51,269 bases of DNA, from the IMG/VR virus record IMGVR_UViG_3300021368_000998, positions 1-51,269 of that record; one strand, given 5' to 3'. This document shows positions 1 to 51,269 of the stretch, piece by piece. The notes below the pieces were generated by a model. The model was given only the letters and a program-made list of their open reading frames with translations. It was not told where the DNA came from and did no database searches. The DNA is from a virus. The number at the start of each line of letters is the position of its first letter. Within the stretch, counting starts at the first letter, position 1. Both the position numbers and the translations under genes were made by a program.

Positions 1-3000
1 TATCAGGCAAAGGGTACTGATCGTTCGATTCAGTTTATTTTCAATACTTTGATTTCCGATGAGAAACCAAAGGTTCTAAGACCAAAGGAAAACACTCTCA
101 AAGCGTCTGATTCTGATTGGGCAACATCATATGCTCTAAGAGTTCTTGTCTTGGAAGGAAATGCCGAGGATCTTATCGGTGAGACAATTATTCAAAATCT
201 AGATCCCTTGGATAGCAGCATTGGGTATGCTTCTGCTGTTGTGGACAATATATTTGGTGCTGGATCTGTTGATGGTCGTCCTCTGTATGAGATTACTATT
301 GACACAGCAACACTTAATAATGAGTTTGATGTTGCATCCAAAACTTCATTGACTTCAGCAATGAATTTGGGATTGGATGTTGGTGATAGAATTAATGTCT
401 TTTCTACCGAAGGATTCTTGCAAACAGGCAGAATTTATATTGGTGGAGAAGAGATTCAGTATTTAAGCAAGAACGTAGATCAGTTTGTCATTAGTCGTAG
501 AGAGCAAACTACCGCCTATGCTAATGGCACTGACGTTTATAGTTACTCTACAATCACTTCTGGAGACACAAGACTTCTATGTCTAGGCATTTTATACAAT
601 CTAACCCCAGAAACTTCTGCTCCTTATTCAGAAGAAGGCGATGTTGTTCAGATTTCTAAACCAGGATTTGTTACTAACGATCCTGTCTTGGTTGATGAAA
701 ATGGTTCGCTAAGATGGTTTGAGAGCACTGGATTCGGTTCCTCTAATGACATCAATGTAAGTAATAGCATTTCCGATCTTAAGAACAACGTATCTGCTGT
801 TTATAGAGATGAAAACTATTATTACATTGCTGGTTCGGGTATTCCAGGAAGAAATATTCTATATCCAGATGTAAATCAGACTCTAAGTGATCAGAAGATC
901 CTAAAACTGATTCGTAGGAAACCATTGACGATTACTGAGTCATATAAGACTCCTCAGCGTGATGCTGCAATTTTTGTTGATGGATCTCTCGCTTTTTCGC
1001 ACAAAGACTTTGATCAGGTTAAGTTTGGTGGCATAACGAAGTTTAACGTCACAAATAAAGGAACTGCATACCAAGATCCCCCAAATGTTCTGGTTAACAA
1101 CAGACCAGGCAAAGCACGAGCATTCCTAGCAGGAGAGACTGTTGATAGTATTGAACTACTATCATCAGAAACTTTTACCGAAGTACCTAATATTACCATT
1201 ACTTCTGGTAGAGGAGCAAAAGCATCTGCTACCGTAACTTTTGGTGCAATTACAAGTCTACAGGTAGATGACCCTGGTGAATATTATTCCACTCCACCAC
1301 TGGTTGTAATTACAGACAGATTGGGTAAAGGTAGTTTTGCAAGCTACACCGCAACTCTCGAAGATGGTAAAGTTGTTGGTTTTGAATCTCTTGACCAAGG
1401 AAAATTCTACACTAAAGGAAACGTAATTGTTGAAATTTTTGCTGTAGGTAGAGATGCTACAGCGACGTGTGACGTATTTACATGGACGAAGAATAGATAC
1501 GTTAAGCTACAAGAAGACCTTGATAACAATAATGGTTATGCTTTCCCTCACTACAATAGTACCAGGGGATTTGGTTATGGTGTTTGTGCTAACCCCGTTC
1601 AACTAAGAAACGAACTGAACGACGATGGAACTGCACACTCTCCTATTCTGGGATTTGCTTATGATGGCAATCCCATTTATGGTCCTTATGGTTATGAGGA
1701 CCCTCTAGATTCTACTAGCACTATTAATAGGATTCGTTCTGCATATAGAATTAAGACAGACAGAATTGGCGGACCAGATACGAGCGCATATGCTCTAGGT
1801 ACATTTATTGAAGACTATGAGTGGATTCCTAGCACTCAGACAGGCAAACTAGAACTAGACGAGAATAATGGTAGATTCTGTGTAACTCCAGAATATCCAA
1901 ACGGAACTTATGCATATTTTGTATCTATTGATGTCAATGGAGATCCTGCATTCCCATACATTGTTGGAGACAATTTCTATTCACTACCTGTAGATTCTAA
2001 TTATAATGCTGATCTAACACAAGATGATCTTCCTGCTAAAGCAGAAAGATATAGAACTCCAGGTATGCAAACCAATGGAGAAGATTCTCTATTGACTGTT
2101 GAGGAAGTCCTCACTGGTAACATCGAAACTCTCGATGTTGTCGATTCTCCTGCTCAGTTTAAGGTAGGAAATCGTTTCCAGGTTTCTGATGTAGGAACTG
2201 AAGGATCTGGAGCAGCTGCATATGTTTCTGCTGTTACAGGTAAGCGTATTTTGTCTATGGACTGCAAGTCCTTAGATCCAGGCAATACTACCTCTGTTGC
2301 ATTGGTGAGACTATCGACTCCGACATATTTGTTCGAGGATGATGTAATTACCCAAGTAGATTCTACTTTTACTGGTAGAGTAATTTCTGATGTTTCTAAT
2401 AGAAGTGAGTTTGTTCTTGAGCAAGTAACTGGTACTTATGTTCCTGGAAAGGATCTCAACTCTTCGAGTGATATTATTAGCATTCTTATTGATAGAAACG
2501 TATTCTACACTGCGGGATCTACACTATTGCTGACCGATGGTGATGACTCTACTCTTGCAACAGGTAGAATTCTTGAATCTGTGTCTAATCAGAACTCTGT
2601 TAAGGTCGAGGTATTGACAGGCGAGTTTGTAGTACCAGAAAGTGTTACTGTACCACATTTCCTACAAAGCACCACTCTAGGAGACTCTGTTGGTGGAGAG
2701 GTAGTTGTTTATTCTGAACTGAGTAAGAATATCAAGTCATTCTCAGTTAGAGATGATTTGGTTTTGGTAGAAACTGATGGAGAACACAATGTAGGTGTTA
2801 ATAGTTTCGTTGATGTAGAGGTTACACCAGATGTAGCGCAAACAACTACAAACTATTATGTAAGAAAGCGTTTTTATCAAGAAATTACTCTAAAGACGCC
2901 TTCTTACAATAGTGTAATCAAAGACACTGGTGTTGGTAGAGGAGATCTACTAAATGGTGGTCTTGATTATACCGCCAACACATATACTGATGTTGAGTTA

Positions 3001-6000
3001 ATTTTCCTTGATCAAAGTCAAGTCAGAAATGGTATTGGTTCTGCGGGAGACGATAACAACGCTAGAGCGACAATCGTTGTTAGCAATTTCAATGGAACAG
3101 GGTATGGTAGTATTTCTGATATTACTATTACCACCAAAGGATCTGGGTATATCAAGGGTGATGTACTGACAGTTGCTGATGCTGACCTTTCAAGACTAGT
3201 ATCATCTACAAATTCGCAAAGACTTGCTTTCTCTGTAGATCACGTAGGTTTTGCTCAACTTAATACAGAGTTGAAACTAGGTCAAGTCAACAGATTGTCT
3301 GAAGGCGATTTGCTTCAGGTTGATGATGAGATTGTTCAAATTACCTCTATTGATAGCACTAATAGGTCTGTTGTTGTAGAAAGAGGAAAAGAAGGATCTA
3401 TCGTAGTTGATCACTTCAATGATGCGCGAGTCATCCTATACAAAGGAATTTACAGATTTGATGCTAACTCCAGACCACTAGGAACTGGTGCCAATGATCC
3501 TACTATCATTTCTTATGATGCCAACACTCAGCGTGTTACCTTGGCGTACAACTATGGCGCTACTGCTCCTAGAGAAGTAACTCTAAGTAGTGTTTTCCAA
3601 GACAATAGTTCTCCAAGAAAGTCTATTGCTGTCGCCGCGGCCACGCCAGGTGAAAATAGACTTGAGTTTTCCAAAGATGTAAACTTCGCCACGTTTGGTG
3701 TCAATACTGATATTAGGATTCAAAAATACTACAAGTATGTGTTTGATACCAGTCATGTTTCTATGCAAGGAGTCTTCCTAGATTTCTCTGCTAGTAAGAC
3801 TGGTACTATCTTTACTGAAGAGAAAGTAGTTAGTGGTATTCAACCAGGAAATACTGGTTCATTTGTTTCTATTACTCTAGGATTCGGTCCTTCGATTACT
3901 GGTCGCGAGCAGCAGAGGTTCCCTGTCAATTTTGATACTTACTATTACTTCATTAAGTCTAATAGTGATGTAAACACTGATGGTGCTGCTCTGCAAGTTA
4001 TCGATGATCCCATTGCAGGATCTAAGCAGGTTCTATTCTCTACACCAACTAAATTTGCATATGCATATACACAAGTTCCTGACTATGAAGGATTCTTGGT
4101 AAATACTGGAGATAATATCAAATATACCACCGACTCTCCATTTGCAATCGGTAAGATTCATTCCACAACTATTGATAATAAAGGATCTGAGTATAAGAGA
4201 CTCCCTATCATTGAAGGTTGTGATGTAGATTCTGACAATCGACCTAATATAGATGTAATTTGGGATTCTTTGACTCAAACTCTAAAAGGTGTAAACATTT
4301 TGCAAGGTGGTAAGAATTATGTAAATCCTAAAGCATATGTCAGCAATGGTGATGGAACTGGTGCAACATTTGAAGTTGTACAAGATTCTGGTAGGATCGT
4401 AAGAATTGATGTAGTGAATCCTGGAAAAGGATATACTTACAAACCCGAAGTGGTTGTATATGAAGGTAATGTAGAAGCATACTTCTCCTCTAAAAACATT
4501 GGTTCGCCTAAGAGTGTAAAAATTATCAGAAGTGGATATGGATTCCACAATGATAAAACTCTTCTTTCAAAATATACTTCTAACTATGCTCTTTTAATTA
4601 GAGGATCTGATAGGTTCTTTAGAGGAGAAAGAGTAGAGCAAAGAGATGGCAATCGTCTAGTATTTGCTGGTTATGTTGCAAATCGTGGTTGGAGACTTGG
4701 ATCTAACATTTTACGACTAGAAAAAGTCACTGGCGTTGTAGATTTGAATCTGCCATTGACATCAGGTAGAAATTCTTCTGTAGAAGTAAGAGATGTTATA
4801 GCAACTAATTTTGCTCCAGTTGTAGAGTCTTATTCTGACAATACAGGTAACTATACTTCTGACAGAGGTAAAGTTGGTGACAGAAACCAAAGAATCACAG
4901 ATTCGTATTTCTATCAAGACTATTCTTATGTAATCCAATCCAGGACTCCCATCAATACATGGAGAGATCTTATTAAGCAGACTACACACCCTGCTGGTTT
5001 CTTGATGTTTGGTGAGGTAGTTATTGAGAGTGAGCAGGCAAGTAGAATGCCAATTGCTCAACCTAAGTCTGACAAGATTTCATTTATTGAACTTCCTGCT
5101 AAGAGTATTACAACTACTAGAAGGTCAACTAAGGTTACTACCAGTACTGTAAGAGTTAGAGATACAAACCTACGTAGAGGTGTTGGTAGTGTTGCTATCA
5201 ATGAATATGACACCGATGGCATCCTTTCCAAGGAACTAATCCTTGCACAAGATTTTGATGGTCGATATGCAACTCAAGCAGATTATATTGGATCGCTTAA
5301 AGGAATTACTAGAGCAGGCGATGGAACCAGTGGTTCATTTGCATATGATTCACTTGGCAGTGCTTTGCTTGTAAGTGGTGGTGAATATGGTCATTGGATT
5401 AAATTTAAACATCTCAGTAATACTAATAGTCAACCTGCTGTTGCTCCTTTTACTGGTCCAGGATCACCAGCTCAAGCATGGGATTCAAATGACAATTTCA
5501 ATATTCTTCCTAATGATGACTATGTAACCTCTGGAGCAGGAAACTTTGATCTAAGTAAGATCCAAAGAATGGTCATTGGTTTCTTGTTCCCCTTTGGTGA
5601 ATTCTCTATCAATCCATCTGCAGATAGTTACGAATTTGGTGCTTTTATTGTATCCACAGAACCTGACCTTTCTCAGATTACATCTGGGTTTGAAGTTGGC
5701 GATACTATTGTATTCTATGAGAACTCTGCATCATTTGTTGAACTAGAAGTTGTATCTGTAGATGCACCTGCATATCATCCAGAGTTGGGTGTTATTGGTG
5801 ATGGCAATGTACTAGGAAGAAGAACATTCCAATTGTTGGACAAAGCAAATAATCTTGCATATGCTCCTTACAATGAGCAAGAATTGTTCCTTACTCTAAA
5901 TGGAGTCGCACAGGAACCAGGAGTAGCGTTTGAACTAAACGGATCAAACATTACATTTGCTCGTGCTCCCCTTGGACCTCAGTATCCTGTCACGGGAGAA

Positions 6001-9000
6001 AACTTTGATGATACCTATACTACAGATCCTACCAAATTTGTCTGTAAGTCGTTCAAGTTTAAGAATAACACATTTAATGCTAAGTATCTCAGAAAACTGC
6101 AAGATATTTCTGATAGATTTGATGGTATTACTACAGAGTTTGAATTGGTGTGGGAAGATGGATCTATTGTCAAGACTGACACTAAAGAAAATCTACTTCT
6201 CTTTATTAATGGTGTTCTGCAAGCAGCAAACACCGCATATACTATTGTCAGAAGTGCAAATGCATCAGAAACAGATATTGTAAGGTTTATTGAACCACCA
6301 AGAAATTTCTATGATGTTATTGGATACACTCCAGAACAACTAGATCAGAAAGAATACTTCTATGGTTATGGTGTTGGTAGTTATGATCGTTTGAGGATTG
6401 ATGAGAGACTAATTCCTTACAGAGGCGATGGTCCTTATCTAGTTTTCGATGAAGAGACTAATACAGTTAAGGATATTAACGAAGAAGATTTTGTTCTTGT
6501 ATTCGTTGATGGTGTTCTTCAAGCACCTGGCACTTATGTGCTGAATGGTCCTAATATTAGATTTACCTCGCAACTTCAGCGATACATTCCAGAAACAGGT
6601 GAGTCTGTTAATAGTAAAGTAGAGATGATTTCGTTGTTTGGTAGACAGGTTCCAAAAACCATGTCTGCATATGACTATGACAGAATTATCTTTAGAAATG
6701 AGATTGTTATCACTGCAACTCTGGAAATCACCAATAATCCTAATGGTAATGACGAGTATCTGGAGTGGCAGTCAAACTTCACTGGATTTGATCCAAATAG
6801 CGTAAAGAATGTATTTACTTTTGATGATGATGGTAACAGACGTTATATTGGTAAACTAAACAAAGTCGTATTCAACGAACTTGTCGATGGAACAACAACT
6901 GGTCTTTCTAAACCAGGAGTTCTTGCACAAAGATTGACTCTTAAAGTTCTCAATGCTGCTAACCTAGACTTCACTGCAAACGAGTTCATTCCTGGTGTCA
7001 GCGATGACGATGAACTGAGGATGAAGAGCATTTATATTAGTGATGAACCAGGATTTACTAATCCTGTTAGTTTCAATGCTGAGTATCCCATTTATAGAAT
7101 TGACTGGGCATATAGTTTGAATGATGATGGCGAAAGAGTTCTGGTTCAGGATATTCCCGACTGGATTAAAGGTTCTAAACTTGGCGATGATGCTTACTTT
7201 AATCTTTATGATAACCTAGTAGATCTTGCTCCAGGAGACAAGATCATGATTGATGGTGAGTCTGCTTATAGAGACGTTCTGTACATTCCACCTGAAGTTT
7301 CTGGTAGAAACTTTAATGCTGGTGCAACTGCTAAGTATGAGCATTATAGTCGTATTGAAGTCAGTAACTATAATGATATTGTAAGAGGTGAGGGTCTCAG
7401 TGTTACCTGTACTGTCAGTGATGGTGTTGTTACTGGTGTTGGTTTTAGTGACCTTGAGTGGAACCGAAGAGATCTCAAACTCTTCTTTGATACTGGTATT
7501 CTGCTGCAACCAACTGCATATCAATATTTTGTACCACCTCAGGTTAAGTTTGTACCTGTTGATGGTAATGGTGGTGGTGCAAGAGCAGAAGTTCTTTGTA
7601 TTGCAGGACAGGTACTAGATGTTGTTCTAATTGAAGGTGGTAGTGGATACACACAACCACCTAAAGCAGTTGTTACTAGAGGATATAATGTCCTCCGTAA
7701 ACCATCTAGAACTATCTCCACCAGTCTAAAAATTGAGATTGGTAGTCAGTCTGAGATCAGACAGCAAAGCACTATTGCTACAGAGATTATTATTTCTGGA
7801 GAAGGAAACGCAACTGGAATCTTCTCCATTGTTACTTTTGGTATTGTTGGTTCTGTTACTCCCGTCACTAATGACGAGATTGTCGAGCACATTCATCCTC
7901 CTGCTATTGAAGCAGGTGATAGTCTTGCATTACCCGAAGGAAACTCCATTGTCTTCACAAAGAGAGATCCATTTACAGCAATTGATCAGGTTGCATCTGA
8001 ACTCATTCTTAATGAGACTCTCATTACATGCACAATTGACAATCCAATTGCAAGTATTAGCAACATCAGTCCTGTTGGTCGTGTTGGTACGAATTCGTTC
8101 GTTGATGTTCTTACAAATAACATCCAGAAGATTATCAACACTCCAATTGCATACTTGCGCGAGGAATCTGCATCTGCTGTTGGTGCATTGCTCGATTCTC
8201 CACTATCTCCTTCTGGAACAACACTATACGTCAATAATACCTCCCTATTCGCTGACGTTGGCAAACTCCAAGTTGGCAAAGAGATTGTTGGATACGAAAG
8301 AAAACTCGAAGATAGATTCCTCAATGTCACCAGAGGACTTGATAGAACTGTACCAACTGCACACCCTGCAGGACAATATATCAGAACTATCCCAGACTCT
8401 GTAAGAGTTATCGATGCTGGTCCTAGAAGCATTGTTGCTACTATCGTCAGTGTTGCACAGAGCACAGAGAGCGTCACAGCAGTCACCAACCAGATTCAGA
8501 CTATCAGTGATGTCGTTGACGTTCAGGTAGATACTGATCTTAAGATGACTATGCAGAAGGAGATTCAACCTTCTGTAACTCAAGTTTCTGTTGCAATTCA
8601 AGATTATGTAATTTCTCTAACCGAATCTGCTGTATTGATGAGTAGCGAGAGCGTATCTGTCGCTGCATCTACAATTCAGACTATTAATAGTGCGGAAATT
8701 CCTCAGCAGGTTCTAACGGACCAAATTGAAAATGTAGTTACCCCATATGTTGAATATAATGATCAGGTTGTAACACTACAGATTGCTTCTACTATCGCAC
8801 CAACTACTAGTGCGGTAACAATGAGCAGTGAGTCTGTGTTTACTAATAGCACTTCTGTTCAGATTGAATATAGTGTAGCACTCGTAACTGAGAAAGCACT
8901 AGATGTACATGTTTCAAATGTTCTGAGTGATGACTTTACAGGAGAGAACGCAATTACAGTTCAGATTGTTTCTCTGCTTCCACCTGGATTTGATCCTGGT

Positions 9001-9225
9001 GGTCTTAACTCTCCAATCCCTGTTGCCTCTATTCTTGGTACGGAGGTTGCGATTGTCGCGAAACTCCACGGAGTTGAATCTGAGGTTGCTATTCTGGGTA
9101 ATCACTTACCAATCATTGATGGTAAAGATAAACCAGCTGATATTACGTTAAATAGAGAGATGGGAGTCCTTGACTTCTTCGAGGAACTCGTCGTTCTAGA
9201 AACCAGTATTGTAACTAGAAACTAA
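1..9225 (+). CDS. Giant YHYH-domain baseplate/virion structural protein, 5' end outside window
   Basis: The reading frame is already open at base 1 (it begins YQAKGTDRSIQFIFN), so the start lies upstream; 3,074 residues are visible and the stop is TAA at 9223-9225. The N-terminal KGT-D-RSI-FIFN stretch is typical of a large structural protein in the baseplate region of marine T4-like phages, and the position just before gp8 is where a gp7-like wedge protein is expected; that assignment is inference. A YHYH-type domain lies at about 1540-1720 (LGFAYDGNPIYGPYGY). Gly-rich GxGY repeats occur near 1015-1490, 3060-3170, 4150-4560 and 7530-7690. Three G-E-I...RG...T...H units lie near 430-560, 3300-3460 and 8260-8390. 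The C-terminus has Ser/Thr/Val-rich pseudo-repeats containing MSSESV. No enzymatic motif was seen. The stop overlaps the next ATG (TAATG). Confidence 0.85.
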   Translation, partial: YQAKGTDRSIQFIFNTLISDEKPKVLRPKENTLKASDSDWATSYALRVLVLEGNAEDLIGETIIQNLDPLDSSIGYASAVVDNIFGAGSVDGRPLYEITIDTATLNNEFDVASKTSLTSAMNLGLDVGDRINVFSTEGFLQTGRIYIGGEEIQYLSKNVDQFVISRREQTTAYANGTDVYSYSTITSGDTRLLCLGILYNLTPETSAPYSEEGDVVQISKPGFVTNDPVLVDENGSLRWFESTGFGSSNDINVSNSISDLKNNVSAVYRDENYYYIAGSGIPGRNILYPDVNQTLSDQKILKLIRRKPLTITESYKTPQRDAAIFVDGSLAFSHKDFDQVKFGGITKFNVTNKGTAYQDPPNVLVNNRPGKARAFLAGETVDSIELLSSETFTEVPNITITSGRGAKASATVTFGAITSLQVDDPGEYYSTPPLVVITDRLGKGSFASYTATLEDGKVVGFESLDQGKFYTKGNVIVEIFAVGRDATATCDVFTWTKNRYVKLQEDLDNNNGYAFPHYNSTRGFGYGVCANPVQLRNELNDDGTAHSPILGFAYDGNPIYGPYGYEDPLDSTSTINRIRSAYRIKTDRIGGPDTSAYALGTFIEDYEWIPSTQTGKLELDENNGRFCVTPEYPNGTYAYFVSIDVNGDPAFPYIVGDNFYSLPVDSNYNADLTQDDLPAKAERYRTPGMQTNGEDSLLTVEEVLTGNIETLDVVDSPAQFKVGNRFQVSDVGTEGSGAAAYVSAVTGKRILSMDCKSLDPGNTTSVALVRLSTPTYLFEDDVITQVDSTFTGRVISDVSNRSEFVLEQVTGTYVPGKDLNSSSDIISILIDRNVFYTAGSTLLLTDGDDSTLATGRILESVSNQNSVKVEVLTGEFVVPESVTVPHFLQSTTLGDSVGGEVVVYSELSKNIKSFSVRDDLVLVETDGEHNVGVNSFVDVEVTPDVAQTTTNYYVRKRFYQEITLKTPSYNSVIKDTGVGRGDLLNGGLDYTANTYTDVELIFLDQSQVRNGIGSAGDDNNARATIVVSNFNGTGYGSISDITITTKGSGYIKGDVLTVADADLSRLVSSTNSQRLAFSVDHVGFAQLNTELKLGQVNRLSEGDLLQVDDEIVQITSIDSTNRSVVVERGKEGSIVVDHFNDARVILYKGIYRFDANSRPLGTGANDPTIISYDANTQRVTLAYNYGATAPREVTLSSVFQDNSSPRKSIAVAAATPGENRLEFSKDVNFATFGVNTDIRIQKYYKYVFDTSHVSMQGVFLDFSASKTGTIFTEEKVVSGIQPGNTGSFVSITLGFGPSITGREQQRFPVNFDTYYYFIKSNSDVNTDGAALQVIDDPIAGSKQVLFSTPTKFAYAYTQVPDYEGFLVNTGDNIKYTTDSPFAIGKIHSTTIDNKGSEYKRLPIIEGCDVDSDNRPNIDVIWDSLTQTLKGVNILQGGKNYVNPKAYVSNGDGTGATFEVVQDSGRIVRIDVVNPGKGYTYKPEVVVYEGNVEAYFSSKNIGSPKSVKIIRSGYGFHNDKTLLSKYTSNYALLIRGSDRFFRGERVEQRDGNRLVFAGYVANRGWRLGSNILRLEKVTGVVDLNLPLTSGRNSSVEVRDVIATNFAPVVESYSDNTGNYTSDRGKVGDRNQRITDSYFYQDYSYVIQSRTPINTWRDLIKQTTHPAGFLMFGEVVIESEQASRMPIAQPKSDKISFIELPAKSITTTRRSTKVTTSTVRVRDTNLRRGVGSVAINEYDTDGILSKELILAQDFDGRYATQADYIGSLKGITRAGDGTSGSFAYDSLGSALLVSGGEYGHWIKFKHLSNTNSQPAVAPFTGPGSPAQAWDSNDNFNILPNDDYVTSGAGNFDLSKIQRMVIGFLFPFGEFSINPSADSYEFGAFIVSTEPDLSQITSGFEVGDTIVFYENSASFVELEVVSVDAPAYHPELGVIGDGNVLGRRTFQLLDKANNLAYAPYNEQELFLTLNGVAQEPGVAFELNGSNITFARAPLGPQYPVTGENFDDTYTTDPTKFVCKSFKFKNNTFNAKYLRKLQDISDRFDGITTEFELVWEDGSIVKTDTKENLLLFINGVLQAANTAYTIVRSANASETDIVRFIEPPRNFYDVIGYTPEQLDQKEYFYGYGVGSYDRLRIDERLIPYRGDGPYLVFDEETNTVKDINEEDFVLVFVDGVLQAPGTYVLNGPNIRFTSQLQRYIPETGESVNSKVEMISLFGRQVPKTMSAYDYDRIIFRNEIVITATLEITNNPNGNDEYLEWQSNFTGFDPNSVKNVFTFDDDGNRRYIGKLNKVVFNELVDGTTTGLSKPGVLAQRLTLKVLNAANLDFTANEFIPGVSDDDELRMKSIYISDEPGFTNPVSFNAEYPIYRIDWAYSLNDDGERVLVQDIPDWIKGSKLGDDAYFNLYDNLVDLAPGDKIMIDGESAYRDVLYIPPEVSGRNFNAGATAKYEHYSRIEVSNYNDIVRGEGLSVTCTVSDGVVTGVGFSDLEWNRRDLKLFFDTGILLQPTAYQYFVPPQVKFVPVDGNGGGARAEVLCIAGQVLDVVLIEGGSGYTQPPKAVVTRGYNVLRKPSRTISTSLKIEIGSQSEIRQQSTIATEIIISGEGNATGIFSIVTFGIVGSVTPVTNDEIVEHIHPPAIEAGDSLALPEGNSIVFTKRDPFTAIDQVASELILNETLITCTIDNPIASISNISPVGRVGTNSFVDVLTNNIQKIINTPIAYLREESASAVGALLDSPLSPSGTTLYVNNTSLFADVGKLQVGKEIVGYERKLEDRFLNVTRGLDRTVPTAHPAGQYIRTIPDSVRVIDAGPRSIVATIVSVAQSTESVTAVTNQIQTISDVVDVQVDTDLKMTMQKEIQPSVTQVSVAIQDYVISLTESAVLMSSESVSVAASTIQTINSAEIPQQVLTDQIENVVTPYVEYNDQVVTLQIASTIAPTTSAVTMSSESVFTNSTSVQIEYSVALVTEKALDVHVSNVLSDDFTGENAITVQIVSLLPPGFDPGGLNSPIPVASILGTEVAIVAKLHGVESEVAILGNHLPIIDGKDKPADITLNREMGVLDFFEELVVLETSIVTRN

Positions 9226-9767
9226 TGGCAGAACTAGCACTATCAGCACCATATAATGAAGTCCACAAGAGAAATGGTCAAACCATTCTTGTGGAAAACT
9301 TTAAAAAGAGAACTCCTGATGGATTTGAATCTTTCACTTCAGGTAATGCTGGACAGACACTAAGGGGATATGAACTCCATGTTTTTGATGGGGATAATGT
9401 CATTCAAGATTTGACTCTTACATACCCCACTCTACAGATCAGGGATTTTGAACTAAGACCTTTGTCTGCGTTCACATTGAACGGAGCTAGGTTCACTAAC
9501 GTTGGCACTACTTCGATGTTGCCCTTTGGTATGACTGCGAACTCATTGCAAGTGCTAACTACTGATCCGCAAATTCCTACTGTTTTGGAATCGATGACTA
9601 ATGTCGGTAGGTTTGCTGCGGCAGGTCATCTTTTTATTGGAGGATCTGCGCGTACTCTTTTTGAGTATACATCAAAAACACCAACGGGATTTATTGGTTA
9701 TGTAAAATCTGGAGCGGTTAATATCCCAGCATCTACGGAGTTCATCCAATACTCCACAGATGCCTAA
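9225..9767 (+). CDS. Conserved structural-region protein of unknown function
   Basis: This 180-residue protein starts at the ATG overlapping the upstream TAA (TAATG), which indicates translational coupling to the giant baseplate protein. It begins MAELALSAPYNEVHKRNGQ and has no signal peptide, membrane segment or catalytic motif that I can see. The composition is mostly polar beta-strand-like with few charged residues, as in virion proteins. The location between the YHYH protein and gp8 makes a baseplate or tail accessory role plausible, but I do not recognise the family and assign no function. A consensus late promoter follows its stop. Confidence 0.8.
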   Translation: MAELALSAPYNEVHKRNGQTILVENFKKRTPDGFESFTSGNAGQTLRGYELHVFDGDNVIQDLTLTYPTLQIRDFELRPLSAFTLNGARFTNVGTTSMLPFGMTANSLQVLTTDPQIPTVLESMTNVGRFAAAGHLFIGGSARTLFEYTSKTPTGFIGYVKSGAVNIPASTEFIQYSTDA

Positions 9768-9775
9768 ATATAATG

Positions 9776-9783
9776 TATAAATA
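9776..9783 (+). promoter_or_regulatory. T4-type late promoter element before gp8
   Basis: TATAAATA is an exact match to the T4 late promoter -10 consensus. It lies in the 48-base gap between two genes, about 32 bases before the gp8 ATG. A second weaker CTAAATA lies at 9764-9770. In T4 this element is read by host RNA polymerase carrying gp55 and gp33; those genes are not in this window. Confidence 0.7.
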
Positions 9784-9815
9784 AATCAGACATCAACGTT
9801 CTAGAGCAAAAAATA

Positions 9816-11693
9816 ATGGCTGCAATTATTTCAGACAAATTTAGAATTTTTAATGCTAAGCAATTTCTAGAATCTCTGTCCGAAGGCAGTAGTGATACTG
9901 GCACGGACAGAACTAGAATGTATTTCTTTGTGGGTCGTCCACAAGCATGGAATTCTTACCTGGAGATCTACTCCGCAAACGCAACGGCATTTACCGCTGG
10001 GCAATTCGTATACGTTTCTAGCGATACTAACGGAACATATACATGGGCAAACGCTCCTTTCAAGGCAAGCATTGTCGCAGTATATGAAAATTCCCTCATC
10101 CTTAGCAACGTTTCTCCTAGCACTTCTTCCACTCCTCTCCCCAACGCACTAATCGAAGGTTGGAACGGAGCATCCGATACAGGAGCAGAAGCAAGAGCAG
10201 GTGTATATCGTTTTGCTACCGAAGATACCCCTCCTACTCCACTGGACAACCAGTTGGAAAAGTTTGATGTCTATGATGAAATCATTGCTGCTAAGCGTAT
10301 TACTGATGCGTTTGCTCGTGGTGTAATTACTCGTTACGATTGGAACCTGCTTGCATCGGAACCACGTTTCGACATGTACAAGCCTGATTACACTGCTACC
10401 ACAACTGGTCAGATCGGTAAACTTGCGCTTACCAATGCAGCTGCTCTAGCAACTGCTAAGTATTACGTAATCAACTCCCAGTACGAAGTATTCAAGTGCC
10501 TCTACAATGGTGAGTTCCCAGGCAGAACTGCTCCTAACCCTGTATACGAACCAAAGACCTCTCCTTCTGCTGGTCAAGGTACTTATGCTGGTGGTTTGTT
10601 CACCGAAGGCGCTGATCTGGAAGTTTCCAACACTGCAGGTTATGCATGGAAGTACATGTACACCATCCCAACCGATGATGTTCTTCGCTTCCTCTCCACC
10701 AACTTCCTCCCAATCAACCTCCCAACTGAGAGCACTAGAGATACTGTTGCACAAGCTGCAGTTGATGGCGCTATTGACGTTGTTCTAGTTGAGGATGCAG
10801 GTTCGGGTCTTCCCAACGGCACCCACTATGCACCTGTTAATGGTGATGGTCAACTTGCTGGTGGAACCGAAGCAGTTGTTGAGATTGTCGTCGCTGGTGG
10901 CGCAATCGCTTCTACTAAGGTTGTTACCAAGGGTGCAGGTTACACTTATGGTTCTATCAGACTGGTTGATGGCGCAACAACTGGCGGTATCAAGTCTGGT
11001 CTTTACACCTCTTCTGCACTAACCACTGGTCGCACAGGTGTTAGCGGAACAGGTGCTCTAGAAGTTGTTCTTCCTCCCGAAGGTGGACATGGCGCAGACA
11101 TGGAAGCAGAATTCGGTGCTAAGCGTGTCATGACCAACATCCGTCTGACCTACGCTGAAGGTTCTGGAGACTTCCCTGTTGATAACGACTTCCGTCGTAT
11201 CGGTATTGTCAAGGATCCATACAACTGGACCACAACCGACTTTGCAACTGCAGATACACTAAATGGTCTGTATGCTGTTAAGATCTCTGGTGCAACTGCA
11301 GACTACAACGCTGACGAAACTATCACTCAAACATTGACTGGTGGCGGCGTTGCAAGAGGAACAGTAGTTTCCTGGACTCTTGACTCTGGTTCTACAACTG
11401 ATGGTGTTCTTAAGTACATCCAAGTTCCTGGTCTTCACGCTGACGATGGTGTTGTAAGAGCATTTGATGGTGGCGATGCTGCTGCAGTTATCGGTGCTAG
11501 CTCCCTTGCTTCTGGTTCTATCGATACTTCTGTAACTGGTGGAACTTCTCTCCTTGGTGCTTCCTTCACCTCGGGTCAAGCGAATCCTGAGATCGAACCA
11601 AACTCTGGTGACATCATCTATGTTGAGAACAGAAGATTGATCACTCGTGCTCCTGACCAGATTGAAGATATCAAACTAGTCATCGAGTTCTGA
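9816..11693 (+). CDS. gp8: Baseplate wedge protein gp8
   Basis: This 625-residue protein starts MAAIISDKFRIFNAKQFLESL, followed by RTRMYFFVGRPQAW. That N-terminal pattern is typical of the gp8 baseplate wedge subunit in T4-like cyanophages. T4 gp8 is about 334 residues, so this is a much longer, cyanophage-style version. The conserved core appears to be the N-terminal half (YDEIIAAKRITDAF, YKYMYTIPTDDVLRFL) plus a C-terminal block (GDIIYVENRRLITRAPDQIEDIKLVIEF). A Gly/Ala-rich insertion containing a GAGY motif lies at about 10858-11010. In T4, gp8 joins gp6, gp7, gp10 and gp53 in the wedge. It follows a TATAAATA element. Identity is from remembered family pattern, without a search. Confidence 0.85.
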   Translation: MAAIISDKFRIFNAKQFLESLSEGSSDTGTDRTRMYFFVGRPQAWNSYLEIYSANATAFTAGQFVYVSSDTNGTYTWANAPFKASIVAVYENSLILSNVSPSTSSTPLPNALIEGWNGASDTGAEARAGVYRFATEDTPPTPLDNQLEKFDVYDEIIAAKRITDAFARGVITRYDWNLLASEPRFDMYKPDYTATTTGQIGKLALTNAAALATAKYYVINSQYEVFKCLYNGEFPGRTAPNPVYEPKTSPSAGQGTYAGGLFTEGADLEVSNTAGYAWKYMYTIPTDDVLRFLSTNFLPINLPTESTRDTVAQAAVDGAIDVVLVEDAGSGLPNGTHYAPVNGDGQLAGGTEAVVEIVVAGGAIASTKVVTKGAGYTYGSIRLVDGATTGGIKSGLYTSSALTTGRTGVSGTGALEVVLPPEGGHGADMEAEFGAKRVMTNIRLTYAEGSGDFPVDNDFRRIGIVKDPYNWTTTDFATADTLNGLYAVKISGATADYNADETITQTLTGGGVARGTVVSWTLDSGSTTDGVLKYIQVPGLHADDGVVRAFDGGDAAAVIGASSLASGSIDTSVTGGTSLLGASFTSGQANPEIEPNSGDIIYVENRRLITRAPDQIEDIKLVIEF

Positions 11694-11706
11694 TCAAGAT
11701 AACGTG

Positions 11707-11714
11707 CTAAATAA
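11707..11714 (+). promoter_or_regulatory. Late promoter-like element before the DUF4815-type gene
   Basis: CTAAATAA lies in the 53-base gap after gp8, about 32 bases before the next ATG. It differs from the T4 consensus at the first two positions but recurs with the same spacing ahead of several genes in this window. Confidence 0.5.
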
Positions 11715-11746
11715 GGTTAGGAAAACTAGGACGTTAGTAATATACA

Positions 11747-14700
11747 ATGCCTCAGAATACTAACCTTAATGCATCGCCTTACTTTGAAGATTTTGACCCG
11801 CAGAAGAATTTCTACAAGGTCTTGTTTCGACCTGGGTATGCAGTACAGGCTAGGGAGCTAACAACTCTCCAGTCTGCACTGCAAACTCAGTTAGAAAGTT
11901 TCGGAAGAAACGTCTTCAAGCAAGGCGATCTTGTTGTGCCTGGTGAAGTCGGGTTCAACACTAAACTAAACTACGTTAAGCTTTCGTCCGTTTCTGAGGT
12001 AGCTGTTAGCGACGAAGCAGGTAACGTTACATATCAAAAGTATGACATCGGTCAACTTGTAGGTTTGAAGGTTCGAGGCGTATCTTCAAGCGTAGTTGCT
12101 AGTGTCATTGCAACAGAGTATAGTTCTGACACTGAGTCAGATACACTTTATGTTAATTACTTAGATTCTGGTGCATCTGGTGATGAAGAGAGATTCCGTC
12201 AGGGTGAAACTCTAGAAGTAATCGGTGGTGTCAATTCTCCTCTATTGGTCGTAGGAACTGATGGAGTTTCTCTTCCCACTAGCATTGGCATTACAGATCC
12301 AGACACAGGTATTCAAACTTTTGTTGATAGTCCTGCTCTAGGATTTGCTTCTGCTATTAAGGTAGAAGAAGGAATTTATTTTGTCAATGGTTATTTTGTA
12401 AGAAATGCTGAGCAACTTCTAGTTGTAGAAAAGTATAACGATACTCCTTCTGCAAAAATTGGATTCAAGATTTCTGAGTCTCTAGTTACTCCAGAAGAGG
12501 ATGCTTCTCTGTATGATAACGCAAGAGGATTCTCTAACTTCTCTGCACCTGGAGCACATAGACTCAAGATCGATCTTGAGTTGGTTAAGTATGGTTACTA
12601 TGAACTAACTGATAAAAACTTTATTCAGTTGCTTCTTGTTAAGAGTGGAGTTATCCAAAAACAAGTTAAAGCAAATGATTACTCTCTTGTAGAATCTGTA
12701 ATTGCTAAGAAGACTTTTGATGAGTCTGGCGATTATGTAGTAGAACCTTTCCCTCTACAAGTAAGAGAGTATTATCAGACAGATGACAACTTAGGATTCT
12801 ATGCACAAGGATCTGATGGTCTTGTCAATGGTCTAACTACTAACGAAGCGTCTGCTAAACTACTCGGAACAATTGGTTCTGGTAAAGCATATATCAAAGG
12901 TTATCAAGTTAAAAATAAAGAGACTAAGTATCTCACCATTGATAAAGCAAGAGATACTATCAAAAGAGAGAATCAGACTCTAAAAACATCTGGTCTAACA
13001 TCTTTCTTTGTTTCTAACGTATATGGCACCACTCCTCTAAATGCTGAGGGTGCAGATTTGACATCGTATCCTACGATGTACTTGAATGCTTCTTATAATG
13101 ATGGTTCTATTGGTCTTAATGATACAGAAGCTGATACCGATGTAAAACAAACACTAAATCGTCGTGGTCAGGGATATGGTGTTACTGATGGTCTCAAGAC
13201 CATTTATTGTGTCCTTGAATCTGGATCTCAAGTAAGTCTTGCTCAATGTAATGATGCAAACTTTAAAGGTGAAGGGGCGTCAACAGAACCCGATCTTAGC
13301 AGACTTTATTACGTCAAATCAAGAACTGATACTGGTGATGTATCTGAGTATGCTTATGCAGAAGTTGTTTCATTTTCTAAAGTACAACGTCCCGAAATTG
13401 GAACAGGTACGTACCTTGAGATTACAGTTAAAGGTAACAGAGCAGAACTAGATTTGTTCTTGACAGATGTTGACCTTTCTATTAGTAATAAACTGAGAAA
13501 ACTGTATAAGTCTCAGGCAAATGTAGAATCTGCAACTCTGGCAGTATTTGAAATTCGTGATTACAATGAAACTATCACACCTGTTGTTGGAGTTTCAAAA
13601 CCAAAAAATATTGCACTAAAAGAAATTAGTGCAGGATTTAACAAAGATCTTGATAAGGTAGTATCTAAAGGAAAACTTGCTGGTGGTCTAGAGCAATACA
13701 ATTCTATTTTTGATCTATCTTATTTTGCACCAGAATTCTTTACCAGACTACTTCTAGAAGATCAGATTCAAGGAGATGACTTTACTCCTGGTAAGTACAT
13801 CTATGGTGCGGTAAGCAAGTCTATTGCTGTAATTGAAGGCGGTACAGATTCTGTGTACTCGTCTGTAAACAAATTGTTTGTCACCATGATCTTTGGTGAA
13901 TTCCAGTCAGGAGAAACTATCACTTCTGAAACTGGCGCAACCATGAGGATTGCAACAGACGACACAATCTCTCACTTTATTGTTCCGACGAGAGGTGATG
14001 GATATGCATCTTCAACAAAGGTTATTCTAGATGGTGTAACATTTGAAGAGAGTCAAATTGATGTTGTTCAATCTGGTGCTGGAGCAATTGATCAAGTTAT
14101 CGTTAGAGACAGATCTTCTGTAACTCAGACATATGCACAACCACCTGTAGTTGAATTTACTGGAACAACACCAAGTAACCAAGCGAAAGTAGTACCTGTT
14201 CTTTATAGAAATAGCGTATACACATATTCTCCTAAGAATATTAAATCGGTATTCTCCGAATTTGGTTCTGGAAATGCCAATAAGTTCTCTGCAGATATTG
14301 AACTAGAAAAGACAGGATATGTCATTACATCTTCTGTAACAGACTTTACCTTCTCTGGCACTCAGGGATACAAATTCATTGAGTGTAATGGTTTTGGTGG
14401 AGATGCTTCTAAGTCGCTAGTACAGGGCGATGTAGTCCAGTTTTCTGACACATCTGGTGCTGTATACAAGTACATTGTACAATATGCAACTAAACCTGAT
14501 GGCATCAAGAGATCTAGAATTTATCTAGACAGAACATTGCGTGAAAATGTATCTAATGCTTCTGTGGTTCTTCAAAGACCCCAGATTGAAAATCCAAATG
14601 CTTCTTTGATCTTCCCAACAGGAGATAAGCAGATTTCTACTCTTATTGATTCTTCTGAAGATTCTAAGATCAAGTATCATTTCAGAAGAGATTTCATTAC

Positions 14701-17700
14701 AACATCTTCTTCTGCTTCTGGAAATATTACCTTTGCTGCTCAACTACCATTTGGTACACAAAGGTTTGCTCCATTCTCACAAGAGAACTTCTTGGTAACT
14801 GTTCTGGAAACTGGAGTTGCAGAACATGCTCTGGATGCAAGTGGCACCCTACAACTATTTGGTGGTCCTTTGAAGAAAGGAGATATCATTTATGTTGATC
14901 CATCATATGTAACTATTTCTCAGTCAGATAGTAATTTGACTGCTGGTAGTGTTACTGTAAACTTCCCAGAGAATCACTTCGGTGACATCGATGCACTTAG
15001 AACAGCACTAGAAGCAAGAGCAGCAGCTCCACAAGCAGGAGATCCAGAGTTTACTCTACCAACGTCAAACTTCCCTAAAATGAAGTTGACTGCTACTCTA
15101 GAAGTTTCTAAAGCAAAACCAAGACTAAAAACTTCTATCCTAAACAAACAGATTATTGTCCAGTCTAGCGGAACCACAGTAGTTCCATTTAGAGGACAAG
15201 AACTTGATGGCGAGACTATTCAGATCACATCATATTCTGATGTTTTCAAACTTAGATATGTTTATGAGGGTTCTGTGTCTTCTCCTCCTACCATTGGTGC
15301 TGGAGGAAATCTCATCAGTGGTACTGACGTAACTAATAGATATACGTTTGATAATGGACAGAGAGATACCCACTATGACATTGCAAGACTAATTCTCAAA
15401 CCAGGCATCACTGCTCCTACAGGACAACTGGTTATTGCTTTCGATTACTTTGAGCACTCTCAAGGTGACTTCTGCACAATTGACTCTTATCTACATGAAG
15501 CAGGTGTTACCGAAAAAGATATTCCATCTTTCAACTCTTCTGTCAATGGTCTAGTATCCCTCAAGGATGTAATTGATTTCCGTCCAAAGGTTGACAATTC
15601 TAATATTGTTCCAGGATATCAAGACAAGACTTTACTGGCACAAGAGGACTATCTATCTTTCTCTGGTGTATCTGGTATTCCTGCTAGCACTCCTGCTGAT
15701 GATGTCAATCTAGACTACACAATCAAATTCAATAAAGAACAATATCTAGATAGAATTGATGGTGTGTTCCTCAATACTGATGGTCAATTTGTTGTCAAGA
15801 AAGGTAACTCTTCACTGAACCCATCTAGACCAGAGTCTATTAGTGATGCTACTCCTCTATACTATTTGTATATCCCCGCATATACAGATTCGTACAGAGA
15901 TGTTCGTATTATTCCTGTAGAGAATAAGCGTTACACGATGAAGGACATTGGTAAACTGAGTCAACGTGTTGAGCGTCTAGAATATTACACATCTCTCAGC
16001 ATCCTTGAGCAGCAAACCTTGAATATGCAAGTAACCGATGATATCGGTCTTGATAGATTCAAGTGTGGATTCTATGTTGATAATTTTGAAACTCATAAGG
16101 GAGATATTAAGGCAGCAGATCATGTCTGTGCTATTGACACTCAGCAGTCTGTTTTGAGACCACAAGTCAGTGAAGATAATTTCCTTGTCAAAGAAATCAA
16201 TACCAGAAATGACCAAAGAGAAGTTTCTGGTTATGTGAATAACAATGGCGTTTTGACGCTACCATTCACAAACCAAAGATTGCTTGGCAATAACTTTGCT
16301 ACTAAGACGATCAATCCAAATCCATTCGTTGTTCTACAATATGTTGGTGATATTGCAATTGATCCTAATGTAGATTCTTGGTATGACAGATCTATTGCTC
16401 CTTTGGTAACTGATAACAATACAGATCTGTTTGTTCCTTTCCTCGCAAAAGATGATCTAGAGGTAGCATTCGGAAGTCTGTACAACTCGTTCATTGTTAC
16501 TTGGACAGGAACGGAGAGATCTTTCTACAATATCAATCCACTATCTAAGACTAATAACGAGATTGCAAATGAAGAGGTAGTATCTGCATCTACTGCAAGT
16601 TCTTCTAACGTAAGTCCTTTCAACAATGAGTTGGGTAAAGGAATCTCTTCTAGAACCAGTCGTGGTAAATCTGTTGCTGGTTCTCTGCAATACTTTGCTC
16701 GTAGTATTCCTGTTAAGTTTAGCATTCGTAGACTGAAACCCAAGACTGAAGTTTTTGTATACCTAGAAGGTAAGAAGATCAATCGTTGGGTTATTCCTGA
16801 CATCAGATTTACTGGAATCCCTGGTAACTCTCTGTCCACATTTAATGCACCTATCATTACCGATGAAAATGGCAATGCAAGTGGTATTGTTCTAATCCCT
16901 GCTGGCAATCCTCCAAGAGAGGGTGCAGCATGGACAGGAGAAGTAGAAACAGTATCTTATGACTTGGGCGGAGAAGATGTTAGAATCGCGACTGGCGAAA
17001 AGACTCTTCGCTTTACTTCTAGCGCAACCAATAGAAATAAAGCAGACGTAGAAACTTTTGCAGAGACTAAGTTCTATGCATCTGGTCTGCTTCCTGATAA
17101 TCCTGGAAGTATCGTATCTACAAAACCAGCATACTTCAAGGCAAATGAAGGTACTCAACTAGTTACCAACAACACCGAGAATGAGCAGAAACCAAATCCA
17201 CTTGCTCAAACCTTTAAGATTGAAAACTTTGATGAGGGTGTGTTTAGCACTGGCGTAGATCTCTATATTGCTAATAAGAGTGACTCTATTCCCATTAGAG
17301 TTTATCTAACTGATGTTGATTCCGAAAAACCAGGAAAGAATGTTATTCCTGGCACCGAAGTAGTCAAAGAACCATACACTTATATTAAAGCATATGTCTC
17401 TGCTTCTGTTGTTGTATTGAAAGATGAGAAGATCAATGGCGTCACAACTAACGCTTCTGGTCCTATCTTGAAAATCCTTGATAAGAATAACAACGAACTA
17501 CCAGTTTCCGAGGATAATGAAATCCAACTGAATAATGAGCAGGTATACACTTTTGTCCTTTCTAACAATAACGGCAAGTCGTTTATTCAAGATGAAGAAC
17601 TGAAGATCAATTCTATTGTAGTATACAATAATGCTAACAATACTGAGATTACTGCACGTATTGCAAAAGACTCTGGTAGTGTTAGTGCTCTAAAAGTTAC

Positions 17701-20026
17701 CAACACTGGTTCTGATTACGACTCTGCTACAATCACCATCGAAAGTCCAAGTCTCCCAGGTGGCAGTAATGCTACTGGCAGCGTAGCAGTATCTGGTGGT
17801 CTCATTTATGATTCCACGATTACTCTTTCTGGTAGAGGTTACACAGAACCTCCTTCTGTTGTTATTAGAGGCACAGGCATTGGTAATACTGGTGCTGAAC
17901 TAGAGACTGAAATCACCATCACCGAACCTGCAGTTAGAATGGGAGTTGCTGAGGATGAGACAGGAAGTCTTCCTTCTATCACCCCAACAAACTTCATGTT
18001 TGATTATCCTGTATTCTTGCAGAATAATACTGAATATGCTTTGGTCGTGGAGACTGATTCTAAAGATTACAGCATCTGGGTTTCTAAACTTGGAGAAACG
18101 GAGATTGCAACTAACACAACAGTTACTACAAATCCATCTTTGGGTTCTGTTTATAAGTCTCAAAATACTGAGTCCTGGGTAGAAGATCTGTTTGAGGATA
18201 TTAAGTTTACTCTATACAGAGCAGAGTTTGATACTTCTACGACTGCAACAATCGATCTAACAACGATCTCTAAAGGATATGACAATATGGTTGTTGATCC
18301 TCTAGAAACATATGCATTTGCAAATGCTAATGCTACATCTTCCTTGTTTAAAAATAATAATAACATCATCAAGGTATCTCATAAGAACCATGGATTTGAT
18401 GATCAAAGATCATATGTATTCTTCAAGAATCTAGCAACTACCGCTGGATTCACTCAAGGATCTTTGAATGGAAATCTATTCAAGGTTGATAATGCAGGTC
18501 TAGATACTTTCACTATTAGTGGAATTGGTAGAGCAGCAGATACAGTATTCGGTGGTGGAGAAACTGCTTTGATTGCTGCTAACAAGAAGTACGAAAGACT
18601 TCTCGCTCAGATCTCTTATCTACAAGCTCCTTCTACGAACATTAATACATCTGTAAAGACCACTAACATTGTTCCAATTGATTCTAATACAGAGAATTAT
18701 ACTTCTTATTCTCCTTCAGCATTTGAGAGAACCTTCTTGAATGAGGAGCAATTCTTCATTAACCAGAAGGTGATTGCATCTGATATCAATGCTTTGCTCA
18801 ACACTCTTGACAATAGCTTGACATATAGATTAGAACTTTCTTCTACAAAATCTTACCTGTCTCCTATTATTGACCTCAAGACATCTTCTATTAAGATTTC
18901 TTCTAATAGAATTGAAAATGCTCAAGGCAAAGAAGGAAGATATGGAAAGAGATATCAGAAGATTAAATTCCTCCCTGTATATTCTTTCGTTGTTGGAGGA
19001 AACACTGATAGTTCTAATCAACCTATTGATATTGCTACAGGTCAAACTGTAGAAGGAAAAGGTTGGGCAGCATCAAACATCGACGCTTCTGGTGCTCGTG
19101 GCGAAGTTGTATTCTACAATACAGGCACATCTACAGTCTTCGTAAAAATGAAGAATGAGAATGTGTTTAAGGCAGGAGAAGAATTGTTCTTCTCTGTTCA
19201 GTCTCAGACTGGTGCCAATCTTGAAGATAGAAACTCAGATGGTAATAATTCTTTTGATGTAAGAATTTCTGGTGCTAGTCCACAACTAGTTAATCCAAGT
19301 TTCAGTTTCAATCAACTAGTAACAGCAATTAATCCATCTAATACTACAGAAAATTATGACAACCTCATTGCTGGAAATGTAATTACTTGGGATATTCCTT
19401 CCCAAGAGTTGACACTGGAAAATGACAAGGAACCAATCAATTCTGATTACTCCTCAGATAACAAGTCTGGTTCCTTTATTAGAGAAGCTGATGCTGATGA
19501 CCAATCAGGTGATATTCTAAGAGTAGGTGATTTGGTTTCTTGGTCCGACCTTTCTGCTGGATACGAAAAATTCTATGAAATCAAATCCATGGAATTTACT
19601 GATGGTGTAGATTATATTCCTGAAGATAGTGCCAAGAATACTTCTTCGGTTGCAAAATATGTAACTAAAGAAATTAATCTTAAGACACCTGCTTCTGCTG
19701 TTGACGTTATCATTACAGCAAACGTAACAAACTCGGAAAATATCAAACTCTTGTATAAGACAAAGACTGCTTCGGTCCAGAAGAACTTTGAAGATATTGA
19801 ATGGGTATTGTTCAACGGAACTGGTTATGCTGATAAACCAGAACTTGCTACCCCACAGAACACTATCTCTGCTCAGAAGGAAGAGCAATCTGCCTATCAA
19901 GAGTTTAGATTTAGTGTTGACAACCTAGATGATTTTGTATCGTTTGGTGTCAAGGTTAGCATGACATCTGATGATCCAGCATACGTACCTAAGATCCAAG
20001 ATATTAGAGTCGTAGCATCGGCATGA
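11747..20026 (+). CDS. DUF4815-type giant virion structural protein (baseplate/fibre associated)
   Basis: This 2,759-residue protein begins MPQNTNLNASPYFEDFDP, then FRPGYAVQARELTTLQSAL and FGRNVFKQGDLVVPG. This signature matches the DUF4815 N-terminal domain of large structural proteins in cyanophages and other marine myoviruses. The family is a virion component; its position after gp8 suggests attachment to the baseplate as a proximal fibre or a gp9/gp10 functional equivalent (inference). GxGY-type Gly-rich units occur at about 13990-14220 and 17680-17920. Residues near 15930-16020 (MKDIGKLSQRVERLEYYTSL) look like a short coiled coil. A segment around 17190-17380 (NPLAQTFKIENFDEGVFSTG) resembles another block common to this family. 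No enzyme motif was seen. Its stop overlaps the next start (ATGATAA). Confidence 0.85.
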   Translation: MPQNTNLNASPYFEDFDPQKNFYKVLFRPGYAVQARELTTLQSALQTQLESFGRNVFKQGDLVVPGEVGFNTKLNYVKLSSVSEVAVSDEAGNVTYQKYDIGQLVGLKVRGVSSSVVASVIATEYSSDTESDTLYVNYLDSGASGDEERFRQGETLEVIGGVNSPLLVVGTDGVSLPTSIGITDPDTGIQTFVDSPALGFASAIKVEEGIYFVNGYFVRNAEQLLVVEKYNDTPSAKIGFKISESLVTPEEDASLYDNARGFSNFSAPGAHRLKIDLELVKYGYYELTDKNFIQLLLVKSGVIQKQVKANDYSLVESVIAKKTFDESGDYVVEPFPLQVREYYQTDDNLGFYAQGSDGLVNGLTTNEASAKLLGTIGSGKAYIKGYQVKNKETKYLTIDKARDTIKRENQTLKTSGLTSFFVSNVYGTTPLNAEGADLTSYPTMYLNASYNDGSIGLNDTEADTDVKQTLNRRGQGYGVTDGLKTIYCVLESGSQVSLAQCNDANFKGEGASTEPDLSRLYYVKSRTDTGDVSEYAYAEVVSFSKVQRPEIGTGTYLEITVKGNRAELDLFLTDVDLSISNKLRKLYKSQANVESATLAVFEIRDYNETITPVVGVSKPKNIALKEISAGFNKDLDKVVSKGKLAGGLEQYNSIFDLSYFAPEFFTRLLLEDQIQGDDFTPGKYIYGAVSKSIAVIEGGTDSVYSSVNKLFVTMIFGEFQSGETITSETGATMRIATDDTISHFIVPTRGDGYASSTKVILDGVTFEESQIDVVQSGAGAIDQVIVRDRSSVTQTYAQPPVVEFTGTTPSNQAKVVPVLYRNSVYTYSPKNIKSVFSEFGSGNANKFSADIELEKTGYVITSSVTDFTFSGTQGYKFIECNGFGGDASKSLVQGDVVQFSDTSGAVYKYIVQYATKPDGIKRSRIYLDRTLRENVSNASVVLQRPQIENPNASLIFPTGDKQISTLIDSSEDSKIKYHFRRDFITTSSSASGNITFAAQLPFGTQRFAPFSQENFLVTVLETGVAEHALDASGTLQLFGGPLKKGDIIYVDPSYVTISQSDSNLTAGSVTVNFPENHFGDIDALRTALEARAAAPQAGDPEFTLPTSNFPKMKLTATLEVSKAKPRLKTSILNKQIIVQSSGTTVVPFRGQELDGETIQITSYSDVFKLRYVYEGSVSSPPTIGAGGNLISGTDVTNRYTFDNGQRDTHYDIARLILKPGITAPTGQLVIAFDYFEHSQGDFCTIDSYLHEAGVTEKDIPSFNSSVNGLVSLKDVIDFRPKVDNSNIVPGYQDKTLLAQEDYLSFSGVSGIPASTPADDVNLDYTIKFNKEQYLDRIDGVFLNTDGQFVVKKGNSSLNPSRPESISDATPLYYLYIPAYTDSYRDVRIIPVENKRYTMKDIGKLSQRVERLEYYTSLSILEQQTLNMQVTDDIGLDRFKCGFYVDNFETHKGDIKAADHVCAIDTQQSVLRPQVSEDNFLVKEINTRNDQREVSGYVNNNGVLTLPFTNQRLLGNNFATKTINPNPFVVLQYVGDIAIDPNVDSWYDRSIAPLVTDNNTDLFVPFLAKDDLEVAFGSLYNSFIVTWTGTERSFYNINPLSKTNNEIANEEVVSASTASSSNVSPFNNELGKGISSRTSRGKSVAGSLQYFARSIPVKFSIRRLKPKTEVFVYLEGKKINRWVIPDIRFTGIPGNSLSTFNAPIITDENGNASGIVLIPAGNPPREGAAWTGEVETVSYDLGGEDVRIATGEKTLRFTSSATNRNKADVETFAETKFYASGLLPDNPGSIVSTKPAYFKANEGTQLVTNNTENEQKPNPLAQTFKIENFDEGVFSTGVDLYIANKSDSIPIRVYLTDVDSEKPGKNVIPGTEVVKEPYTYIKAYVSASVVVLKDEKINGVTTNASGPILKILDKNNNELPVSEDNEIQLNNEQVYTFVLSNNNGKSFIQDEELKINSIVVYNNANNTEITARIAKDSGSVSALKVTNTGSDYDSATITIESPSLPGGSNATGSVAVSGGLIYDSTITLSGRGYTEPPSVVIRGTGIGNTGAELETEITITEPAVRMGVAEDETGSLPSITPTNFMFDYPVFLQNNTEYALVVETDSKDYSIWVSKLGETEIATNTTVTTNPSLGSVYKSQNTESWVEDLFEDIKFTLYRAEFDTSTTATIDLTTISKGYDNMVVDPLETYAFANANATSSLFKNNNNIIKVSHKNHGFDDQRSYVFFKNLATTAGFTQGSLNGNLFKVDNAGLDTFTISGIGRAADTVFGGGETALIAANKKYERLLAQISYLQAPSTNINTSVKTTNIVPIDSNTENYTSYSPSAFERTFLNEEQFFINQKVIASDINALLNTLDNSLTYRLELSSTKSYLSPIIDLKTSSIKISSNRIENAQGKEGRYGKRYQKIKFLPVYSFVVGGNTDSSNQPIDIATGQTVEGKGWAASNIDASGARGEVVFYNTGTSTVFVKMKNENVFKAGEELFFSVQSQTGANLEDRNSDGNNSFDVRISGASPQLVNPSFSFNQLVTAINPSNTTENYDNLIAGNVITWDIPSQELTLENDKEPINSDYSSDNKSGSFIREADADDQSGDILRVGDLVSWSDLSAGYEKFYEIKSMEFTDGVDYIPEDSAKNTSSVAKYVTKEINLKTPASAVDVIITANVTNSENIKLLYKTKTASVQKNFEDIEWVLFNGTGYADKPELATPQNTISAQKEEQSAYQEFRFSVDNLDDFVSFGVKVSMTSDDPAYVPKIQDIRVVASA

Positions 20027-20217
20027 TAAAAGTTGAAGGACATGAGGGTCTCTATAGAGACCCCTCGACGGGGGCGATTGTTAGTATGCAGTCGTCCCCC
20101 AAAAAGACTGCCTCCCATACAATCAAAGGAATGCAGAGTGACATAAATACTTTGAAGGAAGAACTATCTGATATCAAACAGCTTCTTAGAGAGATATTAA
20201 GAAATGCCAGCAATTAA
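20023..20217 (+). CDS. Small coiled-coil protein between two structural genes
   Basis: This 64-residue protein begins MIKVEGHEGLYRDPSTGAIV. Its ATG overlaps the upstream stop as ATGATAA, and its own last 14 bases overlap the start of the 1,423-aa fibre gene, so it is tightly coupled on both sides. The C-terminal half (DINTLKEELSDIKQLLREIL) has leucine/isoleucine heptad spacing expected of a coiled coil. Similar small proteins occur beside tail-fibre genes in cyanophages, which supports reality despite its size. A chaperone, trimerisation or minor virion role is possible, but none is demonstrated by sequence. Confidence 0.8.
   Translation: MIKVEGHEGLYRDPSTGAIVSMQSSPKKTASHTIKGMQSDINTLKEELSDIKQLLREILRNASN
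20142..20149 (+). promoter_or_regulatory. Late promoter-like element inside the coiled-coil gene
   Basis: CATAAATA lies within the preceding 64-aa gene, about 54 bases before the ATG of the 1,423-aa fibre gene. The match is 7 of 8 to the T4 late consensus. The position inside a coding sequence makes it less certain than the intergenic examples. Confidence 0.4.
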
Positions 20218-23200
20218 CGTCGCCAAAACAGATACCTTTGAGATTCAAAGGCAAAAGATCAACGATATCGGTACGCAGATTTTCAACATCTCTGCAGGTG
20301 GTAGCGACCTGGCTACTGGAGAACTGAAACTCGGAGATGGAACTAAGATTGCTCCGTCGCTAGCATTCACAAGCGAGGCAACTCTAGGTCTATACAAACC
20401 AAGTGCTCAAGAAATTGGTTTCGTTTCTGCTGGTAAAGATATTGTTAACTACAGATCAGATGGAGTTTATTCTTTTCAAGATCTCTACATTAGAAAGAGA
20501 ACTCTTTTAAATGCTGGTCTTACCATTCAAGCTGAAGGACAAGATTATGACTCTGGAACTTATGCTGGCATTAGTGCTGTCGGTGGGTCTGGTTCTAATG
20601 GTATTCTGGATTTAGTAGTTGAAGCATTTAATGGTAGTGTAACTAATAATGGATCTAATTATCCATCAGGATCTTATTCTGATATTCCACTGAATACTAA
20701 TGGAAGTGGCAGTGGTGTTATTGTAACCTTTGCAACTCAAGACCCTGTAATTGGAATTGGCAATGCAGGTAGTGGATATGATGATAATGAATATGCATCT
20801 ATCAATCCTGTATCATCTGGAAATGGCGAAGGTCTAGTTGTAGACCTGACTATTTCTGGTGGTCAATTGACCTCAGTAGAAGTAGCAGAAGCAGGAACAG
20901 GTCACCTTTCAACTGATACATTCACGATTGATAATACTACACTAACTTACATTGATGAAGGTACAGGACTTGAAGTTCAAAGTGGTGGTTCTGGAATTCA
21001 ACTAACCATCACAAATAATTGTAATGAAGTTGACGTTGCAACATTAAGTTTTTCGGAGAAAGGTACTGGACATGCTCCTGGTGATCTTCTAACAACTCCA
21101 GGAAGTGTTACTAAAACTGGAAATCTTCCTGGAGTTGTTACTGGACTTACAACAACAGTTAGCACTGCTAGTACAAACATTACCGTTTCTTCCACTGCAG
21201 GTATTGTCGCTGGAATGATTGTTGCACAAACGGGTGGTGATGGTGCTATTGAAGGAAGTTCTGTTGTCGCTAGTGTTGTTAATGGAACGACAATTCAGTT
21301 GTCAGAACTGCCAACTGTAGATGGTACAGCAACTCTTGATTTCACAAGTGATCCAATTAATATTATTACCTTCAGTGATGTTAGCGATATTATTGTAGGA
21401 GGTAGTATTTCTGGTGGTGGATATAGTGGAACTGTTGGTGGTGTAGATTACGATCTTAATCAAGTTCAACTAGATCCCGATCCTACTGGAGGAGGCGCTA
21501 CAGGAGTAACATTTACAATCAATCCTCCATATGGTAGTGGATCTGGATTCCAATATACTATCAACCAAGTAGGTGTTATCACAAATGCTTCTATTTCATC
21601 TAATGGAGAAGGAAATGGTTATGCTGTAGGAGATGTTCTTTCTGTTAATCCACTTGATCTTACCAGTCCTATCGAATATGCTACTACGGTATTTGATGGT
21701 CAGCTACTAACTGTTGCTTCTGGAATTAATGTTAGTGTTGGTAGTGTTATTAACGCATACACTCCACCAGATACTGAGGCAGGAACACCAGCAGAATATG
21801 GAGAAGACCTAGCAATTATCGCAATTACAGCAGGAACTCCTGGTAATGCTACAGGATTTATTGCTAGTGCTGCAACACAACTTGATGCAGGTGCTGAGTT
21901 TGGTATTAATAGTTCTGGTGTATTTACAGTTGCAACATATGATCCTGCTGGAAGATATTATATTGATGATGGAAATGGAGCAACACTTCAACCGAATTTA
22001 ACTCTTTTCGTAGGAAACACATATTTCTTTAATCAAACTGATGGAACGTATGGTGCTCACCCACTTACTTTCTCACAACATCCTGACGGAACACACAATC
22101 AAGTAACAGGAGTCAACACTACCGATTTGGTTAGTGGTAGTGATACATTTACTGTAGATAATGCTGCAGGAATTCTGGTTGGAATGATCATCGCTAAAAC
22201 TGATGAAGGTGATGGTGCAGTTTCTTTGGGAGCAACAGTTACTAATGTTGTTGGCACCACGATTACAATGAGTGCTGCAGCAACTGCAGCAGGAGCAGCA
22301 GAACTATCGTTTACGGGTGCAATATACACCGATGATGTAACAATTAGTTCAACTGGTCCTAGCATTACAATTACTGCTTCTACACCAAATCCTCTATACT
22401 ATTTTTGCAGTATACACCCAAATATGGGTGGTCAGCATACTATCAATGCAAATAATCCAAAGACATTTGGTTCTGGATTTGAACTTCTGGTTGAGTCTGT
22501 TAATGTAGATGACATCATCAGTGGTGATATTAACTCTGGAACTTTTGATGCTGTTAATCTAACTTCAGAAACTTCTACTATTGGAGAAGGTACATTTAGT
22601 ACCAGTATTACTACTCCTTCAGCAACTGCAAATACTCTTAATGCATCTGATATTATTGGTATTGGTAATACTAATTTAAATATTACAGCATCAGGAAACA
22701 TTGTATTCCAAGCTCCCGAACTTAGATATGGAACAGGTATCGTATTTAATTCTTCTCTAAATCAGATTGAATCTAGCGGAGAGATTAAAACCACAAATAG
22801 ATTTAATGTTAATGATAGATTGTTTATTCAAGGGACTAACATTTCATCAACATCCCTTGATGATATTCTTCTCACTCCTGGTCTTGATAAAGTAGTAAAA
22901 GTAGATACAACTACAGCATTTACTATTCCTGTTGGTACTACAAATGATCGTCCTGGAGTTCTTGCTGTTGAAAGTGGTCAGATTAGATTTAACACAGATA
23001 CCAATCAGTATGAGGGTTATAGTTCCACTGCTGGTGCATGGAACTCTCTCGGTGGTGTTCGTGACCTAGATGGAAATACTTACATCCTAGCAGAAGAATT
23101 TATTGGTGCTAACGACAATACTTTGTATTTCGTTAATGATGCTGTCACTACGCTGAAGTTGGATAGAAACTTCCTTGACTTCTTCACAACCAAAAACATT

Positions 23201-24475
23201 AAGTCTACTAGAGTAGGAGCGCCAGCAAATAGAGATTGGAATACAAATACCCCTGTTACTGCTGGTGAATACCTCAAGTATGGATTGAACTTATATGAAG
23301 TCATGACCAGTGGTGTTACTGGAACATCTGGTAACGAACCTACAGATACAACTGGAAACAACTTCAATAATGGAAGTGCTGTTCTAAGATATGATTCTCT
23401 TGCTGCAGCACCAATTGACTTTGACGAAGTTGAATTGGTTAGAATTGGTGCTAGCAATCCAATTCCTTTGGAAATTAATGGAGACCTAAAACTAGCTAAT
23501 AACACGATTTCCACCATTGTCAATGACCTAGTGATAGCACCAAATTCTGGTCAGAAAGTTGAAATAGATGCTATCACTTCTTTGGTAATTCCAGTTGGAG
23601 ATAAGAACTCTAGAGGTAATGCTGTTCAAGGATCTATCCGCTATAACACTACTGATCTAACATACGAAGGTTATGATGGAACTCAGTGGGGATCTCTTGG
23701 TGGAGTCAAGGACGTTGACCAGAACACATACATTATTCCCGAGACTGCTCCTGGTGCAAATGAGAATATCCTATACTTCTACAACAATAATCTGAACACC
23801 TTGCGAGTTACGGAAACCGCAATGGAGTTCCAAGATATTGATACTATCACTTCTCTAGGAGCAGGTGGAGTTAAAGATCTACTCAATATTAACGCTAATG
23901 TTGTAACGTTTGACAATCTCGCTACAAGTATTCAGAACACGGATACTGATAGAACCTTCTTCTTCACTACAAAACAGAACTTCGACTTTGGTCTATCTTC
24001 TGGTCTAACTACAGATACCCTGTTGAGACTAACTGATGATGGAGATGTCTTCTTCAACCTAGGTTTTGGAACTGGTGTTTACAATGGTCTCAAGATTATC
24101 AATGAAGACCTAACTGCGGTTGAACTGCAAAAATACGCAGTACGCACAGATCAAACTGCTCTAACAAAAGACACAATTGATCAGGGTGCTACTGTTCTAT
24201 ATAATCCAACTGATGAGGCATCCGCTAAAGTCACGTTGACTGCACATAATAAGACTTCTGGTCAAAAAGAATTCTTGGAGTTTGCAGTTATTGACAATGG
24301 AACGGATATTGTATATACAGAATACAATAACCTCAAGACGGGTCAAGAAATTGTATCAGTCCTCTTTGACTTCGATGCTAACAACAATGTTCGTCTTACT
24401 TACACATTAGACAGCGGTCTAAACACAAACAACGCAGTAGACGTGACAGTCGTCACATACGTAACTAAGAGGTAA
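20204..24475 (+). CDS. Tail fibre-like virion protein with a cupredoxin-like module
   Basis: This is a 1,423-residue protein. The N-terminus (residues 1-100; LAFTSEATLGLYKPSAQEIGF then VSAGKDIVNYRSDG) resembles the virion-anchoring start of cyanophage fibres. Residues about 115-300 hold GxGY Gly-rich repeats. Two copies of a 66-residue module lie at 21155-21352 and 22124-22321. Residues about 585-750 look like a cupredoxin fold: H619 in AHPLTFS and C735, H738, M741 in YYFCSIHPNMGG are candidate type 1 copper ligands. The second 66-residue module interrupts this domain. Two further repeats (IPVG...SLGGV.D.D.NTYI..E) lie at 22925-23190 and 23588-23850, followed by a C-terminal beta-rich domain. 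It is part of a fibre gene cluster; a binding or structural role is inferred. Copper binding is untested. Confidence 0.85.
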   Translation: MPAINVAKTDTFEIQRQKINDIGTQIFNISAGGSDLATGELKLGDGTKIAPSLAFTSEATLGLYKPSAQEIGFVSAGKDIVNYRSDGVYSFQDLYIRKRTLLNAGLTIQAEGQDYDSGTYAGISAVGGSGSNGILDLVVEAFNGSVTNNGSNYPSGSYSDIPLNTNGSGSGVIVTFATQDPVIGIGNAGSGYDDNEYASINPVSSGNGEGLVVDLTISGGQLTSVEVAEAGTGHLSTDTFTIDNTTLTYIDEGTGLEVQSGGSGIQLTITNNCNEVDVATLSFSEKGTGHAPGDLLTTPGSVTKTGNLPGVVTGLTTTVSTASTNITVSSTAGIVAGMIVAQTGGDGAIEGSSVVASVVNGTTIQLSELPTVDGTATLDFTSDPINIITFSDVSDIIVGGSISGGGYSGTVGGVDYDLNQVQLDPDPTGGGATGVTFTINPPYGSGSGFQYTINQVGVITNASISSNGEGNGYAVGDVLSVNPLDLTSPIEYATTVFDGQLLTVASGINVSVGSVINAYTPPDTEAGTPAEYGEDLAIIAITAGTPGNATGFIASAATQLDAGAEFGINSSGVFTVATYDPAGRYYIDDGNGATLQPNLTLFVGNTYFFNQTDGTYGAHPLTFSQHPDGTHNQVTGVNTTDLVSGSDTFTVDNAAGILVGMIIAKTDEGDGAVSLGATVTNVVGTTITMSAAATAAGAAELSFTGAIYTDDVTISSTGPSITITASTPNPLYYFCSIHPNMGGQHTINANNPKTFGSGFELLVESVNVDDIISGDINSGTFDAVNLTSETSTIGEGTFSTSITTPSATANTLNASDIIGIGNTNLNITASGNIVFQAPELRYGTGIVFNSSLNQIESSGEIKTTNRFNVNDRLFIQGTNISSTSLDDILLTPGLDKVVKVDTTTAFTIPVGTTNDRPGVLAVESGQIRFNTDTNQYEGYSSTAGAWNSLGGVRDLDGNTYILAEEFIGANDNTLYFVNDAVTTLKLDRNFLDFFTTKNIKSTRVGAPANRDWNTNTPVTAGEYLKYGLNLYEVMTSGVTGTSGNEPTDTTGNNFNNGSAVLRYDSLAAAPIDFDEVELVRIGASNPIPLEINGDLKLANNTISTIVNDLVIAPNSGQKVEIDAITSLVIPVGDKNSRGNAVQGSIRYNTTDLTYEGYDGTQWGSLGGVKDVDQNTYIIPETAPGANENILYFYNNNLNTLRVTETAMEFQDIDTITSLGAGGVKDLLNINANVVTFDNLATSIQNTDTDRTFFFTTKQNFDFGLSSGLTTDTLLRLTDDGDVFFNLGFGTGVYNGLKIINEDLTAVELQKYAVRTDQTALTKDTIDQGATVLYNPTDEASAKVTLTAHNKTSGQKEFLEFAVIDNGTDIVYTEYNNLKTGQEIVSVLFDFDANNNVRLTYTLDSGLNTNNAVDVTVVTYVTKR
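21155..21352 (+). repeat. 66-codon repeat module, copy 1 (in fibre gene)
   Basis: Codes for a Thr/Ser/Val-rich unit with core ITVSSTAGIVAGMIVAQT followed by DGA and a beta-rich end (TLDFTS). Copy 2 lies at 22124-22321 in the same gene and has the same length and core pattern (FTVDNAAGILVGMIIAKT, DGA, ELSFTG). The similarity is protein-level rather than near-identical DNA, so this is an old duplication. Confidence 0.7.
22124..22321 (+). repeat. 66-codon repeat module, copy 2, inside the cupredoxin-like domain
   Basis: Aligns without length change to the module at 21155-21352. It separates the first candidate copper ligand (H619) from the CxxHxxM cluster (C735-M741), lengthening a spacing that is roughly 45 residues in small plastocyanins to 116 residues. 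Confidence 0.7.
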
Positions 24476-24477
24476 AA

Positions 24478-24987
24478 ATGGCATCTAATCTTCAAAACTT
24501 AGATTCTCTAGGAGGTTTCTCTGTAAACAATACAGAGATTGTTACCGAAACTTATGACGTAAAAAACGTCAATACATTTGAGATCAAAAATTCTTTCTAT
24601 GATGATAGCACCACATCTCATTATATCTTAAGAGGTCTTAATACTACTATTCTTCAGGTAGATAATGCTGGTGCTCAGATTATCTTGCCATCAAATACTA
24701 TCAATTTTATTGAATCTACAATCGTAGCAGTAAATGATACTGGCGGTGGATCGCTTGTAGAAAAACTAGAAAGTGCAATTTCTTGTGATTCTGCGGGCAA
24801 TTTGGCAGAGATGTCTACCATGACAACTATCATCAAAGATAATATTCCAGTAGGTCAAACTTGGACTATTGATCCTTTTGTTGGTGGTTCTACAAACAGA
24901 TTTAGCTACACCACTTCCAGAGCAGGAACAACTATTTCAATTAAGTGGATTGCATACACTAGAGTAGTGAGTATTGAATGGACATGA
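24478..24987 (+). CDS. Putative minor structural protein, unknown function
   Basis: This 169-residue protein starts at ATG 24478, two bases after the fibre gene stop, with AAGAGG just upstream as a plausible ribosome binding site. It begins MASNLQNLDSLGGFSVNNTEIV and is rich in Thr, Asn, Ser and beta-branched residues. It has no membrane segment or recognised motif. The middle (YILRGLNTTILQVDN..QIILPSNTINFIESTIVAV) resembles beta strands of fibre proteins. The context between two large fibre genes suggests a tail or fibre accessory protein. I do not recognise a family. Confidence 0.75.
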   Translation: MASNLQNLDSLGGFSVNNTEIVTETYDVKNVNTFEIKNSFYDDSTTSHYILRGLNTTILQVDNAGAQIILPSNTINFIESTIVAVNDTGGGSLVEKLESAISCDSAGNLAEMSTMTTIIKDNIPVGQTWTIDPFVGGSTNRFSYTTSRAGTTISIKWIAYTRVVSIEWT

Positions 24988-24989
24988 TG

Positions 24990-24996
24990 CTAAATA
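24990..24996 (+). promoter_or_regulatory. Late promoter-like element before the 3,362-aa fibre gene
   Basis: CTAAATA begins three bases after the upstream stop, about 38 bases before ATG 25035 in a 47-base gap. It is the same variant seen before the gene at 11747. Confidence 0.5.
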
Positions 24997-25034
24997 GATA
25001 GGAGAATAAAACCTACGGCAAGGCTGAGTAAGAA

Positions 25035-28000
25035 ATGAGTTTTCAGTTAAATTCCGATAGAGAAACGATTAGAGCTATTGCTCCTACTCTAGTTGGTACA
25101 CAAGAATTATCTATTAGAAATGGTACTGGTTCTGATGAGAAAGAAGTTCTCAGAACTCTACTTGATCCGAACACGGACTTGCCCCGTGTTGGTATCAACA
25201 GAACTGGAAACAGGATTGATAGAATTGTTGTAAATCTGGGTGGTACTGGATATACAACTCAACCGACTGTAAACATTGCTCCACCACCTGCTGGAGGAAC
25301 TCAAGCACTTGGAACTGCTATTATTGATGAAGGTTTCGTCACAGCTGTTCTGGTTGACAACCCTGGTCTAGGATATACAACTGCTCCTGCTGTAACTATT
25401 ACTGGTGGTAATGGTACAGGTGCTCAAGTCGAAGCATTCCTTGATACAGTTGATTTTGAACTTGATATTAATGGTGCTATTAGAACCTCTACGTCTATCA
25501 TTTCAGATACGGCAAGAATTCTAAACCTGGATATTGATAACTTTATTACTCCAGACGCTAAATTTAGAGCACCTGATCTTAAAACATATGCAAATGGTAC
25601 AGGTATTCCCTGGTCGGCAAATGTTATTGTTCAGAAAGATGCCTATAGGTTTAGGGGTCCAAATGTATACCAGGCACTTAATGCTGGTGAAACGGGATCT
25701 TCAGCTCCACTACACAAAGATGGCACTGAACTAAATGGAGAGGTAAACTTTAAGCACATTGGTTTTCGTGTTAATGATGTTAGTGGTTATAAGTACCAAG
25801 AAACTGGAGAATCTGGTGAGTTCCCACGTTCTATTACACCTCTTCTTGGAGATAGATCTACTAAGATTGCAACCACAGAATACGTCCTCAACCTAGCGAC
25901 AAATGACGTTGGTGGTCGTATTTACGTTTCTTCGCAGATTGGTAATGACCTGAATGATGGTCGATCTGCAGTTGCTCCTGTCCGTACCATTAAAAAGGCA
26001 GCACAACTTGCATGGGCAACTCCTGGCGTCAAAGAAACCCTTATCGTTTCTGGTGGTGACTATGTAGAAGATAACCCAATCTCTCTGCCACCCGATGCAT
26101 CGGTTGTTGGTGATAACTTGCGTCTGGTTATCATTCGTCCTGCAAACCCAAGAAAGCACATCTTTAAATTTGGTGACAAGAACTATGTCATCGGTGTTAC
26201 CTATCGCGACCAGATTGACTCTTCTGGTGATGCTGTCGCAACTTGGGACTTTGCGATGGTCTTTGATGACAAGCAAAGAATCAACTATGACTATACAGTC
26301 AATGGAGATTTTGGTACTCAATTCCCAATTGGTACTCAAATCTTTGGACCAGAAAAGTTCCGTGCTGACTTCCAAACAAACACTGGTCTTGCAAACCTAG
26401 TATCAAGTCTTCCTGTTAGAGGTGTTAACACTGGTGCTCAAGGTGTTCTTGAGAGGGTAGAATTTACTACTATCATTGGACCATCTGCTTATGTGGGTGG
26501 TAATGTTGACTTCTCAGTCACTAGCGGTACGTTTACCGCTGGTGAAACATTCCAATTTGGTGGTCAGGGTAGTATTAGGTGGCAACCTGATACAGTATAT
26601 ACTACTGGTCAAATACTCTGGGCAACAGATTTCGTATATACGGTTGCTGTTGGTGGTACTTCTGCTGCTAGTTCTCCTGTTCACGATACTGGCACAGTTG
26701 CTTCTGGTCCCGATACACTAGAACTCACTTACCTTAGAGACGCCTACGAATTTGTTTCTACTGACATTAGGTCAATTAGAGCAGAGGGTGAAGTTGTTTT
26801 TGAAGATACAAATATTACTGATGCTCTCCCTATTGTTAGAGTTGACTTCTCCCTCCAAGGAGATCCAAGTATTGCAACTGGTGGTTTCCAAGATCCAGGA
26901 TCTCCAGAAGATCTTGGTGGTATTGTTTTCTATACGAACGCACTGGTTGGTAGACAGAATACACACGACTTCAAAGAAGGTCAGGAGATTGTTATTGAGG
27001 GAATGCCCACAAGTTCTCCAGACTTGTCGTTCCTGAATGGTAAGCAAAGAATTTATAAAGTTCTAGAAGATGCTGATGGTCGTGCTAGAAGATTTGTTAT
27101 TCCTAAGAAGACCACAATCACTACTACAGATAACTTTGATCCTGGTCAGTTCTGTTCTGTTAGATCTTACGAGAAGTCGATTACTATCTCCCTTCTCAAC
27201 TCTCCAAACAGATTCCCAATGGCAACACCGATTGCCAGAAGGTATCAAGACGCTTGCCTACAGATTAGAAACAACGTAGAGTTCATCGCAGATGAAGTTG
27301 TAGGTAAGATCAATGATCAATTCAAGAAAGAATACTATTCAGTATATGGTATTGGTGGCACCCCTGACGCTCAGTTCACACCAACAAATGTAACTTACGA
27401 TCCTGCTACTGGTGATACTGTATTTACAGTCAACAATCACGGATTGTCTATTGGTGATGGTGTATCAATTGCTGATCAGTCCATCACATTTACATGTACG
27501 ATGGATGGTAATAAGACTGAGCACGCATTACCTGATACAGATCAGTATGCTAGTGGCAAGTCTCTGCCAATCACAGCAGTCACAACTAATACGTTTACTC
27601 TAAACGTAGGTGCATCTGGTCCAAACCAACTATTCACACCATCTGCTGCAACTTATAATCCATCAACAGGTGCTCTTAATCTAACAATTGGTACTCATAC
27701 ACTATCTGTTGGTGAGGGTATCGTTATTGACGATAACTCCCTGTCGTTCACTTGCGACATGGATAACAACCAGTCTACTAAGACTTATCCACGTCCAGGA
27801 ATCGATCCTTTCGCTGGTAGGTCTATGCCTATCACCGAGATTTCGGAAACTAGCATCACAGTTAACGCTGGAGTATCAAGACCAAACCAATACTTTACTC
27901 CATCCGCTGCTACTTACGATGCTTCTAATGGAGATCTGACAGTTACTGTAGGACAGCATGGTCTGGGTGTTGGTCGTAGTGTTGTTCTCGAAGACAATTC

Positions 28001-31000
28001 CTTCACCTTCACTTGCGATCAAAACGGACATGCTACCGAGCATACGTATCCTCGTCCTGGTCAAGATCCTTATGCAGGTCAGTCTATTGCAATTACTGCG
28101 GTTGGATCTACTCAGCATACAGTTACCAATGCTGTATATACTGCTTCCAATGGACAGGTTGATATCACCATTGCCAATCATGGATTCCAAGAAGGTGATT
28201 ATATCAAGTTTGATGACTCATCTCTAACCTTTACATGTAATCTAGATGGCAACACAGTTCAGAAGTCATATCCTCGTGCTGGTTATGACTATCCATCTGG
28301 TCGTTGGTTGCCTATCACCAATATTTCTACAAATGGATTCCGCGTTAACATTGGTCCTTCCGACTACACAGGTGCTCATACCTTCGTTAGTGCAACTACT
28401 AATGGTCTTTCCCGTCAGGATGGAACTTTTACTATTAATGTAGGAAATGCAGGAACTGCATCTGGTTCTACCCACCTCTTTGTATCTGCTACCACTAATG
28501 CTATTAAGCATGAACCACAATCTACCCACACATTTGTAGGTGCAACATCAAATGCTGTTAGACATCTTCCACAATCTGCTCACACATTCGTAAGATCCCA
28601 AACGAATTCCCTAAGCATTGGTGGTTCTGAACTGAAGATTTACCTAGGAACATCTAGATTTGTACACGATTATGTAAGTGGTGGTACTGTTACTTTCGGT
28701 GGATCCACATACAATATCACCAACTTTGTATACGACAACGTTGTCACTGGCGAAGCAACCATTACGCTTAATGCTCCTGTTGCTAATCTATCTGAGGATG
28801 CAACTGTACAAGTTGCAGATATCCTCCTAGAGTGTACTGTAGATGGTGTAGTTACCCAGAAGGTCTATCCAAGTTTCAGCATCCCTGTAAGCGACGAGAA
28901 GTGCCGTAGAGACGTTGGTCACTTCATTAGTGCAATCACTAGAGACCTTGAATATGGAAGTAACTATAACGTTATCGATGCAGCGAAGAAATACATCGAT
29001 GGAACTAATACAGAAATTGATTTTGTCAATAACGAAATTATTCAAACAGTACGTGCTCTAGAATATGCTAGAGAACTGATGATCCACGCTATGAGAAAGT
29101 GGCGTACTGGTACAGGTGCTCCTGGTCAACCAATTTATACTCCTCAGTATTCTTCTCTCCCACAATACTTTGACCCAACAATCATTGATGACCTCTCGTC
29201 ACCCGCTTGTGCTAACGTTGCATCTGCAATCGATACGCTTGCATATCTGTTTATTGATGTTCTTGCAAACAATTCTTCTGGAACATATCTAGATGGAGCA
29301 TATCTGATTGCTAGAAACAGAGATCTGATTGCTGATGAAGCGTACAAGCAGACTCTGGTTCAATATCCTAACCTAGCACTCAACAACATCGATGAGCGTA
29401 AGTGCCGTAGAGATATCAACCATATTATCAGTGCTCTCCTAAGAGACCTTGTTCTTGGTGGTAACTTTGGTATCGTCAATGCTGCTGAGTTCTACTTCAC
29501 TGGTGCTGCACTAACTGGCATTCCCGCTTCTGAACTAGCACCTACTAGATTTGCATTCCAAGAAGCAAAAGATCTTTGTATCGCAGCAATGCGTAACTGG
29601 TTAGATGATGCTGGTAATGCAGTTCTAACACCTCTATCGGACATTCCTCAGTTCACTGATACTAGCATTCTTCCTGACCCTGCTGGTATTCCTCTCTGTG
29701 CAAACGTACAGGCGTCTATCAACACAGCATTTACTTTGCTGGATAATATTCTCCTTTACGCAGTTGACACAAATAATGGTATTGCTCCTGGTGCTACCAC
29801 TAGAGACACAGGAACTCTCTTTGATACTTCTACACTCATCACATATCCCGAGAGCACAATCTACGATCAGACTGGACTTAGAATTACTCCACGTTCTGAC
29901 TTTGCAGATAACCCAATCATTGAAGCATCTCCATATACTCAAAACTCTTCTGTTATTTCCTTCCTAGGTGGTGGCGGTGCTGAGGTTGATGGTGCTAAGG
30001 TCAAGCAACCTAACTGCCCATTCCCTGGTCTAGAACTAGATGGTTCTGCAACCTTCCCTAATCAGGGTAAGTCGATGGTTGCTTCGGCATTCACGATCGT
30101 TTCCTTTGGTGGTACAGGATATAAGGTTATCAATGATGGTTACACTCAGTTGGTTTCCGTCTTTGTTATCTTCTGTGCTGATGGTGTTCTTGCTGAGTCT
30201 GGTGGTTACTGCTCCATCACAAACTCTGCAACCAACTTTGGTATCTTTGCTCTCCGTGGTAGTGGATTTAGAGAGGAAGCATATACATTTGACGTTGGTC
30301 AAATTACTAACGTATCTTCTACCCCAACTGGTAGAACAATCTTCACAGTCAATGGTCTTGGAAGAGAACCACTAGAGCACTACGTTGTTAAAGTTGATGG
30401 ATTCTCCAATATCAACCCAGACATTGAATACTTCGTTGACGTTGTTGAAGGCGTAACAGTTGGTCCTCCTTTCTCTGCTCAACTTACACTAGAGTCTGGT
30501 TCTGGTGGTGGTGCAGAATTCAAGCAAGATTCTACTGGCAACCCAGTTAGTGTTGGATCAATGGTCGGTGAGACCCTAAGATTGCACAGACCATCCATCG
30601 TTAACTCTTCTTCCCACACCTGGGAATTTGCAGGTTCTGGTACTAATTACAACGCTCTACCAGAAAACGGCGGTACTAAGGTCGAAGCATACGAACAGGT
30701 TTCTGAAAACTATGGTCGTGTATACGTCTCTGGTACTGACGAACTGGGTGACTTTAAGGTTGGTACGTTCGCAAGAATCGAAAACAGAACTGGTGCAATT
30801 ACCTTCACGGGTACTGTTACGATCTCGGAAGTTGAATTCTTGAAACTGAAGGGTGGCGACGTTGTTGTTACTGGTTTCGACGCATCCAACACACTGGGTG
30901 GTGCTAACTCCACCGACTCTAAACTGCCTACACAGAAAGCAGTTAAGGATTATATTACCAACAACCTTGGTCCATACCTCAACAAACCATATTCTACAAA

Positions 31001-34000
31001 CCCAGTTCCTAGAGCACTGGTTGAACTTACCGATTCAGGTAAGATCTCCGAAGATCAGATTCCACCTCTACGTCCTTTCCAGGTTTACACAGTTGCAAAC
31101 CTACAAGAAAGAGTTGCTATTGAAGGCGCACTTGCTGGTGACATCGCGATCCAACAGGATACATCAACGTCGTTCATTCTAAACAATGATAACGATAGTT
31201 TGTTCGTATCGTTCCCAGTAGACTCCACTCTACAATTTACTATTGGCGATGTCTTCACTGGTAGTAATACTGGCGGTAAGATTCAGGCAACTGAGTATAG
31301 AGAAGGTGTTGTATATCAGATTAACATCACTGATGGTGGTTCTGGTTACGTTACTCCTCCTGTTGTTACTCTCTCTGGTGGTAATCCACAAGCAGGTGCT
31401 ATTTCGGCAAACGCAACTTGTGAAATCGCGAATGGCATTGTTGTTCTAGTAACCATTGAACTATTCAATGGTCTCATCGGTGGTAAAGGATATACCTCTG
31501 CTCCCGTTGTTACTTTCGCCGCTCCTGCAGGTTCTGGTACACAAGCGCAAGGCAATGCGCTGATTGAGTCCAGACTCTATGGCGACATTGTTAACAACAT
31601 TAAGATAGAAGACACCGATGATATTGAATCTAGTGATGTTCCCTCGGAGACTATTAACCTCTCTCGTGTTGTTAATACATCTGCAAGCAACAGCAACAAC
31701 TGGGTATCTCTATCCTCCAACCAGATTGCTGCAAACGACATTACCTCTGGTGTTATCGCTACTGCTCGACTGGCATTCAACAATGCTGCAGCAAACTCGT
31801 TCTCCTTCCTAAGAGGTGATCAGTCATACGCTCCTGTAATTCAGTCCCTGAAGGGTGCTGAGACCAGATACTTTGCTAAGTTGACTTCTCAGGCAAATAG
31901 CGGTTCTTCTCAGTTGATCTTCGCTACAAACTCCGATGTACTACTGGGTCACGAAGTTGTAGCAAACATCAATGGTATTCAACCAAATACCAATATCACT
32001 GGTATTTTAACTGCTGCTGGTACAACTACAGTTTCGATTGACAATCCACTGACTGCCACGATTCCAATTAATAGCGTTATTGAATTCGAGAGAGGTCAGT
32101 CACCACTGACATTTGAATCTTCCTTGACTCAAGGAGACTTTATCGATTCTGTTGTTATCGCAGCGGGTGGTAGCGGATTTACCGATGGTCAGTATTTTGA
32201 CGTTGAACTAACTGGTGGTGCTGGTACAGGACTGAAAGCAAATATCATTGTTGTCGCAGGTTCTGTTACAGAACTGACACTAACTGCTTCTGGATCTGGT
32301 TATCTAAATGACTTTACAGTATCTTCTGCACCAGCAGAAATTGGTTCTGGATCTGGTCTGGTACTTCTTGCTAAACTCAGTACAGTTAACAAGCAGTTCG
32401 CGAACGTTGCTATTGACATTGCTAGAGTATCTGACCTAACAATTTCTGCTGATGAGTATGGAACAATCGGTGTTAGCAGATTCTATAAGGATCAGTTTGA
32501 TATCGGTCTAGCAGGAAATGGTTCTATCAAACTGAAGACTGGTGCAGATTCTGGTCTTGATGCTGACAAACTAGACGGCGCTCAAGGTTCATATTATCTA
32601 AACTCTAGCCACCAGAACGCTGGTACTCTACCAGTTGATAGATTATCTGGTACTTACAATATCAGTATTGCTAACCAGTCTGGTAGTACCCTAAAACTGA
32701 ATAGTTCTACTAGCAACCTAAATTCCAACCCAACTCCCGACGCATACAACGTTGGTATTATTGCTGATACAAGAAACAACTCTGCTGATGGACTAAATGA
32801 TGGCGGAAACCAGCACGTCACCCTAACGATTAGAAATGGAGGTTCTGGTTTTGATGCAGGTTTGGGTGGTGTAAGGCAACTTGCATTCACGGATAACGAT
32901 AACATGTATATTCGTGGTTCTGGTTCTACACTAGCAACCTTTGGTACATGGGCAAAAGTCTGGCATTCTGACACATCTCGTGGTGGAATGGGAGAATTCT
33001 CTGGTCTTGATGCTGATAGACTTGATTTCCGTGAAGGTTCTTTCTATCAAAATGCCATCAATATGAACACTGGCATTTTCAGTGACAATAGATTACCATC
33101 TCACCAAACAGCGAAGGACTTCCAGGATTCTATACGTGTTCTTGACTGGGATGGTAAAGCAAGATATAAGATTCTTGTTAGAGATGAACTTCTAACAGCA
33201 ACTCCATTCTTGGTAGGTCAGCAAGTTAACCTATATGCTGCCAATGGTACTGCTCCTGGTCGTATTGCAATTACAGAAGTTGCTGTTAACCAGGATATTA
33301 ATGATGCATATAACAACTACACACTAATCACGGGTACACTTGTAACTGGTAACTTTATTGGTGCAATTGAAATTGGTACTACAGCACAAAGCTATCCATT
33401 CCAAGACTTCAGTATTGCAACATTAGATGCTAACGCTGATGGTCTGGTTGATGGTACATTTGAAGTTGCTGCTCTTGAAAGTGATGGTGGTGCTGCAAGA
33501 CTGAAACTTGGTAGAAATGATCAGACATCTGCAACTGATCCTTCAATCTTCTTCAGATCTTCTTTGTTCCCTGCTACCAATTATAACTCAGCAATTATCG
33601 CTACGGGTGGTAATTCTACTGATGGATCTGGTTCTCTAGAGTTTAAGACAGCAAACGTCAATGCAATGACGTTGTTGGGTAACATTCTGTGGAACGAAGG
33701 AAACCTAGTTCCATATGTATCAAATGTTGGTTCTGCTTACGGACCTAATAATAATGCTTGGGATGCTGCAAATCCAGATGACAATGTAACGCTGAGAAGC
33801 ATTGTCATGAGAGACAAAGATGGCAACTTCAACGCTGGTACTATCACAGCAAACCTAACTGGTGCTGCTTCCTTGAACGTTCTCAAGGCAGGCGATACGA
33901 TGTCAGGCACACTGATCATCTCTGGTATCTCTGCAGCAAATCAGGCGCTGAGTGTGTCTGGTAGAGCAGACTTCCTAAGCAACATCACAGTTAATAACGA

Positions 34001-35123
34001 CCTTACAGTCAATGGCACCACGCTTCACGTTGATGCAACTGACGACACAGTAAGCATCGGTACTACTTCTTCCGATTCTGCTGTAAAACTTCTGATTGTA
34101 GAAGACGCTGATCAGGATGTTGTCCTGAGAATGTATTCATCCTACAATGTTGGTGGTGCTGCAAATCAGCGTGATGCAGTAATTCAATTGCTGGGTCAAG
34201 ATGGCACTCGCGATGAAGGTCTTGAAATTAAGTATGATAATAGTATTGGTGATGTATACTTCAAGCAACTATTCAATTCAATCACGACTGATGTTGCGAT
34301 TCGTTTTGGCACTGGTGCATTCGGTGATAATGCTCTCACTATTACTGGTAACGGCAACCTGGGTATCCAGATGGAAGCCGATGACGCATTTGAATTGGAT
34401 GTAAATGGATCTGCAAGGATCAAGACTGCTCTTAACATTGCTCGCGCTGAGAATAATGGTGGTGCTCCTGCAATCTTCGCAGGTGCAACTGGTGCATCTA
34501 ATGGATCAGGTGGTTATCTAAGCAACTTCCGTGTTGGTAACCAACTACTACAAGCAGATACGTTTGAAATCACACCTAGTGATGGAACACAAGGTGCTCT
34601 AGTTTGGAAATCTACTCCAGCACTTGCAATTCAAGGTTCCGAGAACCGAGTCGCAATCAACACTCTCCAGTTTGGTGGTACTGATACTACAGTATCTCCA
34701 CAGGTCCAGAGAGAATATCAACTCAACATTCAAGGTGATATCAACATCAATGGTTTCGTCTTCCAGAACAATGCTGAGTTCGTTACTTCCAGATGGACAG
34801 AATCTGACAATGAACTAGACATCTACAGAGAGTCTAAAGTTTGGATCAACCCAGATTCTACTGAAGCTGGATTCACTGGTGACCCTGACTATGATCTTCA
34901 AGTCGGTGGTGGAAATAACGCTGGTCACCTAGGACTACATGGTGTCATGTATGTTAGAGATACTCCTCAGTGGATTGATACCACTGGTATTATTAAGAAC
35001 TCTGCTAGTACAATTGCAGAGGATGTGACTATCCCAGCAAACGCAAACGCAATGTCGATTGGTCCCATCACGATTCAACCAGGAATCACTATTGATGTGA
35101 TTGGTAACTGGAACATTATCTGA
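25035..35123 (+). CDS. Giant repeat-built tail fibre protein
   Basis: This 3,362-residue protein is probably a long host-recognition fibre. Domain order: GxGY repeats (residues about 53-140); a pectate-lyase/DUF1565-like beta-helix start at residue 293 (GGRIYVSS..GNDLNDG followed by PVRTIKKA); four tandem FTC/YPRPG repeats (27372-28373) and a degenerate fifth; short HTFV repeats (28374-28625); two helical KCRRD units (28893-29790); a second beta-helix-like stretch near 29930-30300; a phage linker with LPTQKAVKDYI (about 30930); GxGY units at 31300-31570 and 32140-32370; distal fibre repeats (LTVNGTTLHV, ALTITGNGNLGIQ); and a C-terminal NAMSIGPITIQPG motif resembling other cyanophage fibre ends. 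No enzyme active site is evident. Codon phase is intact across all 10.1 kb. A GATAAATA element follows its stop. Confidence 0.87.
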   Translation: MSFQLNSDRETIRAIAPTLVGTQELSIRNGTGSDEKEVLRTLLDPNTDLPRVGINRTGNRIDRIVVNLGGTGYTTQPTVNIAPPPAGGTQALGTAIIDEGFVTAVLVDNPGLGYTTAPAVTITGGNGTGAQVEAFLDTVDFELDINGAIRTSTSIISDTARILNLDIDNFITPDAKFRAPDLKTYANGTGIPWSANVIVQKDAYRFRGPNVYQALNAGETGSSAPLHKDGTELNGEVNFKHIGFRVNDVSGYKYQETGESGEFPRSITPLLGDRSTKIATTEYVLNLATNDVGGRIYVSSQIGNDLNDGRSAVAPVRTIKKAAQLAWATPGVKETLIVSGGDYVEDNPISLPPDASVVGDNLRLVIIRPANPRKHIFKFGDKNYVIGVTYRDQIDSSGDAVATWDFAMVFDDKQRINYDYTVNGDFGTQFPIGTQIFGPEKFRADFQTNTGLANLVSSLPVRGVNTGAQGVLERVEFTTIIGPSAYVGGNVDFSVTSGTFTAGETFQFGGQGSIRWQPDTVYTTGQILWATDFVYTVAVGGTSAASSPVHDTGTVASGPDTLELTYLRDAYEFVSTDIRSIRAEGEVVFEDTNITDALPIVRVDFSLQGDPSIATGGFQDPGSPEDLGGIVFYTNALVGRQNTHDFKEGQEIVIEGMPTSSPDLSFLNGKQRIYKVLEDADGRARRFVIPKKTTITTTDNFDPGQFCSVRSYEKSITISLLNSPNRFPMATPIARRYQDACLQIRNNVEFIADEVVGKINDQFKKEYYSVYGIGGTPDAQFTPTNVTYDPATGDTVFTVNNHGLSIGDGVSIADQSITFTCTMDGNKTEHALPDTDQYASGKSLPITAVTTNTFTLNVGASGPNQLFTPSAATYNPSTGALNLTIGTHTLSVGEGIVIDDNSLSFTCDMDNNQSTKTYPRPGIDPFAGRSMPITEISETSITVNAGVSRPNQYFTPSAATYDASNGDLTVTVGQHGLGVGRSVVLEDNSFTFTCDQNGHATEHTYPRPGQDPYAGQSIAITAVGSTQHTVTNAVYTASNGQVDITIANHGFQEGDYIKFDDSSLTFTCNLDGNTVQKSYPRAGYDYPSGRWLPITNISTNGFRVNIGPSDYTGAHTFVSATTNGLSRQDGTFTINVGNAGTASGSTHLFVSATTNAIKHEPQSTHTFVGATSNAVRHLPQSAHTFVRSQTNSLSIGGSELKIYLGTSRFVHDYVSGGTVTFGGSTYNITNFVYDNVVTGEATITLNAPVANLSEDATVQVADILLECTVDGVVTQKVYPSFSIPVSDEKCRRDVGHFISAITRDLEYGSNYNVIDAAKKYIDGTNTEIDFVNNEIIQTVRALEYARELMIHAMRKWRTGTGAPGQPIYTPQYSSLPQYFDPTIIDDLSSPACANVASAIDTLAYLFIDVLANNSSGTYLDGAYLIARNRDLIADEAYKQTLVQYPNLALNNIDERKCRRDINHIISALLRDLVLGGNFGIVNAAEFYFTGAALTGIPASELAPTRFAFQEAKDLCIAAMRNWLDDAGNAVLTPLSDIPQFTDTSILPDPAGIPLCANVQASINTAFTLLDNILLYAVDTNNGIAPGATTRDTGTLFDTSTLITYPESTIYDQTGLRITPRSDFADNPIIEASPYTQNSSVISFLGGGGAEVDGAKVKQPNCPFPGLELDGSATFPNQGKSMVASAFTIVSFGGTGYKVINDGYTQLVSVFVIFCADGVLAESGGYCSITNSATNFGIFALRGSGFREEAYTFDVGQITNVSSTPTGRTIFTVNGLGREPLEHYVVKVDGFSNINPDIEYFVDVVEGVTVGPPFSAQLTLESGSGGGAEFKQDSTGNPVSVGSMVGETLRLHRPSIVNSSSHTWEFAGSGTNYNALPENGGTKVEAYEQVSENYGRVYVSGTDELGDFKVGTFARIENRTGAITFTGTVTISEVEFLKLKGGDVVVTGFDASNTLGGANSTDSKLPTQKAVKDYITNNLGPYLNKPYSTNPVPRALVELTDSGKISEDQIPPLRPFQVYTVANLQERVAIEGALAGDIAIQQDTSTSFILNNDNDSLFVSFPVDSTLQFTIGDVFTGSNTGGKIQATEYREGVVYQINITDGGSGYVTPPVVTLSGGNPQAGAISANATCEIANGIVVLVTIELFNGLIGGKGYTSAPVVTFAAPAGSGTQAQGNALIESRLYGDIVNNIKIEDTDDIESSDVPSETINLSRVVNTSASNSNNWVSLSSNQIAANDITSGVIATARLAFNNAAANSFSFLRGDQSYAPVIQSLKGAETRYFAKLTSQANSGSSQLIFATNSDVLLGHEVVANINGIQPNTNITGILTAAGTTTVSIDNPLTATIPINSVIEFERGQSPLTFESSLTQGDFIDSVVIAAGGSGFTDGQYFDVELTGGAGTGLKANIIVVAGSVTELTLTASGSGYLNDFTVSSAPAEIGSGSGLVLLAKLSTVNKQFANVAIDIARVSDLTISADEYGTIGVSRFYKDQFDIGLAGNGSIKLKTGADSGLDADKLDGAQGSYYLNSSHQNAGTLPVDRLSGTYNISIANQSGSTLKLNSSTSNLNSNPTPDAYNVGIIADTRNNSADGLNDGGNQHVTLTIRNGGSGFDAGLGGVRQLAFTDNDNMYIRGSGSTLATFGTWAKVWHSDTSRGGMGEFSGLDADRLDFREGSFYQNAINMNTGIFSDNRLPSHQTAKDFQDSIRVLDWDGKARYKILVRDELLTATPFLVGQQVNLYAANGTAPGRIAITEVAVNQDINDAYNNYTLITGTLVTGNFIGAIEIGTTAQSYPFQDFSIATLDANADGLVDGTFEVAALESDGGAARLKLGRNDQTSATDPSIFFRSSLFPATNYNSAIIATGGNSTDGSGSLEFKTANVNAMTLLGNILWNEGNLVPYVSNVGSAYGPNNNAWDAANPDDNVTLRSIVMRDKDGNFNAGTITANLTGAASLNVLKAGDTMSGTLIISGISAANQALSVSGRADFLSNITVNNDLTVNGTTLHVDATDDTVSIGTTSSDSAVKLLIVEDADQDVVLRMYSSYNVGGAANQRDAVIQLLGQDGTRDEGLEIKYDNSIGDVYFKQLFNSITTDVAIRFGTGAFGDNALTITGNGNLGIQMEADDAFELDVNGSARIKTALNIARAENNGGAPAIFAGATGASNGSGGYLSNFRVGNQLLQADTFEITPSDGTQGALVWKSTPALAIQGSENRVAINTLQFGGTDTTVSPQVQREYQLNIQGDININGFVFQNNAEFVTSRWTESDNELDIYRESKVWINPDSTEAGFTGDPDYDLQVGGGNNAGHLGLHGVMYVRDTPQWIDTTGIIKNSASTIAEDVTIPANANAMSIGPITIQPGITIDVIGNWNII
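27372..28373 (+). repeat. Four tandem ~75-87-codon coding repeats in the fibre gene
   Basis: Units begin near 27372, 27630, 27891 and 28116. Each codes for an opening FTP/TYxPxxG block, a GxG loop, an FTC-DxxN hairpin with one Cys, a YPRPG-like segment with DPxAG, a PIT strand and a terminal VNxGxS strand. Units differ enough at DNA level to be old. A fifth degenerate unit (LECTVDG, KVYPSF) lies near 28800-28890. Confidence 0.75.
28374..28625 (+). repeat. Short HTFV coding repeats
   Basis: Four imperfect units code for (A/T)H(T/L)FV followed by S/G-A-T-x-N and a variable linker (for example THTFVGATSNAVRHLPQS). They follow directly on the YPRPG array in the same gene, and the last two units are spaced by 18 residues. 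Confidence 0.65.
28893..29790 (+). repeat. Two tandem helical KCRRD units in the fibre gene
   Basis: Unit 1 starts at 28893 (DEKCRRDVGHFISAITRDL) and unit 2 at 29391 (DERKCRRDINHIISALLRDL). Each continues with a Cys- and Ala-containing helical region (ACANVASAIDTLAYLFIDV; LCANVQASINTAFTLLDNI). They are the only strongly helical part of an otherwise beta-rich fibre. Confidence 0.7.
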
Positions 35124-35129
35124 TAAATA
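35122..35129 (+). promoter_or_regulatory. Late promoter-like element at head of adhesin/enzyme cassette
   Basis: GATAAATA overlaps the upstream stop codon and ends about 33 bases before ATG 35163. The match is 7 of 8 to the T4 late consensus. No comparable intergenic element was found until 40073, so the genes from 35163 to 40088 may be transcribed from here together. Confidence 0.55.
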
Positions 35130-35162
35130 TATAAAGAAAAGAACCTCAAGTCCGTTTAAACT

Positions 35163-36221
35163 ATGTCTAGTCTAAATGTAGGAACTGTAACGTTATCCAA
35201 TGGATTGACACTTCCTTCTTATACATCATCTCCTGATAACAGACCTTCCCATGCTGCAGGAAAAACTATCTATGATTCCACTTCGGATACTATCCAGGTT
35301 TCTGATGGAACTCAATGGATTAGTGCTGGATCCTCTGGTTCTGGTCTAGTTACTGCAACAGGCGGAGAAATCACTTTTGCAGGAGGTTATAAAGTTCACA
35401 CATGGTATAACGTGGGTGAATACAATTTCCAAGTTCAGGGTGCAGCATCTGGTGCTACCATTGAAGTTCTTGTAGCTGCTGGAGGTGGATCTGGAGGAAC
35501 TATCGGCGGCGGTGGCGGTGGCGGCGGTGTTTGCTACAATGGATCATTCCCAGTCTCTGTTGGTTCTTATCCAGTAAAAGTTGGAGCAGGTGGATCTACA
35601 CCACTTTCTGGATATCCTGTAGCAAAAGGAAATAGTGGATCTCCTTCTAAATTTGGAAACCACGAAGCATACGGCGGTGGTGCTGCTGGATCCTGGGGTC
35701 CTAATGCTAGAGAGTCAGGAGAACCAGGAGGATCTGGTGGTGGCGCAACTGGTCCTGGTCCTAGGGCACCATCGCTAGGAGTTGCAACTCAAGGTGTTGC
35801 TCCTGGTAGTGGTGTTACTCATGGAAATCCTGGTTACGAAAATGGTAACAGAGTTTCTGGAACACACTCGGGTACTCACACTGGCGGTGGTGGCGGTGGT
35901 GCAAACCCCAATAACACTCGTAACGGAAGAGTCGGTGGCGATGGAATCACTTACATGGGTCTAACTGTCGGTGGTGGCGGCGGCGGTGGAACCCACGAAA
36001 ACTATGGTACTGCTCCTATTGCAACTCCTGCTGCTCCTGGCGGTGGTGGTCGCGGTGCATCCAGATCTTCTCAGTTCGCAGGTGGCGGCGGTCAAGGTTG
36101 GGGTGAACCAGGACAAGTTAATACTGGTGGCGGCGGAGGCGGCGGCTGGTATAATGGTGGTGGTAATGGTCAAGGATCTGCTGGTGGTCCTGGCATCGTT
36201 CGTGTCCGTCATACAGTCTAA
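35163..36221 (+). CDS. Glycine-rich adhesin-like fibre-tip protein
   Basis: This is a 352-residue protein. The N-terminal ~60 residues (LNVGTVTLSNGLTLPSY; NRPSHAAGKTIYDS; QVSDGTQW) form a module common at the start of small phage tail proteins. The remainder is very Gly-rich with runs of 6-8 glycines (for example IGGGGGGGGVCYNG) and a final GGPGIVRVRHTV strand. This resembles the polyglycine-rich adhesins at fibre tips of some T-even phages (gp38 type), with variable loops between Gly runs. A host-receptor-binding role is therefore plausible but inferred. The protein at 40116 is a paralogue with the same architecture. The 2-oxoglutarate oxygenase gene follows 3 bases after the stop. Confidence 0.8.
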   Translation: MSSLNVGTVTLSNGLTLPSYTSSPDNRPSHAAGKTIYDSTSDTIQVSDGTQWISAGSSGSGLVTATGGEITFAGGYKVHTWYNVGEYNFQVQGAASGATIEVLVAAGGGSGGTIGGGGGGGGVCYNGSFPVSVGSYPVKVGAGGSTPLSGYPVAKGNSGSPSKFGNHEAYGGGAAGSWGPNARESGEPGGSGGGATGPGPRAPSLGVATQGVAPGSGVTHGNPGYENGNRVSGTHSGTHTGGGGGGANPNNTRNGRVGGDGITYMGLTVGGGGGGGTHENYGTAPIATPAAPGGGGRGASRSSQFAGGGGQGWGEPGQVNTGGGGGGGWYNGGGNGQGSAGGPGIVRVRHTV

Positions 36222-36224
36222 TAT

Positions 36225-36725
36225 ATGTCCCTTTACAATGTTGAGGAAAATTTCCTCAGTGAAGAAGAGTTTGATCAACTAACTACACAAACAATATACA
36301 ATCACTACTTCCCGTTGTATCTGAAGCACCGAGTAGCATCGGCGTCTTCAGACGACGGGATTTATTTTACTCATAATTTCTTTTTTGGTGGGGAAGCGTG
36401 TAGTGATTATTACAAACATCTTCTTCCTATTCTCCTAAGAATTAAACCCAAAAAATTACTTAGAGTTCAATTAAATTTATTCCCCAAAACTGCTGAGATC
36501 GTACAGCACGACTGGCATACTGATATGCTGTGGGATCATAAGGGTTGTATAGTTTACCTAAATAGTAATGACGGATCAACCTTGTTAATGGAAGATGATG
36601 AGAATGCCGTGAGCATTCGTTCTATATCAAACAGAGCATTATTTTTCAATCCAGGAAAACTCCACTGCAGTACGACATGTACTGATTCTGAATTCAGAAG
36701 CAATATCATTTTCAACTATGAGTGA
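36225..36725 (+). CDS. Putative Fe(II)/2-oxoglutarate-dependent oxygenase (1 of 4)
   Basis: This 166-residue protein carries an HxD...H...R signature: H98-T-D100 in HDWHTDM, distal H147 in GKLHCSTTC, and R158 eleven residues later in SEFRSN. These positions fit the facial triad and 2-oxoglutarate-binding Arg of a double-stranded beta-helix dioxygenase. The N-terminal MSLYNVEENFLSEEEFDQL resembles the start of small prolyl-hydroxylase-like phage and bacterial proteins. Substrate is unknown. ATG 36225 follows the adhesin stop by three bases with no clear Shine-Dalgarno, and the gene overlaps the next by 8 bases, so coupling is likely. Small oxygenases of this kind are common in marine T4-like phages. 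Confidence 0.78.
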   Translation: MSLYNVEENFLSEEEFDQLTTQTIYNHYFPLYLKHRVASASSDDGIYFTHNFFFGGEACSDYYKHLLPILLRIKPKKLLRVQLNLFPKTAEIVQHDWHTDMLWDHKGCIVYLNSNDGSTLLMEDDENAVSIRSISNRALFFNPGKLHCSTTCTDSEFRSNIIFNYE

Positions 36726-37389
36726 TTTTTATAATGTGTTTTCTATACCTGTATGGAAAACAAAAATAACCAAGGATGATTATGATAAAGATCTCATCCT
36801 TGGAGAGATGCTACACAACTTTAAAGTAGATCCCAAAAGAAATACTTGGGATAAGGTGATGCCAACTACTATGAAAAGTAACTGGCATCATTCCAACAAT
36901 GATGAATCTGATGAAAGATTTAAGTCTGTCAGTTACGAAGAGTCTGGTTTAACTTCGGTTATCAACTCGAAGGTTAGAGAATTCTTTTCTCATCTCGGGT
37001 TGAATTCTGATGTCAATTATTTTTTTCAAATAACAAACTACACAGTATCCACTGAAGGATACTTTCTGACTAGTCATGGGCACGGCAGTGACTCTTTTAG
37101 TTCAGTTCTGTTTGTTCAATTTGATAAACTAAATCACCCATCTACTTATTTCAACAATCCATTTAGTGCAGCAGATCAAACACGTTGGTTGCAAAAAGAT
37201 TTATATAATTCTTTTGACAATCGAAACCCGTTTTTCAGTTATATGCAAGATACATGGGCGATCGATACTGACGAAGATGACTACATGATTTTCCCTGGAC
37301 ACGTTAAACACGAGGTTCCTACAGTAGGAAAATCAAACAAAGAACGAGTAACTATTTCATGCAATATTAAGGTCTATAAAGATGTCTAA
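36718..37389 (+). CDS. Putative 2-oxoglutarate/Fe(II) oxygenase, TIGR02466-like (2 of 4)
   Basis: This 223-residue protein has the layout of the TIGR02466 family of putative oxygenases: an N-terminal FSIPVWKTKI, a central H120-G-H122 in TSHGHGSDSFSSVLFVQF, and a C-terminal GHVKHEVPTV with H198 and R210 in KERVTISCNI. The paired His replaces the usual HxD, as is common in this family as I remember it. The predicted reaction is hydroxylation with O2 and 2-oxoglutarate; the substrate is not known. The gene overlaps the upstream oxygenase by 8 bases and the downstream halogenase by 8 bases. Confidence 0.75.
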   Translation: MSDFYNVFSIPVWKTKITKDDYDKDLILGEMLHNFKVDPKRNTWDKVMPTTMKSNWHHSNNDESDERFKSVSYEESGLTSVINSKVREFFSHLGLNSDVNYFFQITNYTVSTEGYFLTSHGHGSDSFSSVLFVQFDKLNHPSTYFNNPFSAADQTRWLQKDLYNSFDNRNPFFSYMQDTWAIDTDEDDYMIFPGHVKHEVPTVGKSNKERVTISCNIKVYKDV

Positions 37390-38938
37390 AGAAATCAATT
37401 CTATTACTATTGTTGGTGGTGGTAGTGCTGGATGGATGTCTGCAGCTACCATGATTAGATTTTTCCCCAACAGAAAAATTACGATCATTGAAAGTCCTGA
37501 TTTTCCTATTGTAGGAGTTGGAGAAAGCACTCTAGGACATATCAATCAGTGGTTAAATCTTCTTGGAATTCATGAAGATGACTTCATGAAAGAATGTGAT
37601 GCATCATACAAATTGAGCATCAAGTTTACAGACTTCTATGCCAAGGGTGATGGTGGTTATCACTATCCATTTGGACCACCACTAAAAGATGGTACTGAAC
37701 TTGGACTCAATGACTGGCATGTCATGAAGTTGTTTGCTCCTGGTACTCCAGTACAAGACTTTGCTAGATGTTTTAATCCCATTACTCTACTAGCAGAACA
37801 AAACAAAATTGATAAAAATGAGAGTGGTCACCTAGACAACTTTGATTTTTCAAGGGATGCTGCATATCATTTTGATGCTGTAAAGTTTGGTCAATGGTTG
37901 AAGAATAACTATTGTCTCCCTAGGGGGGTAGAACTTATTGCTGCTTCTGTTAAAGATATTACTACTGATGAAAATGGTATTGAGTCTTTGATTCTAGATG
38001 ATGGTACAGAACATTCTGCTGACATGTATCTAGATTGCACTGGATTTAAGAGTATGCTTCTTGCTGGTGCTATGAAAGAAGAGTTCATTTCTTATAGAGA
38101 TGTTGTTCCAAATAACAGAGCATGGGCAACCAGAATGCCATATACAAATAAAGATGAGCAATTGCAACCTTATACAAATGGCACTGCCCTGTCATCTGGT
38201 TGGGTATGGAACATTCCTTTGTGGAGTAGAATTGGTACAGGGTATGTTTATAGTGATGATCACATTACTCCAGAAGATGCTCTAAAAGAATTCCAAGAAC
38301 ATATTGGAAGAGATGATCTTGAGTTTAGAGATATCAAGATGCGTATTGGAATTCATAAAAACGTATGGACAAAGAACGTAGTTGGTATTGGACTAGCAGG
38401 TGGATTTATTGAACCATTAGAGAGTAATGGTTTGTTTACTGTACATGAGTTCCTTCTCAAATTGACCAGATCTATTGCAAAACCTTTTGTAAATCAATTG
38501 GACAGAGATATCTTTAATATGTCTGTTCGTGATATATTTGATACGTTTGCTACATTTGTTGGTTTACATTATCGACTCAGTTCTAGAAACGATAGTTCTT
38601 ATTGGAGAGATGTTACAGAAAGAACTAATCTTCGCGAGGAAATTCTAAGAATCCCTCAGATGCAAACAGACTTTAGACATCTTGCTGCAGCAAAAATGAT
38701 TGATGAGCAATTTACCGATGGGGGACAAGCATACATTGCTACTGGTATGCATTATCCTTTGATTGATGATTCGACTTTACTTTCGTGGACATATCATAAT
38801 GATGTAGACTACAGAAAGTTGGCACAAAGAGCAGCACTTAGATTTACACGTAGAAAAAATATGTGGCAAAGTGTTTCGGATATTGCGCCAACATTGCACG
38901 AACACTTGGCAAATAAATATGAGTATGAGGTAAATTAA
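37382..38938 (+). CDS. Flavin-dependent tryptophan halogenase homologue
   Basis: This is a 518-residue protein, typical of flavin-dependent tryptophan halogenases (about 510-540 residues). FAD-binding GGGSAGW is at residues 12-18 and GVGES at 45-49. K77 or K81 in SYKLSIKF matches the region of the catalytic Lys (K79 in PrnA). The diagnostic WxWxIP motif is W274-V-W276-N-I278-P279, and E344 in FIEPLESNG matches the position of PrnA E346. All key elements are present and the frame is intact, so activity is plausible. The family chlorinates or brominates an indole using FADH2, O2 and halide; it needs a flavin reductase, and none is seen here. It overlaps the upstream oxygenase by 8 bases. Halogenase homologues are known in cyanophages; their substrate is unresolved. 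Confidence 0.88.
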   Translation: MSKEINSITIVGGGSAGWMSAATMIRFFPNRKITIIESPDFPIVGVGESTLGHINQWLNLLGIHEDDFMKECDASYKLSIKFTDFYAKGDGGYHYPFGPPLKDGTELGLNDWHVMKLFAPGTPVQDFARCFNPITLLAEQNKIDKNESGHLDNFDFSRDAAYHFDAVKFGQWLKNNYCLPRGVELIAASVKDITTDENGIESLILDDGTEHSADMYLDCTGFKSMLLAGAMKEEFISYRDVVPNNRAWATRMPYTNKDEQLQPYTNGTALSSGWVWNIPLWSRIGTGYVYSDDHITPEDALKEFQEHIGRDDLEFRDIKMRIGIHKNVWTKNVVGIGLAGGFIEPLESNGLFTVHEFLLKLTRSIAKPFVNQLDRDIFNMSVRDIFDTFATFVGLHYRLSSRNDSSYWRDVTERTNLREEILRIPQMQTDFRHLAAAKMIDEQFTDGGQAYIATGMHYPLIDDSTLLSWTYHNDVDYRKLAQRAALRFTRRKNMWQSVSDIAPTLHEHLANKYEYEVN

Positions 38939-38940
38939 TT

Positions 38941-39504
38941 ATGGCATTTGAAGCGATGTGGTATAAATCTCATCTTCCAGAAGAGATTATTGATCCCATG
39001 ATGGAGCACTTATGGGACTCCGATAATTTTATTGATTCAGAAACCAAAAGTGGTCTACAATTAGATATTAGAGATAGTCAACACCAATGGATTCCTGATA
39101 GTCATTGGGTGTGTGGGTTGTTGTGGCACTACGTGAATCTAGCAAACAATGCTAACTTTGGTTATGACATCACTCAGTTTGATCATAATGCAATTCAATA
39201 CACTAAGTATGAAGCTGGTCAATATTATGGATGGCATAAAGATGATGGTGTTGCCGCTATTGATCCTAATGATAAAACCAAACAAATCAGAAAATTGTCT
39301 GTCGTAGTTCAGTTGTCTTCCCATGAAGATTACACTGGAGGAGAATTCCAGATGATGGAAGATATCAATAGAACTTTCTTTGCTCCAAAGCAAAAAGGTA
39401 CTATTATCATTTTCGATAGTAGACTTCCCCATAGAGCAAAGAAAGTATTGACTGGCGAAAGAAGATCTCTTGTCGCTTGGGTAACTGGACCTCAATGGAG
39501 ATGA
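38941..39504 (+). CDS. Putative prolyl-hydroxylase-like 2-oxoglutarate oxygenase (3 of 4)
   Basis: This 187-residue protein is the clearest of the four oxygenases. It has H99-K-D101 in YGWHKDDG, a YTGGEFQMM strand, GTIIIFDSRLPHRAKKV with distal H164, and R174 (or R175) in GERRSLVAWV. This is the P4Hc/PKHD-type pattern of Fe(II)/2-oxoglutarate hydroxylases. It starts two bases after the halogenase stop, and its TGA overlaps an ATG (ATGA) at 39501. The substrate is unknown; peptidyl proline is possible by family but not shown. Confidence 0.82.
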   Translation: MAFEAMWYKSHLPEEIIDPMMEHLWDSDNFIDSETKSGLQLDIRDSQHQWIPDSHWVCGLLWHYVNLANNANFGYDITQFDHNAIQYTKYEAGQYYGWHKDDGVAAIDPNDKTKQIRKLSVVVQLSSHEDYTGGEFQMMEDINRTFFAPKQKGTIIIFDSRLPHRAKKVLTGERRSLVAWVTGPQWR

Positions 39505-39506
39505 GT

Positions 39507-40088
39507 ATGAAGTGGAATGACTGGTCTGTAATCCTCGTAAGAAATATAGTAAATCCTATTCGTTTATATGATGGTATTCCCGAAGAACGAGGAGCAATAA
39601 GATACAACCCCGATGGTGTTGTATGGGAACCAAGTGAAGGTCCACTTGGAGTAGATGGCAGTTTATCTAGATATAATCATCCAAAATATAGAGAACTTCA
39701 TTATGAGTTAAAATCTAAAATAGAAAATGTCATAGGAGATGTTTTATACCCATCATATTTTTATGACAGATTTTATTTTAAAGGACAAGAGTTGGTAGAG
39801 CATACTGATCGACCAGCATGTGAAGTAAGTATTTCTATTAATTGTTCTCACAATCTAGATTATGATTGGCCAATTTGGTTTAGAACTCCAGAGGGTGATG
39901 ACATTCCTTTGATTACAAATCCTGGAGATGCAGTAATTTACAAAGGTGAAGAGAGACCTCATTGGAGAAAACCAATGAAAGGGAATGCTAAATCTTATTT
40001 CCATCAACTCTTTATGCATTATGTTCGTAGAGATGGTCCACACTTGGAACATGCATACGACAAAAGCAACACTATAAATAAACTATAG
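39507..40088 (+). CDS. Putative 2-oxoglutarate oxygenase with atypical 2OG-binding residue (4 of 4)
   Basis: This 193-residue protein starts at ATG 39507, chosen because GGAG at 39497-39500 lies six bases upstream. The ATG at 39501, which overlaps the previous stop as ATGA, is a close alternative; a TTG at 39477 is unlikely. It has H99-T-D101 in VEHTDRPACEVSISIN, then GDAVIYKGEERPHWRK with distal H152. The residue ten positions later, where Arg is usual, is K162 (NAKSYFHQLFMHYV). This matches a family of oxygenase-like proteins common in cyanophages. Fe(II) binding looks intact; 2OG binding by Lys or another residue is inference. Its 3' end contains the late promoter for the next gene. Confidence 0.72.
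   Translation: MKWNDWSVILVRNIVNPIRLYDGIPEERGAIRYNPDGVVWEPSEGPLGVDGSLSRYNHPKYRELHYELKSKIENVIGDVLYPSYFYDRFYFKGQELVEHTDRPACEVSISINCSHNLDYDWPIWFRTPEGDDIPLITNPGDAVIYKGEERPHWRKPMKGNAKSYFHQLFMHYVRRDGPHLEHAYDKSNTINKL
40073..40080 (+). promoter_or_regulatory. T4-type late promoter before the second adhesin gene
   Basis: An exact TATAAATA lies in the last codons of the upstream oxygenase gene, 35 bases before ATG 40116. Its spacing matches the other late elements in the window. Confidence 0.65.
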
Positions 40089-40115
40089 GAACAAAGTCTC
40101 AACAGATAACATAAC

Positions 40116-41330
40116 ATGTCGGAAATTAATGTTGGTGATTTAAACGTATCTAACGAACTTAGATTACCTTTATATAATAGTTCTAACAGACCTGTTAACC
40201 CTGCTACTGGGTTTATGATCTTCAACACCACTGAAGAGAAGCTGCAGATTTGGGACGGATCTAACTGGAAGAGTTTTGGTCAAAAGAATTACGATATTAG
40301 TGCTACTGGAAGCTATCAGTCGATCGATTTGACCAACGAATATAATGGATATCGCTGTTATAAGTTTACTGGCGATGGAACTATTACAGTAAACCAAAGC
40401 AACCCAGACGACGGTGTAGAATTCGTTCTCATTGCTGGAGGCGGTGGCGGAGGAGGAGTTATTGGTGGCGGAGGTGGTGGCGGTGGCGTCATCTATCGCA
40501 GAAGTGTATATCTATCACCAGGAACTTATAGTATTACGATTGGACAAGGTGGTGCTGCTGGAACTGGATGGAATAGTCCTCAACAGGAAGGAACTGCTGG
40601 CGGTCCTTCAATCTTTACTGACAATGCTGGATTCACATATGAAGCAGTAGGAGGAGGCGGTGGTTGCGCTCACGGCGGCGCTTCTCCAAATAGAATTGCT
40701 GGTCAAGGCGGTTCTGGTGGTGGTAGTGCAAACGTTCAGCGTCGTGGTGGCAATGCTATCGGCAAAAACTTTGGACCACAAGATACCGACAAAGGACATG
40801 ATATTAGATCTGTGTACACCAATAGTAATGAAGCACATGCGTCAACTGATGTTTTAGGAAGGAGTGGTCAAAATTGGGATGCAGTCGAAACTGCTACTAA
40901 TATGGCTAGAGGAGTGCAAGGTCACGCTGGAGGAATCTGGGGTGATGGCGACGCAGGCGCTGGTGGCGGCGGTTGTGGATCTAATGGTGGCAATGGTGGT
41001 GCTCCCCGAGATACTGGGGGAGAAGGTGGTCATGGATGCTATTTCGATTTGGATGGCAACATGACTGGATATGCTGGCGGTGGTGGCGGCGGTGTCCGAG
41101 GCACTGGTCGTCGTCGTGGAGTCAAGGCAGGTGACTATGGCGGTGGAGATGGAGGTAGATCTACTTCTGCTCCAGTATCTTTCGGCAGTCCAACCCCCAA
41201 TAATGCTGAAGCTGGCGGCACCAATCGTGGCGGCGGTGGTGGCGGTGGGGGTTATAATGCTCCCAGAGGCGGCGCTGTCGGTGGTCCTGGTGGATCAGGA
41301 ATATTCATGATTAGATATAAGAGGACATAA
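40116..41330 (+). CDS. Glycine-rich adhesin-like protein, paralogue of the one at 35163
   Basis: This 404-residue protein begins with INVGDLNVSNELRLPLY, NRPVNPATGFMIFNT and QIWDGSNW, aligning block by block with the first adhesin-like protein. The rest is Gly-rich, with runs up to eight glycines and variable inserts, and it ends GGPGGSGIFMIRYKRT, closely matching the other C-terminus (GGPGIVRVRHTV). A polyglycine sandwich-like fibre-tip adhesin is the best structural guess. The two paralogues flank the oxygenase/halogenase cassette. Diversification of receptor binding by having two tips is possible. It has its own exact late promoter. Confidence 0.8.
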   Translation: MSEINVGDLNVSNELRLPLYNSSNRPVNPATGFMIFNTTEEKLQIWDGSNWKSFGQKNYDISATGSYQSIDLTNEYNGYRCYKFTGDGTITVNQSNPDDGVEFVLIAGGGGGGGVIGGGGGGGGVIYRRSVYLSPGTYSITIGQGGAAGTGWNSPQQEGTAGGPSIFTDNAGFTYEAVGGGGGCAHGGASPNRIAGQGGSGGGSANVQRRGGNAIGKNFGPQDTDKGHDIRSVYTNSNEAHASTDVLGRSGQNWDAVETATNMARGVQGHAGGIWGDGDAGAGGGGCGSNGGNGGAPRDTGGEGGHGCYFDLDGNMTGYAGGGGGGVRGTGRRRGVKAGDYGGGDGGRSTSAPVSFGSPTPNNAEAGGTNRGGGGGGGGYNAPRGGAVGGPGGSGIFMIRYKRT

Positions 41331-41332
41331 AA

Positions 41333-41647
41333 ATGGCATTGGATTTAACATATGTTGCTTCTCTAACTGAAGCACAAAGACAAACAATCGTTACAGTAAT
41401 TAATCACATTGAAGACGAGGAACCATTTGGTCCTGGTGTAACTTCTGATTGGATTGATGAGATGAGAGAAACTCTCCGTCTTTCTGCACCCAGACAGGAA
41501 GATATTGATCAATGTGAAACACTGAAAAAAATCGCAAACACAAAACTCACATATTCTGTTAATAGACTTGCTGATGACAAAGGACTACCTGTTGTCACTA
41601 TTACGGGTAACACTCTAGAACTTGACAGAGTGTTTATCGAAGACTAA
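41333..41647 (+). CDS. Small conserved-looking protein after adhesin gene
   Basis: This 104-residue protein begins MALDLTYVASLTEAQRQTIV. The ATG is two bases after the adhesin stop. It is mostly helical in the N-terminal two-thirds (EAQRQTIVTVINHIEDEE; WIDEMRETLRL; EDIDQCETLKKIANTKLTY) and ends in a short beta segment (PVVTITGNTLELDRVFIED). No known motif was recognised. Coupling to the Gly-rich adhesin suggests an assembly partner or chaperone, but this is inference from position only. Confidence 0.75.
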   Translation: MALDLTYVASLTEAQRQTIVTVINHIEDEEPFGPGVTSDWIDEMRETLRLSAPRQEDIDQCETLKKIANTKLTYSVNRLADDKGLPVVTITGNTLELDRVFIED

Positions 41648-41655
41648 TATAAATA
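41648..41655 (+). promoter_or_regulatory. T4-type late promoter before a small coiled-coil gene
   Basis: An exact TATAAATA begins at the base after the upstream stop codon, 22 bases before ATG 41678. Confidence 0.6.
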
Positions 41656-41677
41656 CTACGTATCGTAATTTTTAACA

Positions 41678-41869
41678 ATGGACACTGAACAACTGAGAAA
41701 GAATTTTGACGAGCAACTTGCTAGTACAGAAAAGCAAATTACTGAACTGAAAGCAAATCTCGCGAAAGCAGAAGAGTATAAACTTAAACTAGTTGGTGGT
41801 ATCGAAACGCTGGATCTACTTGCTGGACCAGCAGCAGAAGAAGCACCCGCTGAAGCACCTGCAGAATGA
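41678..41869 (+). CDS. Small coiled-coil protein with acidic Ala/Glu/Pro tail
   Basis: This is a 63-residue protein. Residues 1-45 (MDTEQLRKNFDEQLAS; EKQITELKANLAKAEEYKLKL) show continuous heptad-like hydrophobic spacing, predicting a coiled coil. The end is a low-complexity Ala/Glu/Pro tail (AAEEAPAEAPAE). Similar short coiled-coil proteins sit just before gp13 in related phages as far as I recall. It has its own late promoter and is followed directly by an intrinsic terminator, so it may be transcribed as a short single-gene message. Function is unknown. Confidence 0.75.
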   Translation: MDTEQLRKNFDEQLASTEKQITELKANLAKAEEYKLKLVGGIETLDLLAGPAAEEAPAEAPAE

Positions 41870-41873
41870 CACG

Positions 41874-41908
41874 AATCCCTGCTTCCTAAATAGAAGTAGG
41901 GATTTTTT
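41874..41908 (+). terminator. Intrinsic terminator before gp13
   Basis: A 12-bp stem (AATCCCTGCTTC at 41874-41885 pairing with GAAGTAGGGATT at 41893-41904, one G-U pair) closes a 7-base loop and runs into a T tract ending at 41908. This is the strongest Rho-independent terminator seen in the window. The loop sequence CTAAATA is itself a late promoter-like motif. Confidence 0.85.
41886..41892 (+). promoter_or_regulatory. Late promoter-like element in the terminator loop, before gp13
   Basis: CTAAATA occupies exactly the loop of the terminator hairpin and lies 28 bases before the gp13 ATG (41921). The same variant precedes other structural genes at similar spacing. Confidence 0.45.
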
Positions 41909-41920
41909 GTATCTAGGTGC

Positions 41921-42751
41921 ATGGCTACACCAACAAGTAAAGCAGAATTAATTGAATACTGCGAACGCCAGTTAGGTGCGCCTGTCCTGCAGATCAACAT
42001 GGATGCCACCCAAAAGGATGACATCATCGATCAGGCGATTCAATATTATCACGAATACCATTTTGATGGTGTTGAAAGGATGTATCTCAAACATCAGTTT
42101 ACTGCTGATGAGGTAACTCGTTTCAATGAAACTGATGCTGCGTCTACATCTGCTGACGGGACTGCATGGGAGAACAGGAGCAACTACATTGAGGTTCCTG
42201 AACTTGTCATTGGCATTCAAAAAGTATTTGGTGTTTCCTCAAACTTTATGAGGAACAACCTTTTTGGTATGAGTAACCAATACTATTTGATGGACCTGTT
42301 CTCGTTCTCTTCAGGTTCTGCATTTAGTTTTGGTAACTTTGACTTGACAAACTACTTCATGATCAAGCAGCACTTCGAGACTATTGATATGATTATCAAT
42401 ACAGGTGCTCTGGTTGAGTATAGGTTTAACAAGAGACAAGACAAGTTGTATATTGATATCGATAAGTCTAGGATTGTAGAAGATCAGTATCTCCTTATTG
42501 ACTGCTACAGATACCTAGATCCATCTACTCATACTCAAGTATTCAACGATAGTTTTGTCAAGAGATATGCTACTGCTCTTATGAAGAGGCAGTGGGGACA
42601 GAATCTAATCAAGTATAATAACGTCTCTCTTCCTGGCGGCATTAACCTTAATGGTCGCCAATTATGGGAAGATGGAGATCGTGAAGTGAGAGAATTAGAG
42701 TCTAGAATGATGACAGATTATTCCCTTCCACCAATGGATATGATCGGATAA
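41921..42751 (+). CDS. gp13: Neck protein gp13 (head completion)
   Basis: This 276-residue protein begins MATPTSKAELIEYCERQLGAP, followed by QAIQYYHEYHFDGVERMYLKH, the typical opening of gp13 in T4-like cyanophages. T4 gp13 is 309 residues. In T4, gp13 and gp14 form the neck ring that completes the head after packaging and lets the tail attach. The C-terminal GRQLWEDGDREVRELES block is also family-like. It opens the gp13-gp14-gp15-gp16 run in T4 order and is separated from gp14 by one base. GTGC/AGGTGC just upstream is a weak ribosome binding site. Confidence 0.92.
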   Translation: MATPTSKAELIEYCERQLGAPVLQINMDATQKDDIIDQAIQYYHEYHFDGVERMYLKHQFTADEVTRFNETDAASTSADGTAWENRSNYIEVPELVIGIQKVFGVSSNFMRNNLFGMSNQYYLMDLFSFSSGSAFSFGNFDLTNYFMIKQHFETIDMIINTGALVEYRFNKRQDKLYIDIDKSRIVEDQYLLIDCYRYLDPSTHTQVFNDSFVKRYATALMKRQWGQNLIKYNNVSLPGGINLNGRQLWEDGDREVRELESRMMTDYSLPPMDMIG

Positions 42752-42752
42752 G

Positions 42753-43637
42753 ATGCCTACCAGTCCTTATTTTCCAAGTTACTACGGCGGTACTACTGGC
42801 GAGCAAGGTCTCGTCCAGGATCTTGTGGACGAGCAGATTAAACTGTTCGGCACAGATATCTATTACATGCCAAGAACCATCCTGAGAGATAATACTCTAG
42901 ATGATATTGTCTACAACAAATATCTAGAGCAATTTCAGATTGAGATGATCCTTCAGAATGTTGAGGGATTTGGATCTCCATCTGAGTTCATTAGCAAGTT
43001 TGGTTTGAGGATTACTGATGAAGTAAGATTCTCTGTATCTCAAAGACGTTGGGATGAAGAAGTAACGGAACACAATCCTACATTGACTGTAGATGGTAGA
43101 CCTAATGAAGGTGACCTGCTATACTTCCCACTAACTAAAGATCTTTATGAAATCAAGTTTGTCGAACGAGAAGATCCTTTCTATCAGTTAGGCAAAATTT
43201 ATTACTATACAATGACGGCAGAGATCTATGAATATGGCAGTGATGACATTTCTACGGGAGTTTCCGAGATCGATGAAATCGAGACTCTGTTTAGCAGTGC
43301 TATTGCTCTTACACTTTCTGTTGGCGGCACAGGAGACTTCACGATTGGAGAGACAGTTACAGGCAGCACAACAGGAGTTGAGGCAGAAGTCAAGTCTTGG
43401 GATAACTCCACAAGAGTTCTCCAAGTCATTAACAGAAAAGGAACCTTTGCCACTGGCGAAGCGATAACTGGAAATGATAGTAGTGCTGTTTGGGTTGTAG
43501 GTACATTCGACACTCTAAATAATACGAACAGCGAGTATGATCAAAATAGAGTCATTGAAACCGCTGCAGACAACATCATTGATTGGACTGAGGGCAACCC
43601 GTTCGGGGAGGCAGGTAATTTCACAGGTAGTATCTAA
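42753..43637 (+). CDS. gp14: Neck protein gp14
   Basis: This 294-residue protein begins MPTSPYFPSYYGG, followed by QDLVDEQIKLFGTDIYYMPR, which is characteristic of gp14. T4 gp14 is 256 residues. It partners with gp13 in the neck. A stretch at about 43315-43510 (SVGGTGDFTIGETVTGSTTG, EAEVKSWDNSTRVLQVINRKG) is a beta-rich insertion of the 'GETVTG' type also found in other marine phage structural proteins, which may account for the extra length. Its TAA overlaps the gp15 ATG (TAATG). Confidence 0.92.
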   Translation: MPTSPYFPSYYGGTTGEQGLVQDLVDEQIKLFGTDIYYMPRTILRDNTLDDIVYNKYLEQFQIEMILQNVEGFGSPSEFISKFGLRITDEVRFSVSQRRWDEEVTEHNPTLTVDGRPNEGDLLYFPLTKDLYEIKFVEREDPFYQLGKIYYYTMTAEIYEYGSDDISTGVSEIDEIETLFSSAIALTLSVGGTGDFTIGETVTGSTTGVEAEVKSWDNSTRVLQVINRKGTFATGEAITGNDSSAVWVVGTFDTLNNTNSEYDQNRVIETAADNIIDWTEGNPFGEAGNFTGSI

Positions 43638-44437
43638 TGTTAGGGTCACACTTTTATAACGAAATTATTCGTAGAAATATCATCGGGTTTGGAACCCTCT
43701 TCAACAACATTGAGTTGAAGAAGAAGGATCCTAGTTCTGGCGATGTTCTTGAGGTGGAAAAAGTTCCCCTAGCATATGGTCCTAAGAATAAATTTCTAGC
43801 ACGTCTAGAACAGAACCCAGATGTAGGTCGTAAGATTGCGATCACTCTTCCACGTCTCTACTTTGAGATGACTGGTATTTCATATGATTCCCAGAGGAAG
43901 ACATCTCCTATTCAAAAGTATAGAACTATTATACAGGACGATGGCACAGAAGTTAAGGAGCAATATGTTCCTGTGCCATATAACATTGAGTTTGAACTTG
44001 GCATCATTGCTAAGTCACAGGATGATGGTCTGCAAATTATTGAACAGATTCTACCATACTTTCAACCATCTTTTAGTATCACTCTCAACATGATTCCTGA
44101 CATGGATGAGAAAAAAGATGTTGCTATTACATTGAATGGTATCAACTATGATGATGCCTGGGATGACAATTTCCTTGAGCGTAGATACATTACTTGGACA
44201 CTATCATTTACCGCCAAGTCTTATGTCTATGGTCCATTTGATCAGGCAAGCGTTATCAAGAAGGCAATTGTATACGAAGGTATCAAGGCAGAAGTTCCAC
44301 GAAGAACTACCAAGGTTACCTATACACCTAAGGCACTTGAAGATAAGAACAGCGATGGTGTCATCAATGAACTTGATGATGCTCTTCTAACTGGAGGAGA
44401 CGACTTTGGATTTAATGAAGGCATTGAACTACTATGA
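43637..44437 (+). CDS. gp15: Tail sheath stabiliser and completion protein gp15
   Basis: This 266-residue protein begins MLGSHFYNEIIRRNIIGFGTL, followed by FNNIELKKKD, and contains PLAYGPKNKFLARLEQ and ITLPRLYFEM, the standard gp15 signature. T4 gp15 is 272 residues. It forms the hexameric ring capping the tail tube and sheath and connects to the neck. It is coupled to gp14 by TAATG and to gp16 by ATGA overlap. Confidence 0.93.
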   Translation: MLGSHFYNEIIRRNIIGFGTLFNNIELKKKDPSSGDVLEVEKVPLAYGPKNKFLARLEQNPDVGRKIAITLPRLYFEMTGISYDSQRKTSPIQKYRTIIQDDGTEVKEQYVPVPYNIEFELGIIAKSQDDGLQIIEQILPYFQPSFSITLNMIPDMDEKKDVAITLNGINYDDAWDDNFLERRYITWTLSFTAKSYVYGPFDQASVIKKAIVYEGIKAEVPRRTTKVTYTPKALEDKNSDGVINELDDALLTGGDDFGFNEGIELL

Positions 44438-44856
44438 GCAAGTTTGAAGATAACATGGAAGACATTTTCGATATCGAAGTTGAATCGACTGACATTGAAC
44501 CATCAAAACCTAAACCTCCCAAGGAAGAGAAGGACGATCAGACAAAGGACTACGAGTTTACCCGTGGGTCTTTATACTCACTCATAGATAAGGGCAGAGA
44601 GGCGCTAGACGGCGCTCTAGAGGTGGCACAGGAGTCTGGGCACCCTAGAGCATATGAAGTCGCTGTGAACGCCATGAAGCAGGTAGCAGACGCCACTGAT
44701 AAACTTCTAGATCTTCAGCAGAAGATGAAAAACCTTGAGGCACCTACCAAGCGAGAGACCAACAACACCACGAACAATCTATTTGTAGGTAGCACAGCAG
44801 ACCTACAGAAAATGCTCAAGCAAATAAATAAGAAAGAAGAGTCTGGAGAGTCATGA
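44434..44856 (+). CDS. gp16: Small terminase subunit gp16
   Basis: This 140-residue protein sits in the T4 gp16 position. It has an acidic N-terminus (EDNMEDIFDIEVESTDIEPS), a helical centre (LIDKGREALDGALEVAQESG, VAVNAMKQVADATDKLLDLQ) and a Thr/Asn segment (NNTTNNLFVG) seen in cyanophage gp16. T4 gp16 is 164 residues. The protein forms a ring that recognises viral DNA and stimulates gp17. It is coupled by ATGA overlap to both gp15 and the next gene. Confidence 0.88.
   Translation: MSKFEDNMEDIFDIEVESTDIEPSKPKPPKEEKDDQTKDYEFTRGSLYSLIDKGREALDGALEVAQESGHPRAYEVAVNAMKQVADATDKLLDLQQKMKNLEAPTKRETNNTTNNLFVGSTADLQKMLKQINKKEESGES
44823..44830 (+). promoter_or_regulatory. Possible late promoter inside gp16
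   Basis: AATAAATA lies 22 bases before ATG 44853. The match is 7 of 8 to the late consensus, but the site is inside coding sequence in an A-rich stretch, so chance is a real alternative. Confidence 0.35.
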
Positions 44857-45122
44857 ACGTAATTAAACTTTTGGGTGAATCAACCCAACTTTCAGATACT
44901 CCAAATAATGTCGATTCTGGTGAGAGAGTTCTTTTACAGCACAATCACAATGGTGGTAGTGCTCATTTAGTTACTCTCAAGAATGCTGGTGGAGATGTTC
45001 TCGGCAGTGTTTTGGTAGCACCACACAGACCAATGGTTATTGATAAGGAACGTACCGACACATTAGAAGTTGGTAGCTCCGTTACCGATTTGTTTGCTTC
45101 ATCTATCGCTCACATGGGGTAA
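44853..45122 (+). CDS. Small protein of unknown function in the terminase gene block
   Basis: This 89-residue protein starts at an ATGA overlap with gp16. It begins MNVIKLLGESTQLSDTPNN and continues with beta-rich segments (RVLLQHNHNGGSAHLVTLKN, GDVLGSVLVAPHRPMVIDKE). This resembles a compact beta-sandwich protein; similar small genes sit between gp16 and gp17 in cyanophages. There is no membrane segment or catalytic motif. A head or tail decoration or a packaging accessory role is possible, none of it demonstrated. AATAAATA at 44823-44830 inside gp16 may be a promoter for it. Confidence 0.75.
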   Translation: MNVIKLLGESTQLSDTPNNVDSGERVLLQHNHNGGSAHLVTLKNAGGDVLGSVLVAPHRPMVIDKERTDTLEVGSSVTDLFASSIAHMG

Positions 45123-45127
45123 TAAAT

Positions 45128-45409
45128 ATGAAGTCATTTAAACAACTGCGTAGTGATATCACCGAAGCAGCCTGGACCCGAAAGGAAGGAAAGAAAAAGT
45201 CTGGAGGACTTAACGAGAAAGGACGCAAATCTTACGAAAGAGAGAATCCTGGATCAGACCTTAAAGCACCATCAAAGAAGGTTGGAAACCCCCGTAGGAA
45301 ATCGTTCTGCGCTAGAATGAAAGGTATGAAAGCGAAGCTAACTTCTAAGAAGACTGCTCGCGATCCAGACTCAAGAATTAATAAATCATTACGTGCTTGG
45401 AATTGTTGA
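45128..45409 (+). CDS. DUF6321-like small basic protein
   Basis: This 93-residue protein contains TEAAWTRKEGKKKSGGLNEK, followed by GRKSYERENPGS and RRKSFCARMKGM plus TARDPDSRINKSLRAWNC. These blocks match the DUF6321 family as I remember it, found in phages and some bacteria. It is strongly basic (many Lys/Arg) with two Cys, one in SFCARM and one at the C-terminus, so nucleic-acid binding is plausible though unproven. It starts five bases after the preceding stop and ends one base before the next small ORF. Confidence 0.8.
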   Translation: MKSFKQLRSDITEAAWTRKEGKKKSGGLNEKGRKSYERENPGSDLKAPSKKVGNPRRKSFCARMKGMKAKLTSKKTARDPDSRINKSLRAWNC

Positions 45410-45410
45410 T

Positions 45411-45548
45411 ATGGCAAAATATGATGCTGATTGGTATAAGAAACTAGCAGAGGGACAGAAGAACTATCCTCTCCCTCTTTACGCTCCGTGGACTAAGGTA
45501 TACGAGGGTAAGTTTAAAAATCAAGACAAGGACACAAATCGTAGCTAA
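45411..45548 (+). CDS. 45-residue small protein in the terminase gene block
   Basis: The reading frame from ATG 45411 to TAA 45546-45548 codes for MAKYDADWYKKLAEGQKN, then YPLPLYAPWTKVYEGKF and a polar tail ending NRS. It begins one base after the upstream stop, matching the tight packing of neighbouring genes. It has an aromatic/proline-rich centre and no Cys. No family is recognised. Support is positional plus a sensible soluble-protein composition; comparison with other phages would settle it. Confidence 0.55.
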   Translation: MAKYDADWYKKLAEGQKNYPLPLYAPWTKVYEGKFKNQDKDTNRS

Positions 45549-45549
45549 T

Positions 45550-45602
45550 TGTTACACCATTTTCTACTACATACCCTATAATAGATGTAGATGGATGTAA
45601 CA
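45550..45602. promoter_or_regulatory. Inverted repeat around a TATAAT box
   Basis: TGTTACACCAT (45550-45560) is the inverse of ATGGATGTAACA (45591-45602) apart from one extra base. The repeat ends immediately before ATG 45604. A consensus -10 box TATAAT lies at 45577-45582 in the loop, but no good -35 is at 17 bases. It could be an operator, an RNA hairpin occluding the start codon, or a sigma70-type promoter. Confidence 0.45.
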
Positions 45603-45603
45603 C

Positions 45604-45828
45604 ATGTATGGTGCTTACTTAATCCTCATCTTTGTTCTCATCCTCTTCGCTGTAGGGGGAGTTGAGGCAACGATGAGGTTTTTTGCTTATGTCGATCTGC
45701 AACTACAATGGGCATGGGTTCAGTTCCGTATGGGACTTATGCGTAAGAAATTAAAGCGCCAACTTGATAAAGACCATGCAGAAATCGCCAAACTCATAAA
45801 GGAGATGTCCAAAGATGACCAACGATAA
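45604..45828 (+). CDS. Small single-pass membrane protein
   Basis: This is a 74-residue protein. Residues 2-20 (YGAYLILIFVLILFAVGGV) form one hydrophobic segment close to the N-terminus. The rest is amphipathic and charged (MGLMRKKLKRQLDKDHAE, IAKLIKEMSKDDQR), probably a cytoplasmic helix. An N-out orientation is suggested by the positive C-terminal side. No lysis motif (holin with more segments, spanin lipobox) is evident, so a holin assignment would be speculative. It overlaps the next gene by 14 bases. Confidence 0.72.
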   Translation: MYGAYLILIFVLILFAVGGVEATMRFFAYVDLQLQWAWVQFRMGLMRKKLKRQLDKDHAEIAKLIKEMSKDDQR

Positions 45829-46087
45829 GGAACTGTCCGATCTGTCATTAAGCAGAAAAGAATGTCCGAAGTGTGGTGCTGTCTGGATCAATAACCAGCA
45901 TTACTGGTCTGGCACAGGTGTTAAAGGAAATGAAAGAGATCTCGCTGGTCTTGTTTGCAACAAACTAGGCGATGACCAATGCATCAATCCCGAGAAAGGC
46001 GCTGAAGGTGGCGACAACTGGGAGAAGCGTCTCGAAGACCTCGAAAAATTTGCCGAGGAAAAAGAAGGTAAATGGTGGGACAAATAA
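45815..46087 (+). CDS. Small putative zinc-binding protein
   Basis: This 90-residue protein has CPKCG at residues 17-21 and two later cysteines (VCNKLGDDQC), giving a C-x2-C...C-x6-C set that could bind zinc. The C-terminus is acidic and Trp-containing (NWEKRLEDLEKFAEEKEGKWW). It lies directly upstream of gp17 and overlaps the membrane protein gene by 14 bases. Comparable genes are found at this place in cyanophages. Function is unknown; a protein- or nucleic-acid-binding role is only inferred from the Cys pattern. Confidence 0.72.
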   Translation: MTNDKELSDLSLSRKECPKCGAVWINNQHYWSGTGVKGNERDLAGLVCNKLGDDQCINPEKGAEGGDNWEKRLEDLEKFAEEKEGKWWDK

Positions 46088-46090
46088 ATA
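46083..46090 (+). promoter_or_regulatory. Late promoter-like element before gp17
   Basis: AATAAATA overlaps the stop of the upstream gene, 22 bases before ATG 46113. The following bases contain two ACTAGT hexamers (46090-46095 and 46101-46106) separated by five bases, which can pair as a short hairpin followed by TTT; this could be a weak attenuator. Confidence 0.5.
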
Positions 46091-46112
46091 CTAGTGGTGA
46101 ACTAGTTTTCTT

Positions 46113-47762
46113 ATGGCATCCGATCAGATTTATCTTGGCAACCCGCTTCTAAAGAAAGCGAACGTTCAGATTGACTTTACAAAAGAACAGGTTGCAGAAT
46201 TTATCAAGTGTAAAGAAGATCCCGTATACTTCACAAAGAACTATGTGAAGATCGTCTCACTTGACGAAGGTCTGGTGCCATTTAAAATGTGGGACTTTCA
46301 AGAGGAGTTAATCGAGAAGTTCCACCACAATAGATTCAACATTGCCAAGCTGCCTCGCCAGACTGGCAAATCTACTACTGTCGTTTCATACCTACTACAC
46401 TATCTCATTTTTAATGACAACGTTAACGTAGGTATCCTGGCGAACAAAGCATCGACTGCTAGGGACCTTTTAGCAAGACTTGCAACAGCATATGAAAACT
46501 TGCCCAAATGGATCCAGCAAGGTGTGGTAGTATGGAACAAAGGAAACATCGAATTAGAAAATGGCAGTAAGATATTGGCAGCTTCTACGTCTGCAAGTGC
46601 TGTCCGAGGTATGTCGTTCAACATCATCTTTCTCGACGAGTTCGCGTTCGTCCCAAATCACATTGCTGACTCGTTCTTTGCCTCTGTTTATCCTACTATT
46701 ACGTCTGGTAAAAGCACCAAGGTAATTATCATCTCTACCCCACAGGGTATGAACCACTTCTATAAGATGTGGACAGATGCAGTCAACGGCAGAAACGGAT
46801 ATACATTCCACGAAGTCCACTGGTCACAGGTTCCTGGTAGGGATGCTGACTGGAAAGAACAAACAATTAAGAACACAAGTGAACGTCAGTTCACACAAGA
46901 ATTTGAATGTGAATTCTTAGGATCGGTTGACACTTTGATTGCTGCCTCTAAACTAAAGGCATTAGTATTTGAAGATCCAATCTCCCAGAATAAAGGACTT
47001 GACATTTATGAAAAACCAAAGGACAAGTCTGAATATCTTATTACTGTTGATGTTAGTAGGGGCGTTGGCGGAGACTATTCTGCTTTTATTGTTTTCGACA
47101 TTACTACAGTTCCCTACCGCATAGTAGCAAAATATCGAAACAACGAAGTAAAACCAATGTTGTTTCCCAACATTATCAATGACGTTGCCCGAGCATTCAA
47201 CAACGCTTGGGTACTCTGCGAAGTCAATGATATTGGGGATCAAGTAGCATCTATTCTAAACTTCGATCTTGAGTATCCCAACGTTCTTATGTGCGCCATG
47301 CGTGGACGTGCTGGTCAGATTGTTGGACAGGGATTCTCTGGTAACAAGACACAACTTGGTGTCAAGATGAGTGTGACAGTTAAGAAGGTGGGTTGTGCAA
47401 ACCTCAAAACTATTGTAGAAGATGACAAACTCATCTTTAATGACTACGACATCATTAATGAGTTAACAACCTTCATTCAAAAGAAACAATCATTTGAAGC
47501 AGACGAGGGATTCCATGATGACCTTGTTATGTGTATGGTTATCTTTGCCTGGTTGGTTCAGCAAGATTACTTCAAAGAGATGACTGACAATGATATTCGT
47601 CAGCGTATCTATGATGAGCAGAAGAACCAGATTGAACAAGACATGGCACCATTCGGATTTATCACCACAGGTCTAGAAGGTGATGAAGGGTTTGTCACTG
47701 ATGGTACTGTATGGTATGGAGATACCCAAGAAGAAGTTGGATATATGTGGGATTATCGCTAA
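46113..47762 (+). CDS. gp17: Large terminase subunit gp17 (ATPase/nuclease)
   Basis: This is a 549-residue protein; T4 gp17 is 610 residues. It has the packaging ATPase Walker A at residues 80-88 (LPRQTGKST), Walker B with D175-E176 in NIIFLDEFAF, and a coupling motif in VIIISTPQGMNHFYKMW. The C-terminal RNase H-like nuclease shows three acidic clusters: D313 in TVDVSRGVGGDYSAF, E370/D373 in CEVNDIG and D469/D470 in FHDDLVMCM. It docks on the portal (gp20), translocates DNA into the prohead and cuts concatemers. gp16 lies 1.3 kb upstream with five small genes between, unlike T4 where 16 and 17 are adjacent. Its TAA overlaps the next ATG. Confidence 0.97.
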   Translation: MASDQIYLGNPLLKKANVQIDFTKEQVAEFIKCKEDPVYFTKNYVKIVSLDEGLVPFKMWDFQEELIEKFHHNRFNIAKLPRQTGKSTTVVSYLLHYLIFNDNVNVGILANKASTARDLLARLATAYENLPKWIQQGVVVWNKGNIELENGSKILAASTSASAVRGMSFNIIFLDEFAFVPNHIADSFFASVYPTITSGKSTKVIIISTPQGMNHFYKMWTDAVNGRNGYTFHEVHWSQVPGRDADWKEQTIKNTSERQFTQEFECEFLGSVDTLIAASKLKALVFEDPISQNKGLDIYEKPKDKSEYLITVDVSRGVGGDYSAFIVFDITTVPYRIVAKYRNNEVKPMLFPNIINDVARAFNNAWVLCEVNDIGDQVASILNFDLEYPNVLMCAMRGRAGQIVGQGFSGNKTQLGVKMSVTVKKVGCANLKTIVEDDKLIFNDYDIINELTTFIQKKQSFEADEGFHDDLVMCMVIFAWLVQQDYFKEMTDNDIRQRIYDEQKNQIEQDMAPFGFITTGLEGDEGFVTDGTVWYGDTQEEVGYMWDYR

Positions 47763-47989
47763 TGGATTTAGATGATCAATTCAAATTAGAACACTTATTT
47801 TTAAGGGAAAGGAAGTGTAGGACGTGTCATACTACAAAAAATCTTTTAGAAGATTATTATTTGATAAGAAGAACTAGGGGTGACTTGCCATCATCATATT
47901 CATATGAGTGCAAAGATTGCACCATAAATCGTGTCATGAATTCAAGAAAAAACGACACGCCTTCAAAAAATGACTATCCAGACTGGTAG
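47762..47989 (+). CDS. Small Cys4 zinc-finger-like protein
   Basis: This is a 75-residue protein. The start chosen is ATG 47762, which overlaps the gp17 stop (TAATG); a longer in-frame GTG/ATG start at 47711 would overlap gp17 by 52 bases and is less likely. It has C-x2-C (RKCRTCHTTKNLLEDYY) and C-x2-C (YSYECKDCTINRV) separated by about 27 residues, with basic residues between. This resembles the zinc-binding part of endonuclease VII/HNH-like small proteins in phages, but no HNH catalytic core is visible, so it may only bind nucleic acid. Confidence 0.7.
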   Translation: MDLDDQFKLEHLFLRERKCRTCHTTKNLLEDYYLIRRTRGDLPSSYSYECKDCTINRVMNSRKNDTPSKNDYPDW

Positions 47990-48029
47990 TGTGTTCATGC
48001 ATTGTTTCCCCACTCAAGCAGTCCAAAAT

Positions 48030-48037
48030 AATAAATA
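48030..48037 (+). promoter_or_regulatory. Late promoter-like element before gp18
   Basis: AATAAATA lies in the 85-base gap between the zinc-finger gene and gp18, about 37 bases before ATG 48075. A strong ribosome binding site (AAGGAG, 48062-48067) lies just before gp18, suitable for a highly expressed sheath protein. The rest of the gap shows no other clear signal. Confidence 0.6.
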
Positions 48038-48074
48038 ATTTTAGATTAATACTGGACATACCAAGGAGAAAAAC

Positions 48075-50282
48075 ATGGCAAGTCAAGTCTCGCCTGGAAT
48101 TTTAATTAAGGAGCGTGACCTTACTAATGCTGTCGTGACAGGTGCGTTGGCTATTAGAGCTGCACACACCTCATCTTTTCGTAAGGGACCAATCGGTGAT
48201 ATCGTAAATATCAATACTCAAAAAGAACTCATCTCTGTTTTCGGTGCTCCCGCAGACGAGAATGCAGAAGACTGGATGGTAGCATCTGAGTTTCTGAACT
48301 ACGGCGGCAGACTCGCTGTTGTTCGTGCAGAAAGCGCAGGTCTACTAAACGCTGCTGCTGATGGCGCTGGCGTCCTCATCAAGAATGATGACGATTGGAT
48401 GTCTGGAACAGGAGTTGCTAAGGTATTCGCTGCTAGATCTGCAGGAACCTGGGGCAATGGTCTCATGGCAGTCTTGGTTGATAGAGGTGCCGATTATCTC
48501 GTCACTCTAGCTTCTGCTCCTACCGACACTGCTGCTGGAACAACTCTAACATTTGCTAATGGTCATACTGCTAGTATTCTCTCGTATGACTCTGCTACTA
48601 ACACTGCAACAGTAACTTCTAGCGATGCACTAACTTCTGCATCTGCTCTAACTTCTCCTGATCAGGGTGTAATTGCAACCTTCACCGACAATGGTACAAT
48701 TGACGGCAGCAGAACTCCTAGCACAACAACTAATGGTGTTGCTGCTTCTGGTGGTACTGGAACTGGCGCAACCTTCGATGTTGTAACCGATGGTTCTGGT
48801 GTTCCCACCATTACCCTTGCTGCTGGTGGATCTGGATACAACGCAACTGAAACTCTAACCATTCTTGGTGCAGCTCTTGGCGGTGGTGCAGACATCACCA
48901 TCACAGTTTCCACAATTGTTGATGACAGCATCAACGTTACCGAAGTTAAGGACTGGTTCCTCAACACCACAATCGGAAGCACTGGTCTAAAACTATCTGC
49001 TATCGGTCCTCGTCCTGGCACTTCCCAGTTCGCTGCAGATAACGGCATCCAGCATGACCAAGTTCACTTCGCAGTTATCGACACCACTGGTGATCTAACT
49101 GGTGCTGCTAACACCATCGTGGAGAGATTCACTTATCTCTCCAAACTAACCGATGGTAAGAGCGAAGAAAACGCTAACATTTACTACAAGTCTGTTATTA
49201 ACGAACAGTCTGCATACCTCTTCCACGGCGCTGCTGCATCTGTTCAGGTTGCTGCATCTGGTGAAGCATGGGGACAAAGCGTTGCTGAAGTCAAAGGAGA
49301 TGCAGGCACTGCATTCGCAAGATCCACTGGTTACTGGCAAGCACTAAGTGGTGGTGTTGATGGTTATTCCTACACCTCTGGCGAATTCGCTGCAGGCATG
49401 GATCTCTTTATTGACACAGAAGAAACCGAAATCGATTTCGTCCTTATGGGCGGTTCGATGGCAACCGAGACTGATACTAAAGCAAAAGCAGTAAAAGTAA
49501 TTGCAGTTGCTGATGGTAGAAAGGATGCAATTGCATTTGTTTCTCCACACAAAGCAAATCAAATCGCAGCATCTGGTGGCGCACTAACCAGCACCCAGCA
49601 AAGAGAGAACACTCTTGCGTTCTTCAGCGATATTGCTTCTAGTTCTTATGCTGTTCTCGATAGTGGTTATAAGTATGCTTATGATCGCTTCAACGATAAG
49701 TATCGCTACATTCCTTGCAACGGCGACGTTGCTGGTCTCTGTGTTCAGACTTCTTCCATCCAGGAAGACTGGTATTCTCCTGCAGGTCTGAATCGTGGTG
49801 GTATCCTGAACGCTGTCAAACTTGCTTACAATCCTAACAAGGCAGACAGAGACGAGTTGTATCAAGCACGCATCAATCCAATCACTTCCCTCAAGGGACA
49901 AGGTATTGTTCTCTTCGGTGACAAGACTGCACTATCTGCACCTTCTGCATTCGATCGTATCAACGTTCGTCGTCTCTTCCTCAATCTTGAGAAGAGAGCT
50001 CGCAGACTGGCAGAAGGCGTTCTCTTTGAGCAGAACGATGCAACCACAAGATCTGGTTTCGCTACCGCTCTCAACTCTTACCTCTCCGAGGTTCAAGCAC
50101 GTAGAGGCGTCACCGATTACCTCGTAGTTTGCGACGAGTCAAACAACACTCCTGACGTTATTGATCGCAACGAATTCGTTGCTGAGGTTTATGTAAAACC
50201 AACACGCTCGATTAACTATATCACAGTTACATTCACCGCAACTAAGACTGGAGTTAGCTTCAGTGAAGTTGTAGGTCGCTGA
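48075..50282 (+). CDS. gp18: Tail sheath protein gp18
   Basis: This is a 735-residue protein; T4 gp18 is 659 residues. The N-terminus (SPGILIKERDLTNAVV; AAHTSSFRKGPIGDIV; FGAPADENAEDWMVASEFLN) and the C-terminus (LFLNLEKRARRLAEGVLFEQ, TRSGFATALNSYLSEVQARR, YVKPTRSINYITVTF) match myovirus sheath proteins. The C-terminal strand and helix mediate subunit linking and tube contact. Residues about 219-285 (48729-48930) are a Gly/Thr-rich insertion ending in GGSGYNATETLTILGA, a GxGY unit like those in the fibre proteins, probably on the outer surface. It has AAGGAG seven bases before the ATG and a late promoter. Confidence 0.95.
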   Translation: MASQVSPGILIKERDLTNAVVTGALAIRAAHTSSFRKGPIGDIVNINTQKELISVFGAPADENAEDWMVASEFLNYGGRLAVVRAESAGLLNAAADGAGVLIKNDDDWMSGTGVAKVFAARSAGTWGNGLMAVLVDRGADYLVTLASAPTDTAAGTTLTFANGHTASILSYDSATNTATVTSSDALTSASALTSPDQGVIATFTDNGTIDGSRTPSTTTNGVAASGGTGTGATFDVVTDGSGVPTITLAAGGSGYNATETLTILGAALGGGADITITVSTIVDDSINVTEVKDWFLNTTIGSTGLKLSAIGPRPGTSQFAADNGIQHDQVHFAVIDTTGDLTGAANTIVERFTYLSKLTDGKSEENANIYYKSVINEQSAYLFHGAAASVQVAASGEAWGQSVAEVKGDAGTAFARSTGYWQALSGGVDGYSYTSGEFAAGMDLFIDTEETEIDFVLMGGSMATETDTKAKAVKVIAVADGRKDAIAFVSPHKANQIAASGGALTSTQQRENTLAFFSDIASSSYAVLDSGYKYAYDRFNDKYRYIPCNGDVAGLCVQTSSIQEDWYSPAGLNRGGILNAVKLAYNPNKADRDELYQARINPITSLKGQGIVLFGDKTALSAPSAFDRINVRRLFLNLEKRARRLAEGVLFEQNDATTRSGFATALNSYLSEVQARRGVTDYLVVCDESNNTPDVIDRNEFVAEVYVKPTRSINYITVTFTATKTGVSFSEVVGR

Positions 50283-50327
50283 TTTTAAAGTTCCATAACA
50301 AACATCAAACGAGGTTAAAAGAAAACA

Positions 50328-50936
50328 ATGGCAACTAAGTTAAGCAACTTTATCGGTGATATCGGTCAAGGCGTTAAGCCTAATATGTTTATGGTTGATA
50401 TCACATTCCCCGATTCGACCGCAGATTCTGAAAAGGATATGGTCAACCTGCTATGCAAGTCGGCAGCACTTCCTGCATCCAACCTGGGTGTAATCGAAGT
50501 TCCTTTCCGTGGTAGAACAGTTAAGATCGCTGGTGATCGCACCTTCGATACATGGACTGCAACCTTCTTCAACGATAAGGAAATGAAGATCCGTGCATAC
50601 TTCGAGCAGTGGTTGGCGTCGATGAATACACATGAGGGCAACACTGCTCCTCTGTTTACACCAAGTGAGACTGATGGTTACACTAGAACCATGAGGGTCA
50701 AGCAACTGGAGAAGAATGGTTCTGCGGATGGCGAAGTTCTACGTCAGTATGAAATGTACTTTGCATTCCCAACCAACGTTTCTCAGATCGATCTTGCTTA
50801 TGACAGCAACGATCAGATCGAAGAGTTCACAGTTGAATTCCAGTATTCCTACTGGAAGGCAGTTTCTGGAACATCACAGACAGGCGTCAGTGGCGTCAAG
50901 TCTGGCATTGGCGATCAGCGTCTAGTTGAAGGTTGA
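50328..50936 (+). CDS. gp19: Tail tube protein gp19
   Basis: This is a 202-residue protein; T4 gp19 is 163 residues. The pattern MFMVDITFPD, LCKSAALPASNLGVIEVPFRG, TFDTWTATFFNDKEMKIRAYFEQW, RQYEMYFAFPTNVSQIDL and EEFTVEFQYSYWK is characteristic of gp19, which stacks as hexameric rings to make the inner tube. The C-terminal ~25 residues (SGTSQTGVSGVKSGIGDQRL) are an extra Gly/Ser-rich tail. It lies 45 bases after gp18, with CGAGG before the ATG as a ribosome binding site and no clear late promoter, so it may share the gp18 transcript. Confidence 0.95.
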   Translation: MATKLSNFIGDIGQGVKPNMFMVDITFPDSTADSEKDMVNLLCKSAALPASNLGVIEVPFRGRTVKIAGDRTFDTWTATFFNDKEMKIRAYFEQWLASMNTHEGNTAPLFTPSETDGYTRTMRVKQLEKNGSADGEVLRQYEMYFAFPTNVSQIDLAYDSNDQIEEFTVEFQYSYWKAVSGTSQTGVSGVKSGIGDQRLVEG

Positions 50937-50942
50937 TAAATA
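50935..50942 (+). promoter_or_regulatory. Late promoter-like element before gp20
   Basis: GATAAATA overlaps the gp19 stop and ends 28 bases before the gp20 ATG (50971). The match is 7 of 8 to the T4 late consensus. Confidence 0.5.
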
Positions 50943-50970
50943 GTTCTAGGAATAGATCTGTTTTCGACTG

Positions 50971-51269
50971 ATGAGTCAACTATTTGGTTTTATTATTAAT
51001 AAGAAGGAGGGTCAGAAGGGTCAGTCCCCTGTCCCTCCTAACAATGAGGCATCCGTCAGCACTGTTGCTGGCGGATATTTTGGTACATACGTTGATACGT
51101 CTGGTGGACAAAATTCAAGAAACGAGTACGAACTCATTCGCAGATATCGTGACATGTCCCTTCATCCCGAAGTGGATACTGCCATCGATGAAATTGTGAA
51201 TGAGTTTGTTGTTAATGATGGTGATGACAAACCCGTAGAGGTTGACCTACAGAATCTAGAAGTAGGTGC
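50971..51269 (+). CDS. gp20: Portal vertex protein gp20, 3' end outside window
   Basis: Ninety-nine codons are visible from ATG 50971 to the window end with no stop. The protein begins MSQLFGFIINKKEGQKGQSP and continues with SVSTVAGGYFGTYVD, RNEYELIRRYRDMSLHPEVDT and AIDEIVNEFVV, which are typical of the gp20 N-terminus in T4-like phages. gp20 forms the dodecameric portal through which gp17 pumps DNA and on which the neck assembles. Its position after gp19 fits T4 order. The partial length prevents any check of the rest. Confidence 0.95.
   Translation, partial: MSQLFGFIINKKEGQKGQSPVPPNNEASVSTVAGGYFGTYVDTSGGQNSRNEYELIRRYRDMSLHPEVDTAIDEIVNEFVVNDGDDKPVEVDLQNLEVG

Follow-up and report, generated by a model that had tools for sequence, protein, structure and literature searches.

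The window analyzed here, 51,269 nucleotides long, comes from a marine phage infecting cyanobacteria. Five enzyme ORFs, all on the + strand and in the order O1-O2-HAL-O3-O4, occupied positions 36225–40088 of the window. They were O1 (36225–36725, 166 aa), O2 (36718–37389, 223 aa), HAL (37382–38938, 518 aa), O3 (38941–39504, 187 aa) and O4 (39507–40088, 193 aa). The first two junctions were overlaps of 8 bases each and the last two were gaps of 2 bases each. For O4, the ATG at position 39507 was preferred over the TTG of the mechanical ORF at position 39477, as annotated in Sf-CH11, a phage that is 97% identical. Given that the same cassette was also found in the isolate Sf-CH11 and in six IMG/VR contigs (L102, L103, L106, L112, L114, and L128), an assembly artefact can be excluded. 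Directly 5′ of the cassette was a giant fibre-type ORF of 3362 aa (25035–35123, +), which belongs to the large-fibre cluster 'BIG'. The enzyme genes were flanked by two glycine-rich, fibre-tip-like genes, Gly1 (35163–36221, +, 352 aa) and Gly2 (40116–41330, +, 404 aa). Gly2 was followed by a small conserved ORF of 104 aa (41333–41647, +), which was also found 3′ of Gly2 in close relatives and may encode a fibre accessory protein. The right-hand border of the module was the gene for the neck protein gp13 (head-tail adaptor Ad2; 41921–42751, +), which was identified by the Sf-CH11 annotation and used as an anchor. Thus, the ORFs, their spacings, the profile matches and the 37% identity between the flanking genes all agreed with the first-pass annotation, which had described four oxygenase genes and one halogenase gene in a tight + strand run between paralogous Gly-rich genes. 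Across cassettes, neighboring enzyme genes were also mostly on the same strand (417 pairs vs. 10 on opposite strands), with a median gap of −4.

Judged from their sequences, O1, O2, and O3 are 2OG-Fe(II) oxygenases. O2 and O3 passed the Pfam 2OG models, O2 with 29.6 bits to PF13759 (cut-off of 27) and O3, which is PKHD/prolyl-hydroxylase-like, with 53 bits to PF13640, while the Pfam 2OG match of O1 was weak when taken alone (E = 0.012). Profile comparison, in which control comparisons with unrelated families scored 0.4% or less, linked both O1 (98%; 97.9%) and O4 (91%) to the O3 family, and O2 to the PF13759 family (99%). The iron-site motifs were HTD(98)..H147..R158 in O1 and HKD(99)..H164..R174 in O3. 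Instead of HxD, O2 possessed HGH(120), followed by H198 and R210. The PDB matches of O3 included 3dkq (E = 1e-6) and the viral prolyl 4-hydroxylase 5c5t (E = 0.0015). No Pfam family was matched by O4 in the profile search. Its HTD..H motif (H99, D101, and H152) was invariant, and O4-type enzymes lacked the usual arginine residue about 10 residues past the distal histidine but had an invariant arginine, R154, two positions beyond H152. The AlphaFold model of O4 had a pLDDT of 90.9 and its best five Foldseek matches were all prolyl-4-hydroxylase of Pseudomonas putida (E of about 1e-6). By this model, O4 has a prolyl-4-hydroxylase-like fold and is probably a 2OG-type oxygenase. Two public labels were rejected: O4 had no ferrochelatase Pfam match and possessed the 2OG/P4H fold instead, and the PHROG label 'DNA endonuclease V' for O1 was misleading in view of its 2OG motif and family link. 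Moreover, family u15 (phrog_7084), which was frequent in cassettes, showed neither a Pfam match nor a 2OG link in profile comparison.

HAL scored 348 bits against the PF04820 profile, whose curated cut-off is 21, and possessed the motifs GGGSAGW (GxGxxG) and GWVWNIP (WxWxIP). Its K77, which is equivalent to K79 of VirX1, and its E344 were invariant in an alignment of 23 phage halogenases. On these sequence features HAL is a flavin-dependent halogenase. Its nearest relative of solved structure was VirX1 of the cyanophage Syn10 (PDB 6qgm; E = 3e-109). No flavin reductase was found in the window record, which is a genome fragment, and a host reductase is therefore assumed. A halogenase homolog of a Campylobacter phage was rejected as a cassette member, as it was near ligase and tail sheath genes, had no Gly-rich cassette and was only about 25% identical.

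Gly1 and Gly2 are paralogs that both matched PF21722 (Gly_rich_2), with 31.5 and 56 bits, respectively. Gly1 contained 29.5% glycine and six runs of at least four glycine residues. The AlphaFold model of Gly2 was unusable (pLDDT of 49.6), and the best structural matches of this low-confidence model, the Pam3 fibre and the glycine-rich domains of ALK/LTK, were weak (E above 0.01). Sequence searches of the PDB with Gly2 and with the S-SRM01 adhesin returned nothing significant. In related phages, the Gly-rich genes were likewise preceded by genes of the 'BIG' cluster. In S-SZBM1, the products of the fibre-module genes 5′ of the cassette (gp51-54) are virion proteins by mass spectrometry (MS), while the Gly-rich gp48-50 and the cassette enzymes were absent from the same MS list of the virion proteome. 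The tryptophan, tyrosine and proline contents did not differ between 127 Gly-rich proteins encoded near a halogenase gene and 13 encoded without one. Thus, tryptophan, which had been suggested earlier as the target residue, was not borne out, its content in Gly-rich proteins being independent of a nearby halogenase. The histidine content was higher near halogenase genes (2.2% vs. 0.62%, p = 2e-5), but this enrichment was set aside because the control set of 13 proteins was small and from few lineages.

Late-promoter-like ATAAATA motifs of the T4 type were found on the + strand 40 bases before Gly1 (35123–35129), 28 bases before O3 (38913–38919) and, as (T)ATAAATA, 42 bases before Gly2 (40074–40080). 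The first is a candidate promoter of Gly1-O1-O2-HAL and the second of O3-O4. In the window, the motif occurred 11 times on the + strand and not at all on the − strand, and 9 of the 11 were 16–60 bases ahead of a start. Across loci, it preceded 47 of 154 Gly-rich genes, 39 of 56 gp13 genes and none of 75 psbA genes, at a background of 1.1%. Given that such motifs precede Gly1 with O1-O2-HAL, O3-O4 and Gly2, the cassette enzymes are probably made together with the virion.

Linkage was assessed within 5 kb of 41 halogenase loci and, as a control, 34 psbA loci from IMG/VR. Had related phages carried the enzymes chiefly apart from fibre genes, this would, according to the first-pass annotation, have spoken against its proposal. 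The loci showed otherwise: a Gly-rich ORF was present at 28 of the 41 halogenase loci vs. 4 of the 34 psbA loci (Fisher, 6e-7). A 2OG gene was present at 31/41 vs. 9/34 (3e-5), and both together at 23/41 vs. 0/34 (2e-8). Among loci with complete 5-kb flanks on both sides, a Gly-rich ORF was found at 16 of 23 halogenase loci and 4 of 24 psbA loci, and the combination of Gly-rich and 2OG genes at 13/23 and 0/24, respectively. At the dereplicated gp13 site, halogenase genes were found in 12 of 18 loci with a Gly-rich gene and in 2 of 12 without one (p = 0.011). The linkage of halogenase and 2OG genes to Gly-rich fibre genes looks like a new observation.

Similar to the window, S-RIM44, Sf-FP1 and Sf-FR1 carried the cassette before gp13. 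In Syn9/Syn10, S-CREM1, P-TIM40, P-RSM6, S-WAM1, and S-SZBM1, the cassette was away from gp13 and still with Gly-rich genes, and in S-SRM01 it was between fibre and adhesin. In five divergent contigs (L039, L040, L043, L049, and L059), the cassette recurred together with Gly-rich genes in opposite orientation. Moreover, SAR11 phages also paired cassette enzymes with Gly-rich fibre genes, and the halogenase gene of an actinobacterial phage was 3′ of collagen-like fibre genes. Thus, the pairing recurred in many unrelated phages and tracked the fibre module to differing genome sites. Exceptions included S-B64/S-H35, whose halogenase genes were in the recombination module, and S-MbCM6, Syn1, and S-PM2, whose halogenase genes were near psbA/hli genes; only halogenases of the latter three types were near psbA/hli genes. 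An assignment of the cassette to psbA-linked auxiliary metabolic genes was rejected, given its location in the fibre module.

The gene content, the enzyme families and folds, the active-site residues, the recurrent linkage to Gly-rich genes and the late-promoter motifs were observed, and together they make it on balance probable that the cassette hydroxylates and halogenates Gly-rich fibre proteins involved in receptor binding, late in infection and after their translation. The cassette would then be a late-expressed protein-tailoring module for the adhesion apparatus of the phage itself. The Gly-rich genes would encode receptor-binding fibre-tip proteins, whose side chains would be hydroxylated by the prolyl/peptidyl-hydroxylase-like 2OG oxygenases. 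The VirX1-type HAL would halogenate aromatic residues with reduced flavin from the host and halide from sea water; the active site of VirX1, the family representative, is open and accommodates bulky substrates. The tips might thereby become more stable or more diverse. The role of the Gly-rich proteins as fibre tips and as substrates, the residues changed and the benefit to the phage are what we infer from these features. Of the earlier proposal that virion proteins are modified, the part that agrees with the linkage to Gly-rich and 2OG genes, the tracking of the fibre module and the late motifs was retained, and the part concerning tryptophan was dropped.

Natural-product pathways employ the classic flavin-dependent halogenases as well as numerous 2OG oxygenases, and the cassette could instead tailor a small molecule, in which a host or phage-induced metabolite, such as tryptophan or indole, would be halogenated and hydroxylated to an antibiotic or signal late in infection. 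Pyrrolnitrin-like protection has been proposed (PMC9964418; PMC2984593), and a wide range of small aromatics is accepted by VirX1 in vitro (PMC8407142). However, the cassette contained no biosynthetic core genes, such as those for a carrier protein or a synthetase, the constant partners were Gly-rich fibre genes, also in SAR11 and actinobacterial phages, and the late motifs placed the enzymes with structural genes. Such tailoring is considered rather unlikely. A variable fibre-adjacent site that takes any auxiliary gene, with the enzymes serving unrelated roles in host metabolism such as 2-oxoglutarate drawdown or nucleic-acid repair, would match how the 2OG oxygenases of cyanophages have been interpreted in the literature (PMC3037559; PMC9602691) and the presence of such genes elsewhere, e.g., near uvsY/uvsW. 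We regard this as quite improbable: psbA, hli and talC were not seen at the gp13 site, whose contents were Gly-rich, 2OG and HAL genes with a few unknowns, the same gene set was beside Gly-rich genes at other genome positions, and 2OG and Gly-rich genes were together at none of the 34 psbA loci. Finally, the late-promoter motifs and the adjacent adhesin-like genes would also suit enzymes that act on a host surface structure or receptor rather than on the virion, blocking superinfection or aiding release. Cassettes contain many differing 2OG genes, as many as nine in S-CREM1, and this suits several sites on several fibre proteins at least equally; action on the host surface seems very improbable.

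Since 2010, halogenases and 2OG oxygenases of cyanophages have been counted among the auxiliary metabolic genes, and the roles given to them are speculative only. The published suggestions are antibiotic protection, nitrogen metabolism and DNA repair. The linkage supplies a concrete candidate substrate for VirX1-type halogenases. We give a little less than an even chance to the proposition that marine phages have a late module, transferable and dedicated to this task, which adds hydroxyl groups and halogens (possibly iodine or bromine) to the receptor-binding tips of their own fibres. If true, it would identify the substrate on which the VirX1 family acts in the phage, account for the build-up of many 2OG oxygenases in these genomes, extend phage-host recognition by a new chemical layer and imply virus-made halogenated proteins in the ocean. 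We know of no earlier halogenated virion protein system, and this one would be the first. The novelty that had been claimed would thus apply only to a fibre-modification system, but not to its enzyme genes, which were long known in cyanophages and of which VirX1 had been studied biochemically. The idea is testable, as existing isolates carry the cassette, and virion proteomes have been published for S-SZBM1 and S-CREM1.

Among known systems, PrnA/RebH-type tryptophan halogenases share with HAL the PF04820 fold, GxGxxG, WxWxIP, and the catalytic lysine and glutamate residues. The C-terminal part of PrnA/RebH binds free tryptophan. As the alignments of HAL with free-tryptophan halogenases ended near HAL residues 410–425, this part is not recognizably common to HAL. 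MibH, a lanthipeptide Trp-5-halogenase (PDB 5uao) homologous to HAL (E = 9e-48), is a precedent for halogenation of tryptophan within a peptide. Different from the proposed target of HAL, however, its substrate is a small ribosomal peptide of an antibiotic pathway and not a virion protein. VirX1 shares the catalytic lysine and glutamate with HAL, is about 38% identical to it over the full alignment and is encoded in a homologous cassette (L007), 3′ of Gly-rich fibre genes and with many 2OG oxygenase genes. Different from HAL, VirX1 comes second in a tandem pair of halogenases in Syn10. It is an iodinating halogenase whose activity was assayed on small aromatics, many of which were accepted in vitro, and no in-phage substrate is named in the part of that report drawn on here (PMC8407142). 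Similar to Gly1 and Gly2, the T-even/S16-type gp38 tip adhesins and the fibre of cyanophage Pam3 possess long glycine runs and are located at the end of the fibre operon; however, Gly2 had no significant match to gp38-type adhesins and belongs to the PF21722 family instead. Although O3 and O4 were of low sequence identity to known prolyl-4-hydroxylases and the O4-type family was without the usual position of the 2OG-binding arginine, the fold of O4 and the sequence of O3 resembled the bacterial and viral prolyl-4-hydroxylases, such as P4H of P. putida, solved with EF-Tu, and vCPH of PBCV-1 (5c5t), both of which work on protein substrates.

The record of 51,269 bases came from a T4-like cyanomyovirus, and its closest isolate was Synechococcus phage Sf-CH11, which had an identical gene order and a halogenase 97% identical to that of the window. 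The ORFs, Pfam profiles and Sf-CH11 annotation bore out the first-pass annotation that five enzyme genes lie between two glycine-rich genes. The flanking proteins Gly1 (35163-36221) and Gly2 (40116-41330) were paralogues of the PF21722 glycine-rich family, as judged by profile and pairwise comparison. HAL (37382-38938) was a full-length PF04820 flavin-dependent halogenase that possessed the catalytic lysine K77, glutamate E344 and the GxGxxG and WxWxIP motifs, and its top match among solved structures was VirX1 (6qgm). O1 (36225-36725), O2 (36718-37389), O3 (38941-39504) and O4 (39507-40088), all on the + strand, were identified as 2OG-type oxygenases from a profile match, a profile-profile comparison, their motifs or their fold. 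The PHROG labels "DNA endonuclease V" for O1 and "ferrochelatase" for O4 (phrog_274, phrog_2954 and phrog_3531) were rejected as misleading, as both are 2OG-type oxygenases. Similar names also occur in GenBank cyanophage records, and such naming is probably a widespread misannotation.

Gene maps drawn for annotated phages, and for contigs from IMG/VR, showed a recurring order: a giant fibre gene, 1-3 Gly-rich genes, a small protein, 1-4 halogenases, an uncharacterised protein, several 2OG oxygenases, in some cases a JmjC-type enzyme, and then the O4 family. The cassette adjoined the neck gene gp13 in one phage group and occupied other places in a second; in Syn9/Syn10, S-CREM1, P-TIM40, P-RSM6, S-WAM1 and S-SZBM1 it lay away from gp13, downstream of Gly-rich genes in each. 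In the Syn10 cassette (L007), VirX1 was the second halogenase, at 9511-11103, where the sequence matched 6qgm. Synteny in related phages, which the first-pass annotation had proposed to check, was thus found, also away from gp13. Cassette-type neighbourhoods also occurred in pelagiphage and actinobacterial phage contexts.

Several arrangements differed in detail. In Actinomycetia phage DSL-LC01 (L264, 3094-9636), outside the T4-like cyanophages, a halogenase came directly after the genes for a giant fibre, a pair of collagen-repeat proteins and a YHYH protein, and was itself followed by a glycosyltransferase. Divergent phages (L034, L039, L040, L043, L049, L058 and L059, from IMG/VR) carried up to 4 halogenases and up to about nine 2OG oxygenases nearby, several with Gly-rich genes in opposite, convergent orientation. 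Pelagibacter phage HTVC008M (L013, 2046-4919) had five opposite-strand 2OG-type genes, flanked by gp13 and by a Gly-rich/small fibre pair, and a halogenase and 2OG gene inserted between its terminase genes. Moreover, proteins of 240-280 residues related to phrog_7084 (e.g., L008 12063-12926 and L058 4150-4908) often adjoined the halogenase; they had no Pfam match and no 2OG likeness, and are candidate partner or substrate-recognition proteins.

Halogenase-anchored loci were compared with identically processed psbA-anchored loci, with flanks of 5 kb. A Gly-rich gene was found within 5 kb in 28/41 halogenase and 4/34 psbA loci, a 2OG gene in 31/41 and 9/34, and both in 23/41 and 0/34, with a mean 2OG number per locus of 3.3 and 0.3, respectively. 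When full flanks on both sides were required, Gly-rich genes were found in 16/23 halogenase and 4/24 psbA loci, and Gly-rich plus 2OG genes in 13/23 and 0/24. The linkage p-values overstate the certainty, because the halogenase set was the best 80, those most similar to the window's, the contigs share ancestry, the Gly-rich class was defined by composition and the ORF caller was simple. Gly-linked halogenases were spread across most of a quickly built tree of 126 sequences, with a minimum of seven changes of state; 71 callable rows were Gly-linked and 11 were not, a count biased toward linkage because an unlinked call needed full flanks. The main unlinked exceptions were a psbA-linked clade (S-MbCM6 type), S-PM2/Syn1 and S-B64/S-H35.

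The T4 late promoter is TATAAAT (PMC3037559). ATAAATA, taken as its core, occurred 11 times in the window (9777, 20143, 35123, 38913, 40074, 41649, 44824, 45122, 46084, 48031 and 50936), a count not above chance; what was unusual was that all were on the + strand and 9 of the 11 had a gene start 16-60 bases downstream (p ~3e-13). Gly1, O3 and Gly2 each have such a site ahead of them, as does the small ORF that precedes gp13. Across all loci, the motif lay ahead of 30% of Gly-rich and 70% of gp13 genes and of no psbA gene, against a background of 1.1%. These positions, together with the overlapping gene ends, suggest that O1, O2 and HAL would be transcribed late together with Gly1, and that O3 and O4 would be likewise. 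The eleven sites also form a readable map of predicted late promoters for the record.

The fold of O4 was closest to a prolyl-4-hydroxylase solved with EF-Tu, O3 matched PKHD and viral prolyl hydroxylases, and VirX1 has an open site that accommodates large substrates (PMC8407142). Judged by these likenesses, the cassette enzymes are of types that can act on proteins. A small-molecule role is possible, as is a role as unrelated cargo. The constant linkage to Gly-rich fibre genes, not to biosynthetic or photosynthesis genes, and its reappearance in pelagiphages and in the context of an actinobacterial phage favour a substrate in the virion. Against this, the aromatic content of the Gly-rich proteins did not depend on halogenase presence, and the predicted structural model of Gly2 was of low confidence. 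The histidine content of the Gly-rich proteins was 2.2% in halogenase-bearing loci and 0.62% without a nearby halogenase, the latter set being small and confounded by lineage.

Mass spectrometry (MS) of S-SZBM1 identified gp51-54, encoded immediately upstream of its cassette, as virion proteins. The virion MS list contained neither the Gly-rich gp48-50 nor the cassette enzymes; that the enzymes are missing from it is consistent with a catalytic and not a structural role. Non-detection of gp48-50 says little, because trypsin would release just 7-9 peptides of 7-25 residues from each (5 from Gly1), and they are candidate, unproven virion proteins. The gene arrangement described in the first-pass annotation stands, and its interpretation as fibre modification is plausible and strengthened, yet unproven.

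The role suggested in print for the halogenase is antibiotic protection (PMC9964418; PMC2984593); the suggestions for the 2OG oxygenases are nitrogen signalling or DNA repair (PMC3037559; PMC9146016). No proposal of fibre modification was found in the literature searched, whose coverage was partial, with key papers outside the search. The new element is not the enzyme families, which had been described before, but the conserved late fibre-tip cassette.
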